This document shows positions 1 through 64,000 of a stretch of 64,000 bases of DNA, in pieces (the stretch's first letter is position 1; every line of letters begins with the position of its first letter). The notes under the pieces were generated by a model. It was given only the letters and a program-made list of their open reading frames with translations, did no database searches and was not told the origin of the DNA. Origin of the DNA: Aureispira sp. CCB-QB1 (GTDB lineage: Bacteria; Bacteroidota; Bacteroidia; Chitinophagales; Saprospiraceae); contig NZ_JHBV01000002.1 of assembly GCF_000724545.1 (NCBI RefSeq), forward strand, positions 1 to 64,000, written 5' to 3'. Made by a program: the position numbers and the translations under genes.

Positions 1-103
1 CATCATGGCTGTGTCCGTCGCCATGGTCGTGCCTGCCGTGATCGTGATCGTCATGGCTGTGTCCATCGCCGTGGTCGTGGCTGCCGTGGTCGTGATCGTC
101 ATG
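1..103 (-). repeat. His-rich coding repeat, about 39-bp unit
   Basis: Within the permease, an imperfect tandem repeat of about 39 bp encodes HDHG-x-HDHGDGHSHDD about twice and continues past the window start. Units differ at a few positions, for example Ser against Arg after the first HDHG. Confidence 0.75.
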
Positions 104-712
104 CATTCTCCAAACAGTAGACACGTTTGTTAAAATTAATTGATCCAAGATCAGATTTGTCTCTTTTAAAATTCCAACCACTTCATAAGCATAGGTTTCA
201 TGTACATGTCCGCCTTCTTGAACTAATCCATGAGAACCGTAAAATGTACTCCCTATTTTAAGACCTAGCTTTTTCGCTGCACGTGCCCCTACGTTTACTT
301 CCAAGTCTTTTTCTATCAAACGACCTTCAGCTACTTCTGCGTTAAAATGAGCAATATATTGGCTGTCTGTTCCGACAATCCTAAATCCATTGTAGCTATC
401 TCCCAATGCCAAAGGAATTGCCTTTTGGATGTATGGGTTTTTGGTAACAACAAAAGATTCTTTGAGAGGAATATTTCCTGTTGGTGCATCAATATGGTAC
501 ACCGAAGACAAAATCATTTGCAAAGGGCTACCTTTTGCACCAACGACCAAATCCACTCCTTCTATATTTTTATACAATCGATCTTGAAATTGCTTGTTTA
601 ACAAAAACAAAATCGATGTCAAACTTACTCCTAATGCTACTAAAACAGTACTCAGTAAGGTCGAAAATGGTTTATCGGCTAGATAGTTCCAACTTAATTT
701 TAGTATGTTCAT
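1..712 (-). CDS. ABC transporter permease (MacB/FtsX type), C-terminus beyond window edge
   Basis: The reverse-strand frame is open from an ATG at 712 to the window edge, giving 237 residues without a stop. The N-terminus (MNILKLSWNYLADKPFSTLL) and the following hydrophobic helix at about residues 18-38 are typical of MacB/FtsX-type permeases. A large periplasmic domain follows (VDLVVGAKGSPLQMIL motif at about 55-70), as in MacB-PCD domains. From about residue 203 the protein enters a histidine/aspartate-rich stretch of HDHG and DGHSHD units repeated about twice, still running at the edge. His-rich inserts suggest binding of a divalent metal such as zinc; that is inference. The remaining transmembrane helices and the ATPase partner lie outside the window. 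Confidence 0.8.
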   Translation of the reverse strand, partial: MNILKLSWNYLADKPFSTLLSTVLVALGVSLTSILFLLNKQFQDRLYKNIEGVDLVVGAKGSPLQMILSSVYHIDAPTGNIPLKESFVVTKNPYIQKAIPLALGDSYNGFRIVGTDSQYIAHFNAEVAEGRLIEKDLEVNVGARAAKKLGLKIGSTFYGSHGLVQEGGHVHETYAYEVVGILKETNLILDQLILTNVSTVWRMHDDHDHGSHDHGDGHSHDDHDHGRHDHGDGHSHD

Positions 713-811
713 AATATTGCAAATTAAATCTTTAGTACATGATTCCTCGCTAAATTCTATTATTTTCTACAAAGTATTTTTCACCAAAACGCATCCAATT
801 CGATAGCTAGA

Positions 812-2083
812 TTAATCTTTCTTGTCCGAAATCAAAGAATCGTAGGTAGTTGGATCTTCTATTACAATACCTTGTTTTCTCATTAAAGCTTCTTCTTTGT
901 TTCGTTTAATAATTTTGCCAACCCAATTAGGGACAACAATAGCCCCCACTAAAAGATATACATAATACGTAAATGTACGCCAAATTGTCGCCATGATAAC
1001 CATTAAAGTTCCTGCTGCTGCAATACCTGTAGCTTCTGTTGGTATATAATCAAAGTGGAATGTTTTGAATGCATACTCAGCAACCCCTGCTCCTCCTGGA
1101 CTAGGCATAACAGCCATAATTACATACATCGCTTGCTGACGAGCATAAATAAACAATTGTTCCCAGAATGCTGTAAAGTTTAATTGCCCGTGCATAAAGT
1201 CGTTATAATGCGCTTGAATTTCAGGGTTAGGAGAATAAGCAACAAAAGCAACAATCAAACAGTTTAATACCATAAAACGAGAAGCCCATGCACACATAGT
1301 ACTAATATAGGTACCGATATGAAACGTCCATTTTTGAGTTTTGAGCTCTTCTGAAGCCAAATCCATATCGTCTGTTATCTTGATCGCTTTTTCTCTAAAA
1401 CGTTTCAAGAATGGAATTTTGCAGAACCAAAGCAGCAGGTTTTCTAGCTTTTTGGCATCAACTAATACTCCATAGAAAAAAATACCTCCATAGACCAACA
1501 TCAAACTATAAGCAAAAACAAAGGCAATTCCCCACTCACTATCGTGCCAAAGATGTGCTATAGTATCTGATCCTGGTTGAATCATAAGAGGTCCGAATAG
1601 TAGAAAGAAAACAAGCAATGCTGATAAGAAAGAGAAAGTATCTACAATAACTGTATACAACACTATCATTGCTGTTTTTCCAGCAGCCAGCTTTTCTTGC
1701 GCTATCGCAAACATAGCCACTGCTGCTCCTCCTACACTCGTTGGTGTTACAGCAGAACTAAATTCCCACATCATCACCAACTCAAAACATTTTTTCCATG
1801 AAAAGAAGCCATTGGTAATAATCCTCAACCGTACCATATAGCAAAAATGGCGAAAACACATAAAAAAAGCAGCCATTCCAATCCATGTAAATACGTGGCT
1901 ACTAAATTCAATTTTACTAAATTCTTCTGCATTAAAATCCTTGACGAACATATACACAACAACCGATAACCCAATCATTGCCGCCAAAAAAATTCTAAAT
2001 GGACTAATAGAATTTAAGACGCCTGCGTGTTCTTCTTCCTGCTCCTTAATAGACTGGTTGTCTACAGATTCCATTTCGCTCAT
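812..2083 (-). CDS. Flippase-like membrane protein (LPG synthase TM / YbhN family)
   Basis: This 423-residue protein has about eight hydrophobic segments, the first at about 25-46, and soluble charged ends. The segment SPGGAGVAEYAF at about 325-336 is the glycine-rich PGGxGxxE signature of the lysylphosphatidylglycerol synthase transmembrane domain (PF03706), shared by MprF flippase domains, AglD and YbhN. Family members move lipids or lipid-linked substrates across the inner membrane; the substrate here cannot be read from sequence. There is no MprF synthase domain, so it is a stand-alone transmembrane version. It stands alone on the minus strand, about 285 bp downstream of scpA with repeats between. 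Confidence 0.8.
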   Translation of the reverse strand: MSEMESVDNQSIKEQEEEHAGVLNSISPFRIFLAAMIGLSVVVYMFVKDFNAEEFSKIEFSSHVFTWIGMAAFFMCFRHFCYMVRLRIITNGFFSWKKCFELVMMWEFSSAVTPTSVGGAAVAMFAIAQEKLAAGKTAMIVLYTVIVDTFSFLSALLVFFLLFGPLMIQPGSDTIAHLWHDSEWGIAFVFAYSLMLVYGGIFFYGVLVDAKKLENLLLWFCKIPFLKRFREKAIKITDDMDLASEELKTQKWTFHIGTYISTMCAWASRFMVLNCLIVAFVAYSPNPEIQAHYNDFMHGQLNFTAFWEQLFIYARQQAMYVIMAVMPSPGGAGVAEYAFKTFHFDYIPTEATGIAAAGTLMVIMATIWRTFTYYVYLLVGAIVVPNWVGKIIKRNKEEALMRKQGIVIEDPTTYDSLISDKKD

Positions 2084-2203
2084 TATTCTTTTTATTTATT
2101 GTAATCAATAATTCGCTGAAAAATCGCATCAAACCGATAATCAGCAGGTATTATTTTTAGTGTTAAAAGTATTAAAAATTTGATTATCAACTATGTAACC
2201 AAC

Positions 2204-2360
2204 ACTTACGAAGTTGCACATTGTAGCAATGAACTGTGCGAGCTCACGACTACAGGGAGTAACAAAGCTAATTTAATGCAACATAAGTAATCGTCTAGGA
2301 AAAAATTTTATAAACCACGAAGTAGCAACACAGCTAACTAAAAGCAAAGCACTCACGAAG
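2204..2360. repeat. Degenerate copy of the intergenic palindromic repeat family
   Basis: The gap between scpA and the flippase-like gene holds GAGCTCACGACTACAGGGAG (compare CTCACGACCGCAGGGAG elsewhere), the motif ACCACGAAGTAGCAACACAG at 2315-2334 and CACTCACGAAGTA near 2352. These are the modules seen at 8.9-9.1, 10.8-11.0, 52.6 and 54.7 kb, here in diverged form. No ORF is evident in the gap. Confidence 0.6.
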
Positions 2361-2368
2361 TAAACAGC

Positions 2369-3142
2369 CTATTCTTCCTCTTCATTTGTCCCCAATATAT
2401 GATCTATTGGTGGAGCTTTAATCGTAAAATCGTTAAAACCACCATTTCCCTCTACAAAGATAATTAGTTCTTGCTGCATCAAGTCCAAAATCGCCAAAAA
2501 AGTAAAAATTGCATGCAGTCGATTTTCACAATTGCTAAAGATACCTCTAAAAGAAAGATTCTTTTTTGTAGTTAAACTACTCAATAAAAAATCTCTTCGT
2601 TCTTCTATCGTATAATGATAATGGACAACAGTATGTATAGTTTTTTCCATCCTAAATTCAAAAGTAGACAAGACTCGTTCATACGCTTGTAACAAACGAA
2701 ATAAGGATAGGTTCTCTAGTTCTGCATCGGCTAATGCCGCAGAGGTCATTTGCTGGACTTCGTCCAAAACATTTCCTCGATGTGTTCTTGCTGCACGGGT
2801 TGCCTCCATTTGACGCAACTCTTCCAAAACTTCTTTGTAACGTCTGTACTCCAACAATCGTTCAACTAATTCCTTACGAGGATCAATTTCATTGCCATCT
2901 TCGTCTAATTCTTTTCGAGGCAAGAGCATCTTGGCTTTGATTCTCATCAATGTTGAGGCTACTAAAATAAACTCACTTGCTGTGTCTATATTTAATTCTT
3001 CCATTTCCCGCAAGTATTCCAAAAAATCATTTGTAATAGAAGATATTGGAATATCATAAATGTCCAGTTCATCTCGTTCTATAAAGAAGAGTAAGAGATC
3101 AAACGGCCCTTCAAACTCAGGAAGTTTTATTTTATAAGTCAA
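2369..3142 (-). CDS. scpA: Segregation and condensation protein A
   Basis: 257 residues. The N-terminus YKIKLPEFEGPFDLLLFFIE and the following ELDIYDIPI are hallmark ScpA sequence, and the length fits the family. ScpA is the kleisin that bridges SMC heads, with ScpB, in chromosome condensation. The start is a TTG at 3140-3142: no in-frame ATG lies between the upstream stop and the conserved N-terminal motif, and the next Met is near residue 47. scpB and smc are not in the window. The C-terminal winged-helix part (about 170-257) is present, so the gene looks intact. Confidence 0.93.
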   Translation of the reverse strand: MTYKIKLPEFEGPFDLLLFFIERDELDIYDIPISSITNDFLEYLREMEELNIDTASEFILVASTLMRIKAKMLLPRKELDEDGNEIDPRKELVERLLEYRRYKEVLEELRQMEATRAARTHRGNVLDEVQQMTSAALADAELENLSLFRLLQAYERVLSTFEFRMEKTIHTVVHYHYTIEERRDFLLSSLTTKKNLSFRGIFSNCENRLHAIFTFLAILDLMQQELIIFVEGNGGFNDFTIKAPPIDHILGTNEEEE

Positions 3143-3326
3143 TTTTAGTGTTTTTAATGGTCAAATGAGCGGAACAAGCTAACTATTCTTTTTAATTCAA
3201 AATTAATAGTATTAACTTTGTCGTTCGTGCATAAAAGCATTTTAGGGTATAGATGCAAAAATACAGGTATTGTCAATTAATACAATCTATCCCAAATAGA
3301 CACAAAATTAGGGAAAAATAATATTA

Positions 3327-4079
3327 ATGGAGCTAAAAGATCAAATAGATTTAAACAATCTACCAAAACATGTTGCCATCATTATGGATGGAAATGGTCG
3401 CTGGGCAAAACAGCAAGGTAAAGCACGCGTTTTTGGACACAAAAATGGTGTTCACTCAGTACGAGAAGTAACAGAAGCTGGCGCAGAATTAGGCATTCAG
3501 TATATGACATTGTATGCTTTTTCTACAGAAAATTGGAATCGTCCAAAATTTGAAGTTACAGCTTTGATGACCCTCTTGGTGTCAACGATTCGAAAAGAAA
3601 TTGCTACATTAAATAAAAACCAAATTCGGCTGCAAATGATTGGCAACATCAATATGCTTCCTTCTGCTGCTCAAAAAGAGTTGCTAGAAGCAATTGAAAG
3701 TACCAAAGATAACACACGTATGACCTTAATTCTCGCCCTGAGTTATAGTTCTAAATGGGAAATTATCGAAGCGGTCAAAGATATCGCTCGTCAAGCAGTC
3801 AGTGGAGAAATTGCTATTGACGATATTGACGAGGACAGTATCAAACATGCTTTGAGTACAAAGGACTTTCCTGATCCAGAATTGATGATTCGTACGAGTG
3901 GGGAATCTAGAATTAGTAATTTCCTACTTTGGCAATTGGCTTATGCCGAACTTTTCTTCACCCCTGTTTTTTGGCCCGATTTTCGCAAGAAACATTTTTA
4001 CGAAGCTATTCTTAATTTTCAAAACAGAGAGCGTCGTTTTGGAATGACTAGTGAGCAAATCACAGATGTAAGCACCTAA
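3327..4079 (+). CDS. uppS: Isoprenyl transferase (undecaprenyl diphosphate synthase)
   Basis: 250 residues. HVAIIMDGNGRWAKQQ at about 15-30 carries the catalytic Asp21 and the diphosphate-binding Gly/Arg; AFSTENW lies near 70, and RTSGESRISNFLLWQLAYAE near 192-211 is the conserved C-terminal signature. The enzyme makes the C55 carrier lipid for peptidoglycan and O-antigen by adding isopentenyl units to farnesyl diphosphate. It is divergent from scpA, with about 185 bp between. A TAACTTTG (-7-like) sits at 3213-3220 without a clear -33 element, so promoter assignment is weak. Confidence 0.95.
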   Translation: MELKDQIDLNNLPKHVAIIMDGNGRWAKQQGKARVFGHKNGVHSVREVTEAGAELGIQYMTLYAFSTENWNRPKFEVTALMTLLVSTIRKEIATLNKNQIRLQMIGNINMLPSAAQKELLEAIESTKDNTRMTLILALSYSSKWEIIEAVKDIARQAVSGEIAIDDIDEDSIKHALSTKDFPDPELMIRTSGESRISNFLLWQLAYAELFFTPVFWPDFRKKHFYEAILNFQNRERRFGMTSEQITDVST

Positions 4080-4365
4080 ACAAAAAATTATAGTAGGAGC
4101 TGCCATTCTTACTAGAGATGAACTTTATCCTAAAAATTACAGTTATTCTTTCATAACTTGTGATAGGGCTTTCTTATGCCCCTAAGAAGCTAATAGATTG
4201 ATTTTTAGACTATCATAACTTCATCTCTTGAAGTCCTTGCAAAGGGTCAATAACCAAGTACCAAACCCTATAACAAAACTTTGATAATCAAGTAACTTAT
4301 TATCAACTACAACCGCAAACAGAAGACGACAAACTAACTATTATACAATAATAAACAAATTACCT

Positions 4366-5331
4366 ATGCGATTTTTATTAACAATAAACTGCCTATTTTT
4401 TCTATCTATTTCACTTATCAATGCTCAAGGATTTGGTTCTCCTGTAGAGTATATCGAGTACTTTAATAAAGAGTTTGCATTAATGCAAGAAATGCAGATT
4501 GAATACTCCTCTTTCTTAGCACACACAGGTAGCGCTGAGGCAGAAGCCAAACGCCAAAGTTTATTAGCATCTTCTCAAAAAATTCACGATCGATTTGCTA
4601 GTTTAAAAGCTTTTGAAGACGACAAAGGCATCAAATCTAATGCGGTTAAGGTCTTGGATATAATGCTTTTATTAGGCAACAACAACTATACAGCTACTGC
4701 AATTGACAAAGCAGGTTGTTTGGATTGTTTTGAAGCGGTGTTGATTGAAACAGAGTTGATAGACAAGGATGTAGATAAACTAGGCAAGGCAATGAGCTCA
4801 ATGGTCAAAAGTATTGAAGAATTTGCCAAAGCAAATAATATTCAAATGACCGATGAGGGTGATAATCACGAGACGTTATTAGCCAAAATCAATAGAATTA
4901 ACAATTATCTACAAGAATTGAATTTAGCAACCTTAGAAGTACAATATGCCGATGCTGCCATTGTCAAAGCATTGAATGAAAAAAATCCTAGTAAGGCAAA
5001 AGAAGAAGTTAAAAACATGGTTAAAGCAGCCAACAATGCTAGCAAACGCTTGAAAAAAATCGAGCGTATCAAAGAGGATGCTACCGCTATTGGTCAAGCA
5101 GAAAAACTAGTAGATTTTTATAAGGATGCCTCTAAAAAATTATATCCAGATATGGTCTCTGCCTTTGATAAAAAAGGTAATGTTATCAATGAAAAAGTAG
5201 ATTTATACAACAAAAGTATCCAGAAGTTAGCCAAAAGTACTGGCACACTTACAATGAAGTATGAAACAGCAAAACTCAATTTACAACAACGCCATATCCC
5301 CAAACCTAAGGAAAAAGTCATTCGCTCTTAA
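4366..5331 (+). CDS. Secreted helical protein, resembles LIC11966-type surface proteins
   Basis: 321 residues with a clear signal peptide (about 1-20, cleavage near INAQ). The mature part is almost entirely charged and helical with coiled-coil character and has no catalytic motif. The early VEYIEYFNKEF segment, followed by a stretch with KRQSLLASSQKIHDRF, resembles the LIC11966 family of surface or lipoproteins in Bacteroidota and spirochaetes; this is recognition by eye. One Cys-x-x-Cys (CLDC, near residue 121) is present. Function is unknown. A strong terminator follows at 5379. Confidence 0.55.
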   Translation: MRFLLTINCLFFLSISLINAQGFGSPVEYIEYFNKEFALMQEMQIEYSSFLAHTGSAEAEAKRQSLLASSQKIHDRFASLKAFEDDKGIKSNAVKVLDIMLLLGNNNYTATAIDKAGCLDCFEAVLIETELIDKDVDKLGKAMSSMVKSIEEFAKANNIQMTDEGDNHETLLAKINRINNYLQELNLATLEVQYADAAIVKALNEKNPSKAKEEVKNMVKAANNASKRLKKIERIKEDATAIGQAEKLVDFYKDASKKLYPDMVSAFDKKGNVINEKVDLYNKSIQKLAKSTGTLTMKYETAKLNLQQRHIPKPKEKVIRS

Positions 5332-5378
5332 CCTATATTATAACATAAAATAGAGTTGGGATTTTCCCTAACCTCAAA

Positions 5379-5410
5379 CATCATCCAATCTTTGGATGGT
5401 GTTTTTTTTT
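5379..5410 (+). terminator. Rho-independent terminator after the LIC11966-like gene
   Basis: Stem CATCATCCAA / TTGGATGGTG (10 bp, one G-T) with a 3-nt loop, followed by nine T residues, about 48 bp after the stop at 5331. Confidence 0.85.
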
Positions 5411-5633
5411 TATAAATTAACTACTATTGGATGTAATCAACAGGCTCTCCAACATCCCATAAACAAAGCATTCCATTCTTTCAACTATTCTTCTGACTTG
5501 TAAGAATTGCCCAAAATTGGTTATAACTCCACAAATAATATGTCATAATATTGCATAAGAAAGTTACGCTTTAGTAACCTCACATAATTCCCCCATAATA
5601 TGATTTTATAACCATCCTTATAACTTTTAAACA

Positions 5634-6881
5634 ATGATCATGAAAAACCTAATTTTATTATGTTTTCTTTTTGTATTTACTAATTATAGTAATGCACAAC
5701 TCCGCCAATTAACTTGGTACAAAACGAGTCCATTGGGCAACTCTTACACCACTCAAAACTTTTCTGTTTGTGGTAATCCACCACAAAAAAAATTCAAAGT
5801 AGCTTACCACCACTGCCCGCAGTATGTCAATGTCGATTGTATTGGCGGTTGTGGTAATAACCCAATTCGTTACACAGTTGAGCTACAAAGAAATGGTGTA
5901 GCTGTTGGTTCTCCTCAAGTATTCCAAGCATCTAGTGTTTGGAGCAATACATTTTTTTATAATGTGCCCACTTCTCCAGGAACCTATCGAGCTTATGTAA
6001 AAGTAGAACGTAGAAAGCCGATTTGCATTGGTTGGGAAACGCTTACAGTAGGCTATACCAACAGCATTACAGTTGGCACTACACCTGCTACCCCTAATTT
6101 TAATGTAAATGGAACAGCCATTCCTGCTAGTGGCTATATTAATACATGTATTAGTAACATCAAAATCAATGCAGCTTCTACTAGCTGTGAAACTGCTTAC
6201 TACATAGGTGTTCAAGAGTCTAATGAATGGTGGAATAGAACCTTCGAATATGAATGGGGGGGCTGGATTAGTGGACAAGCACCTAACAACATCAATCTGC
6301 AAGGTTTGGCAACGACATTTGGTACAGGTGCTCGATATACAGGAACCGACGCTAGTAGAGAAGGAAATATTTTAATTGGTGGCAACCTATCCACTGGGCA
6401 AGCAAGATTTTATCGAGTTAGCATTTGTACAGGTACGCCATCTTGGCAATGCAAAACAGCTCTTATTCGTGTTGACCCCAACTGTAGAATTGATCCATCT
6501 ACTATTACCGAAGACACCAACGAATACATTTGGATAGAAGACAACGAAATGGCTCAACGACTTAAAAACGAATCGATAGAAGCTTCTTTTGAAGCAGATG
6601 TGGACAATGACATAAGTGCTTTGGAAGGTAATCCAATAGGAAATGTTACTATTGCTCCTAATCCATTCAGTGGTTCTGCTGCTGTATCTATAGATAACTA
6701 TGAGGGCGAAGCACCTATTTTATTTGAACTTTACAATGCCTTAGGAGAGCGTGTTGCATCCATACAAACGAACAAAACTCAATTTGAGATTCAACGCAAT
6801 CAACTTTCTGCAGGCATCTATATGTACCGTGCCACTGTTGATAATGAACTACTAGGAAGTGGAAAAGTTGTCATTGAATAA
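5634..6881 (+). CDS. Secreted protein with T9SS C-terminal sorting domain
   Basis: 415 residues. It starts MIMKNLI; the ATG at 5640 is equally plausible. A signal peptide runs to about residue 22 (NYSNAQ). The mature N-terminal region is Cys-rich (CGNPP, CPQYVNVDCIGGCG) and looks like a beta-sandwich module. The C-terminal part from about 340 (APNPFSGSAAVSIDNYEGEA, then ALGERV, and LSAGIYMYRATVDNELLGSG) is a type A T9SS sorting domain, so the product is expected to cross the outer membrane through T9SS. No catalytic domain was recognised. It is monocistronic, with a terminator directly downstream. Confidence 0.8.
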   Translation: MIMKNLILLCFLFVFTNYSNAQLRQLTWYKTSPLGNSYTTQNFSVCGNPPQKKFKVAYHHCPQYVNVDCIGGCGNNPIRYTVELQRNGVAVGSPQVFQASSVWSNTFFYNVPTSPGTYRAYVKVERRKPICIGWETLTVGYTNSITVGTTPATPNFNVNGTAIPASGYINTCISNIKINAASTSCETAYYIGVQESNEWWNRTFEYEWGGWISGQAPNNINLQGLATTFGTGARYTGTDASREGNILIGGNLSTGQARFYRVSICTGTPSWQCKTALIRVDPNCRIDPSTITEDTNEYIWIEDNEMAQRLKNESIEASFEADVDNDISALEGNPIGNVTIAPNPFSGSAAVSIDNYEGEAPILFELYNALGERVASIQTNKTQFEIQRNQLSAGIYMYRATVDNELLGSGKVVIE

Positions 6882-6910
6882 TAGATAAAGTATCCTTAAA
6901 CTGTGTATAG

Positions 6911-6949
6911 AGGCTGTCTAAGGGAGTGTGCCTTGGCAGCCTTCTTTTT
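6911..6949 (+). terminator. Rho-independent terminator
   Basis: The arms AGGCTGTCTAAGG and CCTTGGCAGCCT pair with one bulge around a short loop and are followed by TCTTTTTG, about 30 bp after the T9SS cargo gene. Confidence 0.75.
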
Positions 6950-7070
6950 GTATTTCCCATTTTTTCATCAAAAAACAAATCCTAATCCAAGCATTTATAC
7001 CCAAACTACTCCACAATTACATAACAACAGCACAACTAAATCTCAACTTAGCGCCCCCTTTCGCGATTAA

Positions 7071-8696
7071 CTAAAGTTTATAATACACCCCAAAGTTGGC
7101 AAATAACCCACTCTTTGAATAACTAGAATCCGTACTCTTATTTTCTTTTAACATAAAGTTATTCTCTACCCCTAATGTTGTTCTCAAAGAAAAATGAGGA
7201 CGCACATTCCAACTCAAACCAGCCCCTGTCATAAAACTCATGTATTGTAATGTTTTGGTATTCGCATTGTCTTCATTAAGTGCAAAATTAATTGCTTGAT
7301 CGTTTGACATTACATTTATATTAGACGTCTTATATTCATAACGAAAAACATTCCATTTGGCACCAGCATAAATAAAAGGCTGCCATCTTTTTGAGTCAAA
7401 ATGATACTCGACACTCAGAGGAATTTGGATGTGTGTAGTTTCTAGCTCTTCCCAGTAATCTAATTCTACCAAATCGCCATCCGTCGTTGTACTAGGAACT
7501 GTTAACTGTAAGGTATTGATAGCCTTTGTATATCCTGTAGACGTATTGACGATCAAGTCACTTCCAACATCTCCCGAAGGCAATAAGTATTCCTGTGCAT
7601 CGCTATAAACAATTCCCATTCGTTGCCCCCAAAAGTCCTTGCTTCCTCCCAATTGTATTCCTGCTCTTACCCATATATTTTTGAATGGAGAATAAGCTAT
7701 ATTCGCTCCCACATAAGGTTCTATTAATCGTTCTGAGGTTAATTCTTTATCTGCTATAATTCTTTGGTTGAGAATATCAATTTCCTTTTCTGTAAATAGA
7801 GCTTGTAAACCAACTTGAAAGCCAACTTCTAGCGAATGTAGCTCTCTTTTTTTCTTCTTTTTTAAGGAGAAAGAATAATCAGGAGTTGCCTTAGGTATTG
7901 TTGATGGAATTGCCAATAGACTAGGTGCAATAACCTGTAAATCATCCATAGATTTATTTCCTTCTGCTGTAACAGCTTTAACAACAGCCTTCTTCTGTTG
8001 AGTTTTTGGTTGTAAATCATCAGAATTCAACCTTGCTTTTTTAGCATTAGACAATATGGATGAAGCCTTTTGGTCTCCATTCGAAGTGCTTAGTATTGGT
8101 TTTTCGTTTCTTCCCTCTTCCCTATTGATTGCATTAGCAACATAATTATTTTGATCCAATTGATACTCTAGTGTTTGAATCGTTTTATTTTGTTGAGCAA
8201 GTAACGTTTGAAGGTGCTGTTTTTCTGCTTTTAAAGCCTCTATTATATTTGCTTTTTTTGTAATTTCCTTATCCAGCTCCGTTTGTTTAATTGTATTGGA
8301 ATCAATAGATGTTGTGGTCCATTCTGTTTTGTCTGTTGTGCTTGAAGTCGTTTGGTCTAAAGTAATGTTTTGATGAGTATTGATAGATGTTGTTAATGGC
8401 TTTAATGATGGAGTGGTATTTATAGTTTGAGTATTTGAAGTAGCTTGGGCATATTCTAATTGAGCAATATGATACTTTAGATAAAAAATATACGCCAACA
8501 TTGCCAATATCAACAAAGCAGGCAACAAATACTTTAACCAATATGTTTTTTTTCTATTTTTAGAAGCGCCAATAAGATTTTGCAAGACGACATCATCTGT
8601 TCTAGGATCTGGATGAAACCAGTCAGCATCCTCTCCTTCTATTGAGGACAGCCTTTTTCTAAAAAAATCTCCTAAGTTGTTGTTATTATCTTCCAT
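7071..8696 (-). CDS. Membrane-anchored protein with periplasmic coiled coil and outer-membrane beta-barrel-like C-terminus
   Basis: 541 residues in four parts: an acidic cytosol-type N-terminus (1-50); one transmembrane helix at about 54-73; a low-complexity Thr/Ser linker and a coiled coil at about 137-180; and from about 285 to the end an outer-membrane-barrel-like domain (OMP_b-brl type, with GAKWNVFRYEYK, and FANFGVYYKL at the very end). An inner-membrane helix ahead of a barrel-type domain is a recurring arrangement in genes placed behind ECF sigma factors in Bacteroidota, where the N-terminus may act as an anti-sigma segment. Here the sigma gene lies upstream on the same strand, separated by one gene and a repeat block. 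Function beyond that is inference. Confidence 0.65.
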   Translation of the reverse strand: MEDNNNNLGDFFRKRLSSIEGEDADWFHPDPRTDDVVLQNLIGASKNRKKTYWLKYLLPALLILAMLAYIFYLKYHIAQLEYAQATSNTQTINTTPSLKPLTTSINTHQNITLDQTTSSTTDKTEWTTTSIDSNTIKQTELDKEITKKANIIEALKAEKQHLQTLLAQQNKTIQTLEYQLDQNNYVANAINREEGRNEKPILSTSNGDQKASSILSNAKKARLNSDDLQPKTQQKKAVVKAVTAEGNKSMDDLQVIAPSLLAIPSTIPKATPDYSFSLKKKKKRELHSLEVGFQVGLQALFTEKEIDILNQRIIADKELTSERLIEPYVGANIAYSPFKNIWVRAGIQLGGSKDFWGQRMGIVYSDAQEYLLPSGDVGSDLIVNTSTGYTKAINTLQLTVPSTTTDGDLVELDYWEELETTHIQIPLSVEYHFDSKRWQPFIYAGAKWNVFRYEYKTSNINVMSNDQAINFALNEDNANTKTLQYMSFMTGAGLSWNVRPHFSLRTTLGVENNFMLKENKSTDSSYSKSGLFANFGVYYKL

Positions 8697-8897
8697 CTTA
8701 TTCTCAATATTAATACTAGGGTAAAGCTACAATACATCCACCAAAGAATTCTTGCCATTTATTAACAGTCTCATAAACGTACCTCTATAAACTTTTTTAA
8801 ATAGCTTCTAAAGGAAATTAGAAGATTTGAAAACAGCCAACTAGTAGCCCATTTCAAACCTTCTAATTTATTGTGCTACTTATTATAATTAGTAGTT

Positions 8898-9110
8898 CGT
8901 TGATTAGCTCCCTGCGGTCGTGAGATCGCTATCGCTTAGTTGTTTACTTTTTTACAAAAAATAAAAAATCACATTTATATTAACTTGATAACCAAAACCT
9001 TAACACAGAACACAACAAACACACAACTTATTGATTATCAACTGCGCAGCACTCACGAAGTAAAATAATAAAGTTTCTCAACGACCACGAAGTAGCAGCG
9101 TAGCTAACTA
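8898..9110 (-). repeat. Intergenic repeat copy, reverse orientation, reaching into the upstream gene's stop codon
   Basis: 8898-8945 is, in reverse orientation, the same 48 bp as the 3' end of the repeat at 10828-11023 (AACTAAGCGATAGCG and CTCACGACCGCAGGGAGC). 9031-9060 matches its inner module (TTGATTATCAACTGCGCAGC), and 9081-9110 is the second motif (ACGACCACGAAGTAGCAGCG plus TAGCTAACTA). The final CTA at 9108-9110 is the stop codon of the adjoining gene. Confidence 0.75.
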
Positions 9111-9872
9111 TTGATAATCCAATCTATATACTTTTTTCTCCTCCTCTATTTTTGCTTTGTATCGAACCTCTTTTCCACACAATCTATATCCAACTGTCAT
9201 TCCTGCTGAAATATCATCTGGCATCAAGTTTTTCTTATCAAAATCAAAAATATGTCCTGCACGCCCGTAGACATTGATATCTACTCTAGGGCTTACTTTG
9301 TATGACAACATCAATTTAAGACCAGCAGAACTACTATACCATTCTGTATATTCTCCTATATCCGAGTTCTTTACTCCTTCTGTTACCAAAAAATTTGTCG
9401 CCTCTATACCCACTCCAACTTTAAACTTATCAACTGGTTTGAAACAAAATAAGGCGCTAACAGTTCCTCCATTCAAATAAGTAGACTTGTATACATCCTT
9501 GATGTCATCGTTGTAACTATAAAATACAGGCTCAGGAATAGCACGCATGGTATAAGCAAAATGTATTTGAAAAGAAAAAATACTCTTTGTCTTACCTATT
9601 TCTCCAAAAACACCGATCTGTGCTTCTGGTCTTGCTGCATACATTACTCGATACGTTCCCTTTCCTTCTGGCATTTTAAGGGTTGGATTACTTTCTGGTT
9701 TTAAAACATTAGATACTCCTACTCCTGTAAGAATTCCCCATTCCATTTTCCAACTCTTTTCAATCTCATTGGTTCTATTGCTTTCTCTAATTAGAGTTTG
9801 AGCTTGAGTCATACTATAAGCCATGCATAATAAACCAATAAACAACAATACTCTTGAATTTCTAGCAACCAT
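9108..9872 (-). CDS. Secreted/outer-membrane beta-barrel-like protein
   Basis: 254 residues with a signal peptide (about 1-24, cleaving near MTQAQT). The mature part has alternating strands with aromatic ends and typical porin-like phrases (IGVFGEIGKTKSIFSFQIHF; KVSPRVDINVYGRAGHIF), consistent with a small outer-membrane barrel. It has a short charged C-terminal tail (KIEEEKKVYRLDYQ), which is unusual because barrels commonly end on an aromatic strand. It begins 56 bp after the ECF sigma gene and is probably co-transcribed with it. Its stop codon lies in an intergenic repeat arm, so the tail may have been altered by repeat insertion. No function recognised. Confidence 0.6.
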   Translation of the reverse strand: MVARNSRVLLFIGLLCMAYSMTQAQTLIRESNRTNEIEKSWKMEWGILTGVGVSNVLKPESNPTLKMPEGKGTYRVMYAARPEAQIGVFGEIGKTKSIFSFQIHFAYTMRAIPEPVFYSYNDDIKDVYKSTYLNGGTVSALFCFKPVDKFKVGVGIEATNFLVTEGVKNSDIGEYTEWYSSSAGLKLMLSYKVSPRVDINVYGRAGHIFDFDKKNLMPDDISAGMTVGYRLCGKEVRYKAKIEEEKKVYRLDYQ

Positions 9873-9928
9873 AATTACGTTTTTTGATTCTTGTATCAGT
9901 TTTTTTTATCCTGATAAAGAAGTGTGTG

Positions 9929-10483
9929 TTAAAACAAAATTTTAATTTTTGCCCTCAAAGCTTTTTTAGCTTTAAAGAGCTGTGATTTGGAAGTACCAAT
10001 TGAAATTCCAAGAATTTGAGCAATTTCGTAATGTGAGTAACCTTCAATTTCGCGCATATTAAAGACAACTCGATATCCAAAGGGTAATTGTTGAATCAAT
10101 TGGGTTAATTCTTTTGCAGTGATTTTTCCTAGCGTACTTTCTGACATGTCCATTTCATCTTCGACCAAATCTAAATCTTTAAAAGACTGTTGCCATTGGT
10201 GTTTTTTTAAATATAGAAATGCCGCATTGACAAAAATTCGATTGGACCAAGCTTTAAAACTACCTTTTTGGGGCTTAAATTGATTTAACTTTTCAAAAAC
10301 ACTACTAACAGCTTCCTGAAAAACATCGTGTGCCTCAAACCGATTGCTTGCATACCGCAGACAGATACCAAACCAGTATTGCTTGTGACGAGTGTAAAGC
10401 ATTTCTATTGCTTTTTCGTCACCTTTCAAACTTCTCTTAATAAGTAGTTGGTCTTCCAAATTCATATCTGTGATAATTATCAT
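9929..10483 (-). CDS. ECF-family RNA polymerase sigma factor
   Basis: 184 residues. Region 2 runs from about 25 to 90 (CLRYASNRFEAHDVFQEAVS, then FKAWSNRIFVNAAF), and region 4 from about 125 to 180 (LPFGYRVVFNMREIEGYSHY, then IAQILGISIGTSKSQLFKAK, a helix-turn-helix). Length and spacing fit sigma-70 ECF factors. Starts at ATG 10483 or ATG 10465 (MNLEDQLLIKRS) are both possible; the second looks more typical of the family. Two envelope-type genes follow on the same strand, so the regulon probably concerns the cell envelope. No separate canonical anti-sigma gene is present. Confidence 0.9.
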   Translation of the reverse strand: MIIITDMNLEDQLLIKRSLKGDEKAIEMLYTRHKQYWFGICLRYASNRFEAHDVFQEAVSSVFEKLNQFKPQKGSFKAWSNRIFVNAAFLYLKKHQWQQSFKDLDLVEDEMDMSESTLGKITAKELTQLIQQLPFGYRVVFNMREIEGYSHYEIAQILGISIGTSKSQLFKAKKALRAKIKILF

Positions 10484-10770
10484 TCTATCAGTGCTTAGTA
10501 TAGAATGACTAAAAAGGTTGCCTAGCGCCTAAAAAATTTTATAAAAAATATGATTTTTTTTCTAGACAAGTAGAAAGATGGTGCAAAATACTCCTATAAT
10601 AACATGAACACGATGCCATACAATGTTCTTGTAGCCAACTTAAGTAAGTGGTCAGAAAAAATAAGAACAAAAAATGGGATTATTTTTTTGCTAATCCAAG
10701 AAGAAAAAGGAAGGCTTAGCGAGCTAAGACAAGTTTTTCTAATGAAGAGTAGCGCAAAAAGAAGGCTGTT

Positions 10771-10795
10771 TTAGCTACGCTGCTACTGCGTGGTA
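10771..10795 (-). repeat. Copy of the ACCACG-AGTAGC-GTAGCTAA repeat motif
   Basis: On the minus strand this reads TACCACGCAGTAGCAGCGTA then GCTAA, a one-arm copy of the motif at 9081-9110, 52663-52693 and 54753-54785. It lies about 30 bp upstream of the 196-bp repeat. Confidence 0.6.
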
Positions 10796-10827
10796 CTTGT
10801 TATTTTTTTGAACGATTACTTAACATT

Positions 10828-11023
10828 ACTCCGTTGAAAAATCGTATTAATTTATTGCATGAGTGCTTCGCAGTTGATTATCAGCAAGATGCACTTTCGC
10901 CAACCTTTATACTAAAAGACTGATAATCAAACTAATGCAAGATGCTTTTTTATGTTTTTTGTAGGAAAACTAAACAACTAAGCGATAGCGATCTCACGAC
11001 CGCAGGGAGCTAATCAACGGAGT
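10828..11023 (+). repeat. MITE-like dispersed repeat, 196 bp, copy A
   Basis: Bounded by the inverted repeat ACTCCGTTGA (10828-10837) and TCAACGGAGT (11014-11023). Interior modules are GAGTGCTTCGCAGTTGATTA, CAAACTAATGCAAGATG and CTCACGACCGCAGGGAGC. A copy of nearly the same length and order occurs at 22219-22411, and a deleted copy at 22426-22506. There is no coding capacity. Confidence 0.85.
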
Positions 11024-11043
11024 ATTACTTAATACACCAATAC

Positions 11044-11079
11044 AATAAGAAACCCAACCAAGCAAGTTGCTCAGTTGGG
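11044..11079 (-). terminator. Terminator of the PilJ-repeat gene
   Basis: On the minus strand, CCCAACTGAGC pairs with GCTTGGTTGGG over 11 bp (two G-U) around AACTT, followed by TTTCTTATT, about 40 bp beyond the stop at 11121. Confidence 0.8.
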
Positions 11080-11120
11080 CCCTCTATAAAAAATACCAAT
11101 CATTTACATATTTAAGTAAG

Positions 11121-13364
11121 TTAAAACAGTGTTACTTCACTAGAAGATTTAGTTAGTTTCTCAGTTTCTAGTAACAAGACGTTATGCACACTTAACAAAG
11201 CATATAAATCAACGTCATTGGCTTTCAAACCATATTCTTTAAAACGTTTGAAGTAGCGCTCTATCGACGTTAATTGATTGGTCAATGCAGGCGCATCGTC
11301 CATATAATTGTGAAAAAGTTTTAATGATTTTTCATATTCAGAGAAAATCTCATTCAATTCATTTTCATAGCTTTTTTGACTCCAACGCCCTGCCAAGCAA
11401 TACAACAACACCTGTTCAGTTCGAGTTCTTAGATGTGCGGCAGCATTAATCGTTGTTACTTGCTGTCTGTTGGCTGTTTCATTAATTTCCTTGACAACCG
11501 ACTCACAAGCTACTAACATTTCTTGGCTTACCTCCAACAAAGAAGCAACATCCTCTTTAACCAATTCAGATCTAAAGACCGTTTGGCAACGTTCCCATTG
11601 AGTGCTTACAGAAGCCAGTGCATTTTTTAAAGAAGCCGTTTGAGCAAATGATTTGAGTTCTTCCAATTGCTTTTGAAAAACAAGTTTGTCTTTCTCTAAT
11701 TGTTGCGCTTGGTGTTGACCATTCAAATCCATTGCTACTGCCAAATAGTTAGCAGCCATCTTTTGAGACAACATACATTGTTGATTGGCTTTTTCTATTG
11801 CTTCTTCTTCTACCATGCCGTTAATTTTTTCTCTATACAGCTCTGTTAAATCACCTAGTTCAGTTGCCAAATCTCCCGACCAATCGCTCAATTCTTCTCT
11901 GTAACTATCTGTATCTTGCAAGTAATTTTTGATCTCTCTCCATTTTTCAACCAAATTTTCTCCTCGTTTTTGAATGTTAGGAATTGGAATAGACAAACTT
12001 AATTTATTAAAGTTTTCAAGGTACTCATAACCCGTTTTCTCCAATTCTTTTGCAATACCCTCTTTTTTGATGCCCCAAGAAAGTGCATAGCTGTACATTA
12101 ATATCCGTTCTGTTAGCATTTCTTGATGATCAATTTGCTTGATCCAATCTGCCATGGCATAGTTATAAGAACGAACATTTTTCTTGTAGATTTTTGCATA
12201 TAGCTCCAACAACATACTCACATTATCACAAGCTCTTAACAATTCATTGTTGCTGTACAATAGCTTTTGCGCTCCCTCTTTGGTACTTGCATTCATTGCC
12301 TCATTTCTATAATCGGTCCATAAAGCATCTACAATATTCAACGCCTCAGTAATTTCATCCATTGGAGAAAATAACTTCAACTCATCTATATTCTGCTCAA
12401 AGCGATCAATATCTTTTTGACGTTCTTTTTGGTATTTCGTATTCTTTGAAATCCCTTCTAAAATATAGGTCTTGATAATTCTTTGAGTCAATACATTTTG
12501 TTGACCAGCCAAATCAATGGCATTATTTAATAATAAAGAAGCTACCCTCAAATCAATCAACACTTCATAGTTCTTGGTAATTTCTTCCATTGCTTCCAAG
12601 AGTCCTTTTCCCATTTTCAAAACTTTCTCAATATTCGAAAAGTCTTTTTCTTTTTGACCACAAGAAGTCGAGAGAGCTTCCCACTCTTTGCTTAATAAAA
12701 TCAATCGATAATCTATTTCGGGTGTATTCTCTGTCGCTCCCATCAGTGCAGTTAGATTAGTTTGATAATGCTCCAAGGCAAGGTTTAATTCTTTATCAAA
12801 CTTCGTGTTGCTTCCTATCAATGCATGATTTGCCAAAAAGTAAAGTAATACTCGTTCTGTTAACATTCTTTGTTGACCTGATCTATTTTCCAAATGGACA
12901 ATGCTTGCATTCATTTGGTACAATCCATTTCTGTCTGCAAAACGATTGGCATACCACTCTACTTCTTTCGTAACCAAATCACAAGCTTCTAAAATAGTGT
13001 TGTTTTCTTCCAACAACAAAAGTATGTTTTCTTTCGTAGGGCGGCTTTGAACCAAGTTTTTATACTTGCTCCATAAAGTATTTACTTTTTCAATTCGTTT
13101 AGCGTATCTAGCACTAATACGAATAGCTTTCAACTCTCTTAATCTTTTTTCAAAGAGCAATACGGCTCCATCTAGCTCATCTTTATGAGTTCGAACGTCT
13201 GTTCCTAAATAAAGTGCGATATAAGATTTTGCCATACGTTGGGTAAGCATTCTTTCTGAACCAGCCTTATTTAATATCTCTCCGATTAGGAGTGTTTCTG
13301 TCTCTTGTGCTTGCAATACATTTGAACTCAAAAGGATAGCAACTAGCCATAAAATCTGTCTCAT
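11121..13364 (-). CDS. Periplasmic protein built of six PilJ-type sensor repeats
   Basis: 747 residues from the ATG at 13364, chosen because it begins directly with the signal peptide MRQILWLVAILLSSNVLQAQ; a longer reading to 13409 adds 15 charged residues before it. The mature protein repeats the PilJ N-terminal-domain signature six times at about 39, 165, 290, 416, 529 and 646: ERMLTQRM, QRMLTERVLLY, QNVLTQRI, QEMLTERILMY, QCMLSQKM, RTRTEQVLLY. TQR-type and TER/TEQ-type units alternate, suggesting three tandem pairs. In PilJ and nitrate sensors such domains are ligand-sensing four-helix bundles linked to a transducer; here there is no transmembrane anchor, HAMP, kinase or MCP domain. The ligand is unknown. 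Confidence 0.75.
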   Translation of the reverse strand: MRQILWLVAILLSSNVLQAQETETLLIGEILNKAGSERMLTQRMAKSYIALYLGTDVRTHKDELDGAVLLFEKRLRELKAIRISARYAKRIEKVNTLWSKYKNLVQSRPTKENILLLLEENNTILEACDLVTKEVEWYANRFADRNGLYQMNASIVHLENRSGQQRMLTERVLLYFLANHALIGSNTKFDKELNLALEHYQTNLTALMGATENTPEIDYRLILLSKEWEALSTSCGQKEKDFSNIEKVLKMGKGLLEAMEEITKNYEVLIDLRVASLLLNNAIDLAGQQNVLTQRIIKTYILEGISKNTKYQKERQKDIDRFEQNIDELKLFSPMDEITEALNIVDALWTDYRNEAMNASTKEGAQKLLYSNNELLRACDNVSMLLELYAKIYKKNVRSYNYAMADWIKQIDHQEMLTERILMYSYALSWGIKKEGIAKELEKTGYEYLENFNKLSLSIPIPNIQKRGENLVEKWREIKNYLQDTDSYREELSDWSGDLATELGDLTELYREKINGMVEEEAIEKANQQCMLSQKMAANYLAVAMDLNGQHQAQQLEKDKLVFQKQLEELKSFAQTASLKNALASVSTQWERCQTVFRSELVKEDVASLLEVSQEMLVACESVVKEINETANRQQVTTINAAAHLRTRTEQVLLYCLAGRWSQKSYENELNEIFSEYEKSLKLFHNYMDDAPALTNQLTSIERYFKRFKEYGLKANDVDLYALLSVHNVLLLETEKLTKSSSEVTLF

Positions 13365-13686
13365 TTGATATGTGTGTTTTTTAAAGTCCTCTTCTATAAA
13401 TAAAAACAAAAAATATTTCTATTATTATAATATCTATTATTTACCTCAAAGGTACGAGATCCAAACACGGCATAAAATGATAGGAAATACTTAGAAACAT
13501 GACATTGGTCATTTGTATAGACAGCATAGATTTATGTTATCTAAAAAGCAACTACTTATACGCCCAAGACAATTACAAAAAAGCTTTTGTAAGCTAAAAA
13601 AAAATAGCGTGCACATTAAGTGCTTCTAGTTTAGTACATTTTCTTATAACAAAAATTCAATTGCTCGAAACAAGGGGCTTCACCTA

Positions 13687-14640
13687 CTAAATCATTCGCT
13701 TGCTTCTAAAAAAGATTACCAAAGAAAAAGAAAATAGCATTGAACCTCCCAACAAAAACCAGAACGCATAAGGGCTTTTTTGCAATGGCAAGTCATTGAC
13801 ATTCATACCATAAAAACTAGCTACTAAAGTAGGAACCATCAAAATAATGGTAATAAGTGTCAACCGTTGCATGACTTCATTTAGGTTGTTAGAAATCATA
13901 GAAGCCAAAGCGTCCATCGTATTGCTCAAAATATTGGTATAGATGTGCGCCATTTCTTGAGCTTGGCTATTATCAATCATAATGTCCTCTAGCAAATCTG
14001 CTTTTTCTTCATCTTTTTGGATACTCAACAAGTCCATTCGCTGTAGCTTTTGCTTTAACAGCGCATTGGAACTCAAAGCCGTAACAAAATAAACCAAGCT
14101 TTTTTCTAAACTCAACAGACGTTTTAAGTCTTTGTTTTGGCTAGACTCATACACTTCTTTTTCAATAATATTTCGGCGAACATTAATATCTTTTAGGCAT
14201 CGAAGGTAGGTATAGACATTCTGTTCCAAAATTTGCAATACAAAAAGAGAAAAATCTTGTGGGTTAAAGCTGCGCACTTTGCTCTCTATAAACTTCTGCA
14301 TGACAGCTGTTTCATAAGAAGAAATCGTAACAATATGTTCTGTTGTGATAATAATACCAATTGGAACAGTGATGTATAATGTCAGGTCATCCCTTCCTTT
14401 TTCATTCAAAGCGGGGGTGTTGACAACAATAAATTTCACATCATCTTCAATTTCAAAGCGAGTTCGTTCGTCAATATCCAAAGGATCGGTCAAAAAGTCT
14501 ATAGGGACATCTAATTGCTCTGCTAGTTGATCAATTTCAACAGCATTAAATGGTGGAGAGATGTTTACCCAGCAGCCCGAAACCAAGCTTTCTAGCTCTT
14601 CTAACTTGCCCTTTTTTTGTTTTTCAAAATAACGAACCAT
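13687..14640 (-). CDS. corA: CorA-family magnesium/divalent cation transporter
   Basis: 317 residues. A cytosolic alpha/beta N-terminal domain precedes a long helix and two C-terminal transmembrane helices. The first helix ends in the GMN selectivity motif (VASFYGMNVNDLPL, about 272-285) and the second is FWFLLGGSMLFSFSLVIFF. Members import Mg2+ (or Co2+/Ni2+) as pentamers. Length and motif are canonical; metal preference cannot be read. It is a single gene, convergent with nothing, and the upstream 14641-15082 region separates it from the divergent plug gene. Confidence 0.9.
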   Translation of the reverse strand: MVRYFEKQKKGKLEELESLVSGCWVNISPPFNAVEIDQLAEQLDVPIDFLTDPLDIDERTRFEIEDDVKFIVVNTPALNEKGRDDLTLYITVPIGIIITTEHIVTISSYETAVMQKFIESKVRSFNPQDFSLFVLQILEQNVYTYLRCLKDINVRRNIIEKEVYESSQNKDLKRLLSLEKSLVYFVTALSSNALLKQKLQRMDLLSIQKDEEKADLLEDIMIDNSQAQEMAHIYTNILSNTMDALASMISNNLNEVMQRLTLITIILMVPTLVASFYGMNVNDLPLQKSPYAFWFLLGGSMLFSFSLVIFFRSKRMI

Positions 14641-15082
14641 AATACTTTGATTTAGTGTAAAAGCAAAATAATGGTGTTCCGTGTATTGGATAGTTTCTAC
14701 TTTCTGTCATAGGGAATAGCGATTACACCCTCCATTTATGATTCGCCCAATAATCTAAAACCTTTATTAAGTGAATTACTTATGGTCTCGCACAGCAAAT
14801 TATCGAGAAATTATCTTTAACAAACACTTATTTTGGCACGAAAATACAATATTCAATAGATAGAAAAGAGTACTTTTGTAATTATTCCTATTGTTGTCCT
14901 ATATTTTTAGCAATTTGGGGACTCACTTAACACACTCCAATTATAACTTTAACGCTTTCTTAAAGTCAAAAAGTTGGATGGCATCGTTGTCCATAAAACG
15001 GCATATTTATACTATCAAATATGCTTGGGAAATACAACTTACAAGATCCCACATACAGCTCTATTTTATTAAAAATTTAATT

Positions 15083-16372
15083 ATGCGCTTACAACATTCT
15101 TTATTAATTTTCAGCTTATTTTTCAGTGTTCAAACTTATTTATTCAGCCAAGACAAAGAATATCCAGAATTTAGAAACTACGACTACATCTATAAAGAAT
15201 ATATCAAAAGCGTCCGATTTTATCAATATGACTCAGAAACAGACTATCCCATACTAAGCCTTCAAAGCCCTGGTCATTTTATCTTATCGTTTGACGATAT
15301 GGAAGCTTATACCAAGGATTTTTCTTATAAAATCATCCATTGTGATGCCAATTGGAATCCATCAGAAGAATTAGATGCACTAGATTATATTGATGGCTAT
15401 CAAGAGAACCGTTTTTATGAATCTCAAAACTCATTCAACACAAAGGTTCCATACACACACTACGAAATTCAGCTTCCTAACGAAGATATAAAATGGACAA
15501 AATCGGGCAACTACCTATTAAAAGTATATCGAGATAACGACGAGCGCGACCTGATTATTACCCGCCGATTTATGATTGTGGATACAAAGATGAAGGTCGT
15601 TCCTAATATGCGCCGTTCGGCAACACCTCCCTATTCTAGTTCTCATCAAGAATTGTTTTTTAGCATCGAACATGCAGGCATTAGAATCGGAAATCCTGGT
15701 TCTCAAATCAAGACGGCTGTTTTACAAAACGGGCGTTGGGATAACGCCATTACTGACTTAGAGCCTACTTTTATCCAAGATGAAGAAATTGGCTATGACA
15801 TGCATGGCAAATTGCTTTTTCCAGGTTACAAAGAATTTCGTCCCTTAGATTTACGCTCTTTTAGATATCGAACACTACAAGTAGAACAGTTGAAGGAGTA
15901 CAACGATGGTTTTGAACTCTGGCTATTTGAAGATGCTAACCGAAAATACACCTCGCATGTCTTTACCCACGATTTGAATGGCAAGTTCTTGATTGAGTCC
16001 AACGACGACCGAGAAGGAAAACTAGAAGGAGAATACGCTCAAATCAACTTTTCTCTCAAAGCACTTACTCCTTATGAGGGCGAGGTCTATGTATTGGGAG
16101 AGTTTAATAATTTTCGCCCAAAACCTTCTTACAAAATGAACTATAATAGCGATTGTCTGTGTTATCAATTAAGCAATACCTTTAAAAATGGTTTTTACGA
16201 TTATTTTTATGGTGTTTTTGATCATGCTACGAACGAACTAAATATCCAAAAAATTGAAGGCAGTAGTTTTGAATCTGAAAATGATTATTTATTTTTAGTT
16301 TACTACAAACCTTTTGGTGGTCTATATGATCAACTGGTTGCTGTGCAAAAACTCAATACTAGACCCAAATAA
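15083..16372 (+). CDS. Type IX secretion system plug protein (DUF5103)
   Basis: 429 residues from the ATG at 15083, which begins with a clean signal peptide (MRLQHSLLIFSLFFSVQTYL). An in-frame ATG-less extension to 14891 is open but lacks any such feature. The mature start DYIYKEYIKSVRFYQYDSET and the phrase KIIHCDANWNPSEELDALDY are characteristic of DUF5103, the plug that closes the SprA translocon of T9SS. About residues 330-400 look like an Ig/CBM48-like module (VYVLGEFNNF). T9SS cargo genes elsewhere in the window fit its presence. A TACTTTTG at 14871 is a possible -7 element. The LRR gene follows after 21 bp. Confidence 0.82.
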   Translation: MRLQHSLLIFSLFFSVQTYLFSQDKEYPEFRNYDYIYKEYIKSVRFYQYDSETDYPILSLQSPGHFILSFDDMEAYTKDFSYKIIHCDANWNPSEELDALDYIDGYQENRFYESQNSFNTKVPYTHYEIQLPNEDIKWTKSGNYLLKVYRDNDERDLIITRRFMIVDTKMKVVPNMRRSATPPYSSSHQELFFSIEHAGIRIGNPGSQIKTAVLQNGRWDNAITDLEPTFIQDEEIGYDMHGKLLFPGYKEFRPLDLRSFRYRTLQVEQLKEYNDGFELWLFEDANRKYTSHVFTHDLNGKFLIESNDDREGKLEGEYAQINFSLKALTPYEGEVYVLGEFNNFRPKPSYKMNYNSDCLCYQLSNTFKNGFYDYFYGVFDHATNELNIQKIEGSSFESENDYLFLVYYKPFGGLYDQLVAVQKLNTRPK

Positions 16373-16393
16373 GTCACTTCTTAATCGAAACGA

Positions 16394-19300
16394 ATGAGCT
16401 TATACCGACCCAATCACTATAACACATTTCTACTTACAATTCTTCTACTTTTTGTAGTTGTTCTTTTATTAATCCCCTTACGACCTTCCGTTTGGGATAG
16501 AGATGATTTTTTAGCTGTCAATGACAGCCTAAATCAAGTGAATGGGGATACATTATTACAGAAAGATAGCTTTATTGTTACCACAACTAATGTTCAAGAT
16601 ACGCAGATTCGCCTCATTCACAATATAGACAGCGGAACAATAGATACTAACTTTGTCGTGCAAACCACAGAGATCAAGGATACTACTCAAATTACTATAT
16701 TAACCACTCCCCCCACTGCTCCCACAGTAAACAAAGCAATTACAACCGATTTACCATCACTAGGCAGTCTAATTGTAGGCTTGCTCTTGTTTCTTATGTT
16801 AACGTGGTTGTTTGGCAAATGGCTTATTAATCGCTGGAAAAAACGCTATTGGTTGGAGTACAATGCCCCCTTGCAACCCTTAGCAACACTTGGTAATTCT
16901 GATTCTAGTATCAATATTGACTGGTCTAGTTTGCCTTTAAAAACAACGTCAAGCACTCCAACAGCTGCTTCAACAACAAAGGAGGTACCGCAAGATACCG
17001 TAACAATAGATCCTCCCACAATTGAATCTCAAACAGTTAATAATGAACTACCTATCACCAGTTCTGATGACACCCCTACCCTAGAACTAGCCGTTTCTGA
17101 TGCTACTAATAAAGAAGTGACCGCTACTCCCAAAGCCTCAAAAGATAAAAATCCATCTTGGTTCAGACTCTTTATAATAGAATTCTTTGGTCGGCTACCT
17201 CGTATTTTATTTGAAATCGGGCGAGGAATCACTTCTATCTTTAGCTTTTTTTCTACAGGAAATCAAAAAAGAAAACCTTTAGATTTAAAATGGCAGGATG
17301 GGGTTTCGGTTTTTATGATTCTATTCTTTTTACTATGTAAATGGGTTATTTTTCCGTATCAACCTACTAGTCCAGCAGCCAATATTATCATTGGTTTGCT
17401 TGTTTGGGCTTCTCCTGCCTTGCTTCGGCTACATTGGGGCTGGGGTGTTTTGGGAATTGTTCTAATTTTCGGAGAAATTATTGGCTTAATAGTTTATATC
17501 GTCCTACAAGCACTCAAAGATTTAGAACCAAGCAATGGAGACTCCACGATTTACTGGATTATTGCCGCTGCATTGCTTGGACTCTCATTCTTATATTGGG
17601 CAAACAAAAAAGGTTTCTTCGCTAAAATAGCAACGATTAAAAGCTCTAGTTGGGCAGGTTTTCTGTTTATGACAATTGGTAGTCTATTTATCTTTCTTCC
17701 GTACATCCAACACCCTTTAGGAGCATTTCAAGGTTCTATACAATGGGGGGATGTGATCGCTCAACTAATTGGACTCTATGTTCTCTATGAAATTGGAGCA
17801 GCAGTGCTATCTGTCAAGACCCAACAACAACCTTCTGATGCTTCCAACTCGATTGCACCGCAACCTATTCAAGAACACCAAGTAGACGATAAGCAATCAA
17901 ATGATTTAACTAAAAAACTTTCTACCTCACTTTCTCACGAAGAGTTAAAAAAGTTATTTAACACCAAAAACTGGTATAAAAAAACAGCTCTAGATCAACT
18001 AGAAATGATTAGTTTGCCCAATCGACAACTGGATGAGCAAAGCGAGTTTGTCGTTCTATACTTGCCTGATTGTATTAATCTTCGTCAACTCTACTTATCC
18101 AACAATAATTTTAAGGAAATTCCTTACGAGATTAGCGAATTAGATCAATTAGAGGTTTTGAATTTATCTTATAATAATATTCACACGATTTTTCCAGACA
18201 TTGCCTACCTAACCCATCTTAAAGTTCTATTTTTAGCTAATAATAATATTTCTAAAATCCCAAATGAATTAGGGGCATTAAAGCAATTGACTCAGTTGGA
18301 TTTAACAGGCAATCCATTAACAAAAGATGCCATCACTGCTCTACAAGAATTACTTCCCAATACTACTCTAAAATTTGATACCATCAAAACAGACTCACCT
18401 CCTTCTAAAAAAGAAGTTGCAGTAGTATCAAAGGAAGATAAAAACCTAGAGAAAAAAGTCCGAAAAATTTTACACAAAGAATTAAAAACACCTCAACAGG
18501 TTTATGCCTTATCTAGTTTAATGAATCAGGGATTATCAGATTTGCCACTTTCTGTTTTACGAAATTTTCCCAATTTAAAAAGCCTATACCTCAACAGTAA
18601 TCAATTCACTCAAATTCCCGAAGCAATATACCAACTGCCTTCACTCTCAACTATAAGTTTTAGTTATAATCAACTAGATGCTATCCCAGATAGAATTATT
18701 GAATTACAAAACATACAAGAATTAGATTTTTCAGGCAATCCTATTCAGTCTTATTCTACTAATATTGTTCAGTTGCCTCATTTAAAGAAGCTAGCTTTAG
18801 GCAACCTTGGCTTAACTACCTTCCCTGCTTTTTTACTAAAAATGCAACAGTTGGAATCCTTGGATTTAACGGGCAACCATATCCTCCGACTGCCCGAAAA
18901 CTTGTATAAACTAGGCAACCTAAAAGAACTTCGACTTAATTTCTCTGGTTTGAATATAATCCCTAATGAAATTTTCACACTAAAAAACCTACGTTCTCTA
19001 GATTGGACAGGCAATGGTTTAGAAACCATTCCCCCTGAGATTGCTCAATTGACAAAGTTAAACAAACTAATTCTTAGTTTTAATCAAAATTTAAAGAGTT
19101 CCGCAGATATTTTGCAGTCACTCCCCCCCGACTTAAAAGAATTCTATATCAGCGGATTACAAAAAGACTCTATAAACTCAATCATTAACAATATTGGTCT
19201 ATTAAAAAATTTACAAACCTTGTGGTTAAGTTACAATGAGTTAAAAGAAGTGCCCAACTCGCTATTTGATCTAAAAGAAATGAGAAGGTTAAGTTTGGCT

Positions 19301-19510
19301 TGTAACCAACTAAATACATTGCCAGAACAAATAGGCAGTCTCTCTAACTTGGAATATTTGTATTTAGACGACAATCAATTAACATCCTTGCCTACAAGCA
19401 TTAAAAAACTAAAAAAGCTACGCTATCTAAATTTAAAAGATAATCCTATTGACATACAACAAAAGAGATCATTACAACATTCCTTGCCCAATGTAAAAAT
19501 TTACTTTTAG
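16394..19510 (+). CDS. Multi-pass membrane protein with C-terminal leucine-rich repeats
   Basis: 1038 residues. One transmembrane helix lies near residues 10-30, a Thr/Ser-rich extracytoplasmic loop follows to about 120, and a second helix at about 122-145 leads into a low-complexity linker. About six further helices fall between about 300 and 475. From about 515 to the end there are some 16-18 leucine-rich repeats of the LPxxIxxLxxLxxLxLxxNxL type, in two blocks split by a charged segment at about 655-700. No kinase, GTPase or nuclease domain is seen. LRRs bind partners; the target is unknown. It begins 21 bp after the T9SS plug gene and is probably in the same transcript, though a shared role is only inferred. 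Confidence 0.75.
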   Translation: MSLYRPNHYNTFLLTILLLFVVVLLLIPLRPSVWDRDDFLAVNDSLNQVNGDTLLQKDSFIVTTTNVQDTQIRLIHNIDSGTIDTNFVVQTTEIKDTTQITILTTPPTAPTVNKAITTDLPSLGSLIVGLLLFLMLTWLFGKWLINRWKKRYWLEYNAPLQPLATLGNSDSSINIDWSSLPLKTTSSTPTAASTTKEVPQDTVTIDPPTIESQTVNNELPITSSDDTPTLELAVSDATNKEVTATPKASKDKNPSWFRLFIIEFFGRLPRILFEIGRGITSIFSFFSTGNQKRKPLDLKWQDGVSVFMILFFLLCKWVIFPYQPTSPAANIIIGLLVWASPALLRLHWGWGVLGIVLIFGEIIGLIVYIVLQALKDLEPSNGDSTIYWIIAAALLGLSFLYWANKKGFFAKIATIKSSSWAGFLFMTIGSLFIFLPYIQHPLGAFQGSIQWGDVIAQLIGLYVLYEIGAAVLSVKTQQQPSDASNSIAPQPIQEHQVDDKQSNDLTKKLSTSLSHEELKKLFNTKNWYKKTALDQLEMISLPNRQLDEQSEFVVLYLPDCINLRQLYLSNNNFKEIPYEISELDQLEVLNLSYNNIHTIFPDIAYLTHLKVLFLANNNISKIPNELGALKQLTQLDLTGNPLTKDAITALQELLPNTTLKFDTIKTDSPPSKKEVAVVSKEDKNLEKKVRKILHKELKTPQQVYALSSLMNQGLSDLPLSVLRNFPNLKSLYLNSNQFTQIPEAIYQLPSLSTISFSYNQLDAIPDRIIELQNIQELDFSGNPIQSYSTNIVQLPHLKKLALGNLGLTTFPAFLLKMQQLESLDLTGNHILRLPENLYKLGNLKELRLNFSGLNIIPNEIFTLKNLRSLDWTGNGLETIPPEIAQLTKLNKLILSFNQNLKSSADILQSLPPDLKEFYISGLQKDSINSIINNIGLLKNLQTLWLSYNELKEVPNSLFDLKEMRRLSLACNQLNTLPEQIGSLSNLEYLYLDDNQLTSLPTSIKKLKKLRYLNLKDNPIDIQQKRSLQHSLPNVKIYF

Positions 19511-19748
19511 CTGTTGTTCCCTCTTTTAAAGCCACTATTAGAATACTTAACAATAACACAAACAAGAGTAACAATACTGATAGTCTTCCTCAGATAACAA
19601 CTATTATTCATTAAAAATCAACAACTTAACAGCAAAGTAATATTTTTTTTATCTTTTTTTTTTTGATAAATGCCTTTCCCTGTATTTTGAATATTATTTT
19701 AAAATGCTTTTTTTAGTAGAGTATTTTTTAATATAATAATGCCACGCT

Positions 19749-20633
19749 ATGAAAACTCTAACAATAATAACTTTATTAATGGTTTTATGCTGTTCCCAAT
19801 CAGCTTTTTCACAACAACAATTAGATAGCACTTCAACATGGAAAATTCTAAGAAATGGGCATAATTCTCTTGGAGCATACAAAGAATATATCACAATTAG
19901 TATTGATGGAGATACAACAATTCAATCTAAAGTTTACTACAAACTTTATCAACATGGAATAGATTCTACCAATAACTGGACAGGAGGTACGACTACAAGC
20001 TTAGTTCCTAAAAGTTTTTATGGCTTGATTCGAGAAGATAATAACAAGTTTTATAGTTACCAACTCTCTGGGCAAGAATCCTTGTTATATGACTTCACGA
20101 AGTTGGTTGGAGACACTATAACCCATTATTGTACTGATACTGTTGCTTTTATTGACACTGTCTTTTTAGGTACAACTCCTTTAAGAAGATGGAATTTTCC
20201 AACTTATTCTGACATGAATTCATACATTGAAGGCATCGGAGCTGTTTCTGAGCCAATAGGTGGTCTTTGCCAGCTTGTTGGAGGCAGTACTCGTTTGCTT
20301 TGCTATGAAAAACAAGGAGAGCAATTAATCGTTACTCCTGGTTATTCTTGCTCTGTGTTCAATACGACTTCCAAAGTTCAAGAAGAAAATAGTCTTGTAA
20401 AAGTTCAAATATACCCTAATCCGAGTTCTGAAAAAATTTCGATTCGCATCAACGCTCTCAATCAAAATGATTTCGATATACAACTTTATCACACTAATGG
20501 AGTATTATTAAAAAGTCAGTATTTAAACGGGCAATTCATCGAATTAAATTTAAGCGACTACTCTAGAGGAATCTACTGGTTAAAGATCCAATCTCCTCAA
20601 CAAACACTCACCTATAAATTAATCAAAATCTAA
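19749..20633 (+). CDS. Secreted protein with T9SS type A sorting domain
   Basis: 294 residues. The signal peptide covers about 1-22 (cleaving near SAFSQQQ). The C-terminal domain from about 220 (VQIYPNPSSEKISIRI, then LNLSDYSRGIYWLKIQ and the final TYKLIKI) is a T9SS type A sorting signal. The central region, with phrases such as VYYKLYQHG and DTTIQSKV, is a common uncharacterised module of Bacteroidota secreted proteins. It has no catalytic motif. It is convergent with the 20725 gene, with a strong hairpin between them. Confidence 0.78.
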   Translation: MKTLTIITLLMVLCCSQSAFSQQQLDSTSTWKILRNGHNSLGAYKEYITISIDGDTTIQSKVYYKLYQHGIDSTNNWTGGTTTSLVPKSFYGLIREDNNKFYSYQLSGQESLLYDFTKLVGDTITHYCTDTVAFIDTVFLGTTPLRRWNFPTYSDMNSYIEGIGAVSEPIGGLCQLVGGSTRLLCYEKQGEQLIVTPGYSCSVFNTTSKVQEENSLVKVQIYPNPSSEKISIRINALNQNDFDIQLYHTNGVLLKSQYLNGQFIELNLSDYSRGIYWLKIQSPQQTLTYKLIKI

Positions 20634-20652
20634 CCATTAGAACAATTGATTT

Positions 20653-20683
20653 AACTGCTCACTTTTTTTAGAAGTGAGCAGTT
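20653..20683. terminator. Hairpin between convergent genes
   Basis: Perfect 12-bp stem AACTGCTCACTT / AAGTGAGCAGTT with a 7-nt loop. It lies 20 bp after the + gene and 42 bp before the end of the - gene. The U-tract is weak on both strands, so a bidirectional terminator role is likely but not certain. Confidence 0.6.
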
Positions 20684-20724
20684 ATAATTTGATGCGCAAA
20701 ATTCTTCTAAAATTTCTACAACTA

Positions 20725-21123
20725 CTATGCACCTTCTGCACTTGGATAGACTCCATTTTCAATCCAATCAATAGCTTTTTCTTCCCAATCAGGTGTTTCC
20801 GAAGCATTGATGAATATTTTGGTATTAATAACACCAGTTTTAGTGCATATGCGTTTGGATTGCATGTCTGTAATTACCGAATTAGTAATTGTGGCAGAGC
20901 GACTAATTCTAGGTTTAAATTTCTTTTGAGTAGCCATTAATATTTCTTGGCTTTTGGCTGGCATAGCGGTCATTTCTATCATATCAATGAGCATACCAAA
21001 AGAGGGAGGCAGTTCGTCTAATAAAGTCAACATTTCGCTTTGCCATGCTTTCATTTCCGTTTCTCTTAAAAAACCTGCGAATGTTAACTTTACGCCATAA
21101 TCTTTTTGTTCTACGTTGTACAT
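20725..21123 (-). CDS. Small cytosolic protein, STAS/SpoIIAA-like fold suspected
   Basis: 132 residues with no signal peptide. The pattern of an N-terminal strand (YGVKLTFAGFLRETEMKAWQ), then a helix, then FGMLIDMIEMTAMPAKSQEI, then a strand and helix resembles single-domain STAS/SEC14-type proteins that measure or relay a state to a partner. The Ser/Thr phosphorylation position typical of anti-anti-sigma factors cannot be assigned. Function unknown; the fold assignment is by pattern only. Confidence 0.5.
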   Translation of the reverse strand: MYNVEQKDYGVKLTFAGFLRETEMKAWQSEMLTLLDELPPSFGMLIDMIEMTAMPAKSQEILMATQKKFKPRISRSATITNSVITDMQSKRICTKTGVINTKIFINASETPDWEEKAIDWIENGVYPSAEGA

Positions 21124-21306
21124 ATATGAATCTTTTAAACTTAGGGACTAAAAAAGAACATTATCATTATACTTCCGACACATAGGACGTTGTACGATAA
21201 GTATCAAATGCTTATCAATTTAACACTTTTTTATTTTTTTTCAAAAAAAACTGCTGTGTATGTGTCTTAAAATTCAATAAACGAGTCCCTAATTTGCACT
21301 TATAGA

Positions 21307-22200
21307 TTAACTTTTAGCACTTTCTTTTTCTTTTAACATAGTCCAAAACCTAGTATTTTGAATCTGTTTTTTAAATTTTGCAGCATTAAACTTTTTATCT
21401 GAAGATCCCAATCTATAGGAGTTGCCATAAAGAATAAACATTCCGATTTTTGCTTTTGTCTGTTTACCATTCTTCTCAATAAAAGCTCTTTCTGTTTTTA
21501 CCTTTTGCAAAGCTTCATTAAAAGCCTCTTTAAAGCTATCAAAGCCATATACTTCATCAATTAAGTCCAATGCTCTTTGGCTAATTCTAGAATAAAAATC
21601 AACACTCGTAAAGCCTCCCCAATCAGGTTTCCTAAAAAATACATCTACGTCAATAGCCTTGTTTACCAAAACCCAGATCGCTTTTTCTTTTTGGTTATTC
21701 TCCAAATAAAACTCTGCTTTCCACATAGCAATAGAAACCGCCCTTTTCTCAAAAGAAGTTGCACTGAAAGTTTCATAAGGATACTTGGTTTCTGCCCAAA
21801 GCAGATAATTTAAACCTTCCTCATATTTCTTTTCCTTGGATAAAATTCGAGCCATTTGCATACAAGCATTATGATGATAGTTCGCATAGGGTTCCATAAT
21901 TCCTGTTCCTGGATCAAAATTATTTAAATCCTTTTCTAAAATTTTTGTAATCCATAATTTGGCATTTTCAAAGTCTTCAAGTTGCTCATAAACCAAAGGG
22001 ATATTATGTAAACTATTCTTATAACAAGACGAAGTATCTGAAAATGTATGAACAATCTGCAACCAATAGCTTAACGAAGAATCTATTTCTTCATCGTTAT
22101 AAAGTGCAATACTACGGCTAAAGAGAGAATCGCACTCAGTATTTTGTGCAAATGACAAAAAAGAAAGACAGCATAAGATAACACTTAGGATAGTTTTCAT
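21307..22200 (-). CDS. Secreted TPR-like helical protein
   Basis: 297 residues with a signal peptide (MKTILSVILCCLSFLSFAQN). The mature region is a series of paired helices (SIALYNDEEIDSSLSYWLQI; VYEQLEDFENAKLWITKILE; LSKEKKYEEGLNYLLWAETK) that look like TPR or Sel1-type solenoid repeats. It ends in a basic tail (MLKEKESAKS). Probably a periplasmic interaction scaffold; no partner is evident. It ends about 180 bp downstream of the STAS-like gene's start, on the same strand. Confidence 0.6.
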   Translation of the reverse strand: MKTILSVILCCLSFLSFAQNTECDSLFSRSIALYNDEEIDSSLSYWLQIVHTFSDTSSCYKNSLHNIPLVYEQLEDFENAKLWITKILEKDLNNFDPGTGIMEPYANYHHNACMQMARILSKEKKYEEGLNYLLWAETKYPYETFSATSFEKRAVSIAMWKAEFYLENNQKEKAIWVLVNKAIDVDVFFRKPDWGGFTSVDFYSRISQRALDLIDEVYGFDSFKEAFNEALQKVKTERAFIEKNGKQTKAKIGMFILYGNSYRLGSSDKKFNAAKFKKQIQNTRFWTMLKEKESAKS

Positions 22201-22218
22201 GGATTTAGATTTAACGCT

Positions 22219-22411
22219 ACTCCGTTGAAAAATCGTATTAGTTTACTGTATGAGTGCTTCGCAGTTAATTATCAGTAAGATGAATCACTGTTAACCTTTA
22301 TACTAAAATACTAATAATCAAACTAATGCAAGATGTTTTTTTATGTTTTTTATAGAAAAACTAAAAAACTAAGCTTGCGCCCTCATGACCAGAGGGAATA
22401 ATCAACGGAGT
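22219..22411 (+). repeat. MITE-like dispersed repeat, 193 bp, copy B
   Basis: Ends ACTCCGTTGA (22219-22228) and TCAACGGAGT (22402-22411). Internal order matches copy A: GAGTGCTTCGCAGTT, then ATCAAACTAATGCAAGATG, then CTCATGACCAGAGGGAA (degenerate CTCACGACCGCAGGGAG). It is followed after 14 bp by copy C. Confidence 0.85.
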
Positions 22412-22425
22412 ATTAATTTAACATT

Positions 22426-22506
22426 ACTCCGTTGAAAAATCGTATTAGTTTATTACATGGTATTTCTATGCCCCAAACGAGCGCAGCAAATAATAATCAA
22501 CGGAGT
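22426..22506 (+). repeat. MITE-like dispersed repeat, 81 bp, internally deleted copy C
   Basis: Starts ACTCCGTTGAAAAATCGTAT as copies A and B do and ends TCAACGGAGT at 22497-22506, but has lost most of the interior. Lies head-to-tail behind copy B. Confidence 0.8.
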
Positions 22507-22738
22507 ATTAATTTTAAATAGTTTTTACTAGGATACTTTACAAAGTAAGCTAGCGATCTCATAGGCATAGCAAACTACAGTAATAATATAATAACGAAAA
22601 ATAATACCAAAAGATACCACCTCAAAAGGTAAAATTTTGATGCTAATTTTTTATTGCTTTAGTATCGAACCTAACAGACTTCTTTTAGCTGTAAAAAGAC
22701 AACGTATATTGCTTATTGGAAGATTTTTATCATAACAT

Positions 22739-22774
22739 AAAAAAAGCGCTTCAATAAGATTATTGAAGCGCTTT
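22739..22774 (-). terminator. Original terminator of the tRNA-Asp transcript, now displaced
   Basis: On the minus strand the arms AAAGCGCTTCAATAA and TTATTGAAGCGCTTT form a perfect 15-bp palindromic hairpin followed by seven T. It directly abuts the 47-bp tRNA-Asp fragment at 22775, so before integration it would have ended the tRNA-Asp transcript. Confidence 0.85.
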
Positions 22775-22821
22775 GCGGTCTGGACGGGACTCGAACCCGC
22801 GACCCCCTGCGTGACAGGCAG
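22775..22821. other. Left attachment site (tRNA-Asp 3' fragment)
   Basis: These 47 bp are identical to 44845-44891, the 3' portion of tRNA-Asp from the anticodon arm to the acceptor end plus one base. Identity stops at 22822. This is the duplicated att core left by tRNA-site integration. Confidence 0.92.
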
Positions 22822-22935
22822 ACATACTCATAGTGCATTTGAAGTTTTTAGAGTGCAAGTTAGTTTTTAAACCAGTGATTATCAAGCACTTTAACAAAAC
22901 CAAAGTGTAACTTAGGTCAAGTTAGTCCTCTTCGT

Positions 22936-22962
22936 ACTTCAACTATACTTCAACCAACTTCA
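22936..22962 (+). promoter_or_regulatory. Candidate integrase arm-type sites, left end
   Basis: ACTTCAAC occurs at 22936-22943 and 22947-22954, with a shorter ACTTCA at 22957-22962. Spacings are 11 and 10 bp, one helical turn, about 115-140 bp inside the left att site. The same word recurs near the right end. Confidence 0.45.
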
Positions 22963-23085
22963 TGCAAAATAAAGTTCAAAAAAGCAATTTTTAAAGGAAT
23001 TTTAACACTTAATTTCTTGTTTATATATATGAAGGGCTTAATGAAAGGCTTAGTATTATTTTTTTAACAATAAAAACAAATTTGG

Positions 23086-24321
23086 ATGACATCAACAGCG
23101 AACATTGTATTAAACATTCACAAAAAATTAAAAGATGGAACACATTCTGTATCACTAGAAATTATCAAAAATGGCAAAAGACTTACTCTAAAAGCATTAA
23201 AGGTTAAATGCACTCAAAAGGAATGGAATCAGAGAAAGAACCTATTAAAGGTAGATACGAACCATACCAAAACAACGTACAGAAACTTTGAAAAAGCCAA
23301 TCGCTATTTAAAGGAAGTAAAAGAAAGAGCAGAAGCAATTCTACTTGATTTCCATACAAATAAGACTGATTTCACAAAAGAAATGTTCCTAAAAGCTTTT
23401 TTAGGTAAATCAGATACAAATGATAAGGTATTTGACTTTTTTGAGGAGATAATAAATGAAAAAAAAGAAGGAAAACAAAGCTTTAGAACTCTTGTTGACA
23501 CAAAGAATGCTTTATTTAAGTTTCATCCATACAAGAGCTTAACTTTCACTCAACTTGACTATAAATTTCTTGCAAAATTTGAGGCTCATCTACGCAGTAG
23601 AGGAAATATTGGTGGTGGTATAAGTGTAAGAATGAGAAGCATTCGTTCAATATTCAATGAGGCAATAAGAAGAAATATTGCTTTATCAAAAGATTATCCT
23701 TTTGACACATATAAAATATCTAATTTAAAAGAAGAAAAACCAAAAGTTAGATTATCACTTGAGGAAATGAAGAGCTTTGCATCCTTCAATGCAAAAGAAC
23801 ATCCGAAACTAGAAGTTTTTCACAAGCTATTCCTATTTAGCTATTACGCAAGAGGTATGAACTTCATTGACATGATGTTATTGCGTTGGGAAGACATTAG
23901 TGGTGAACGCATTTATTACAAAAGGTCTAAAACAGGAAAACACTTTGATATTCATATCAACACAAAGCTACAAGAGCTATTGAATTTCTTCAAAGAAAAT
24001 TATCCAATAGAAACTGGATACATTTTCCCAATTTTATTAAAAAAGGGGCTATCTAATAAACAAATCGAGTATAGAAGAAAAAAAGTATTGACACAATACA
24101 ATGCTGGACTAAAAAAAATAGCTAATGCAGTAGGAATTAAAAAGAGTCTATCAAGTAATGTAGCTCGTCACTCTTTCAGTTCAAACTTACAAATTAATGG
24201 ATACAATGCAGAGACAATTAAGGAAGCTCTTGGACATAAAAGCGTAAAATACACAAGAGTATATTTAGACAACTTCCCTAAAAGTCAAATTGATGACATG
24301 GCTAACTCTTTAGCCGTATAA
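23086..24321 (+). CDS. Tyrosine site-specific integrase
   Basis: 411 residues. It has an N-terminal arm-binding domain, a SAM-like core-binding domain at about 105-205, and a C-terminal catalytic domain. Catalytic landmarks: Arg in FSYYARGMNFIDMMLLRWED (about 263), a Lys in the YYKRSKTGKHF turn, NVARHSF (about 360) and the LGHKS to TRVYLDNF end, with the nucleophile Tyr near 396. This is the standard Bacteroidota phage/ICE integrase layout. It lies next to the left att site and presumably recombines the 47-bp tRNA-Asp core. The excisionase-like gene follows after 34 bp. Confidence 0.93.
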   Translation: MTSTANIVLNIHKKLKDGTHSVSLEIIKNGKRLTLKALKVKCTQKEWNQRKNLLKVDTNHTKTTYRNFEKANRYLKEVKERAEAILLDFHTNKTDFTKEMFLKAFLGKSDTNDKVFDFFEEIINEKKEGKQSFRTLVDTKNALFKFHPYKSLTFTQLDYKFLAKFEAHLRSRGNIGGGISVRMRSIRSIFNEAIRRNIALSKDYPFDTYKISNLKEEKPKVRLSLEEMKSFASFNAKEHPKLEVFHKLFLFSYYARGMNFIDMMLLRWEDISGERIYYKRSKTGKHFDIHINTKLQELLNFFKENYPIETGYIFPILLKKGLSNKQIEYRRKKVLTQYNAGLKKIANAVGIKKSLSSNVARHSFSSNLQINGYNAETIKEALGHKSVKYTRVYLDNFPKSQIDDMANSLAV

Positions 24322-24355
24322 CTATTATTTTTTTTTAACAAATAAAAACATTTTA

Positions 24356-24655
24356 ATGAATGAAGAAATATTTGAATTAAAATCACTCTTACAAGAATTA
24401 AATCAGAAGTTTGAACTAATTCAAACAAATCAAAGCATTAACGAAACTTATATCAGAGGATATAAGGAACTGGCTACATTTTTAAATATTTCCGAATCAA
24501 AGGCTAAACAATTGGCTAAGGAAGGAAACTTTTTAAAATATAATTTATCACAAAGGCTCGTTTTCTTTAATAAAGCTCAAATATTCAACTGGATTGAGTC
24601 AAAAAAAGAACAAAGCTACGAAGAATACCTAGCTCAGATGGAAGCTACCTATTAA
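24356..24655 (+). CDS. Small helix-turn-helix protein, excisionase-like
   Basis: 99 residues. A coiled N-terminus (about 1-30) precedes a winged-helix/MerR-like segment: YIRGYKELATFLNISESKAK, then QLAKEGNFLKY, then RLVFFNKAQIFNWIES, the usual pattern of excisionase and DUF3853-type proteins in Bacteroidota elements. Its place 34 bp behind the integrase suggests it directs excision. It could instead be a simple regulator of the island. Confidence 0.65.
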   Translation: MNEEIFELKSLLQELNQKFELIQTNQSINETYIRGYKELATFLNISESKAKQLAKEGNFLKYNLSQRLVFFNKAQIFNWIESKKEQSYEEYLAQMEATY

Positions 24656-24928
24656 ACGCCTATCCCTTCAAACCTCAATGTGACAATTGAGATTCTAATA
24701 TTATAGTGAGGAATTGCTATGATATTAGCGACCAAAATAAATAGCTTATAAAAGCTTTGATTTAACTTTAAGTTTTCTCATTCATAGAAAATTATTTGCA
24801 ACTCATACATAAATACGATAAAAGACACGCACTTTTGAATTTAAAAGTTGCAGTTGAAAACATCAATTAACCATTTGGTTAAAAAAAATAACACTTGAGT
24901 CATCAAACATAGCATATTTCACACGCAC

Positions 24929-24951
24929 TTTTGGAGGATTTCCCTCCAAAA
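24929..24951 (-). terminator. Hairpin at the end of the 24954 gene
   Basis: Nine-bp arms TTTTGGAGG / CCTCCAAAA directly after the stop at 24954 on the minus strand, without a U-run. It overlaps one copy of a 13-nt direct repeat, ACACGCACTTTTG (24825-24837 and 24921-24933). Confidence 0.4.
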
Positions 24952-24953
24952 TC

Positions 24954-25340
24954 CTAGTCTAAATCATTAATTATAACCATCAACTCTCTAGTTGTCAATT
25001 TTGATAAAACTGAAAAAGTTAATGGAATAGCTTGAGTCAAGTTTTCATGTAGGTATCTGAAACATGATTGATGTTCAATGAAATTTTCTTCCCCTTTTAT
25101 ATACAAGTGAAAAAGCCCTAAGCCATCTTTGCAAGTGTCCTCACCAAATAGCTTAAACTCATAGTTTCTTAACCCTCTCCCATTGTTTTCTTTGTTAGGA
25201 ATTGCAATAATGACACTCATCTTCAATTGGGTTATTTTGAAAAGAATCCTAGTTATTAATAACCAATCAGTTTGGCTGATTTCTGAATCAATCAACCCCT
25301 CATAAACGCATGACTCATAATCTTGATATATGTTCTTCAT
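24954..25340 (-). CDS. Hypothetical protein
   Basis: 128 residues from the ATG at 25340 (MKNIYQDYESC); an upstream TTG at 25391 would add 17 residues and is less likely. Mixed alpha/beta, no signal peptide, no transmembrane segment. A compact central part (MSVIIAIPNKENN, FKLFGEDTCKDGLGLFHLYI) precedes a helical end. Not recognised. It is divergent from the dynamin/nuclease operon and shares its upstream region, so it could be a regulator or accessory of that operon; nothing in the sequence proves it. Confidence 0.55.
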   Translation of the reverse strand: MKNIYQDYESCVYEGLIDSEISQTDWLLITRILFKITQLKMSVIIAIPNKENNGRGLRNYEFKLFGEDTCKDGLGLFHLYIKGEENFIEHQSCFRYLHENLTQAIPLTFSVLSKLTTRELMVIINDLD

Positions 25341-25480
25341 TCTTGATTTTATTTTGAATATACCATAAGAATGAAAAAAGTAAATTTCCAATAAATTATT
25401 TCCCTTTCAAGAGCCTTCAAACAAGGAATAATTGTTATTTCATATTAACATATTGAGCAATTATTGTTATATTAATACTC

Positions 25481-25513
25481 TTGACAGCCATATTGGCAGA
25501 TATATTAACTTTG
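25481..25513 (+). promoter_or_regulatory. Candidate promoter with embedded inverted repeat for the defence operon
   Basis: TTG at 25481-25483 and TAACTTTG at 25506-25513 match the Bacteroidota -33/-7 elements with a 22-bp spacer, slightly longer than usual. Between them GCCATATTGGC (25487-25497) is a perfect inverted repeat with 4-bp arms that could be an operator. The ATG is about 150 bp downstream. Confidence 0.45.
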
Positions 25514-25666
25514 GCATAACAAATGTTAATTATATCTCTTCATAAGACATTAACAGACAGGCAACAAATTCTATCATTCAACTTCCTATATTTCGCATCA
25601 GAATACGTTTTGCTGGTGTGTATATGGGTCTTTATTACGTTTATCAAATGTTAATTGCTTAGAAAA

Positions 25667-28000
25667 ATGGCTAAATTAAAAAAGAATGAACCTCTTCCAT
25701 TAAGACCATCATCACATATCAAAGAAGATGACTCCAAGAGCATTTTCATGGATGCTATTACCCCTTGGATGTTTCAAGGAGCTACAAATAGAGAATATGG
25801 CATAGATGGTTTTGTAGAAATAACCCAAGCTCCAAGCTATTCCGAAGACCAAATAGTAACAGGAAAAAGGTTTTCCATTCAACTAAAGTCTTCAAAATCA
25901 AGTAAATTTAGAAAAGATTTTTTTTCGCTCTCCATTGATGTTCAAAAAATTAATTATTGGCGAAACTCAATAGAACCAATAATGTTAGTTTATGTTGACC
26001 TAAATTCTGAGGTCTGTTATTATCGATGGATTGATGACAATTTAGTACAAGAGCTAAATAATAAAAACCCAAACTGGATAGCTCAACAGACTATAAGCAT
26101 CCGTTTCGTAAAGAATAAAACCATCAATGCAAAATCACTAATTGATATTCAGAAATATGTTCACGCGTGGAAACGTCCTTCAAAAACTGTACTAAATGCA
26201 GGCAGTTATTTTAAGTATAGCAATGAAGCAACTTTGCTAATAAATTCTCTTTCTGATTCTGTAAAAGAACATAAGGTAAATTTTCTTTCTCAACAGCTTG
26301 ACGAACTTATCAAAACAACGAAACAATCAATATATACAATTGCAGTTGTCGGACCGAATAAAGCAGGCAAGAGTACTCTTATAAACACTCTTATACAAAA
26401 AGATATTTCTCCTATTGGACGACTTCCAACCACAGGAATTCCAATTACAATTTTCCCAAGTAGCGAGAACAAGGCAATCGTAACTTTCAAAAATGACAAA
26501 AAAATTGAAGGAAAAGCTAACTCTATCTTTCTACGAGAATACACAACAAAAGATGAAAACCCTGATAATGAAAAAAATGTCAAAATTGTTTCTGTTCAAG
26601 TAGTAAACCCTGTACTTGAACGTGGGCTTGCAATTTGTGATGTCCCAGGATTAGACGACCCCGATGAAGAAATAAGGAAAATAACTAAAACAGCTTTATT
26701 CAATGTAAATGCAATTGTTTATTTGATAAGTGCTGGTTCTTATGCTAGTGGAGACTTTTCAATAAACAATCAAATCATCAAAGACTTAAGCAGTTTAAGT
26801 GGTAGAATGGATAGAATTTTTCTTGTTTTTAATAAAATAGATGCTTTGTCTTCTAATGAATTAGTTGAATTAAAAGAGTATGTGAGTAGGACTCTTAAAC
26901 GTCATAATGTACTAGATTATTTAGCTTCTGACCCAATTTATATTAGTGCCAAGCTCTCATATGAATGTCGTCTTGAAAATCAAAGAGATAGTAAAAACGA
27001 TAGCGTAAAAGAATTAGAAAGCCAAATATGGGAGTATCTATTGAGTAATAACAAAACAGGGCTTCATAATATTCTTGGGAGTTTTGCAGATTGCTTGAAA
27101 CTCATTGAACAAATGCGAACTATAATTAACGCAAGAATGGTCAGTTCAGACAAGAGAGAACATCTTGAAAAAGAGATTCATATCATTTCATCCGAAATTA
27201 AGGGAGTCAATAAGCTTGTCAGAAAAAAACAGAAACAAATCTACCTTACACTTGAGGAGTTTTTAATAAATTCCTTGAATGGATTATTAGATTATCTATA
27301 CAAAGACCTAAGTTCCTATCCTCTTCATAAGCCAATCCCTCAAAATAAAGATATTACAAAGTGGCTTGAAGACAATGCTTTTAAAACGATTTCAGATACA
27401 TATAGATATTTAGATGAGTATATCTATGACTTACAATCAACTATCAACAGTTGGATTTCTAAAAAACTAAAACAAGTAGAGATAGGAATTGAATCTCCTG
27501 AAAACATAATATCAACTCAAATGCCTGAGATAACACGCTTTACTAACCTAATAAGTGTCCATTATTATGACAAAAAAAAGGGATATTTAGGAATATTAGA
27601 ATCATTTTTTGGAGGAGTTGCAACTACCATAGAGAGTGTTTTTACTGCTATTGGGAATATTTTTACGTCTGAAGAAAAAAAACGAAAACAACAGATTAAT
27701 AACATTCTGAAGAACTCAAAACGTAGTTTTGATAATATTGCTAAGGATTGCTTATTAAACCTAAACAAGCATTTATTGAGCAAGTGTAATTTCATGGAAG
27801 AAAAATCTTTAGATAGAGCTAGAGTGTATTTAGGGGAACTATCAGAGCAGTTAAAAGATTTGGATAAACCAATTTCTAAATCCGAAAAGAAGAACTACAA
27901 TTGCTTCATAGAAAAAGTCTCAAAACTAGAATTAGAAATCCAAAGTAATTTATCCAATTTAAAGGATTACACTAATTGGATTGATGATGATATAAATTAG
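25667..28000 (+). CDS. DUF4365 nuclease-like domain fused to a dynamin-family GTPase
   Basis: 777 residues from the ATG at 25667; a TTG at 25655 would add four. Residues 20-150 form a DUF4365-type PD-(D/E)XK-like domain: EYGIDG with Asp47, then FSIQLKSS with Gln72-x-Lys74. A dynamin-like GTPase follows: P-loop GPNKAGKST (about 229), the switch Thr in GRLPTTGIPI, DVPGLDDPD (about 324) and NKID (about 388). A long helical stalk completes it, with a Gly-rich hydrophobic segment at about 638-662 (LGILESFFGGVATTIESVFT) that could insert into membrane. Bacterial dynamins remodel or sense membranes and several act in antiphage defence; fusion to a nuclease-type domain suggests infection-triggered activity (inference). 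First gene of a three-gene operon. Confidence 0.78.
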   Translation: MAKLKKNEPLPLRPSSHIKEDDSKSIFMDAITPWMFQGATNREYGIDGFVEITQAPSYSEDQIVTGKRFSIQLKSSKSSKFRKDFFSLSIDVQKINYWRNSIEPIMLVYVDLNSEVCYYRWIDDNLVQELNNKNPNWIAQQTISIRFVKNKTINAKSLIDIQKYVHAWKRPSKTVLNAGSYFKYSNEATLLINSLSDSVKEHKVNFLSQQLDELIKTTKQSIYTIAVVGPNKAGKSTLINTLIQKDISPIGRLPTTGIPITIFPSSENKAIVTFKNDKKIEGKANSIFLREYTTKDENPDNEKNVKIVSVQVVNPVLERGLAICDVPGLDDPDEEIRKITKTALFNVNAIVYLISAGSYASGDFSINNQIIKDLSSLSGRMDRIFLVFNKIDALSSNELVELKEYVSRTLKRHNVLDYLASDPIYISAKLSYECRLENQRDSKNDSVKELESQIWEYLLSNNKTGLHNILGSFADCLKLIEQMRTIINARMVSSDKREHLEKEIHIISSEIKGVNKLVRKKQKQIYLTLEEFLINSLNGLLDYLYKDLSSYPLHKPIPQNKDITKWLEDNAFKTISDTYRYLDEYIYDLQSTINSWISKKLKQVEIGIESPENIISTQMPEITRFTNLISVHYYDKKKGYLGILESFFGGVATTIESVFTAIGNIFTSEEKKRKQQINNILKNSKRSFDNIAKDCLLNLNKHLLSKCNFMEEKSLDRARVYLGELSEQLKDLDKPISKSEKKNYNCFIEKVSKLELEIQSNLSNLKDYTNWIDDDIN

Positions 28001-28045
28001 AAGCTAGATATTCCAATAATAACTCAAAACAAATAAGCAAACAAA

Positions 28046-30001
28046 ATGGATATACCCTTAATAGAATATGAAGAGGCAAAAGAAGACTTGAAAAAACAGA
28101 AAGACTTAGGTGATTTGATAAGTAATGCTTTAAAACTGGGGATTAATCAAAAAAAATTCACCTTTTCAAAAACACAAGTGGAGTCGAAGTATAAAAAATT
28201 GATTGACTCAAAACTATTGCAATTTAACGATAGAGCTAATCATTACACCTTTGATTTTGAATCGCCTCTAATCTATATCAAATCTATAGAATATGCTAAT
28301 AATTTATTAAAAAGGAATCCATCTAATAATCCATATGATGCTATAACTTTTGCTAATGAATTTCTTGATGAGATAAAGAAACCACGCACTAATTATAATT
28401 GGTTCACAACAACTTTTAGTAGAAATATTAGGTTTTACATGTTATTAGAATGTGAAAATTATTTTATTAATAATTTTGACGAACTTAAAAACTTGCTTAC
28501 AAAGGAACAAGAACATCGTTCCTCTGCATTTGATGTAAAACTATATATTGATGATGTTGTTCCCTATTACAACTTGACTACAGAACAATTTTGGGAATTA
28601 TCTAATTCTATTTCTTTAACAAATGATAAAGACCGTTACATTGCCAATAATATTATAACGACTGTTGCAGGAAGGTCACAAGAACGAGCAAAAGAATTTC
28701 TTAAAATTATTAAAAAAGGGAGTAATGATTCAGAATATAAAGTTCCTGTAATCATAAAGTTATCAAAATTTGACTACAACACTGCATTACAAGAAAGTCT
28801 GAAGTTGTTAAACAATAGACAATCAGAATCTCTAGGGCTGCAATGTATTTGTAGACTTTATTATCCTAGCACAAAAGAACTCTTATATGTATATAACCTT
28901 ATAAAAGACCATACTTCACAAGAAATCGAATACATTGTAGAATTGCCAATGGCTTATAGTAATTTCATGGAACATGATTTCACAACTAGAGAATTAAGAG
29001 ATAATGTCATAAATGAATTTAAAACGCTGATTATACACGATGACACGAGAGTTGTTAATGCAGCGATTTATTGGATTTCAAGTATCACTGAGTACGAAGA
29101 GGAAAGGATTGATTTTCTATTTCAGTTAGTTCAAAGAGATATTCCTGTTGATTTCCGAATGTATTTTAGAAAATTTTCAGACCCTTCTTATTTATTTCGA
29201 TTTGTCCAAGGATATTATCTCGCCCTAAAACTTAGTGCCAATATAAAGCTATTTAAGCCTGCTTTTGATTCTTTAGAATCAAAACACCCTCAGAAGTTCT
29301 ATAAAAATCTAACTGAGTTGATTTCAAACGACATTGGATTGATAAGAAAAGCTGGGCTTGATTTAATTACTTCTAAAACCTCAGGAGCATATAACCTAGA
29401 CCTCTTAATATTAGATGAAAAAAGGCAGGTTATCGTCATTGATGCATTACTTTCAGTGCCTTTTCAAATTGAGAAGACACTACCTATAGTTCTTCAACTA
29501 AGGAATAGTCAATTCCAAATTGTAAGAGATTTTTTATATCAAAATCTAAAACAGTTAATATTTGCATATCAAGGGGTAATTATTGAATTACTTGAATCTA
29601 GTCTTGACAAGACAGTTCCAAGTGATTTAGATTTACTTTCAAAAATTCAAAGAGTTTGGACTAAGTACAAAAAAATCCTAAAAACAAAGAAGGGGTTATT
29701 AGAGCTTAATCCATTTATAAATCAGAAACGATATGCTGAAATGTACTACAGAGAGGAAAGAGAGTTCAATACAGAAAAAACTGAAGAAGCTCGAAAGAAT
29801 AGCACTATGATACAAATGGGGTTAGTCAATGAAATATCTGTTATTAGAGGTTGTGCTTTCAAAAGTGAAGGTAGTAATAGGATAACTAAACTCACGACTA
29901 TAGAACAAATAACATATAGAGATAAAAGGTATTTCATAAACCCATCTGTTTATGAAGCCACATACAGAACTCAAATTTTGTTCAAAAATTACAAACCCTA
30001 A
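28046..30001 (+). CDS. Unrecognised 651-aa helical-repeat protein, middle gene of the defence operon
   Basis: 651 residues with no signal peptide or transmembrane helix. Residues 1-75 are charged and could form a winged-helix-like module (FTFSKTQVESKYKKLIDSKL). From about 90 to 520 helices are arranged like HEAT/ARM repeats (for example the pairs around NFMEHDFTTRELRDNVINEF and LTELISNDIGLIRKAGLDLI). The last 70 residues look beta-rich. No catalytic motif. It lies 45 bp after the GTPase gene and 8 bp before the PD-(D/E)XK gene, so it is probably a scaffold or sensor joining the two. Family unknown to me. Confidence 0.6.
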   Translation: MDIPLIEYEEAKEDLKKQKDLGDLISNALKLGINQKKFTFSKTQVESKYKKLIDSKLLQFNDRANHYTFDFESPLIYIKSIEYANNLLKRNPSNNPYDAITFANEFLDEIKKPRTNYNWFTTTFSRNIRFYMLLECENYFINNFDELKNLLTKEQEHRSSAFDVKLYIDDVVPYYNLTTEQFWELSNSISLTNDKDRYIANNIITTVAGRSQERAKEFLKIIKKGSNDSEYKVPVIIKLSKFDYNTALQESLKLLNNRQSESLGLQCICRLYYPSTKELLYVYNLIKDHTSQEIEYIVELPMAYSNFMEHDFTTRELRDNVINEFKTLIIHDDTRVVNAAIYWISSITEYEEERIDFLFQLVQRDIPVDFRMYFRKFSDPSYLFRFVQGYYLALKLSANIKLFKPAFDSLESKHPQKFYKNLTELISNDIGLIRKAGLDLITSKTSGAYNLDLLILDEKRQVIVIDALLSVPFQIEKTLPIVLQLRNSQFQIVRDFLYQNLKQLIFAYQGVIIELLESSLDKTVPSDLDLLSKIQRVWTKYKKILKTKKGLLELNPFINQKRYAEMYYREEREFNTEKTEEARKNSTMIQMGLVNEISVIRGCAFKSEGSNRITKLTTIEQITYRDKRYFINPSVYEATYRTQILFKNYKP

Positions 30002-30009
30002 CTTTTCAA

Positions 30010-31722
30010 ATGAAACAAATAATAGTAAGAGAATATTTAGAATCATTGAAAGAAGATGGAGAATTAGACCTTATTTTTCCATTATTATTAGAAACCTTAG
30101 ATTTCCAAATAGTCACAAGAGCTAAAGAATATAAAGGACATAAGCAATATGGAAAAGATATTATTGCCTACGGAACAGACCCTTATGATAATATAAAAAA
30201 ACGTTTCTATTTTGAGTTAAAAGGAGGGAGAGCACGTCATATTAATGCTAAGAATTATGCAGGAGACGATGGAATAAGAATGTCCCTTGTTGAAGCTATT
30301 GACAGGGATTTTTCTGATAATTCTATTGAAGGGTTCAATGAACTTCCAATAAAAATAGTAATAGTCCACAATGGCATTCTTCAGCCTGACGTTAGTGAAA
30401 CTTTTGATGGGTTTATAAAAAAGAATTTTCCTAACGGAGAATCCCACTTTGCTAGATGGGGAATTTCTACATTAACTAAATTATTCTCAGAGTATTTATT
30501 TAATGAATATTTACTGACTAATGAAGAGAATATTAGGCTTTTCAAGCGTATGTTGGTTTTTATGGATGTCCCTGAAAATAGCCAAAGAGATTTTTATATT
30601 CTAGTCAATAATCTTATTTCGAATACTAAGGTAGGCAAACTTAATAAAAACAATTTTCCTGTACACCTAACAAGATTTTTTGAAACTTTAAAATTGATAG
30701 GGTTAATAACACATCAATATTCTAAAGAAGCTAACAATTTAGAAATAAGCAAAAACTGTGTTACATTTTTAGTTCTACAAACATGGTATTGGATTCTTTC
30801 GAAAAAGATAGAATCGGATAATAGAATAATCTCAAAGTTTAAAGAACTTATGCATTTGCACAAAGTTATATTAGATGAATATTTTGCAAAAATGTTACCA
30901 ATAGCTATCTCAGAGTATGGTTTGTATTCTGAAAGTGGTGGAAGATATGAGCAAATAGGCTTTCCAATAAGATGTATGGATTTTGTTAAATACCTCATTT
31001 ATTGGTTCTCTAGCATGACAGAAGAAGAGAAACAAGAATCTAACTCCGTTGAAACTTTAACAACTATTATTAATAACAATGATGGATGTTATCGCCCTTT
31101 GCTTGACAATCATTCTATATCTGTATTTCTTATTATTCAATTTTATATTGAGAATGGAGATACAAAAAATGCAAGAGTATATTTAATAAAAGTGTTTGAC
31201 CAAATTCTTCTCAACCAAAAATATAGCAAGATTTTTCCTGATGGGAATAATAATCCTGAATCGCTAATTAGGCTTATTATCAAAGGAGAAAAAAGTATTT
31301 ATTATGAAGACACAGGGTCAATGTTAGTTGGTATGTTGTTTGAATTTTTAGCTCTCTTCGATATGAAAGAGGAGTATGATGCATTAAAAGGCAAATTTGC
31401 TGATATTGAACTTTCTACATACATCCCTTTCACAGATAAAATGCTTACCCAGTACCTTCCTGAATTAAAAGAATCACATGAAGAGACCCTTTTTAAGCGA
31501 GAGATGTATAGAGAGGGCTTCCAGTCAGAAATTCGCTTAGAAGCAGAATTTGAAAGCTTTAAACATAAGACTTTTAAGAAGGATGAATATTCAATAAGCT
31601 ATAAAACAAAAAAATTAGGTTTTGGTAAATTAATAGACTTAGCACATATACACTATAATACGCCTTTTTTCCCTAAAAAGTGGAGAGGGTTAATGGGGGG
31701 GAATCCAACCAAAGCCCTTTAA
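30010..31722 (+). CDS. PD-(D/E)XK nuclease-like protein, third gene of the defence operon
   Basis: 570 residues. The N-terminal 170 residues have the layout of a restriction-endonuclease fold: a helix with Glu, then YGKDI (Asp50), then FYFELKGG (Glu69-x-Lys71), then alternating helices and strands (IKIVIVHNG). The D-x18-E-x-K core is consistent with an active nuclease. Residues 200-570 are helical and unrecognised, possibly contacting the middle protein. It starts 8 bp after the previous stop, so translation is probably coupled. The operon thus carries nuclease-type folds at both ends. Confidence 0.65.
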   Translation: MKQIIVREYLESLKEDGELDLIFPLLLETLDFQIVTRAKEYKGHKQYGKDIIAYGTDPYDNIKKRFYFELKGGRARHINAKNYAGDDGIRMSLVEAIDRDFSDNSIEGFNELPIKIVIVHNGILQPDVSETFDGFIKKNFPNGESHFARWGISTLTKLFSEYLFNEYLLTNEENIRLFKRMLVFMDVPENSQRDFYILVNNLISNTKVGKLNKNNFPVHLTRFFETLKLIGLITHQYSKEANNLEISKNCVTFLVLQTWYWILSKKIESDNRIISKFKELMHLHKVILDEYFAKMLPIAISEYGLYSESGGRYEQIGFPIRCMDFVKYLIYWFSSMTEEEKQESNSVETLTTIINNNDGCYRPLLDNHSISVFLIIQFYIENGDTKNARVYLIKVFDQILLNQKYSKIFPDGNNNPESLIRLIIKGEKSIYYEDTGSMLVGMLFEFLALFDMKEEYDALKGKFADIELSTYIPFTDKMLTQYLPELKESHEETLFKREMYREGFQSEIRLEAEFESFKHKTFKKDEYSISYKTKKLGFGKLIDLAHIHYNTPFFPKKWRGLMGGNPTKAL

Positions 31723-31773
31723 ATGCTTGTTCAATTCTACTAGTCTTTCTCAGTTAAAATTAAAATAGGGAGA

Positions 31774-32078
31774 TTCAGGAGTAAAACAAATGTGTTTGTT
31801 TTGGTGCTTCTAATACTTATTTTACAACAAAAACATTGAATACAAGCCTATTAAGAGCTTATAAACACACCTACACACAATCAGAAATAATTTGTTGTTG
31901 AATCTTAAAGAAGCCATTACCCTGCTTTTGAAGCAAAACCTTTAAAAGCGGGGTACGAATTAAAATTCCCAAAGTAGGCATTATGAGCAAAAAACAATAA
32001 TGTTTGCTTTAAATAAACAATTATCAATTGCTTATAAAGCAAAATAATCTTAAATTAATATTTTGTTTTACTCCTGAA
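31774..32078. mobile_element. Non-coding element with 17-bp perfect terminal inverted repeats
   Basis: TTCAGGAGTAAAACAAA (31774-31790) and its exact reverse complement (32062-32078) bound 305 bp without an ORF, in the gap between two convergent defence genes. Inside, TACCCTGCTTTT and AAAAGCGGGGTA (31918-31955) form a 12-bp stem. It fits a MITE, or a structured RNA or bidirectional termination zone. No obvious target-site duplication is seen. Confidence 0.55.
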
Positions 32079-32156
32079 AGTCCTAAAATATCATCTTCAG
32101 ATATAAAACATGACGCAATATTGTGTATTTAGGGAGTAACTATTATTAATTTTATA

Positions 32157-35100
32157 CTAGATTTTTAACTTATGTTCTTCTAGCCTAAATTCAATTACTC
32201 CATCATCATTAGTTTGGGGTACAATAAATCCCTTTTCAAACTGTTCTAAAGCTTCTTCCCTATAAAATGTATCAAATACTTTTAAGGAAGCGTTGGTGTT
32301 CCCTTCAGGTACTTGGTTTAAGTCAGCATTATAAACCCGATAAATATGATAGTTTTCTTTATTTTCAAGCATGAACTTCCATTCATTTTCAGAAAGATAA
32401 ATTGGCTCATCATACAATCCCCTTGAAGTAGTTTTCACATCAATATAAATGCTTTCACCTTCATTAGTTGTTATCTTAAAATCATAAGGTTCTCCTGAAT
32501 CTTGGATTCCACCAAAGCCATTTTCTATATATACCTTGTTTTTCCACTCAACATTATCAGTATTATTTTCAAATCTCTTTAACAATATATTGTAGACGTA
32601 CTTTTCTCCCCAATTGCCAATCTTCTTTAATTCAGGACTATGATGTCCTCTAGAATGACGAGAATTTTTAGACTTCTCTCTTTTGTTTACAAAATCCTGA
32701 ACATGCTCTTGTTTCAATTGAGATTCATCAGAAGACAGTTGGTCTAGAACTAGAGGTATCATATTTTTTTTCTCCTCTAGTATAAAAATATCATTTCCGA
32801 CAATAATCGAATTTCCAAATTCTATTGATTTTACTTCAATAGTTTTATCAAAGAAAACGCGGTGAGTTATTTTTTTACAAAAATATATTTTAAACCCATG
32901 TTCATTACTCCATTCTTTATAAAAAGTAGCATTGTATTCATTGCCTTCAACCTTATAGGCTGTCATATCCTCTAAAGTCAAACCTAAATAATCACTAACA
33001 CTGGAACATTCAAAATTTGGAAGTATATCATGGCAAACTAAAAGCCCTTTCTTACTTGAACTCAAAACATCAAACACTTCTTTTATTGAAGTTCTAAATT
33101 CCTCCCACTTTTCGGACTTGTACTTATAGAAAGTGTCATCATTCTCTTTTAAATGAATTTTAAAACTGACTTCACCAAAGTCTGTCACATTCGATACTAT
33201 AGGCACATAGTCCTTCGTTGAAGATAATGCAAAAATTCTACCTAAATCGGCTTGATTATCTGTAATAATGTTCTTTGAATGAAGCCACTTCAGCATCCTA
33301 CCATGATTGATAGATTTACTTTTTGTTTCAAAGTCTTGCAAGAGAACACCATCAAAATGTTTCCGAGTAAGATAAACATATGAATTCCAGTTTTTTATAT
33401 TCAAATTAAAGAATATCATTTGTTTTTGAGGAATTCCTGAGAATAGTGCTAAAAACCAATCATCTAACGATTCGTCAGGCAGTAAATACCTTTTATCATT
33501 ATCACTTGTAATATATATTTTAATTCTAGGGCTAAATCCTAGTATTTCCTCCCATTTTATACCATGTACTTGCAACCTCTTATCTTTCTTATTGGGTATC
33601 GGATTTTGCACCCAACTTTTAATTAGGTAAGACATAAACTCCTTTCTCTGCTCAATAGACAAAGATGCTTTAATTGATGGCACATGGAATACTTCTTCTT
33701 CAAAAAAAGGATTTTTAATCAAAACAATCTTATCCTGAATTCGATATGAATTGGCATTTGGAATTAAAATATTTTCTAACTCCTGAAAGGCAGAATCAAA
33801 AATAAAGTCATCCTTTATAAAGTTATAGTTACGTGTGTAACGAACACCATCCTTAATAAATAAATTGCTAGAAGAACCAATTTTCTGAAATTTGAATCCA
33901 TTAAGCAGCTCAATATTTTCTGACTCGTGAGCATAAGCATATAAAAATGCTAATTCATGACTTTTTGTGATTTGTTTAGGTAAAAGAGAATGAATAGTTG
34001 CCAGTTTCATTGGTTTCTCAACTCCTAAGAACTGCTTTAATTTTAAACCTAACAATTCAAACTGCTTAATTATTCCATCTAATAAACCGCTTTTATTAGC
34101 ATATCCTTGTCCCAATACACTTGAAACAGTTAGAATGTCCTCCTCTATTGTCTTCAAGGATATTTTGTTATTCATGTTCACATCCTTAAGACTTTTAGAT
34201 ACTCCTAAACTATCTTCAATCACTATCTTTTCTCTTATTGATATTCTATCAGATACTACTTGCTTATCTTCTGCGGATTGAGCAATTTCCAGCAATTTAT
34301 ACTCCACACTTTTTTCAGTGTAAGAGACACCTTCTTTCAACCTAATTTCAGGTACATAATTGTAGATATACTCCCACTTTATCTGTCTAAGCTCCTTATC
34401 CTTAATACAATGAACAACATCTATAACACTCTGATAATCAATTTTAATTTTCTCTAATAGGGATGTATATATCTCAAAGGGAATTTTTAAACCTATTAAT
34501 CTTAAATCTTCAAAAGTATAGCTCTTGTAAATAGATTGAGGTATCCTATTAAAAACTGATGGGTAGTTTTTTTCTATATATGAGTAGAGTTTTACATAGC
34601 TTACATCATCAAGAGACAAATAATAATTATTAATCTCATCTTGATACATTAACTCATAACCACCATCGTTTATAGCAACAATTTTGAGAAAACTGAATAT
34701 TTTTTCTTGATTCTTTATTGAATACTTTATTAGAGCATCCACTTCGGATTCTGAGTGCTTAGATGTAGATATGTTATTAGCACTTAAATTTTGCAATCTT
34801 TGAAACAAAAAGCTTCCACCTCGAATATATTCTAAACCATCTATATTTTTAATGAATGAATTTAAGAATATAAAATCTTCAAAATTTTGATTTGTTATTA
34901 TAAAGCCTAACTTCTCAAGCTCTGCTCTAATCGGAACAATTCTGTTATGATTAAGGATTATTGACTTGTTCTCTACTATATCGTTAAGTGAGTATAATTT
35001 ATCCTTACCTTTAATAAATTTTATGTTTTTAAATATTTCTTTAAATTCTGACGACTGCTCATTCTTCCATTGGCTCTCAATTAATTTAATAAACTCAGGA

Positions 35101-36878
35101 ATTATCTCGGTATTATTAGCCAACCACTCATCAATTTTTGTAACGTCTTTTGTGTTCGATATAAGTTTACATATATCCCACTTCTCAATCTTTAATTTAT
35201 ACTGATTATCAGCATCTTTTACAATATTCTCATGTTCTTTATCTCCTGCATTCCATAAAAACCATTGTATATTTTCAACTCCAAAGTCAATTGGCAATAT
35301 ATCAAATCCAGTATTATTGATTCTTACACAAGAAACATCCTTAGCATATTCTTGTTCTCCTTGTACTGGAATATTCTCTTTTATATAGCTTAAAAGAGGT
35401 AAGTATAAAGGTTGAAAAATCTTTCCGTCTTTGAAAACAGAATTGGAAGTTAAAATAGCAACATATATATCTAAAAACTTCTCTTTATTTGTGGTCTTAT
35501 ACCCATCTAACCTCTTTATTAAATGTTCTGTAAATATGATAAAAAGTCTTTCATTTCGCCCATAATCTTCTTTGGCTTTTTCCTCATCTTTCTTCCCTTC
35601 TGTGTAATACAAGGAAGTTCTTTGACTCGCATTATAGAAGGCATTTGAGTGTATTACAAAATTAAGCCCATACTTTTCATCACTAAGTGGGAAATAAAGG
35701 TAGAAATTGGGCAATTCTTTGATATGTTCTTTAGAAGAAAGAGGATAATAGCCAAAAAGAATTTCAATAGGTGTTTTATCTACGCCCTTTACATCTGACA
35801 TTATATACTCATAATCGTTTTGATGGTCAATTGGATTTATTTCAAAGACATCTTCAATAATTATTGAGGCAGGTTTTATTGTATCTTCATTGATTTGGAC
35901 TTCATTTAATATTTCATTTTTTTTATGATGCTGTCCTATTTTGTTAAGAAACGTAAGAGAAAACTCAATTCCCTCATCAAGCTTATCTTCAAGTAAAATA
36001 TTGGCTTTATCTTTCCCCAGCTTAAGAAAAAATATACTCCCTTCTTCAATATCTCGTAGGTTTAAACCATTATCCGTATCTATTTTGTTTAGCCAACTGA
36101 CCATTTTTAGGACCTCACCATCACTAAACAATTGATTAGTCTCTTGATAATGGTAATTTTTTGATAAATCTCTTGGTTGGCAAGGATAATTAGTCAGTAA
36201 AATTTTAAAGAACCATGCAAAGTCATTATCCTTCCACTCATGCTTTGCAAAGTCATCTTCTTTTCGTTTTATCTCTTCTTGAATGTTTTCACCATCCAAA
36301 GGAGAAAAGTTAATATCTTCAACTTTTGTCAAATCCATTAACTGCTTTAATTGAAAGTTTTTCCAACTAAAAAGAATCGGACCATAATTCTGATTAATTA
36401 ATTCATCAATTCCTGAAGTTTCTCCAACAAGTCTATGCACTAGTTTAAAACCAATCCCAAATTTACCAATATTGTGCTTATCCTCATTAGACTTCGTCGA
36501 TTGACCGATATTCAAAATTGAACGGACTCCTTCAAAATCAAATTGTCTTCCATTATTAATTGCAAGAAAATACTCTCCATCTTCGCCATCAGGTCCATAA
36601 AACATATAAAACAGAGAAGACTCAGCATCAACGGCATTCTGCAAAAATTCATAAACAGCTTGGCTATCTTTTGCCATGTCTAAGAAACCAGTAAGAAACC
36701 CCTTAATATCTTTTTTGTCAGCGTGAGCTATTTCAAAATATCCTTTTATTTCTTTATCACCTGATAAAATTGAATGCCCAATAAAATTTTCATCCCTATT
36801 ATCCTTGGCATCTCTTACTATTGCTTTATAATACTTACGATATTGCCTTATGTTCTTTATTTTCATATATTTAAGCAT
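32157..36878 (-). CDS. Giant GHKL (Hsp90-like) ATPase with C-terminal DUF3883 domain
   Basis: 1573 residues from ATG 36878; ATG 36866 is also possible. Residues 60-160 contain a GHKL ATP site: AVYEFLQNAVDAESS (Asn81, Asp84), INNGRQF and HNIGKFGIGFK (138-144). This matches the sacsin-type N-terminal ATPase domains of bacterial defence proteins. A long unrecognised middle follows. The end (about 1430-1550) is a NO VEIN/DUF3883-type domain with a PD-(D/E)XK-like core (GNWGEKYVYN, PYDFKI, IYIDVKTTS). One protein thus pairs an ATP-driven conformational switch with a nuclease-like effector. It looks like a stand-alone defence gene, divergent from the small nuclease gene at 37089 and convergent with the three-gene operon. 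The effector role is inferred. Confidence 0.72.
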   Translation of the reverse strand: MLKYMKIKNIRQYRKYYKAIVRDAKDNRDENFIGHSILSGDKEIKGYFEIAHADKKDIKGFLTGFLDMAKDSQAVYEFLQNAVDAESSLFYMFYGPDGEDGEYFLAINNGRQFDFEGVRSILNIGQSTKSNEDKHNIGKFGIGFKLVHRLVGETSGIDELINQNYGPILFSWKNFQLKQLMDLTKVEDINFSPLDGENIQEEIKRKEDDFAKHEWKDNDFAWFFKILLTNYPCQPRDLSKNYHYQETNQLFSDGEVLKMVSWLNKIDTDNGLNLRDIEEGSIFFLKLGKDKANILLEDKLDEGIEFSLTFLNKIGQHHKKNEILNEVQINEDTIKPASIIIEDVFEINPIDHQNDYEYIMSDVKGVDKTPIEILFGYYPLSSKEHIKELPNFYLYFPLSDEKYGLNFVIHSNAFYNASQRTSLYYTEGKKDEEKAKEDYGRNERLFIIFTEHLIKRLDGYKTTNKEKFLDIYVAILTSNSVFKDGKIFQPLYLPLLSYIKENIPVQGEQEYAKDVSCVRINNTGFDILPIDFGVENIQWFLWNAGDKEHENIVKDADNQYKLKIEKWDICKLISNTKDVTKIDEWLANNTEIIPEFIKLIESQWKNEQSSEFKEIFKNIKFIKGKDKLYSLNDIVENKSIILNHNRIVPIRAELEKLGFIITNQNFEDFIFLNSFIKNIDGLEYIRGGSFLFQRLQNLSANNISTSKHSESEVDALIKYSIKNQEKIFSFLKIVAINDGGYELMYQDEINNYYLSLDDVSYVKLYSYIEKNYPSVFNRIPQSIYKSYTFEDLRLIGLKIPFEIYTSLLEKIKIDYQSVIDVVHCIKDKELRQIKWEYIYNYVPEIRLKEGVSYTEKSVEYKLLEIAQSAEDKQVVSDRISIREKIVIEDSLGVSKSLKDVNMNNKISLKTIEEDILTVSSVLGQGYANKSGLLDGIIKQFELLGLKLKQFLGVEKPMKLATIHSLLPKQITKSHELAFLYAYAHESENIELLNGFKFQKIGSSSNLFIKDGVRYTRNYNFIKDDFIFDSAFQELENILIPNANSYRIQDKIVLIKNPFFEEEVFHVPSIKASLSIEQRKEFMSYLIKSWVQNPIPNKKDKRLQVHGIKWEEILGFSPRIKIYITSDNDKRYLLPDESLDDWFLALFSGIPQKQMIFFNLNIKNWNSYVYLTRKHFDGVLLQDFETKSKSINHGRMLKWLHSKNIITDNQADLGRIFALSSTKDYVPIVSNVTDFGEVSFKIHLKENDDTFYKYKSEKWEEFRTSIKEVFDVLSSSKKGLLVCHDILPNFECSSVSDYLGLTLEDMTAYKVEGNEYNATFYKEWSNEHGFKIYFCKKITHRVFFDKTIEVKSIEFGNSIIVGNDIFILEEKKNMIPLVLDQLSSDESQLKQEHVQDFVNKREKSKNSRHSRGHHSPELKKIGNWGEKYVYNILLKRFENNTDNVEWKNKVYIENGFGGIQDSGEPYDFKITTNEGESIYIDVKTTSRGLYDEPIYLSENEWKFMLENKENYHIYRVYNADLNQVPEGNTNASLKVFDTFYREEALEQFEKGFIVPQTNDDGVIEFRLEEHKLKI

Positions 36879-36885
36879 CCTGAGT

Positions 36886-36914
36886 CTATTAATATTTGGT
36901 TACTCTATTAATAT
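36886..36914. promoter_or_regulatory. Direct repeat CTATTAATAT upstream of the GHKL gene
   Basis: CTATTAATAT occurs at 36886-36895 and 36905-36914, 19 bp apart, just upstream of the GHKL start. The core CTATTAAT also forms the arms of the palindrome at 37012-37035, so one regulator might bind both sides of this divergent region. Confidence 0.4.
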
Positions 36915-37011
36915 AAAAAATTATTATATTGATAGATTAATAAAAATAATAAGAAATCTCAACATTAAGCAAGACAAAATATCTAAAAAATCAACTTTTT
37001 TTAACAATCAA

Positions 37012-37035
37012 TGACTATTAATAAATTAATAGTCA
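37012..37035. promoter_or_regulatory. Palindromic operator candidate
   Basis: TGACTATTAAT and ATTAATAGTCA are perfect 11-bp inverted arms around AA, 54 bp upstream of the 37089 gene. Symmetry and position suggest a dimeric repressor site. The XRE gene at 41104 is one candidate regulator (inference). Confidence 0.5.
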
Positions 37036-37088
37036 ATAATTTAAATGCTAGTATTTTTTTTCTATAAATCAACAATAAACACAAAAAA

Positions 37089-37505
37089 ATGAAATACAAT
37101 AAACAAATAACAGGATTATCAGGAGAGTATTTTGTCGCAGCAGAATTACTTAAAAGAAATTATCAAGTTGCAATAACAATGGGGAATGCAAAAGCGATTG
37201 ATTTATATGCAACAGATGAAGAAACCGAAAAAACATATTCTATTCAGGTAAAGACACTAAGAAAGAAACCTAACTGCTTTACACTCCATACTCGAAAAAT
37301 TAGGGAAGATACAGTTTACTTCTTTGTTTATCTTAATCCAATAGAGAGACCACCTGAATATTACATAGTTACAGGCAGAGAACTACTAGCTCAAAAAAAA
37401 CATTTTTATGGTGCTAGTTTAGGTAGAAGGGATGGACGTGAAACTGTAAATCATGGTCCTTTAAGAGAGCACTTTGAAGCTTGGGACAAATTAAAAAGTG
37501 TTTAA
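37089..37505 (+). CDS. Small PD-(D/E)XK endonuclease-like protein (PDDEXK_5 type)
   Basis: 138 residues, compact single domain. Motifs: SGEYFVAAELLKR (Glu13), AIDLYA (Asp38) and YSIQVKTLRKK (Gln53-x-Lys55), followed by a strand-helix end. This E-D-QxK arrangement matches the PF11645-type PD-(D/E)XK group common in small stand-alone genes of mobile elements. It ends 6 bp from the convergent HEPN-like gene. It may be a solitary nuclease, a resolvase-type enzyme or part of a toxin system; the sequence does not decide. Confidence 0.7.
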   Translation: MKYNKQITGLSGEYFVAAELLKRNYQVAITMGNAKAIDLYATDEETEKTYSIQVKTLRKKPNCFTLHTRKIREDTVYFFVYLNPIERPPEYYIVTGRELLAQKKHFYGASLGRRDGRETVNHGPLREHFEAWDKLKSV

Positions 37506-37511
37506 CTTTTG

Positions 37512-38072
37512 TCATTTAGCTTCACTTTGCTTTAATATATGCTCTGCTTCAATCAAATTATCCAATAGGCAAGATGTGAAATTTACAGCATGCTTTACTA
37601 ATAATTTATTTCTATTAAACTGTCCGTCTTCCAATTCCATTTTTTGACCATGAAATAGATTATTCCTTATTTGTTTAACAATTTCAAATACAGCTTTAAA
37701 CGGAGTCCCTTGCCATAAATTAGCAATCTCTTGTTCATCTTTTATAACTTCAATTTCATCAAACAAGTTGGAATTATATTTCAAACAATAGGTTGCTCTT
37801 AGAATATTCTCTGATGGATTAAAGCCTTGATTGGAATTACCTACAGGGCGAAGAATTGAAAACTCTTTTGCAATATCAATAACACAATCAATCTCCCAAT
37901 AAAAATTTCCATGTGCATCGCAAAATTGTTGAATTCCATTATTGCCTCTAAACTGTTGTTGCCAATACGATTCAAGCCATTCATAATTTTCATGAAGTAT
38001 TCTACGATATTCTAATGCCTCTAAATCTTTGTATAGTTTCGACCTAAATTCAATAATGTTTTCTGAAATCAT
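37512..38072 (-). CDS. HEPN-like protein (putative RNase)
   Basis: 186 residues, all helical. RNNLFH at 136-141 (KQIRNNLFHGQK) is the R-x4-H motif of HEPN domains, many of which are metal-independent RNases in toxin and abortive-infection systems. The N-terminal half (about 1-75) is unrecognised. No MNT-type antitoxin gene is adjacent: one side is the convergent PD-(D/E)XK gene at 6 bp, the other a divergent membrane-protein gene. Activity is inferred from the motif only. Confidence 0.6.
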   Translation of the reverse strand: MISENIIEFRSKLYKDLEALEYRRILHENYEWLESYWQQQFRGNNGIQQFCDAHGNFYWEIDCVIDIAKEFSILRPVGNSNQGFNPSENILRATYCLKYNSNLFDEIEVIKDEQEIANLWQGTPFKAVFEIVKQIRNNLFHGQKMELEDGQFNRNKLLVKHAVNFTSCLLDNLIEAEHILKQSEAK

Positions 38073-38191
38073 AACAGAGCAAATAAGATTGTAATGGTTT
38101 TATTATGGGAAGTTTGTATGTAATAAAATTCACACAACAGGAACTATACTTATTCTATTTATGTTACTTTTAAGTATCAGCCCAAAATATC

Positions 38192-38818
38192 ATGAATCAA
38201 AATACCCAAAACAATCTAGGAACTGGCATTTTTGCCATTTTATTCTGTATTCTATTATATTTTATACCATTAAATTCAATAGAATCATTTTTATTGGCTA
38301 AAGTTGGTTTGTCCAGTCTTATAGCTAAATCACTTGTTGTTATTTATGCTCTGTTGGCTTTTGCAGTAGTGAGGGCTATAACCAAAGCACCAAGTTCGTT
38401 TATTATCTCCTTAATTTATGTGTTCCCTCCTATAGTCTTTACATCTTGGATAGGAGTTGAGGACTTTAATCGTGTGAATCACATATCATTCTTTACACTC
38501 CCAAGTATAATAGCCTATTCTTACTTAGGGTTTATTGCATCTATTCCAATCAGTCTTGAGTTTTCAAGAAAGTCATTAACTCCAATCCTATTGCTATTTT
38601 CTGTAGCCATATCCTTTTTATTTGCGGCAATTTGTTGGGAAGCAATATTAGGGGCTGAAATAGGATTAATTGCCGATATAGTGAAGCTAAAGGTTACTTA
38701 TTCAGTAGCAGGATTAATTTCATTTCTTGTGTTTGCCTTCGTTTCAATTCCTATCTCTTACCTTTTGATAGCTATTTCATACATCCTTCCTAATATAAGT
38801 ACTGAATCTACTAATTAA
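38192..38818 (+). CDS. Integral membrane protein, about six helices
   Basis: 208 residues with hydrophobic segments near 12-30, 42-62, 68-87, 95-120, 130-155 and 170-200. There are no conserved charged residues within the helices and no recognised family. It starts 120 bp from the divergent HEPN-like gene and ends 20 bp before the 390-aa gene, so the two are probably one transcription unit. In a defence island a membrane partner next to a cytosolic protein could act as an effector channel or anchor; that is speculation. Confidence 0.6.
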   Translation: MNQNTQNNLGTGIFAILFCILLYFIPLNSIESFLLAKVGLSSLIAKSLVVIYALLAFAVVRAITKAPSSFIISLIYVFPPIVFTSWIGVEDFNRVNHISFFTLPSIIAYSYLGFIASIPISLEFSRKSLTPILLLFSVAISFLFAAICWEAILGAEIGLIADIVKLKVTYSVAGLISFLVFAFVSIPISYLLIAISYILPNISTESTN

Positions 38819-38838
38819 TAAATTTTATATTATTTCAC

Positions 38839-40011
38839 ATGTTTGAAGAAATCACAATATCCTCACGAAAAAACGAGAGTAATGTTTTAGGGCAAATTGC
38901 TGAAGCAATGTTGTTTTATCAGAAAGTTAATTTAGTTTGTTCTCCTGTTTTATTCCAAGAATTAGTTAGACAAAAAAAATTGGATTCTTTTGTGGAGTTA
39001 ATGGCTACTCCTTTTTTAAATGTAATGTTAGAAGAAAATTTGCTTGCTACAGAAACTAGAAAAATAAAAGGCAGAAAGTATTTGTATTGGCAAAGAATGG
39101 GGCTTGCCCAACACCCTACCAAGACGGTGTATGATAGACTTGATTTGGTAATCAACAGAGAAACGGGAAATAGTGCTTATACTAACTATATCATGCCTAA
39201 AATAATAAAAAACTCATCCTCATTCCTTCATTCTAAAAAAGTATTGGAATACATCTATAATGATTTGGATGATAATACTTATCTTAAAAGAGCTATTGCT
39301 CAAGCTATTAATTTATACACCCCCGTCTTAAACATAACCCCTGAAGAGATACAAATACTAAAAGAAGAAATTCGAGAAGGGTTTGTTATTCAAACCAATC
39401 CCCCCTTTGAAGTAATAAATCAGTTTAGTCCTAATCAGATTTTTGACTCTAATACAATCCTTGAAAACTTAACCAGCGCAAGATTAGATTCCTGTATTGC
39501 ATCCGATTTGAATAGTGATTTTGCATCTAATCCAGTCATTTTTTCACTTGTAAAAGAAAAGATAACGTCTATTATTGAAAGGTCAATTAACAATTCTCAA
39601 AAAATTGATTGCTTTTCTGAATTAGTTTTGTCTCAGGGGCATTCTCTTAGTAAAACAATAAATCAGGGGAATCGGTCCATTGATGAATTAATAAAGCTTA
39701 TTGACAAGGCGAGTAAATTCAAAGAATGGCTTGGTAACATTGGTTCTGATGAATCTTTAATTAAAGAATACTATGATGAAGTCACGAAAGGTACTTGGGT
39801 TGACAAATCCACAGGGAAGAGTTTCCGATGGATGTTTTTTACTTGGACGGGGATGTTAGCTGATATGTTTACAGGAGGAACAGGGAGTTTAGCTTTAAGT
39901 ATAGGTGATAGTTTTTTATTGGATAATCTCATTTCAGGTTGGAGACCCAACTCTTTTGTTGATGAAGATTTAATCCCTTTTGTTGAGTCAATTAACAAAA
40001 AAGCTTCGTAA
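38839..40011 (+). CDS. Uncharacterised 390-aa protein with conserved-looking C-terminal block
   Basis: No signal peptide. The N-terminal 270 residues are mostly helical. The C-terminal 100 residues include EWLGNIGSDESLIKEYYDEV, then TKGTWVDKSTGK, then a Gly-rich hydrophobic stretch (LADMFTGGTGSLALSIGDSF) and FLLDNLISGWRPNSFV. I recognise the style of this block from uncharacterised proteins near defence genes but cannot name a family. The hydrophobic stretch may contact the membrane, fitting its pairing with the membrane protein 20 bp upstream. Confidence 0.55.
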   Translation: MFEEITISSRKNESNVLGQIAEAMLFYQKVNLVCSPVLFQELVRQKKLDSFVELMATPFLNVMLEENLLATETRKIKGRKYLYWQRMGLAQHPTKTVYDRLDLVINRETGNSAYTNYIMPKIIKNSSSFLHSKKVLEYIYNDLDDNTYLKRAIAQAINLYTPVLNITPEEIQILKEEIREGFVIQTNPPFEVINQFSPNQIFDSNTILENLTSARLDSCIASDLNSDFASNPVIFSLVKEKITSIIERSINNSQKIDCFSELVLSQGHSLSKTINQGNRSIDELIKLIDKASKFKEWLGNIGSDESLIKEYYDEVTKGTWVDKSTGKSFRWMFFTWTGMLADMFTGGTGSLALSIGDSFLLDNLISGWRPNSFVDEDLIPFVESINKKAS

Positions 40012-40037
40012 AACGCTATATTTGATTTTGTAATCTA

Positions 40038-41015
40038 TTATTTTAAGACAATAGCTTCGGGGGTTGCCATAAAACTTACACAGTAAATTTCATCTATTGA
40101 GCATTCCTGTCCTATTTTGAGACACAATCTTTCCTTTAGTACTTGATAGTCTTTTATTTTAACATTCCCTCCAACAGCAAGAATCGTTTTACCATTTACC
40201 TTAGCTTTGCCTGCATTAAAGATTTCACGAACATAATCATATGCGAACATTAGTTCCCACACCCTAGGAATAACAGCATTATGAATACAATGATTGGTCC
40301 ATGAGTACAAATTAAACAAATCCGAAAAGTTGTAATCAGGAAACTCTAGTAAATCAGAGTTTTTGCTAATAAAATTAATGAAAAAATCATGTCTCACTTT
40401 AGGACCATTATGATTTTTGTTATGAATGCTATGAAGTCCTAGAATTCTTTTAAACTTTATTTCAAGTGATTGCCTTAATGCAAAGACAGAGAAATTAGTA
40501 GCTTCTTTTTGCTTAATAGGAATTAAGGAAGATGACCAAATAAAGCTTTCACCTGCTCTTAATATTTCAATGGAGTTATGGTTATAGTTTTTCCATCCGT
40601 CAAAGAAAACCTGAGAAGGTTCAAAGTGCTCAATGAATGGTTTTAAATCAATAATAAAATCATGAATCAAATGACTGTACTTAGATATTGAATGAAAAGA
40701 TAGTTTGCCATGTTTTTGTTCAATCAAATCTTTCAAGGACTTAAGGTATTTTATTGCTAGACAGATTTGTTGCCTAGCATAATTTCTATATTCTACTTTC
40801 GTTTTCCCCTTTGTGTGGTTTTTGTATATTAGCCCAATGACATAATTTGAGGTATGACTTTTATCCTTAAACTTATGCGTGTGTTTCAATTTCTCTAGGT
40901 ATTCTAATAGGTCTATAAAACACTCTTTGGCAGTCTTTTTTATATTTTTGGAATATGGTTTTCCACTTATCTTTTGAGTAAGGTTGTGTGTGATTGTATT
41001 TATTCTTTCTTCCAT
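40038..41015 (-). CDS. Uncharacterised 325-aa protein, possible HEPN/Abi-like
   Basis: Starts at ATG 41015 (MEERINTITHN); a TTG at 41036 would add seven residues. All helical and basic at the N-terminus. The segment with FALRQSLEIKFKRILG and, later, WTNHCIHNAVIPRVWELMFA recalls HEPN-type or Abi-like helical proteins, but no clear R-x4-H motif is seen. It is convergent with the 390-aa gene at 26 bp. The XRE gene is 88 bp upstream on the same strand and may regulate or neutralise it. Confidence 0.5.
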   Translation of the reverse strand: MEERINTITHNLTQKISGKPYSKNIKKTAKECFIDLLEYLEKLKHTHKFKDKSHTSNYVIGLIYKNHTKGKTKVEYRNYARQQICLAIKYLKSLKDLIEQKHGKLSFHSISKYSHLIHDFIIDLKPFIEHFEPSQVFFDGWKNYNHNSIEILRAGESFIWSSSLIPIKQKEATNFSVFALRQSLEIKFKRILGLHSIHNKNHNGPKVRHDFFINFISKNSDLLEFPDYNFSDLFNLYSWTNHCIHNAVIPRVWELMFAYDYVREIFNAGKAKVNGKTILAVGGNVKIKDYQVLKERLCLKIGQECSIDEIYCVSFMATPEAIVLK

Positions 41016-41103
41016 TTGTACTTCTCTTAATATCAAATATTTAAAAGTAACACTTGAAAGAAGATTATGATTCCATTTCTTTTATGAAAATAGATTGATT
41101 TCT

Positions 41104-41316
41104 TTATTTTAGAAGGTCTTCAATATTAATATCTAAAGCCCTTGCTACAGTATGTAATGTAAGAAGAGTTACATTCATCTTCCCTGCTTCTAATCTGCTC
41201 ATATTAGATTTGTCATAATCTATCTTAGCAGCCAACGCTTGCTGTTGCAATCCTTTTTTCTCCCTGTAGTGCTTTATTCGCCTTCCTACATGTAATTTTA
41301 ATTCTTCAAAATCCAT
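41104..41316 (-). CDS. XRE-family helix-turn-helix regulator
   Basis: 70 residues from ATG 41316; a GTG at 41322 would add two. A single HTH_3 domain fills it: IKHYREKKGLQQQALAAKID, then YDKSNMSRLEAGKMNVTLLT, then a helix ending NIEDLLK. Such Cro/C1-type proteins repress their own operon and neighbours. On the same strand as the 325-aa gene and immediately upstream of it, it resembles a regulator in a two-gene module. Confidence 0.85.
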   Translation of the reverse strand: MDFEELKLHVGRRIKHYREKKGLQQQALAAKIDYDKSNMSRLEAGKMNVTLLTLHTVARALDINIEDLLK

Positions 41317-41415
41317 ATTCACAATTGGTAAATGAATAAAGGTTATGATTTGTTAAAATTTTTGGTTATCTTTAAAGACAAGTTTAATTTTTCATAATAT
41401 ATAAATCGCCATGAA

Positions 41416-41898
41416 ATGAAATTGACTTTTATAATTATCTGTATTTCCTTAGGCTCTACAATTGCTCAAAGTTCTTCTCCTGAAGTACTAGGTGTTGCAG
41501 GAAATCGAATAACAGGAACAAATACTGTAGTTGATTGGACAGTAGGTGAAGTTTTTACTACAACAATTAATGGCACAAACTCTATGGTTTCTCAAGGTTT
41601 TCACCAGCCTCATCTTGTCGTTTCACCATTGAAAAATGTAGAAAAGCCACTTATCTACATCAGTACATTTCCTAATCCTACAACAAGCAAAATTAATGTT
41701 CAAATAGACGAACAAATCCCCTCCAACCTTAGATTTATTTTGAGCAGTAATGATGGAAAAGTTATTCAAAAATTATTGCCTATGACTAATGAAAAGCAAT
41801 GGAGCATAGATATATCAGATTTGCCGACTGGAACATACTTCCTATCCCTACAATCTTCATTCAAAACTATTCAATCATTCAAAATCACAAAAATTTAA
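41416..41898 (+). CDS. Short secreted protein with T9SS-type sorting domain
   Basis: 160 residues. The signal peptide is at about 1-18 (MKLTFIIICISLGSTIAQSS). A short module (VDWTVGEVFTTTINGTNSMV, then SQGFHQPHL) is followed by a T9SS C-terminal domain from about 80: ISTFPNPTTSKINVQI, LPTGTYFLSL, and the end FKTIQSFKITKI. It is 5 bp upstream of the next secreted protein. This pair is the only envelope-type cargo of the mobile element. Function unknown. Confidence 0.72.
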   Translation: MKLTFIIICISLGSTIAQSSSPEVLGVAGNRITGTNTVVDWTVGEVFTTTINGTNSMVSQGFHQPHLVVSPLKNVEKPLIYISTFPNPTTSKINVQIDEQIPSNLRFILSSNDGKVIQKLLPMTNEKQWSIDISDLPTGTYFLSLQSSFKTIQSFKITKI

Positions 41899-41903
41899 TA
41901 GCA

Positions 41904-42758
41904 ATGAAATATTTACTTACAATAATCATCTTAGTAACTATCATTTCGTCCTCATTTTGCCAATCTCCACCACAATTAATAAATTACCAAGGTGTTGCAA
42001 GAGATTTATCAGGAAACCCTCTTACAAGCCAAAATATAAGCCTTAGAATGAGTATTCTAAGTGGCTCTCCAACAGGTACAATAGAATATGCAGAAGTTCA
42101 CAATGTGACAACAAATACTCTTGGTCTTTTCAGTATTCAGATTGGAGGAGGTAGTGTTCAAGCTGGTACATTTTCTTCGATTAACTGGGGGACTAATTCT
42201 CATTATCTCCAACTTGAAATGGATGAAAATGGAGGTACTACTTATACAATGGTTGGAACAACTCAAATGCTATCTGTTCCCTATGCTTTATATGCAGAGA
42301 ACTCTGCTGCTTGGTCAGTTAAGGATGATACCGTTTATACCTATAAAAATGTTGGTATTGGCACAAATAACCCAACAGGAAAATTAAATGTTACAGATGG
42401 AAACCTTAGAGTAGATAGAGGGCAACTTGTGGTTTGTGGAGGAGGAACAAGTGGTGGAAAGTTAATTCTATGTGATAACCAATGGAAAGTACAAGTTAGA
42501 GATACTTTGTTGGCTGGATATGGGTCTAGCATGATGTTTATGACTCAAAACACAAATCATGCAGTTCTCACAGGCACATCAGGAAATTTTGGAATAGGTA
42601 CATTAGCCCCTCAACGAAAGCTACATATTAACAACGTGATGAGACTAGAACCAAGAGCAACAGCCCCTAGTAATCCATCTAAAGGAGATATGTATATGGA
42701 TGATACTCAGAATAAACTTATGGTTTACGATGGGACAATATGGAGAGCTTGTTGGTAA
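41904..42758 (+). CDS. Secreted protein with tail-fibre-like repeats
   Basis: 284 residues from ATG 41904, where a signal peptide begins (MKYLLTIIILVTIISSSFCQ); the open frame to 41799 overlaps the previous gene and is rejected. The region after the signal (LINYQGVARDLSGNPLTSQN) is a common module of Bacteroidota cell-surface proteins. GIGTNNPTGKLNV and GIGTLAPQRKLHI are the repeats found in such proteins and in phage-tail-like fibres. The C-terminus, GDMYMDDTQNKLMVYDGTIW, also belongs to that style. It is probably co-expressed with the T9SS cargo gene 5 bp upstream. A role in surface attachment is a guess. Confidence 0.65.
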   Translation: MKYLLTIIILVTIISSSFCQSPPQLINYQGVARDLSGNPLTSQNISLRMSILSGSPTGTIEYAEVHNVTTNTLGLFSIQIGGGSVQAGTFSSINWGTNSHYLQLEMDENGGTTYTMVGTTQMLSVPYALYAENSAAWSVKDDTVYTYKNVGIGTNNPTGKLNVTDGNLRVDRGQLVVCGGGTSGGKLILCDNQWKVQVRDTLLAGYGSSMMFMTQNTNHAVLTGTSGNFGIGTLAPQRKLHINNVMRLEPRATAPSNPSKGDMYMDDTQNKLMVYDGTIWRACW

Positions 42759-42768
42759 AACAAAACAT

Positions 42769-42799
42769 AGGTGGAAGAACAGTATCTTTCACCTTTTTT
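42769..42799 (+). terminator. Terminator of the secreted gene pair
   Basis: Stem AGGTGGAAGA / TCTTTCACCT (one G-T), 6-nt loop, then six T, 11 bp after the stop at 42758. Confidence 0.8.
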
Positions 42800-43160
42800 C
42801 TTAAATAACAGAACCCAATCCTCATCTTATCACTAATTCCTCCTTCAAATCCAAAGTAAACATTAGCTATCTTTCTTTACTAAAAAACTGTATATTTTAA
42901 TCCATCTTAACAAGCAAGAATAACACAGTATTTCATTATAAAAAAAGTGTACTTGAGAGTTCCTTATTTATAATAACAAGAGCGTTCACAAGTACAACCA
43001 TAAACACTGATAATCAACACTTTAACACATTCTACCAAAAGGCTTAAAAAATTTTCAATTCACTCACAAATTAACTGTAGTTCATACCCTATGTTCAGGC
43101 GAAAAAATGCTAATTTAGTTTAAAATTATTTGAAATAAATAATCAGTTATTGAACTGCTT

Positions 43161-43199
43161 TACAAAAAAAAGGAGAACAAGCACTCTCTTATTCTCCTT
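43161..43199 (-). terminator. Terminator downstream of the Rep gene
   Basis: On the minus strand AAGGAGAA and TTCTCCTT pair over 8 bp around a 15-nt loop and are followed by a run of eight T. It is the first strong terminator after the Rep gene stop, about 270 bp away; no ORF lies between. The remaining 42800-43467 sequence shows nothing else convincing except a CCTCC/GGAGG hairpin at 43417-43435. Confidence 0.65.
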
Positions 43200-43467
43200 C
43201 AGTGAATATAAATAAATTAAGCTCTTTATAACCGTTTCGCTAAATTAGCTTGACTTATGATTTATATTACTCGAAACATACATATATAAATATCAATTCT
43301 TCCTCAAAAAGAAAAACTGCAACCACTCACCCAAAACAACTCCTTAAAAAACCCAAAAAAGGCAATCTAAAAAATTCTAAAAAATTTTTAAAGCACCTCA
43401 TCACCTATTATATACACCTCCCTATATAAAGGAGGAAGAGAGGGGTTTAGGATAACAAGGGGGGGGA

Positions 43468-44154
43468 TTATGCACATTCCAATATCTTATGTACTCTCTC
43501 CCCATCTCTTTCTAAGTCTGTTCCTCTTATTCCCCAATATAAACCATCCATCTTGTTCCAATCTTTTAATATGTAATTCATTCCAGCCATTGAGTTACGG
43601 TAGTCTTCAACATGATTAATGGCATGAGGAAATTGATTATCTAAAATAGATTGAATAGTTTCATTTTCTAATGAGCCAAATAAAGCAATATGATTGTGAA
43701 AACCTCCACCACGTTTTTTAAACGGTTCTGTTGAAAACAAAATACGAAGCGATTTTTTAGGATATTGTTTTCGTAGCTCATCAAATAACTTATCCATATT
43801 TGAACGACAATGCTCAGGCGATAAATCTTTTTCGTAAGATACTGTACAGAAATATGACCAATCAAGATAGGATAAGAATGTAGCTAGGTCATTTGGATTC
43901 TTTAGTTTATTCACATAAGTTTTAATCCTTTTCAATTCTAACTCTAAATCTTCTTCATTTGAGCTTAGGATTTTTTCGGGAATAAATTCTGTTAGAAACT
44001 GCTTCTTGTGATAATATTTAGTTCCTTTCTTTTTTACCCAATCACTTTTCATTTTATCATTTGCTATCTTTTTTCTTCTTCTTGCTATTGTTTTCTTGCA
44101 AATACCAAGCAATTCGGCAATCTCTTGTGTTGTGTAACTCTTTTTTAATTTCAT
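43468..44154 (-). CDS. HUH-type rolling-circle replication initiator (Rep) with N-terminal HTH
   Basis: 228 residues. Residues 5-50 form a helix-turn-helix (SYTTQEIAELLGICKKTIAR). Residues 105-215 carry the Rep signature: FCTVSYEKDLS, then GGGFHNHIALFG, in which His-Asn-His is the metal-binding HUH motif, then GMNYILKDW, which holds the candidate nicking Tyr in Y-x-x-K form. The length suits small replicon and mobile-element Reps. It probably nicks the excised circle for replication or strand transfer. It sits about 690 bp from the right att site, with an imperfect hairpin 57 bp upstream that could be the nick site. Confidence 0.75.
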   Translation of the reverse strand: MKLKKSYTTQEIAELLGICKKTIARRRKKIANDKMKSDWVKKKGTKYYHKKQFLTEFIPEKILSSNEEDLELELKRIKTYVNKLKNPNDLATFLSYLDWSYFCTVSYEKDLSPEHCRSNMDKLFDELRKQYPKKSLRILFSTEPFKKRGGGFHNHIALFGSLENETIQSILDNQFPHAINHVEDYRNSMAGMNYILKDWNKMDGLYWGIRGTDLERDGERVHKILECA

Positions 44155-44210
44155 TAATTACGTCCATTGATATTTTTAATTTTTAGGTACTGCTTACTTT
44201 CAGATATACG

Positions 44211-44235
44211 AAGTCCAATACAAGGCATTAGACTT
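44211..44235. other. Hairpin upstream of Rep, candidate replication or transfer origin
   Basis: AAGTCCAAT and ATTAGACTT are 9-nt inverted arms (one mismatch) around a 7-nt loop, 57 bp upstream of the Rep start. Rolling-circle origins commonly are small hairpins beside the rep gene; no known nick consensus was recognised here. The other 44155-44800 sequence is non-coding. Confidence 0.35.
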
Positions 44236-44446
44236 GAGAAAAAAAATAAACCGTATTGTTGTATATAAAAGGCTATTATTTAGCCATTTTGAATAGAGGA
44301 CATTTTGTCCTGTCTTATTTATAAATATGCTCTATTTTTCAAAAAACTCTTGCATTCCTTAAAATCTAAGTCTTGAAAGGGAGAAAATACAACTAGTGAA
44401 CTCAAACGAGAATAAAAAGAGCTATCTCAAGCTTTTCAAAAATTCG

Positions 44447-44464
44447 GTTGAAGTAAAAGTTGAA
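44447..44464 (-). promoter_or_regulatory. Candidate integrase arm-type sites, right end (inner)
   Basis: GTTGAAGT at 44447-44454 and GTTGAA at 44459-44464 are reverse-strand copies of the ACTTCAAC word found in phase near the left att site. Confidence 0.35.
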
Positions 44465-44623
44465 AAAAAGCGTATTTTTTCTTAAATTACAAGAGCTAGA
44501 AAAGCTAGTAACATAAAAAACTACAATCTAAATCGAAACATAAACGCTTCTTAAAGAGTAAATTATGCTATTATCTAAAAATTAATTGAATTACTCTTAG
44601 AAAAGTGTTTGAAGGAGGAAAAA

Positions 44624-44631
44624 GTTGAAGT
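44624..44631 (-). promoter_or_regulatory. Candidate integrase arm-type site, right end (middle)
   Basis: A single GTTGAAGT, reverse-strand copy of ACTTCAAC, about 215 bp inside the right att site. Confidence 0.3.
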
Positions 44632-44781
44632 AACTTACCTTTAAGTTAGAAATTTAGGTAGATAAGGTGTTTGAAACCTATTGAGAGACTTCTTATGTTT
44701 TTGGAAAAGAAATAGGCATAATTGAGGTAAAATGCTAAAAGGACGAATCAAAGAAATTTGTTTTAAAAATATTCAAAAATC

Positions 44782-44798
44782 TCAACCATACTTCAACC
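44782..44798 (+). promoter_or_regulatory. Candidate integrase arm-type site, right end (outer)
   Basis: TCAACC at 44782-44787 and ACTTCAACC at 44790-44798 repeat with an 11-bp period, 47-60 bp from the right att core, mirroring 22936-22962. Confidence 0.42.
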
Positions 44799-44799
44799 A

Positions 44800-44836
44800 A
44801 ATAGAAAAAGGATTCCAGCAAACGCTGAAACCCTTT
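44800..44836 (-). terminator. Element-carried terminator of the tRNA-Asp transcript
   Basis: The arms at 44807-44819 and 44824-44836 pair over 13 bp on the minus-strand RNA, with the two mismatches resolved as G-U wobbles in that direction only, followed by CTTTTTCTAT. It starts 9 bp after the tRNA 3' end and replaces the chromosomal terminator now stranded at 22739. Confidence 0.75.
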
Positions 44837-44844
44837 ATTCTAGG

Positions 44845-44891
44845 GCGGTCTGGACGGGACTCGAACCCGCGACCCCCTGCGTGACAGGCAG
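44845..44891. other. Right attachment site (inside intact tRNA-Asp)
   Basis: 47 bp identical to 22775-22821. Because it completes the tRNA 3' half, integration leaves a functional tRNA-Asp. Confidence 0.92.
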
Positions 44892-44919
44892 GTATTCTAA
44901 CCAACTGAACTACCAGACC
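44846..44919 (-). tRNA. tRNA-Asp (GTC), downstream copy, integration target
   Basis: 74 nt on the minus strand: acceptor arms GGTCTGG / CCAGACC, discriminator G, anticodon loop CTGTCAC with GTC, and T-arm GGGTTCGAGTCCC. CCA is not encoded. The 3' 46 nt lie in the att repeat. Confidence 0.96.
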
Positions 44920-44959
44920 AAAATGAGTAAACTCACTTTGTATTTTATTGTAAAAGTTG

Positions 44960-45033
44960 CGGTCTGGACGGGACTCGAACCCGCGACCCCCTGCGTGACA
45001 GGCAGGTATTCTAACCAACTGAACTACCAGACC
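44960..45033 (-). tRNA. tRNA-Asp (GTC), upstream copy
   Basis: Same 74-nt sequence as the downstream copy, 40 bp upstream on the same transcript. It is the intact copy nearest the promoter. Confidence 0.96.
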
Positions 45034-45083
45034 AACTCTTTATTTTGTTGCGATTACAAGCATGTCTTGTAACTAGTGCGATG

Positions 45084-45113
45084 CAAATATAGGGCAAAAA
45101 TCAGTACTTGCAA
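45084..45113 (-). promoter_or_regulatory. Bacteroidota-type promoter of the tRNA-Asp pair
   Basis: On the minus strand TTG (45113-45111), a 19-bp spacer and TATATTTG (45091-45084) match the TTG-N19-21-TAnnTTTG consensus exactly, about 50 bp upstream of the first tRNA. Confidence 0.8.
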
Positions 45114-45189
45114 ATATTTGAGCAGTATTTTTTAAAGTTTTTTTAAAGTTTTTTTTGCCAAAAAACCTAGTCACTACATAATCAAGTAT

Positions 45190-48100
45190 TTAAGAAGAAA
45201 CTTTTTTTTCTGTTTTTTTTTCAAGAAGCAAAGATGCGTACAAAAACAGCTTATATTCGTTCGCTGTGATTCGTGCTTGATTGGTATATCCTGTTCTCAA
45301 ATCAGTAATGGTAGAAGCCTTGTGCTCCTCTCCCAACGATATATCATACAACCGTACTACAAAATTAGTTCCTAGTTCCACCTTCTTTTCTTCCGATCGT
45401 CGAATTTCTACCTGTATAGGCAACGGATTTTGATGCGAGCGATAAAACAAGTGATACCCCGCCTCTGCAATTAACAATTGGTGTGCCCCATAACCTTCGA
45501 TATAAAAAACAGCATCAATCAACTTAAAAGACAATCCTAGTTCTTCAAAAATTGCTTTGTAAACCCGTTTTAAATATTTTATTTCTTCCTGCCCTTGATT
45601 GCTAATCGTTGAGCGAATTTCAATTTCTAGCTTATCCAATTGTTCTCGTTCCAAATGCTCTACCTTTACTTTTAGAAAAGCTACATCAAAATAATCAGTC
45701 AAGTACACCGACTGCTGGCGATCGAATTGCTCAGGAGCATTTTGATAAACATAACGCAACTCTTCCAACGCGCTTTTTTGAAACAATTGCTCTTTGAGTA
45801 AAATTTTATCAATTTTAGTCGTATCTCGTTTATAAATAATGCTACTTGTTCCAGCACTTTTTAAGCGTAGAGAAGTAGATACGATATGATCCAAATACTT
45901 GCTTCTCACCCCTAACAACATTCTATTCGCATCCTCCTTTTTCTCTGCCAATTGATTTTTTAAGTCATAATATTGCCAGTCCAAATCATCCCCTTCATTC
46001 ATATCAATTACATAATCCTCTTCAGCATCTAAGACGGCCAAACGATCTTCTATGGATTCAATTTCTTCAATCAGAAAACCATAAAACCGCTTTAATTGAT
46101 TCTCGGTAGGGATTGGAGGTAAAAAGTTTTCTTGTAAGGGGCTGACAAAATCAAGTACTTCAATCTTGGGGTATAAGGTTCCATTTTTCAGCTTAATATC
46201 AAAAATGACAGGTTGGTCAGAAGTTGTTTTAATTAATTGCTCTGCCGAAAAAGCGGTTAAATCCTTTTCTATTTGACGTTTCAAAGCACGCCCTCCCATT
46301 TTAGCATTAAACCCACGTCTAGCCACCCACTCTAGAGCATCGTCTGAAATATTCAAAATAGTTGTCCGCCGCACAAAACCATCTCGACTTAACAAATTCT
46401 GAATTTGCAGTTTGGCAATTCCTAAAATATGCTCTAGCTCTAAAGCGTTAAAAATAACTGTTTTATCAATTCGATTAATGAACTCAGGTCGGAAAAAATT
46501 CTCTACCGCTTTCCTATAAATAGCATCATCCGTACTTTTTTGAGTTTGAAAGCCAAGTTGATTGTCTACATCTGACGCTCCAATATTAGAGGTCATAATA
46601 ATAATGGTATTTCCAAAATCAACCGTTCGCCCCAAAGCATCTGTCAAACGACCATCATCTAGAACTTGCAGGAGTAAATCATGAATTTTAGGATGTGCCT
46701 TCTCTATTTCATCAAACAAAACTACCCCAAAAGGATTGTAACGAATTTTTCCTGTCAACTGTCCTTCTGGATTATAATAATCGCCAATCAAACGAGACAA
46801 AGCCATTTCGTCAATATACTCGTTCATATCAAAACGCATCAACTTTTTAGCATCTCCCAACAAATATTCACAGATAATTTTAGCCGCTTCCGTTTTACCA
46901 ACTCCTGTCGGACCAATAAACAGGAAGGAGCCCAAGGGTTTGTTAGGATCATTTAATTTGGCTTTAATGGTGTGAATCACATTGGTCAAACAATCTACGG
47001 CATTTTTTTGACCAACCAATGAGGCCTCAATATGTTGGCGCACCTCATTTTCTTCAAACGTGTACCCCATGTCAAAAATTTGGCTACTCAAACCACTATA
47101 CATCTCGAATTCCTCTTGTGCCTGTTCTACATCAACCGTTTGCATACTATATTTAACCGCCAATTGTGTCAACAGTTTTGAAACAGAACCAGGTAAGGCC
47201 TTGCGCTTAAAATAGTTTCTATGAATGGTAAATAATTGCCGAACTGCTGGGATTGAAATGGTACATTGGTGTTGTAATTCCAAGCGTTTGCGCTCTTCCA
47301 AAACCATTTTAACCGCTGTTTCTAAGGTTGGTTGTTGAATCCGTATTACTTGAAACAAATCTGTAAACCGACGATCTTTCTCCTGTATAATTTTCCATTC
47401 CTCTGGTGTTGCAATCAGAATAACTTGCAACAAGCGTTTTTCCAGATAAGGTTTCAAAACATCACTCAAAGTCATGCTGTTTTGTGACGACTTGCCAATA
47501 CGGAGCATTGCTACCACATTGTTGATTAGGATTTTGTCTGTTTTTTTTCCTTTTTGACGAGTTTTAAGGTGTTGCAATATTGCCTCAAAACGCTTCTGCC
47601 ACATACCAACCACACTCATTCCTGCAATAATACGAGTAGGGTCAATATGCCAAAGCCTAGTCATTTTTTCTGTATCTGGCTTATCCCATGTCTTGCAGAA
47701 ACGATAGACAATTTCGTGAATCAAGCTATGTTTGCCAACGCCTTCCTCTCCTACCAATACAATCGGTGTATTCTCTTGTTGATAAACAATCCCTGACAAC
47801 TGCTGCACCAATTCTTCTCTCTGAAAAGCCCGTTTCAAACCAACTGGATACAATTCGTTTAAATTTACGCCAACCTTTCCAACTTCTTCGGCACCGTCAA
47901 AATCTTCCTGCCCTCCAAAAAAGGCAAACATCCAATCGTCCGCACTGCTCTCAAATCGAAAGTTGTTATGCGCCACATTCACCTTAAATTCCAAGGTAGT
48001 CACAAACTCTCCTTTACTGGCATAGTAGGGATCCATATCCAACGTAGTCAATCCAGCATTTTTTTTGTAAATCCGCAACAGCTTTTCAATCACCAATTGT

Positions 48101-48507
48101 GTTTGGATGCTAATGTCTTTAAAGCTGTTTTCAGCTTCTTCCATGACAAAAACAAAAGAATTAAAACTAGGCAAGCACACAAATGTCTTTTCTTGTAGCT
48201 GAAAATAAATGATACTAAAAGAACCGTTTACCGATTGTTTGCCTGCTACAAAATTCATTTTTAGCACCTTGTGTTGCATCTTAGGGCTAAACATATACCA
48301 CAACAAATAATCAGCATTGGAACGCCCAATTTTTAAGCCTTTAAAATGATCTCGCACTTCTTTCTTAAACAGTGAGACGGCTTCCTCATAACGCCGATTG
48401 ACGGCAACAGGATTTGGAAAAAAAATAGGGGCAATATGATATTGTTGTTGTTTGTTAATCTCTAAATGTTGTACCATTACGGGTACTGTTACCGTTACTT
48501 GGCTCAT
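45190..48507 (-). CDS. Clp-like AAA+ protein with degenerate first ATPase domain and release-factor-like C-terminal region
   Basis: 1105 residues. The N-terminal 220 residues are not a Clp N-domain and are unrecognised. AAA domain 1 has Walker A GEEGVGKHS (about 255), but its Walker B place reads KILINNVVAML, without the acidic DE pair, so hydrolysis there is doubtful. AAA domain 2 is canonical: GPTGVGKTEAAK (about 535), VVLFDEIEKAHP (about 595), an Asn sensor (MTSNIGA) and a ClpB D2-small domain (about 740-800). After a coiled-coil region, residues about 960-1060 recall the PCRF domain of class I release factors: LEIEIRSTISNQGQEEIKYL, a helix, then the YGAHQLLIAEAGYHLFYRSH turn. No GGQ motif follows. 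Probably an unfoldase or disaggregase relative; ribosome or RF-like binding is a hypothesis. Confidence 0.7.
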   Translation of the reverse strand: MSQVTVTVPVMVQHLEINKQQQYHIAPIFFPNPVAVNRRYEEAVSLFKKEVRDHFKGLKIGRSNADYLLWYMFSPKMQHKVLKMNFVAGKQSVNGSFSIIYFQLQEKTFVCLPSFNSFVFVMEEAENSFKDISIQTQLVIEKLLRIYKKNAGLTTLDMDPYYASKGEFVTTLEFKVNVAHNNFRFESSADDWMFAFFGGQEDFDGAEEVGKVGVNLNELYPVGLKRAFQREELVQQLSGIVYQQENTPIVLVGEEGVGKHSLIHEIVYRFCKTWDKPDTEKMTRLWHIDPTRIIAGMSVVGMWQKRFEAILQHLKTRQKGKKTDKILINNVVAMLRIGKSSQNSMTLSDVLKPYLEKRLLQVILIATPEEWKIIQEKDRRFTDLFQVIRIQQPTLETAVKMVLEERKRLELQHQCTISIPAVRQLFTIHRNYFKRKALPGSVSKLLTQLAVKYSMQTVDVEQAQEEFEMYSGLSSQIFDMGYTFEENEVRQHIEASLVGQKNAVDCLTNVIHTIKAKLNDPNKPLGSFLFIGPTGVGKTEAAKIICEYLLGDAKKLMRFDMNEYIDEMALSRLIGDYYNPEGQLTGKIRYNPFGVVLFDEIEKAHPKIHDLLLQVLDDGRLTDALGRTVDFGNTIIIMTSNIGASDVDNQLGFQTQKSTDDAIYRKAVENFFRPEFINRIDKTVIFNALELEHILGIAKLQIQNLLSRDGFVRRTTILNISDDALEWVARRGFNAKMGGRALKRQIEKDLTAFSAEQLIKTTSDQPVIFDIKLKNGTLYPKIEVLDFVSPLQENFLPPIPTENQLKRFYGFLIEEIESIEDRLAVLDAEEDYVIDMNEGDDLDWQYYDLKNQLAEKKEDANRMLLGVRSKYLDHIVSTSLRLKSAGTSSIIYKRDTTKIDKILLKEQLFQKSALEELRYVYQNAPEQFDRQQSVYLTDYFDVAFLKVKVEHLEREQLDKLEIEIRSTISNQGQEEIKYLKRVYKAIFEELGLSFKLIDAVFYIEGYGAHQLLIAEAGYHLFYRSHQNPLPIQVEIRRSEEKKVELGTNFVVRLYDISLGEEHKASTITDLRTGYTNQARITANEYKLFLYASLLLEKKTEKKVSS

Positions 48508-48663
48508 GTATGCTGCTTCTTTTTTGGTTGTTTGGGTCTTATGTTTCCCTTCTTATAACTGGTCTTTGAAACTACAAAATAGGCTTTTTGTTTTTTATTT
48601 TAAAATCGTAGATGGATTGGTGGGTTTTATTTTTTGGAATGTGTATCTTGGGATTCAAATTAT

Positions 48664-49992
48664 ATGCAAAAAATGAAGCAAGAAGAACAACATTCACCCG
48701 CCGTTTATTTTAAATCATTGACGATTGAGGGCATCCATTGTTTTAAATCAGAACAAACCATTGACCTTACAGACAATGATGATAATCCTGCTATGTGGAC
48801 GGTTATTTTGGGAAATAATAATACAGGGAAGACTACGCTTTTGCGGTGTTTGGCGGGATTTGAGACAATTTCTATTTCAGTAACCCCTCCCTTAAAACAT
48901 ACTAGTAAGCTTCCTAAAACACATAGAGGTTTTCACGTAAGTTTAAAATTTGAACGAGCATACGACTCTCGTTCTTACTCTAATACTAAAGCTTTTGCAG
49001 CTTTACATAATTTTTGGTTACAGAAAGAAGATGCTATCCTCAATTCTACTCAGCTAAAACACAAAAACTTGCCTCATAATACTACTGGATTTTATCTTTA
49101 TTCAAGCCCTATTATATACAATCCTTTGCTCATTAATGAAATATTAATAGATGCATATGGAACCCAACGAAAACAAGGCAAAAGTACATTTATAGAATAC
49201 CAGCTCAATGATCGGACAGAGTCCTTGTTTAAAGATGACATAAAATCCATTATCAACGCAGAAGAATGGTTTTTAGGAACAAAATTCGATGCTCTAAATG
49301 GAGATAAAAAAGCACAACAAAATTTAACTCAAATTACCCATACGCTAGTTTCCATTTTACCCGATATTACCAACATAGAAATTGGTGGAAACGGAAATAG
49401 GCGCGTCCACTTCGTCACCAAAGGAGGCGAAAGAGTTCTAGTGAATCAATTGGGTTCGGGATACCAAAGTTTGGTCACTTGGGTCGTAGACTTTGCCAAA
49501 CGTATGTTTGACCGTTATCCTACTAGCGACAATCCATTGGCGGAACCAGCTATTGTTTTGGTTGATGAAATTGATTTGCATTTGCACCCCGAATGGCAAC
49601 GTAAAATTGTATCTTTTTTGAGAGATAAGTTTCCTAAAACGCAATTCATTGTTACTGCTCACAGCCCTTTGGTAATTCAATCTTCAGATGATATTAATGT
49701 GGTGGTCTTGCAAAAGAATGAGGAAACAGATGAAGTAAGTATTTATCAGCCCAAAGAAACCAACTTTCAAGGTTGGACAATAGAAGAAATTCTATCTGAT
49801 TTGATGGGGATGGGAGCAAAAATTCGTTCCGATAAATACTTAGAACTTTTATCAAGATTCAATGAAGGTTTAGACGAAGATAATTATCAGCTAGCAAATA
49901 TAGCTTTTGAAGAATTAAAACAGATTTTAAACCCCCAAAGTGCAAAATTAGAATTGTTAAAACTCCAAATGGCATCTTTAAGTAATGATTAA
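48664..49992 (+). CDS. ptuA: Septu-type ATPase PtuA
   Basis: 442 residues from ATG 48664; a TTG at 48634 would add ten, and ATG 48673 is also possible. It is an ABC/RecF-like single-chain ATPase: LTIEGIHCFKSEQTIDL opening, Walker A GNNNTGKTTLLR (about 52), signature region LGSGYQSLVTWVVDF, Walker B AIVLVDEIDLHLHPEWQRKI and H-loop FIVTAHSPLVIQSSDD. It overlaps the HNH gene by 8 bp. This ATPase plus HNH layout is that of the Septu antiphage system (PtuA/PtuB). It lies outside the tRNA-integrated element, divergent from the Clp-like gene. Confidence 0.8.
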   Translation: MQKMKQEEQHSPAVYFKSLTIEGIHCFKSEQTIDLTDNDDNPAMWTVILGNNNTGKTTLLRCLAGFETISISVTPPLKHTSKLPKTHRGFHVSLKFERAYDSRSYSNTKAFAALHNFWLQKEDAILNSTQLKHKNLPHNTTGFYLYSSPIIYNPLLINEILIDAYGTQRKQGKSTFIEYQLNDRTESLFKDDIKSIINAEEWFLGTKFDALNGDKKAQQNLTQITHTLVSILPDITNIEIGGNGNRRVHFVTKGGERVLVNQLGSGYQSLVTWVVDFAKRMFDRYPTSDNPLAEPAIVLVDEIDLHLHPEWQRKIVSFLRDKFPKTQFIVTAHSPLVIQSSDDINVVVLQKNEETDEVSIYQPKETNFQGWTIEEILSDLMGMGAKIRSDKYLELLSRFNEGLDEDNYQLANIAFEELKQILNPQSAKLELLKLQMASLSND

Positions 49993-50728
49993 ATTAACCT
50001 TTGAACCTAGACCTATTGGATTAACAGATGCCCTTGTAAAAGAGTTAACCGATTTATTCAAACAAAATAAAAAAAAGGCAGTTTGGAAACGAAAAGATAT
50101 TAAACAAGCACTTCTAAAAATGTCTAACAACAAATGTTGTTACTGCGAATGTGATGTTGTTCAAGCAAGTAACTATATGCAAGTAGAGCACTTTTATCAT
50201 AAAGATAAATTTGAAGACAAAGTACTAGATTGGGAAAATTTACTTCCTTGTTGTCAACGTTGCAACACCACAAAAAACGACCATGATGTTGTGGAGACAC
50301 CTTTAATCCATCCTGCTATTGACAATCCTCAAGACGAGCTTTCTTTTAAACTATATCGACTTTATGGTAAGACAGATTTAGGAAAGGAAACCATTCGTAA
50401 AATCAACCTTAACGATGATGATAGATTGGTCGATGTTCGTTATGCCTTGGGTAAAGAACTTATTTTTGAATTAGAAGAAATCTTAGATAAAGCGGAACGT
50501 TTTGAAAAAGGACTATATAGCCAAAAAGGACGGCTGACTTCTCATTTATCCAAAATCATGAAACGTTGCATTCCTAGTACTGTTTTCAGTGCTACCAAAG
50601 CAACCATTCTACTCCATGAGGATTCTTATCAACAAACCAAAGCAATTTTTATAAAACACAATCTCTGGGCACCTACATTTCAAGAATTAGAAGACTTGGC
50701 AAAATCTTGTGCTTTAGATTTAAAATAA
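49985..50728 (+). CDS. ptuB: Septu-type HNH endonuclease PtuB
   Basis: 247 residues. The HNH core at about 48-100 carries Cys pairs (NKCCYCECD and LLPCCQRCNTTKND), the catalytic-type histidine in VEHFYHKDKF and the Asn in DWENLLP. A helical C-terminal half follows. In Septu the PtuA complex controls PtuB, which cuts DNA on infection. The start codon overlaps the end of ptuA, implying coupled translation. Good match to the known pair in order, size and motifs. Confidence 0.82.
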   Translation: MIKLTFEPRPIGLTDALVKELTDLFKQNKKKAVWKRKDIKQALLKMSNNKCCYCECDVVQASNYMQVEHFYHKDKFEDKVLDWENLLPCCQRCNTTKNDHDVVETPLIHPAIDNPQDELSFKLYRLYGKTDLGKETIRKINLNDDDRLVDVRYALGKELIFELEEILDKAERFEKGLYSQKGRLTSHLSKIMKRCIPSTVFSATKATILLHEDSYQQTKAIFIKHNLWAPTFQELEDLAKSCALDLK

Positions 50729-50737
50729 ACCAAAAAC

Positions 50738-51745
50738 ATGCTCAAAATAGGCGTCTTAGGACTAGGTCATTTAGGTAAAATTCATGTCAAATGCATTCAA
50801 ATGATTGACCAATACGAGTTAGTTGGCTTATTTGACGTAGACCAAAAGTTAACCTCCAAGATAGCGACAGAACAGAATGTTCAAGCTTTTGAATCGGTTG
50901 AAGCCTTGATCGAAGCAGTAGATGTAGTAGACATTGTAACGCCAACCATTACCCATTTTGAGTTGGCAAAAAAAGTTGTTGCTGCTGGCAAGCATTTTTT
51001 TATCGAAAAACCAATTACCCATACGCTTCAAGAAGCACAAGAACTCTGCGCATTGGTACAAAACCAACCCATCAAAGCACAAGTAGGACACGTAGAGCGT
51101 TTTAATCCTGCCTTGTTAGCCATCGAAGATAAAAACTTAAATCCTATGTTTGTAGAAGCGCATCGGTTGGCCTTGTTTAATCCTAGAGGAACAGACGTCT
51201 CTGTTGTATTGGATTTAATGATTCACGACTTGGATATTATTTTAAAATTAATTCCTCACGAAGTTCATTCTGTCCAAGCGAGTGGCGTTGCTATTGTTAG
51301 TTCTTCGGCAGATATTGCCAATGCTCGAATAGAATTCAAAAATGGCGCCATTGTCAATATTACAGCCAGCCGTATTTCTATGAAAAATATGCGCAAATTG
51401 AGAGTTTTTCAATCCGATGCCTATCTGAGTTTGGATTTTCTAAACAAACAAACAGAAGTGGTGCGCATTCACGAGCAAATTCCAACAGGTAAAGACAACT
51501 GCATGGAATTGGATACCAGTATTGGTAAACGCTATATTGAATTGGATATGCCCGAAGCCAAGCCCAACAATGCTATTAAAATGGAATTAGAGTCCTTTGC
51601 CAATAGCATTCTTAGCAACCAACCAACAAAAGTCGCCTTAGAAGATGGGTTAAAAGCCTTGCAATTAGCTTACTGGATCATGCAAGAGATTGAACATCAT
51701 CAAAATCGAATTACAACCAACCAAAATCAACATAAACTATTTTAA
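50738..51745 (+). CDS. Gfo/Idh/MocA-family NAD(P)-dependent oxidoreductase
   Basis: 335 residues. An N-terminal Rossmann motif (IGVLGLGHLGKIH, 3-15), then the family motif EKPITHT near 91 (Lys as catalytic residue) and a C-terminal alpha/beta substrate domain (VGHVERFNPALLA, IHDLDIILKL with His/Asp). Members oxidise sugars or related alcohols, often UDP-sugars. The substrate is not readable. It begins 9 bp after ptuB on the same strand, though a functional link to Septu is unlikely. Confidence 0.85.
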   Translation: MLKIGVLGLGHLGKIHVKCIQMIDQYELVGLFDVDQKLTSKIATEQNVQAFESVEALIEAVDVVDIVTPTITHFELAKKVVAAGKHFFIEKPITHTLQEAQELCALVQNQPIKAQVGHVERFNPALLAIEDKNLNPMFVEAHRLALFNPRGTDVSVVLDLMIHDLDIILKLIPHEVHSVQASGVAIVSSSADIANARIEFKNGAIVNITASRISMKNMRKLRVFQSDAYLSLDFLNKQTEVVRIHEQIPTGKDNCMELDTSIGKRYIELDMPEAKPNNAIKMELESFANSILSNQPTKVALEDGLKALQLAYWIMQEIEHHQNRITTNQNQHKLF

Positions 51746-51951
51746 GAACATTACTTTTCTTTCTTTTAAGAAAACAGAATTCGTTGAAACCATAAGCAGG
51801 AGAACAAAATGTTTAATAATAATTTTGAGTTCTTACCTATTCTTAGGGGATTCTATTATTTTTGTGCCATACCATACATTCCTACAGTTTGAAGAATCTT
51901 AATCAAGTTACTTTTGACTTCAAACTCATTTTCAAAAAATAGACAACAACA

Positions 51952-52620
51952 ATGAAACACTTAATTGCACCTTCAATTCTAGCTGCTGATTTTGCCAACA
52001 TGGGAAGAGACATCCAAATGTTACACGAGAGCAATGCCGACTGGGTACACGTAGATGTCATGGATGGTCGTTTTGTGCCCAATATTTCTTTTGGATTCCC
52101 TGTCCTAAAAGCCATCAAACCTTTAACAGACAAAGTAATGGATTGTCATTTGATGATTGAGGAACCAGAAAAATATGTTGAAGAATTTGCTGCCGCTGGA
52201 GCCGATATTATTACCATTCACTACGAAGCAACCAACCACTTGCATCGTGCGATGCAACAGATTAAAGCAACAGGAGCTAAAGCTGGTGTTGCCTTAAACC
52301 CACATACTAGAGTAGACCTATTGTTTGACATCTTAGAAGAAATTGATTTGGTTTGCTTGATGTCTGTAAACCCTGGGTTTGGAGGGCAAAAGTTCATTTA
52401 TTCGACGTTGCAAAAAGTACGAGATTTAAAAGCTGAAATTATCACTCGAAACTTAAATACCAAAATTGAGATTGATGGTGGTGTGGGGTTGCAAAACGCA
52501 GAAGTTTTATTGCAAGCGGGTGCCGATGTATTGGTAGCGGGTTCTGCTGTTTTCAAAGCCGAAGATCCAAAGGATATGATCAATCGCCTAAAACAAGTGG
52601 GCGTTGAAAAAATCATCTAA
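51952..52620 (+). CDS. rpe: Ribulose-phosphate 3-epimerase
   Basis: 222 residues, TIM barrel. Motifs: IAPSILAADFANMG, VHVDVMDGRFVPNISFGF (metal-binding His/Asp, catalytic Asp), MSVNPGFGGQKFI (phosphate loop) and IEIDGGV (second catalytic Asp). The enzyme interconverts ribulose-5-phosphate and xylulose-5-phosphate in the pentose phosphate pathway. Length is typical. The preceding 205 bp show no promoter that I can identify. Confidence 0.95.
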   Translation: MKHLIAPSILAADFANMGRDIQMLHESNADWVHVDVMDGRFVPNISFGFPVLKAIKPLTDKVMDCHLMIEEPEKYVEEFAAAGADIITIHYEATNHLHRAMQQIKATGAKAGVALNPHTRVDLLFDILEEIDLVCLMSVNPGFGGQKFIYSTLQKVRDLKAEIITRNLNTKIEIDGGVGLQNAEVLLQAGADVLVAGSAVFKAEDPKDMINRLKQVGVEKII

Positions 52621-52662
52621 TACTCAACAATAGTTAACTGCGCTCACGAGCTCACGAAGTAA

Positions 52663-52693
52663 TCAACGACCACGAAGTAGCAGCTCAACTAAC
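52663..52693 (+). repeat. Copy of the ACGACCACGAAGTAGCAGC repeat motif
   Basis: TCAACGACCACGAAGTAGCA then GCTCAACTAACTA, between rpe and fmt, preceded at 52637-52661 by CTGCGCTCACGAGCTCACGA. Near-identical motif copies lie at 9081 and 54753. Confidence 0.65.
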
Positions 52694-52781
52694 TACTAAC
52701 TCAACACAAGTGTATTTTAGTAATAATTTGCCCATCTCTGTTGCTATACTATGGTAACTGGAGGGTATAAATAGAATCTAC

Positions 52782-53720
52782 ATGAGAATTGTTTTTATGG
52801 GAACGCCTGATTTTGCGGTTCCTTCTTTAGATATTTTATTAAAAAATGGCTACGATATTGTAGGCGTTATTACGGCAACAGACAAATGGGGCGGTCGTGG
52901 CAATAAGAAGTTGCTAGAATCTGATGTCAAAAAGTATGCTGTAGAAAAAGGGCTCCATATCTTACAACCTAAAAACTTAAAAAGTCCTGAATTTCAAGCT
53001 GAATTGCGTGCCTTAAAAGCCGATTTGCAAATCGTGGTTGCCTTTCGTATGTTGCCTGAAGCTGTCTGGGATATGCCTCCTTTGGGAACGATGAATTTGC
53101 ATGGTTCTTTATTACCTAAATATCGCGGAGCAGCTCCCATTCATTGGGCTGTTGTAAACGGTGAAAAAGAAACTGGTGTAACAACCTTCTTGTTGCAACA
53201 TGAAATCGACACGGGCGATTTGCTCTTTCAAGCCAAAACAGAAATTGGAGAAAATGAAACAACAGGTGAGTTATACAATCGCTTAAAAGTAATTGGAGCT
53301 GATTTGATGCTAAAAAGCGTTCAGACCATTGAGAACGGTAATTATCAATTACAACCACAGGACAATAGCCAAGTTTGCCATGCACCTAAAATTTTTCATC
53401 AAGACTGTAACATCAACTTTGATCAAACCACAGAAGCGGTACACAACTTTATTCGCGGTATGAGCCCCTTCCCTACTGCTTGGACAACTTTAGACGGTGA
53501 AAAATTGAAAATTTTTAAAACTCAAAAAGAAACCACTACACACAATTATCCACCAGGCACTCTTAAAACAGATGGTAAAAAATTCTTAAAAGTAGCAACT
53601 CAAGATGGTTATGTCAACTTACTAGATGTCCAACTAACCAAACGCAAACGCATGGATATCAAAAGCTTTCTAAATGGTTATACCATACAAGATAACACTA
53701 TAACAACATCTAGTATTTAA
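52782..53720 (+). CDS. fmt: Methionyl-tRNA formyltransferase
   Basis: 312 residues. MGTPDFAVPSLDIL at the start, NLHGSLLPKYRGAAPIHWAV (catalytic Asn/His with the SLLPKYRG loop) near 105-124, TTFLLQHEIDTGDLL near 140, and a C-terminal OB-fold domain from about 210. It formylates initiator Met-tRNA using 10-formyltetrahydrofolate. Length and motifs are complete. Confidence 0.96.
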   Translation: MRIVFMGTPDFAVPSLDILLKNGYDIVGVITATDKWGGRGNKKLLESDVKKYAVEKGLHILQPKNLKSPEFQAELRALKADLQIVVAFRMLPEAVWDMPPLGTMNLHGSLLPKYRGAAPIHWAVVNGEKETGVTTFLLQHEIDTGDLLFQAKTEIGENETTGELYNRLKVIGADLMLKSVQTIENGNYQLQPQDNSQVCHAPKIFHQDCNINFDQTTEAVHNFIRGMSPFPTAWTTLDGEKLKIFKTQKETTTHNYPPGTLKTDGKKFLKVATQDGYVNLLDVQLTKRKRMDIKSFLNGYTIQDNTITTSSI

Positions 53721-53771
53721 AGCTAATTGTTAAAAAAAAGTGAAGCCTTTAGGCTTATACAACAGAAAATG

Positions 53772-53779
53772 TATCTTTG
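53772..53779 (+). promoter_or_regulatory. Candidate -7 element for the DUF3299-like gene
   Basis: TATCTTTG matches TAnnTTTG, with a TTT rather than TTG at the -33 position. It lies just after the small palindrome AAGCCTTTAGGCTT (53743-53756), which may end fmt transcription. The predicted leader is about 180 nt. Confidence 0.35.
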
Positions 53780-53962
53780 TAGTTATCTAAATGTTGCTTT
53801 AAAACGAAAAAATACTATATTTATAATAGTTTGAAATTTGATAGGAATACTTTAGATTTCTAAAACCATGTTAGAAAGTAACCTTGTAAATGAAGGGAAC
53901 GACTCTTTTTTAGGAATAGAGTTTGCATTTACAAAGTGTTTTGTTCAAATAAAAAAGAAAAC

Positions 53963-54625
53963 ATGATTAAGAAAATAGGCTTTTTTATAATCTTATTAAG
54001 TTTATTGGTTTGTCTACGTCCTAATCTATTCAAAGGAATGTTCAGTAGTAATGAATCCAATGACAAGGACTTAATAGATCGAGAAAATCTTGTTGCTGCT
54101 ACTCGTGGTGTTGGAGAATCAACAACCGAATATGCAGAAGGATATAGTTCTGCCAATTTAGGTGAAGTTTTTGACCATCCTATGGATGGCAAATTTGTTG
54201 TCGAAAAGGAAATGGAACCTGTAGGTCCTTGGGAAGATTTGCTAACCTTAAAATTCGATATTCGTTTTGATGAAAGTGTTGACGATGTTATTTTTGAACC
54301 TAAAATTTCAAAAAGAGTTCGCCAATACGAAGGAAAGATAATTGAAGTAGAAGGTTTTATTATCCCTCATGATATTGCTGCGGATGCAATGGCTGATTTG
54401 GATGACGATGGACAACAATTTATGTTCTCGGCTTTTCCTTTAGCTTCTTGTTTCTTCTGCGGTGGCGCAGGGGCAGAATCTGTTATGGAGGCATTTCCTA
54501 AAAAACCTATCTCCTATACAGAACGTAAAATTAAAATTAGAGGTCGCTTAGAATTTAACACCACAGATTTCTTAAAATTGCCTTATCAACTTAAAGATGT
54601 TGTTGTGGTAGAAGATAATTTATAG
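53963..54625 (+). CDS. DUF3299-like exported protein
   Basis: 220 residues from ATG 53963; a GTG at 53936 would add nine polar residues. The N-terminal hydrophobic segment (MIKKIGFFIILLSLLVCL) is a signal peptide or anchor. The central domain (WEDLLTLKFDIRF, VEGFIIPHDIAADAM, AFPLASCFFCGGAGAESVME) matches the DUF3299 pattern, an OB-like periplasmic domain with a CxxC-type pair (CFFC). Function is unknown; metal or redox binding at the cysteines is possible. A 32-codon ORF at 53868-53966 overlaps its start by 4 bp. Confidence 0.7.
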   Translation: MIKKIGFFIILLSLLVCLRPNLFKGMFSSNESNDKDLIDRENLVAATRGVGESTTEYAEGYSSANLGEVFDHPMDGKFVVEKEMEPVGPWEDLLTLKFDIRFDESVDDVIFEPKISKRVRQYEGKIIEVEGFIIPHDIAADAMADLDDDGQQFMFSAFPLASCFFCGGAGAESVMEAFPKKPISYTERKIKIRGRLEFNTTDFLKLPYQLKDVVVVEDNL

Positions 54626-54654
54626 TAATCTATAAAACAAGTTAATATAATTAC

Positions 54655-54690
54655 AGCCATTCTGAAGCTTTCGGAATGGCTTTCTTTTTT
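54655..54690 (+). terminator. Rho-independent terminator after the DUF3299-like gene
   Basis: Stem AGCCATTCTGAA / TTCGGAATGGCT (12 bp, one G-T) with a 3-nt loop, then TTCTTTTTT, 30 bp after the stop. Confidence 0.85.
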
Positions 54691-54722
54691 GTTGTAATTC
54701 AAAAACTAGTTACTTTTAAGAT

Positions 54723-54785
54723 AGTAGTTAACGGCATTGCTACTTTGTGGTTTCAACGACCACGTAGTAGCAGCGCAGCTAACTA
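54723..54785. repeat. Palindromic intergenic repeat, both arms present
   Basis: The left arm TAGTTAACGGCATTGCTACT plus TTGTGGTT is the imperfect inverse of the right arm AACGACCACGTAGTAGCAGC plus GCAGCTAACTA, making a large stem of about 28 bp. It is the fullest example of the second motif and suggests that the single copies elsewhere are half-elements. Confidence 0.7.
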
Positions 54786-54858
54786 TTGTTTAAGAAGCAC
54801 TGCTCTGTTTAAGATCGTGTTAACGTAACTATCACTACTATTGAAATAAGACAAACGA

Positions 54859-56469
54859 ATGAAAAATAAATACGATACCATCGTGATTGGTTCTGGAATT
54901 GGAGGACTAACCACCGCCGCCCTACTAGCCAAAGCTTATCATAAAAAAGTCTTGGTCTTGGAACAACATTGGACATTAGGAGGTTTAACGCATGAATTTG
55001 AGCGAAAAACAGCCTCCAATACTTATAACTGGGATGTTGGGGTACACTATATCGGTTTTTTACAGCAAGGAGATTTAATGACAGAGGTCTATGATTATAT
55101 TAGCAATGGTCAGCTGGAATGGGAAAAAATTAAAGATCCCTTTGATACATTTTGGTATCCTGACTTTCGATTTGGTGTCAGTTCAGACTTAGAACAGTAT
55201 AAAAAAGACCTTTGTGCACTTTTCCCAAAAGAAAAGAAAGCTATTTTACGTTTTTTTAAGCATGTAAAATCAGCCGCTAACTGGGCTGCTTTTTGGTTCT
55301 TAAAAGAAACCCTTCCTCGTCCGTTAAGTTGGATAATGGCATTGCTTAAAAAGTCTCAGGAAGGATTTTTCATGCAGACTACACAGCATTATTTAGATAA
55401 AAACTTCAAAGATCCCAAACTAAAGGCTTTGCTAACTTCTCAATGGGGGGATTATGCTACCATTCCAAACGAGAGTATACTGTGGGGACATTGTATGATT
55501 GTTAATCATTATAGTATTGGGGGATTTTATCCCAAAGGCGGCTCCAAAACCATTGCTCAATCTGTTGTTCCAACCATTGAAGCGGCAGGTGGGAGATGTT
55601 TGTGCAATGCTTCTGTCAATGAAATTTTGATCGAAAATGGTCAAGCCATAGGTTGTACTTATCGGATCAAAGAGCAGGGAAAATGGGTTGAAAAGACAGT
55701 CTATGCAGACAATATTGTTTCGAGTATAGGCGCTAAAAATACCTTTAGAAAATTACTTCGGAATCCCATCCACCCAGAGATAGAACAGATACAGTCTGGA
55801 CATACAGCAATGACTATTTATTTAGGATTAAAAGAAAATCCAAAAGAGAAATTAGGCGTTACAGGGGGAAATTTTTGGTTGTTTAATCATTATAATCACA
55901 ATGATTTTGTCAAAAACGAAGACATTGCAAAAAATCCTGCTCAATTTTGCTTTCTTTCTTTTCCTTCTCTCAAAGACCCTTCCAGAAAAGCACATACTGC
56001 CGAAATTGTTGCCTTTACTCAGTACAAAACGTTTGAACAATGGCAACATACTGACTGGCAAAACAGAGGCGAAGCATACGAGGATTACAAAAAAATGGTT
56101 GCCGAACGTTATATCTCTTTTATAGAAAAACGTTTCTCTGGTTTTAAGGATATGATAGACTATATTGAGGTTTCTTCTCCTTTAAGTTTAAAAAAGTTTA
56201 CGCAGCGTCCTAAAGGTGCCATGTATGGTTTGGATTTAAGTAAACAACGCTTTGATTTAACCTGTCTCAACGCTCAAACTTCTATTCCTAACCTTTACCT
56301 AAGTGGTGCCGATGTGATGATTATGGGAGTTTCTGGTGCTGCTTTTGGTGGTGTTATTTCGGCTGCTAAAATTGGAAGTAAACTAGGAGCCATTTCGCTT
56401 ATTCCTAAAATAAAAATGGATAATCAACAACGAAAAAAACGAGGTAAATCTATGAAAATTTACACTTAG
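54859..56469 (+). CDS. NAD(P)/FAD-dependent oxidoreductase, CrtI/retinol saturase-like
   Basis: 536 residues. An N-terminal dinucleotide-binding motif (TIVIGSGIGGLTTAALLAKA), then VLEQHWTLGGLTHEFERK and WDVGVHYIG. The family C-terminus (LYLSGADVMIMGVSGAAFGG) binds FAD. The layout matches phytoene desaturase/all-trans-retinol 13,14-reductase relatives. The length matches retinol saturase-type proteins more than classical CrtI. Substrate is unknown; a carotenoid or isoprenoid lipid is likely from family. No other carotenoid genes are in the window. Confidence 0.85.
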   Translation: MKNKYDTIVIGSGIGGLTTAALLAKAYHKKVLVLEQHWTLGGLTHEFERKTASNTYNWDVGVHYIGFLQQGDLMTEVYDYISNGQLEWEKIKDPFDTFWYPDFRFGVSSDLEQYKKDLCALFPKEKKAILRFFKHVKSAANWAAFWFLKETLPRPLSWIMALLKKSQEGFFMQTTQHYLDKNFKDPKLKALLTSQWGDYATIPNESILWGHCMIVNHYSIGGFYPKGGSKTIAQSVVPTIEAAGGRCLCNASVNEILIENGQAIGCTYRIKEQGKWVEKTVYADNIVSSIGAKNTFRKLLRNPIHPEIEQIQSGHTAMTIYLGLKENPKEKLGVTGGNFWLFNHYNHNDFVKNEDIAKNPAQFCFLSFPSLKDPSRKAHTAEIVAFTQYKTFEQWQHTDWQNRGEAYEDYKKMVAERYISFIEKRFSGFKDMIDYIEVSSPLSLKKFTQRPKGAMYGLDLSKQRFDLTCLNAQTSIPNLYLSGADVMIMGVSGAAFGGVISAAKIGSKLGAISLIPKIKMDNQQRKKRGKSMKIYT

Positions 56470-56564
56470 TTTAATACCTTGATTTCGTTCTTTGAATTAT
56501 CAACAGCGATTGTCTATTTCTATCATTTGATATACAGCAATCTCTCAACACTCATCTTATTACT

Positions 56565-56588
56565 ACTCCATTGATTTTTCAACGGAGT
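56565..56588. repeat. Minimal copy of the ACTCCGTTGA inverted repeat
   Basis: ACTCCATTGA, a 4-bp spacer, TCAACGGAGT: only the terminal repeats of the MITE-like family remain, forming a hairpin 95 bp after the oxidoreductase stop. Confidence 0.6.
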
Positions 56589-56637
56589 AATGCTTATACG
56601 AAATTAAATAAAGGATCTCGTATTAAAAATAAATCCA

Positions 56638-57042
56638 ATGAATATCCCACTCTTAATTGCCAATACCCTTTGTTTGTTAGCTTTTTTTGCCCATACTTTT
56701 GTTGGAGACAAGGAAATAAGAATGATTGCCCCTCCTTCCGATCCTGAAAATGATTTTCTCCATCAAGAAAAATGGACGATGGCACGTTGTGGCTGGCATT
56801 GGGTTTCTTTTGACCTTTTGTTTGCTACCCTTGGGCTGACTGTCATTAATTTTACAGATATTTTAACAACCTCTCAAACCTTGCTGCAAGTATTAGCAAT
56901 TTACTTTTTAGGTTACGCAATTGTTTGGTTTCTGACAATTGCTATATCCAAATCGTTTCCTAAGAATTATATAAAATTAGGGCAATGGCTATTATTACTA
57001 TGTTTAAGCGGTTTAGTATATTGGGGTAGTTTATCTATTTAA
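56638..57042 (+). CDS. Small membrane protein, four helices
   Basis: 134 residues. Helices lie near 5-22, 57-75, 83-103 and 112-132. A conserved-looking polar patch (FFAHTFVGDKEIRMIAPPSD, then KWTMARCGWHWVSFD) sits at the first loop, with His, Asp, Glu and Trp residues that might bind a metal or cofactor. Family not recognised. It starts about 170 bp after the oxidoreductase gene on the same strand and may be separate from it. Confidence 0.6.
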   Translation: MNIPLLIANTLCLLAFFAHTFVGDKEIRMIAPPSDPENDFLHQEKWTMARCGWHWVSFDLLFATLGLTVINFTDILTTSQTLLQVLAIYFLGYAIVWFLTIAISKSFPKNYIKLGQWLLLLCLSGLVYWGSLSI

Positions 57043-57058
57043 ATTTCCTCATCAGCAG

Positions 57059-58120
57059 CTACAATACTTGTAAATTTCCTCTTATTCTCAACTTCAATTG
57101 ATTGTTAATAATGACTTGTTTCCAGTTTTGATAAGGAGACGGTGCTTGATAGCAACAACTTATTTTATCATAAGCACCTTCTATTCCTGTCATCACAAAC
57201 ATAGAACTTGTTGCCGCTGCCTTTACACCATCATCGGTTGCCCTAGAGTTAACATAAAAATCGTTTCCAGGCCAAGAAACATGATCCCAAGCAACTAGAC
57301 TAAACAATAAGCAGTTTGAAAAATCGTCTGAAGTTTCTTCAAAAGTAGATAACTTTGCTAGTTGAGATTTTCCTTCATTGCCCTTTGCCAAAGGGCGAAC
57401 CATCAAAGAAATGCCCTCAATTTCCAAGCGTTCGTTATTACATTCTTGATAAGGGTCATAATAGACAGCTTTTATATTGGACAACTGCCCTCCATAATTT
57501 TCTAATAAATCAATGAGCACCTGTTTCAACAAAGCCCCCAACTGCCCTTGAAATCGACCAGCAAACATACCGCACCCCAAACCAGGTATGGTTATAAACG
57601 CTTCTTTATTTGCTTTCGCAGCTTCTACATCTGCATATTTCAACAATGGCAACAACCGACGTTCGTATAGTTTATAATATTTGTCATAATCCAGTTTTTT
57701 TGCTGTTGTTACGGCACTCCAATCAGCAGGTTCGTTCCCCGTATCATTTCTTAATAAAGCACCAGGCGTATACAACAAGATACCATCGAAAGGTTCTTGA
57801 TGTATTAAAGGATTTTGATGGCGGCCATTATCAAAAATCGTCACAGGTACCGCAATACTAATATCTCCCAAGATTCCTAGTTCCACCAAACTCCAATCTC
57901 GACCGTCTCCATAAACCGCACTTTCTGCAAAAATCGTAGGTACTTTGGTTTGTAACAAGACTTCTAAGAAATCATCTACGGTGCAACTTTTTGCATCCTT
58001 ATATCTAAAACCATTATAAACGTACTGCCCTGCGTCCCTCAAATTATCTTGTATCTGTTTCCAATATTTTTTCGCTTGGTCTTGAGTCTCCTTCGGGATA
58101 ATAATGGTGTAGTTCTGCAT
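57059..58120 (-). CDS. Macrodomain-like protein (MavL-type ADP-ribosyl hydrolase suspected)
   Basis: 353 residues, cytosolic. The central stretch ITIPGLGCGMFAGRFQGQLG (about 173-192) resembles the glycine-rich ADP-ribose loop of macrodomains, and YVNSRATDDGVKAAATSSM (about 290-308) recalls the second loop of MavL-type proteins. Macrodomains of this type remove ADP-ribose from proteins or bind ADP-ribose metabolites. It is a single gene, convergent with the small membrane protein. No ADP-ribosyltransferase is adjacent. The family assignment is by motif memory only. Confidence 0.5.
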   Translation of the reverse strand: MQNYTIIIPKETQDQAKKYWKQIQDNLRDAGQYVYNGFRYKDAKSCTVDDFLEVLLQTKVPTIFAESAVYGDGRDWSLVELGILGDISIAVPVTIFDNGRHQNPLIHQEPFDGILLYTPGALLRNDTGNEPADWSAVTTAKKLDYDKYYKLYERRLLPLLKYADVEAAKANKEAFITIPGLGCGMFAGRFQGQLGALLKQVLIDLLENYGGQLSNIKAVYYDPYQECNNERLEIEGISLMVRPLAKGNEGKSQLAKLSTFEETSDDFSNCLLFSLVAWDHVSWPGNDFYVNSRATDDGVKAAATSSMFVMTGIEGAYDKISCCYQAPSPYQNWKQVIINNQLKLRIRGNLQVL

Positions 58121-58439
58121 GATTTTAGTTTTTGTTGGATCAATAACTCGCCAAAATAGGATGGCAAAACAAAAGGAATCCTGTCTTTTAACTCAAGATA
58201 CATTTTTTGTGTCGTTCTTTAAGGCTTTTTTTGTACTTTTACACCAATGACAATTACAAATGATTTTGTACAACTTAGGGTTCTATTGGGGGAGTCTTTA
58301 CTACTTCACCACAACCAACCAACCTTATAAAATACTAATTTACAAACACTTAAATCACACCAAAACATTTTATTTGTCATCAACTTCATTCATAATCAAT
58401 CATTCTACTAGGTAAATTCAGTTTACCCGATTTACACAC

Positions 58440-59231
58440 ATGAAAATACCATTTTACAAATACCAAGGAACAGGAAATGATTTCATCCTAATAGACAATA
58501 GAATGGCATCCATTCCAGAACTTTCTCCCTCTACTATTGCTCAATGGTGCCATCGAAAATTTGGAATTGGCGCAGATGGTTTAATGCTCCTGCAAAACAA
58601 AGAAGGGTTCGATTTTGAAATGATTTATTATAATTCAGACGGTCACTTGAGTAGTATGTGCGGCAATGGTGGACGTTGTATCACTGCCTTTGCAAACTTT
58701 CTAGGCATTATAAAAGACCATAAAGCCCATTTTCTAGCCGTCGATGGTCCTCATGATGCTGTTTTGCCAAAAGATGATTATGTAGAGTTAAAAATGAGTG
58801 ATGTATCTATCCATAATTATAATCCAGCAGCTATTTTTTTAGATACGGGGTCTCCACATCACATCGAATTTGTGGAACAAATTGCAGGACTAGACGTTTA
58901 CAATAGAGGTAAAGCAATTCGTAATAATGAGACTTATAAAAAAGAAGGTACGAACGTCAATTTTGTAGCCATACAAGCGACAAATTGCATAGAAGTAGCT
59001 ACCTATGAGCGTGGTGTAGAGAATGAAACGTTGTCTTGTGGAACAGGTGTGACAGCAGCAGCATTAGCTTATCATTTAGCGTTTTCAAAAGACAATGCCC
59101 CTACTCCTGTTGATATAAAAACCAAAGGAGGCACTTTAAATGTACGCTTTCAACGCCAAGATCAGTTATTTCACGATATTTGGCTCTGTGGTCCTGCAAA
59201 GCTTGTTTTTCATGGCTTTATTGACTTATAG
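58440..59231 (+). CDS. dapF: Diaminopimelate epimerase
   Basis: 263 residues. KYQGTGNDFILIDNR near the start, SSMCGNGGRC (first catalytic Cys) near 75, and NETLSCGTGVTAAALA (second catalytic Cys) near 200. It converts LL- to meso-diaminopimelate for lysine and peptidoglycan synthesis. Length is slightly short but both active-site blocks are complete. In 58121-58439, upstream, I see no promoter matching the Bacteroidota consensus. Confidence 0.95.
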   Translation: MKIPFYKYQGTGNDFILIDNRMASIPELSPSTIAQWCHRKFGIGADGLMLLQNKEGFDFEMIYYNSDGHLSSMCGNGGRCITAFANFLGIIKDHKAHFLAVDGPHDAVLPKDDYVELKMSDVSIHNYNPAAIFLDTGSPHHIEFVEQIAGLDVYNRGKAIRNNETYKKEGTNVNFVAIQATNCIEVATYERGVENETLSCGTGVTAAALAYHLAFSKDNAPTPVDIKTKGGTLNVRFQRQDQLFHDIWLCGPAKLVFHGFIDL

Positions 59232-59263
59232 TTCTATTCTATTTTCCTTAAAAATCAAGTGTT

Positions 59264-59890
59264 ATGTCAGCATTGTACTTAGAAATCCATCCCGACAATC
59301 CCGAAGAACGAAAAATCAAGCAAGTTACTCAAATTATTGCCGATGGTGGTTTGGTAATCTACCCGACAGATACTTTGTATGGTCTGGGCTGTGATATTAC
59401 CAACAACAAAGCCGTTGAACGTATTTGCCGCATCAAAGGAATCAAGCCTCAAAAAGCGAATTTTTCCTTTATTTGCTCCGATTTGAGCAATATCTCTTTT
59501 TATACCAAACCCTTTAGCAATAATGTGTATAAAGCAATGCGCAAAAACCTCCCTGGGCCATTTACTTTCATCCTAAAAGCAAGTACCCAAGTCCCTAAAA
59601 TGCTAAAAAACAATCGAAAAAATGTAGGTATTCGGGTTCCCAATAGTCCGATTGTTGCCCAATTGGTTGCCCAGTTGGACAATCCGATAATGTCAACTTC
59701 TATCAAAAATATTGACGATGAGATTACCCCTTACCCTACCGATCCTTACGAAATTTATGAAGCCTACAAAAACCTAGTCGATGTCGTTATTGATGGAGGC
59801 TTTGGTGGTAATGTTCCATCAACTGTTGTAGACTGTACTGCTGATTATCCCGAAGTTATTCGTGAGGGTCTAGGAACCTTAAAATCGTAA
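59264..59890 (+). CDS. L-threonylcarbamoyladenylate synthase (Sua5/YrdC/TsaC family)
   Basis: 208 residues. LVIYPTDTLYGLGCDI at about 29-44 is the ATP-binding signature, followed by FSFICSDLSNISFY, GPFTFILKAS and NVGIRVPNSPIVAQL. It makes threonylcarbamoyl-AMP for the t6A modification of tRNA. Stand-alone YrdC length, without the Sua5 C-terminal domain. It lies 32 bp after dapF and is probably in the same transcript. Confidence 0.92.
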   Translation: MSALYLEIHPDNPEERKIKQVTQIIADGGLVIYPTDTLYGLGCDITNNKAVERICRIKGIKPQKANFSFICSDLSNISFYTKPFSNNVYKAMRKNLPGPFTFILKASTQVPKMLKNNRKNVGIRVPNSPIVAQLVAQLDNPIMSTSIKNIDDEITPYPTDPYEIYEAYKNLVDVVIDGGFGGNVPSTVVDCTADYPEVIREGLGTLKS

Positions 59891-59962
59891 TTTTTTGTCA
59901 CGGGCATTATTTTTAATAATCACTTATATTTAAAACTAGTTTGCTAGATTAGTAAAATCATT

Positions 59963-60418
59963 ATGTACAAAAAACTTTTAATCATTACGGGGGTGTTGGG
60001 TATGTTAGCAGTTATATTAGGTGCTTTTGGAGCGCATGCACTAGCAAATAAGTTAAGTACTAGTCAACTAAGCACTTATCAAACAGGTATTCAATATCAT
60101 TATTATCATACAATTACCTTATTGATTGTTGTTATGGCGAGTCAATGGTTTGTAAAGCCTACTTGGCTGTATCGAAGTGCGATTTGCTTTGTTATAGGAA
60201 TACTTTGTTTTTCGGGCTCTATTTACCTTTTGGCTTGCAAAGAATTGCTATCTTTGCAAGATTCGACTAAAATTATCGGTCCAATAACTCCTATAGGAGG
60301 CTTATTTTTCATTGCTGGATGGGCTATGCTTGTCTTCCACGCTTTTCGATATCCGACATCTAGTGTGTCTGAACAAGCATACAAACGAGTTCTAGATGAG
60401 CAACACCAACAAGGATAG
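59963..60418 (+). CDS. DUF423-family membrane protein
   Basis: 151 residues with four transmembrane helices. GMLAVILGAFGAHALANKLS and YQTGIQYHYYHTITLLIVV are the DUF423 (YgdD-type) signature. The C-terminal 25 residues form a cytosolic tail. Function is unknown. It lies 72 bp after the YrdC gene. Confidence 0.88.
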   Translation: MYKKLLIITGVLGMLAVILGAFGAHALANKLSTSQLSTYQTGIQYHYYHTITLLIVVMASQWFVKPTWLYRSAICFVIGILCFSGSIYLLACKELLSLQDSTKIIGPITPIGGLFFIAGWAMLVFHAFRYPTSSVSEQAYKRVLDEQHQQG

Positions 60419-60562
60419 CTTTAAAACAGTTTGACACAACGGTTTATAACCTCAAAATTAGACTCTTTCTCAATAGCATACGATCGACTATTTCCTAGAC
60501 TGTTAAAGTTTTAATTTGCATATAAAAATTCCCCTACATTACTTTAAAATAGTTACAAGACG

Positions 60563-62095
60563 ATGTCTATAATAAGAAAACAATACGAACAATATGTTGC
60601 TCATCTACAAAAAATACAAGACCTAAACAGTACGCTCGCCCTCTTGCATTGGGATAATGAAGTCAACGCCCCTCCTAAAGGTGCCCAAATACGTGGGCAA
60701 CAGATTGCTACTCTATCAGCAACTGTGCACGAATGGGCTACGAGTCCCGAATTCGGGGGGCTATTGGTTAATTTAAATGATAATCGTCAGGCATTATCAG
60801 AAAATGAAGCCAAAAATGTTGAACTGAGTTTGGCGCTTTATAACAAAGAAAAAAACTTATCAACAGAATTTGTTACTGCTTTCTCCAAAGCTAGAACGAA
60901 CGCCTTTCAAGCTTGGCTCAAAGCCCGTAAAGCCAAAGACTATAGTTTATACAAAAATGAACTGAGTGTCATGATTGAGTTGCTCAAAGAAAAAGCAGAG
61001 CTGATTGGTTACGACGAACATCCTTACGATGCCTTGATTGATGAATTTGAAAAAGGCGCTACTGTTGCTCAATTGGATGTTTTGTTTGGTGATGTTCGAC
61101 AACAGCTAGTTGCATTTGCCAAAGAAATTCAAGCCAAGGGAAAACCTAGTGAAAAATCGTTTTTGAATCGTCATTATGACAAGCAAAAACAGTGGGATTT
61201 TGGAATTGAGTTATTAACACAAATGGGCTACGACTTTGAAGCAGGTCGCCAAGATATTTCTGAGCATCCTTTTACCACAACATTTTCCTCCAAAGACGTT
61301 CGAGTAACGACTAGAATTGAAGAGGATAATCCAATTGAAATGATTGGTGGTTGTGTTCATGAAGGAGGACATGCGCTTTATGAAATGGGGTTGCCAGCCA
61401 AATATTATGGTCTTCCTTTGGGAATGCCAACGTCGCTGGGTATCCACGAGTCACAATCTAGATTGTGGGAAAATCAAGTAGGCTTGAGTTTGGCTTACTG
61501 GAAAGCTAATTTTCCTCGCATGCAAGAGTTGTTTCCCGCTTCTTTAGGAGATATTACAATTGAACAATTCTACAAAGCAATCAATCAGCTGGAGCCCAAC
61601 TATCTACGAACAATTGCGGATGAAATACATTATCACTTGCATGTTTTGATTCGTTACGAAATTGAAAAAGGGTTGATAGAAGGCACCTATGATGTAGACA
61701 GTCTAGAAACTGTTTGGAATCAAAAATACAAAGACTTTTTGGGCTTAGATGTTCCACATCCTACTTATGGGATTTTGCAAGATGTACATTGGGCAGAAGG
61801 TTTGTTTGGGTATTTCCCAACCTATTCACTAGGAAGCTTCTATGCTGCTCAATTTTATTCCAAAGCCAAAGAGGATATTCCTAATCTCGAAGCAGAAATT
61901 GCACAGGGTAATATGAAGCCTTTGTTAGAATGGTTGCGTTATCACATTCATCAACACGGTCAAAAATATACTTCAGAAGAACTCTGCCAACGAATTACAG
62001 GAGAAGGCTTAAATTTGAGTTACTTTATGAACTATGCAAGAGAGAAATATGCTATTATTTATGACTTTGATGCTAAAGTTTTAAGCGAAATTTAA
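60563..62095 (+). CDS. M32-family metallocarboxypeptidase
   Basis: 510 residues, as usual for carboxypeptidase Taq. GGCVHEGGHALYEMGLP (about 268-284) has the zinc-binding H-E-G-G-H, and HESQSRLWENQVG (about 296-308) supplies the third ligand Glu. The start LHWDNEVNAPPKGAQIRGQQ is typical. It removes C-terminal residues from peptides, Pro excepted; cytosolic. It ends 4 bp before sbcD. Confidence 0.94.
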   Translation: MSIIRKQYEQYVAHLQKIQDLNSTLALLHWDNEVNAPPKGAQIRGQQIATLSATVHEWATSPEFGGLLVNLNDNRQALSENEAKNVELSLALYNKEKNLSTEFVTAFSKARTNAFQAWLKARKAKDYSLYKNELSVMIELLKEKAELIGYDEHPYDALIDEFEKGATVAQLDVLFGDVRQQLVAFAKEIQAKGKPSEKSFLNRHYDKQKQWDFGIELLTQMGYDFEAGRQDISEHPFTTTFSSKDVRVTTRIEEDNPIEMIGGCVHEGGHALYEMGLPAKYYGLPLGMPTSLGIHESQSRLWENQVGLSLAYWKANFPRMQELFPASLGDITIEQFYKAINQLEPNYLRTIADEIHYHLHVLIRYEIEKGLIEGTYDVDSLETVWNQKYKDFLGLDVPHPTYGILQDVHWAEGLFGYFPTYSLGSFYAAQFYSKAKEDIPNLEAEIAQGNMKPLLEWLRYHIHQHGQKYTSEELCQRITGEGLNLSYFMNYAREKYAIIYDFDAKVLSEI

Positions 62096-62099
62096 ATTC

Positions 62100-63326
62100 A
62101 TGAAACTACTTCATACTGCCGACTGGCACTTAGGGCAAAAGTTCTTTCATCGCAATCGAGAGCAAGAACACCGAGCTGCACTCGATTGGTTGGTTCAATA
62201 TATTATACAGGAAGGTGTCGAACTATTGGTTGTTGCTGGAGATATTTTTGATACCGATAGCCCGCCCAACTATGCTCGAAAATTATACTTCAACTTCTTA
62301 AAACAATTGGTCAATACTTGTTGTGAAGACATTGTAATTGTTGCAGGAAATCATGATTCTGCTAATATGCTGGATGCTTCTAAAGAGTTGTTCAAATTGC
62401 TAAATGTACATGTTGTTGGTCATATTTCGGATGATAGAGCAGCACAAATCATTGAAATTCGGGGCAAAGAAAAAGGAGCACTAAAAGCAGTTGTTGGAGC
62501 GGTTCCTTATCTCAGAGACAAAGATATTCGAAAGAGTATTTCAGGTGAAACCTACGAAGAACGAGTCGAAAATCTACGTCAAGGCATTCAGCAACATTAT
62601 CAAGAAATAGAAGCCGCCTTAACACCTTATCAAAACCTAGCTATTCCTGTTATTGTTACGGGACATTTGTATGCGGCTGGTGGTCAGCGGGATGATCGCC
62701 CCAATAGTATCCATATTGGATCTTTGGATATTATCAAAGCTGAAAACTTTTCGAAAGACTTTGATTATGTAGCACTAGGACACTTACACCGCTATCAACA
62801 GATTGACAAAAATCGTCCTATTTGGTACTCTGGCGCCTTAATTCCATTAGACTTTAGTGAACTTAATTACGCTCAAGTTGTTCGAATAATAGAGTTTCAA
62901 AACAAAAATATTCTTCATCAACAATCGGTCAAAGTGCCACTCAAACGCAAAATGCGTACTTACAAAGGTAATTTAGCCTATATTAAAGAAAAATTATCTA
63001 CTTTGGATACGAATGTTCCGCTAGATACTTGGTTAAAAATAGAGGTAGAAACGGCGCATTATTCTCCTGACTTGCTAAGTGACTTAGAAGAAATTATCCA
63101 AGATAAACCTGCCGAAATTATTATTCTAAATCAACGGGCGATTCAAAACCGCTCCATTGACAGTGAGCATTATCAAAATTTGCAAAGCTTGCAAGACATG
63201 GACGAAATCGAGGTTTTTCGGATGTGTGCGCAACAAAAAGGTCAAATAGAAACTGAAGAATTGACAGAATTAGAGAATAGCTTCAAAGAATTATTAGGTT
63301 GGATGCAGGAACGAGATGTAGAATAA
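62100..63326 (+). CDS. sbcD: Exonuclease subunit SbcD
   Basis: 408 residues. The metallophosphatase motifs are in order: LHTADWHLGQKFF, VVAGDIFDTDSPP, IVAGNHDSANML, VTGHLYAAGG and VALGHLHRYQ, with a C-terminal SbcD cap domain. With SbcC it processes hairpin and double-strand DNA ends. No sbcC follows: the next gene is a DUF1232 protein after 150 bp. The 4-bp gap to the carboxypeptidase implies co-transcription. Confidence 0.93.
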   Translation: MKLLHTADWHLGQKFFHRNREQEHRAALDWLVQYIIQEGVELLVVAGDIFDTDSPPNYARKLYFNFLKQLVNTCCEDIVIVAGNHDSANMLDASKELFKLLNVHVVGHISDDRAAQIIEIRGKEKGALKAVVGAVPYLRDKDIRKSISGETYEERVENLRQGIQQHYQEIEAALTPYQNLAIPVIVTGHLYAAGGQRDDRPNSIHIGSLDIIKAENFSKDFDYVALGHLHRYQQIDKNRPIWYSGALIPLDFSELNYAQVVRIIEFQNKNILHQQSVKVPLKRKMRTYKGNLAYIKEKLSTLDTNVPLDTWLKIEVETAHYSPDLLSDLEEIIQDKPAEIIILNQRAIQNRSIDSEHYQNLQSLQDMDEIEVFRMCAQQKGQIETEELTELENSFKELLGWMQERDVE

Positions 63327-63382
63327 TTTTGTTGTATTTGTAGTTTCTATAAGAAAAAAGCACAGCAACCGCATCATAACAC

Positions 63383-63416
63383 GCCGCTACTAAGCTAAGC
63401 GGTCTCACGAAGTATA
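63383..63416 (+). repeat. Degenerate intergenic repeat
   Basis: CGCCGCTACTAAGCTAAGCG followed by GTCTCACGAAGTA repeats words of the dispersed family. The last bases of the window (GTCTCACGAC from 63991) look like the start of a further copy. Confidence 0.45.
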
Positions 63417-63476
63417 TACTTCTATTGTTCTATGCTTTTTATCTAAAAAAAACATAGTTTATAAACTATTATCAAT

Positions 63477-63986
63477 ATGAAAAAGAAAAAATTTGCTAAA
63501 AAAGGACGTAAAAACGCAAAGCAAAATTATACAACTTACGACGATGGTCGAAAGGTTTCTAAGAGTTGGTTCTTTAGAGTTTTCCTTCGAAGAGCTTATC
63601 GACTACTTAGAAAACCATTGACTATTTATACCTTGCTCAAACAATCCATCATTTATCTTGAAAGATACGATTCTGTCCGAGAATTTGCAGATGAGACCAA
63701 AGAACGCCTAGTCCTTTTAACAAGAATGATACGGGCATACGTAAAAGGCGATTATCAAGGTATTTCTAAAAAAAATGTAGCGCTTAGTTTAGCCGCTATT
63801 CTTTATTTCTTATCGCCTATTGATCTAATTCCAGACTTTCTAATCGCTGGTTTTTTAGATGATTTAGCATTATTGACTTGGTTGTATAATAACCTTAAAC
63901 AAGAGTTAGAAGCGTTTCAATCTTGGGAAGAATCAAAACGTCTAATTCGCATACCAATAAAAGTAATAGAAGAAGAGCAAAAATAA
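63477..63986 (+). CDS. DUF1232 (YkvA-like) protein
   Basis: 169 residues. Basic N-terminus (KKKKFAKKGRKNAKQ). The core ALSLAAILYFLSPIDLIPDF, then LIAGFLDDLALLTWLYNNL, is the DUF1232 signature: two short hydrophobic helices around PIDLIPD. Function is unknown; members are membrane-associated. The protein ends 14 bp before the window end, so it is complete. Confidence 0.9.
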   Translation: MKKKKFAKKGRKNAKQNYTTYDDGRKVSKSWFFRVFLRRAYRLLRKPLTIYTLLKQSIIYLERYDSVREFADETKERLVLLTRMIRAYVKGDYQGISKKNVALSLAAILYFLSPIDLIPDFLIAGFLDDLALLTWLYNNLKQELEAFQSWEESKRLIRIPIKVIEEEQK

Positions 63987-64000
63987 CATAGTCTCACGAC

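Follow-up and report, generated by a model that had tools for sequence, protein, structure and literature searches.

In the Eleos defense system, the dynamin genes for LeoA and LeoB or LeoBC occur as a pair. Olokun, which consists of OloA and OloB, is said to come from Millman 2022 alone. Our literature search, which stopped short of the naming paper, found no published description of the Olokun mechanism; a review (PMC12926258) cites Doron et al. 2018 and Millman et al. 2022 for a group of systems that includes Olokun. DUF4365 is the "DREN" nuclease of SPARDA. A report on SPARDA (PMC12205087) names D41, Q60 and K62 of NbaSPARDA as catalytic and describes DREN tetramers that are induced by filament formation, with tetramerization leading to collateral nuclease activity. 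For the dynamin DynA of B. subtilis, the published account (PMC8844932) describes GTPase-dependent phage resistance and membrane clusters, with the protein acting through delayed lysis.

An Olokun system next to a DREN-dynamin gene

In a 64,000-nucleotide contig segment from Aureispira sp. CCB-QB1 (hereafter, the window), three adjacent genes had been proposed to form an undescribed defense system. The arrangement is borne out by the ORF coordinates, with all three genes on one strand, gaps of 45 and 8 bp, and intergenic stretches that contain no terminator-like site. The apparent new trio, however, resolves into a known system and a separate adjoining gene: judging by profile matches, genes 2 and 3 are the already described Olokun, and gene 1 is distinct from it. 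The 651-aa product of gene 2, originally held to lack a recognized family, matches the PADLOC profile of OloA (residues 117-637), and the gene 3 product matches OloB (residues 3-561), so that both profiles are matched over most of the protein length by genes that lie side by side on the same strand, separated by 8 bp. Searches with gene 2 returned nothing credible in Pfam and nothing in NCBIfam, and comparison of OloA and OloB with solved structures yielded no credible match. The window differs from Olokun as such in the unrelated DREN-dynamin gene upstream.

Table 1. Features of the island in the window
Feature	Coordinates	Strand	Evidence
Left 47-bp direct repeat (att site)	22775..22821		same sequence at 44845-44891 and in a third copy at 44959
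Island tyrosine integrase	23086..24321	+	Pfam Phage_integrase 1.3e-15, Phage_int_SAM_5 3.2e-16, Arm-DNA-bind_5 3.7e-9
Small HTH / AlpA-like protein	24356..24655	+	HTH_17 1.1e-4, Phage_AlpA 0.0095; both below Pfam cut-offs
Gene 1, DREN (DUF4365)-dynamin fusion	25667..28000	+	ATG 25667; alternative TTG 25655
Gene 2, OloA of Olokun, 651 aa	28046..30001	+	PADLOC OloA E 2e-33
Gene 3, OloB of Olokun, 570 aa, N-terminal D50/K71 nuclease-like motif	30010..31722	+	PADLOC OloB E 1.5e-118
Tiamat-like TmtA (sacsin/HSP90-type ATPase, NOV_C)	32157..36878	-	PADLOC TmtA E 9.6e-182
Island replication-initiation-like protein	43468..44154	-	Pfam REP_ORF2-G2P 7.1e-8
tRNA-Asp (gtc), integration site	44843..44920	-	ARAGORN; Rfam RF00005
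Right 47-bp direct repeat, within tRNA-Asp	44845..44891		repeat identity

Genes 1 to 3 share with a TmtA-like gene the same 22.1-kb island, which is inserted in a tRNA-Asp gene and flanked by 47-bp repeats (Table 1); the third copy of the repeat lies in a tandem tRNA-Asp gene. A genome of the same species (G852) has an empty site with two copies of the repeat versus three in the window. An Rfam search of positions 22000-46000 at gathering scores detected nothing beyond the two tRNAs. The TmtA profile, which we take to represent the Tiamat system, is matched best along positions 1-631 of its 1552 (PADLOC), and the same gene also matches P_loop_sacsin (NCBIfam, 3.1e-17).

Domain architecture of the DREN-dynamin protein

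The motifs on which the original prediction of a DUF4365-dynamin fusion was based (EYGIDG, IQLK, GPNKAGKST, DVPGLDD and NKID) are all present in the translation of gene 1, in which we delineate a DREN domain (residues ~15-165), a GTPase domain (~220-440) and a stalk with a hydrophobic tip (~611-666). The N-terminal region matches DUF4365 (Pfam, E 1.2e-14) and the solved DREN-APAZ structure 9jsb (E 2.7e-5). In the HMMER alignment, D47, Q72 and K74 of gene 1 are placed opposite D41, Q60 and K62 of NbaSPARDA (residue numbers hand-counted from the printed alignment). These three residues are retained in all 12 intact family members compared, window included, at overall identities to the window protein as low as 20%; E20 and the P-loop GKS are likewise retained in 11 of 11 aligned sequences (window included) and in L030. 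Of 126 relatives found, 80 were kept; a broken homologue (L042) stands outside the alignments and the spacing count but inside the 12 loci searched for Olokun.

An AlphaFold monomer model (pLDDT 75.4) gives the N-domain an alpha-beta-beta-beta-beta-alpha-beta order, with D47 just before a strand and Q72 and K74 within a single strand; residues 40-43 and 55-65 of this domain fall below pLDDT 50. A Foldseek search with the model listed 50 matches, all dynamins or related GTPases, with no nuclease among them. On the strength of the alignments and the model, the N-domain appears to be a DREN domain, with the catalytic D-Q-K set on a PD-(D/E)XK core, and is predicted to be active. The interpretation of DUF4365 as a nuclease-type domain thus gains support, given that it carries the catalytic residues of a nuclease active elsewhere.

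Gene 1 thereby resembles SPARDA DREN-APAZ in its DREN core with the same D, Q and K residues, whereas the remainder of the protein is a dynamin in place of APAZ. The match of gene 1 to the PADLOC Aga_REase profile is limited to residues 35-149, and none of the PADLOC matches listed for the 17 distinct window proteins scanned (the best 25 families for 2 of these) is to an Argonaute protein. Gene 1 accordingly falls outside SPARDA, which is defined by an APAZ domain and a short Argonaute partner.

The rest of the protein matches Dynamin_N (Pfam, E 1.2e-17) and the bacterial dynamin-like protein BDLP (2j68, E 1.4e-18). BDLP is also the best PDB fold match to the model (2j69, E 2.2e-17, Foldseek), sharing the GTPase and stalk fold, but the nuclease domain is added in gene 1 (TM 0.50/0.56, rmsd 8.0). 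With motifs G1-G4 and this predicted stalk fold, gene 1 can be assigned to the bacterial dynamins by sequence and model; in 3 of 11 sequences, the G4 motif NKxD is altered (TKIN in L043 and L046, HKAD in L051). The hydrophobic, Gly-rich segment noted in the initial description (from residue 641) is indeed the most hydrophobic 19-mer of gene 1, and the same aligned segment is the most hydrophobic in all 11 scored sequences, window included, the window protein having the weakest tip (maximum 1.26). This segment might be a membrane paddle; residues 611-666 of the model are below pLDDT 50.

The dynamin part is also related to LeoBC of Eleos (PADLOC, E 3.9e-13, residues 160-755), and one relative (L051) adjoins a LeoA-like gene. 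The LeoBC match, however, begins past the DREN domain, and in the window no second dynamin forms a pair with gene 1, the gene directly upstream having no PADLOC match at E 0.01.

Distribution and genomic neighborhoods

DUF4365 is present at 18 places in 16 of 295 genomes of the class, and 4 of these places, including that in the window, are dynamin fusions. Near full-length matches to gene 1 are found in 5 of 395 class genomes, its own included. At E 1e-25, its own genome is the only one matched among 248 of the family, and a genome of the same species has no match. Neither gene 1 nor OloB had a relative in the viral contigs scanned, and a tblastn search of plasmids with gene 1 hit 13 records, none with a place covering 80% of the gene. 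None of the papers searched contains both "DUF4365" and "dynamin", and the DREN-dynamin fusion is an apparently undescribed combination.

Relatives of gene 1 adjoin Gabija, STAND ATPases, type I R (restriction), PifA and other genes. Tight same-strand links involve GajB (L043), GajA (L048), an MBL-fold protein (L030), and STAND/AAA-type ATPases, upstream in L044 and downstream in L045 and L047. Because we hand-picked the 20 neighbor proteins, drawn from 10 of the 12 loci, for comparison with PADLOC, this list indicates company rather than enrichment; 6 of the 20 have no PADLOC match at E 1e-5. For the window, the presence of Olokun, the island and the Dynamin_N match support the proposed dynamin in a defense context.

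Proposed function and alternatives

On balance, we favor the view that the mobile island carries Olokun together with a Tiamat-like gene, and that the gene immediately upstream of OloA encodes a self-contained DREN-dynamin, which we infer to be a one-gene defense effector. Disturbance of the membrane or envelope by a phage would cause the dynamin to bind the membrane and then to assemble in a GTP-dependent manner; assembly would bring the DREN domains at the N-termini close together as an active multimer, which would cut DNA without sequence preference, leaving the infected cell dormant or dead. Self-assembly of the dynamin would thus replace the Argonaute filament of SPARDA in gathering DREN nucleases, and Olokun would act independently. 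Somewhat more speculatively, gene 1 might found a family of assembly-activated nucleases, in which GTP-dependent polymerization of a membrane-sensing dynamin turns DREN on, a one-protein switch operating alone or beside other systems. If so, membrane-surveying dynamins and filament-activated collateral nucleases, usually separate themes, would be joined in one polypeptide, the DREN effector of SPARDA would serve more than one activator, and gene 1 would offer a single-gene, readily tested case of a dynamin signaling infection.

A three-gene variant of Olokun, with the DREN-dynamin as a true third subunit passing a membrane signal to OloAB, would fit the shared strand and island and the short gaps free of terminator-like sites, but it is very unlikely given that none of the other loci examined contains the trio: within the flanks analyzed, the DREN-dynamin is present in 0 of 19 other Olokun loci and Olokun in 0 of 12 other DREN-dynamin loci, and the closest OloB relative found (G138, 47% identity) comes without the dynamin. 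The 19 loci include one with weak matches to both genes (L038), two with a weak OloA match only (L010, L141) and one with both genes in pieces (L138). Of 34 plasmid records matching OloB, 14 were analyzed. Outside the 19 loci, weak or partial OloB-family hits occur in G705, G516 and G660, where the inspected regions contain no gene 1 relative, and in G165, solely as a fragment match. Tight spacing is ordinary in these loci: counting the window, 7 of the 12 dynamin genes have a same-strand neighbor within 50 bp, as do 106 of 191 other ORFs, a rough background of mechanically called ORFs of at least 90 aa. Against this background, we discount operon spacing as evidence. We reject the three-gene system because its genes do not co-occur, and two of them belong to a named system. 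The same background tells against a roving add-on, which would join the operons of unrelated systems as an extra effector for the adjoining sensor (Gabija, STAND ATPases, Olokun): the tight links to GajB, GajA, the ATPases, the MBL-fold protein and OloA are what this reading would predict, but they are about as frequent as in the island background and 5 of the 12 dynamin genes have no tight neighbor, so we regard it as improbable.

A dynamin that protects membranes in the manner of Eleos or DynA, with DUF4365 idle or merely binding nucleic acids, would account for the LeoBC match, and DynA provides a precedent (PMC8844932): since it delays lysis, a dynamin is able to defend by another route. 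The invariance of the catalytic D, Q and K in all 12 intact sequences at such low identities makes this reading unlikely. Housekeeping roles in membranes exist among bacterial dynamins, and gene 1 might be such a gene carried on board by chance; its patchy spread, its absence from a same-species genome, and its location on an island among defense genes render this extremely improbable. The effector reading, with DREN switched on by dynamin assembly, thus remains the one that we prefer.

Conserved residues of OloB

The nuclease core attributed to gene 3 is present as described in its translation (D50-x18-E69-x-K71). D50 and K71 are retained in 19 of 19 OloB sequences (the window and 18 of the 19 other Olokun loci, with L038 left out), whereas E69, which precedes K71 in the window protein, is present in 3 of 19, so that, by this alignment, the ExK core is confined to a minority of OloB sequences. 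Homology of OloB to DREN was considered and discarded, profile comparison having given nothing (probability 0.3), and a single-sequence AlphaFold model of the gene 3 N-terminus had a pLDDT of 37.5, too low for interpretation. E15 and E18, like D50 and K71, are retained in all 19 OloB sequences.

Identity of the three genes

The original prediction treated three consecutive genes as one candidate undescribed defense system. The ORF coordinates confirm the layout, with all genes on one strand and gaps of 45 and 8 bp, and Pfam matches to both domains bear out the reading of gene 1 as DUF4365 (E-value 1.2e-14, residues 34-163) fused to a dynamin (Dynamin_N, 1.2e-17, residues 225-359). For genes 2 and 3, no credible family was detected in Pfam or NCBIfam. 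PADLOC profiles identified gene 2 as OloA (2e-33) and gene 3 as OloB (1.5e-118); the 651-aa gene 2 product, initially held to lack a recognized family, thus has one. By these profile matches, genes 2 and 3 are the two genes of Olokun, reportedly named by Millman et al. in 2022. A review (PMC12926258) groups Olokun under mechanism "Unknown", citing Doron et al. 2018 and Millman et al. 2022; Olokun is also cited in PMC10121019.

Coordinates of the features discussed (window, unless a comparison locus is named)
Feature	Position	Strand	Remarks
Gene 1, DREN-dynamin	25667-28000	+	
Gene 2, OloA	28046-30001	+	
Gene 3, OloB	30010-31722	+	
Dispersed repeat	22212-22457		about 200 bp matching
47-bp repeat, first copy	22775-22821		part of tRNA-Asp
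47-bp repeat, second copy	44845-44891		part of tRNA-Asp
47-bp repeat, third copy	44959		inside second, tandem tRNA-Asp
PDDEXK_5-like gene	37089-37505		138 aa; E-value 2.3e-4, under the Pfam cut-off
Two same-strand genes	38192-40011		208 aa (hydrophobic) and 390 aa
Septu pair	48634-50728		PtuA 6.2e-115; PtuB 5.8e-87
L042, broken gene 1 relative	10001-12302		Flavipsychrobacter stenotrophus
L051, LeoA-like gene and DREN-dynamin	7411-12310		Myxococcales bin

The D-x18-E-x-K motif of OloB, proposed as a nuclease core, is conserved only in part: E15, E18, D50 and K71 occur in all 19 OloB sequences compared, that of the window among them, but only three have a glutamate ahead of K71, so the complete motif characterizes this branch.

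Gene 1 and Olokun in other genomes

The three genes were not seen together in any other locus examined. Among 248 genomes of the family, gene 1 and OloB each matched only their own locus. In 395 genomes of the class, OloB yielded 3 matches, its own and one fragment among them, and gene 1 yielded 7 at E-value ≤1e-12, 5 of them near full length, its own included; the OloB family had 9 matches in 395 genomes of the phylum, including its own and weak ones. A search with the gene 1 alignment, working from two short peptide patterns, covered the genomes of 84,980 species; of the 126 relatives it found, 80 were retained, representing 79 loci, with DUF4365 ahead of the GTPase in 11. OloA and OloB are absent from the fetched flanks of these 11 loci and of L030, a further DREN-dynamin locus (DREN being the DUF4365 nuclease of SPARDA). 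Conversely, 19 other Olokun loci with an OloB-family and an OloA-like gene (5 in genomes, 14 on plasmids; four weak or broken) contain, within the flanks fetched, no part of gene 1 at E-value 0.01. Among the OloB relatives found, the nearest (47% identity) belongs to a plain two-gene locus.

Tight spacing was rejected as a sign of one unit: a same-strand neighbor lies within 50 bp for 7 of 12 gene 1 family members (window included) and for 106 of 191 other ORFs in the same loci. No terminator-like site was detected between the three genes, but the scan yields 2 sites against 2.9 in shuffled sequences.

A predicted DREN nuclease fused to dynamin

Compared with solved structures, the gene 1 family profile matched BDLP with its GTPase part (2j68, 1.4e-18) and the SPARDA DREN-APAZ chain with its N-terminus (9jsb, 1e-5). 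The N-terminal piece alone retrieved two distinct sequences at E-value ≤0.1, 9jsb (2.7e-5) and the DUF4365 protein 9qbq (0.0011). When residues are counted along the printed alignment, gene 1 D47, Q72 and K74 correspond to D41, Q60 and K62 of NbaSPARDA, described as catalytic in PMC12205087. Together with E20, they are invariant in all 11 aligned sequences (window included) and in L030, at overall identities to the window protein as low as 20%. The match to the catalytic D/Q/K supports, at the sequence level, the claim of a nuclease-type domain. According to PMC10810196, a DUF4365-APAZ/Ago complex, once activated, degrades DNA non-specifically, Q62 and K64 being potential active-site residues.

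All 11 sequences retain the P-loop GKS and DxPG, NKxD departs in 3 of them, and the most hydrophobic 19-mer of each lies in the same tip segment. An AlphaFold model built from the 11 sequences (pLDDT 75.4, pTM 0.60; residues 40-43, 55-65 and 611-666 below 50) places an alpha/beta N-domain, with D47, Q72 and K74 beside or in its strands, before the GTPase and long helices. Its best Foldseek match is BDLP (2.2e-17, TM 0.50/0.56, rmsd 8.0); none of the 50 matches listed is a nuclease, all being dynamins or related GTPases.

Bacterial dynamins assemble on membranes. During infection, the movement of DynA at the membrane becomes confined, and its protection requires its GTPase (PMC8844932). The SPARDA DREN domain shows no detectable activity by itself; formation of the filament induces a DREN tetramer, and tetramerization activates collateral cleavage (PMC12205087). 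Taken together, these properties suggest that the fusion is a nuclease switched on by assembly at a disturbed membrane. We infer every step, from sensing to cutting: a disturbed membrane would induce dynamin assembly, which would activate the DREN nuclease and result in DNA cutting.

A literature search that covered no preprints and few subscription papers found none combining DUF4365 with dynamin, or dynamin with biological conflict and a restriction endonuclease; the fusion may therefore be in print elsewhere. Titles and abstract openings of papers dealing with bacterial dynamins as well as phages, nucleases and defense systems describe no such fusion, and the PADLOC matches listed for gene 1 include models for its parts only.

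Neighborhoods of the DREN-dynamin genes

By genus names, 9 of the 11 loci presumably belong to Bacteroidota groups; L048 is labeled only "bacterium" and L051 is from Myxococcales. Twenty neighboring proteins were taken from 10 of the 12 loci, and 14 of them match PADLOC profiles at E-value ≤1e-5; as the proteins were hand-picked, this survey shows company and is not an enrichment test. Clear matches include Gabija GajA/GajB beside two relatives (L043 and L048), a type I restriction subunit (L048), an Avs1b-like protein (L045), PifA (L046) and PDC-M54A (L051). Weaker or partial ones were found in L030, L041, L044, L050 and L051 (LeoA-like); the L042 neighbors sampled gave none at 1e-5. Pfam detects STAND- or AAA-type ATPases directly beside the relatives in L044, L045 and L047, where the two genes either overlap or are almost in contact. 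Upstream of the L030 relative it detects a patatin and an MBL-fold protein. In L051, the LeoA-like protein just precedes the DREN-dynamin, a putative Eleos-like pair in which one partner carries a predicted nuclease domain. By segment identity, the closest relative (46%) is that of L042, which is divided between two ORFs and is apparently broken.

An integrated island in tRNA-Asp

The three genes lie in a 22.1-kb integrated element bearing Olokun and a Tiamat-like gene, bounded by a 47-bp direct repeat. In G852, a genome of the same species, this repeat occurs twice, compared with three times in the window; to the left of the first G852 copy, 989 of 1000 bases match the left flank of the window without gaps and, to the right, 994 of 1000 match the right flank, so the intervening segment is absent. 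Gene 1 and OloB were not found in G852 (thresholds 1e-25 and 1e-10). The element carries a tyrosine integrase, an AlpA-like protein, gene 1, OloA, OloB, a Rep-like protein and, on the strand opposite to the Olokun genes, Tiamat-like TmtA (9.6e-182; the best stretch spans positions 1-631 of the 1552 in the profile).

The PDDEXK_5-like gene starts just past the Tiamat-like gene and is divergent from it. The 208-aa and 390-aa proteins, with no Pfam or PADLOC match at E-value 0.01, are possibly further cargo. The Septu pair lies just outside the island. The stretch at 22212-22457 belongs to a dispersed repeat family, with matches at dozens of places in G852 and in G925, a genome of the same genus.
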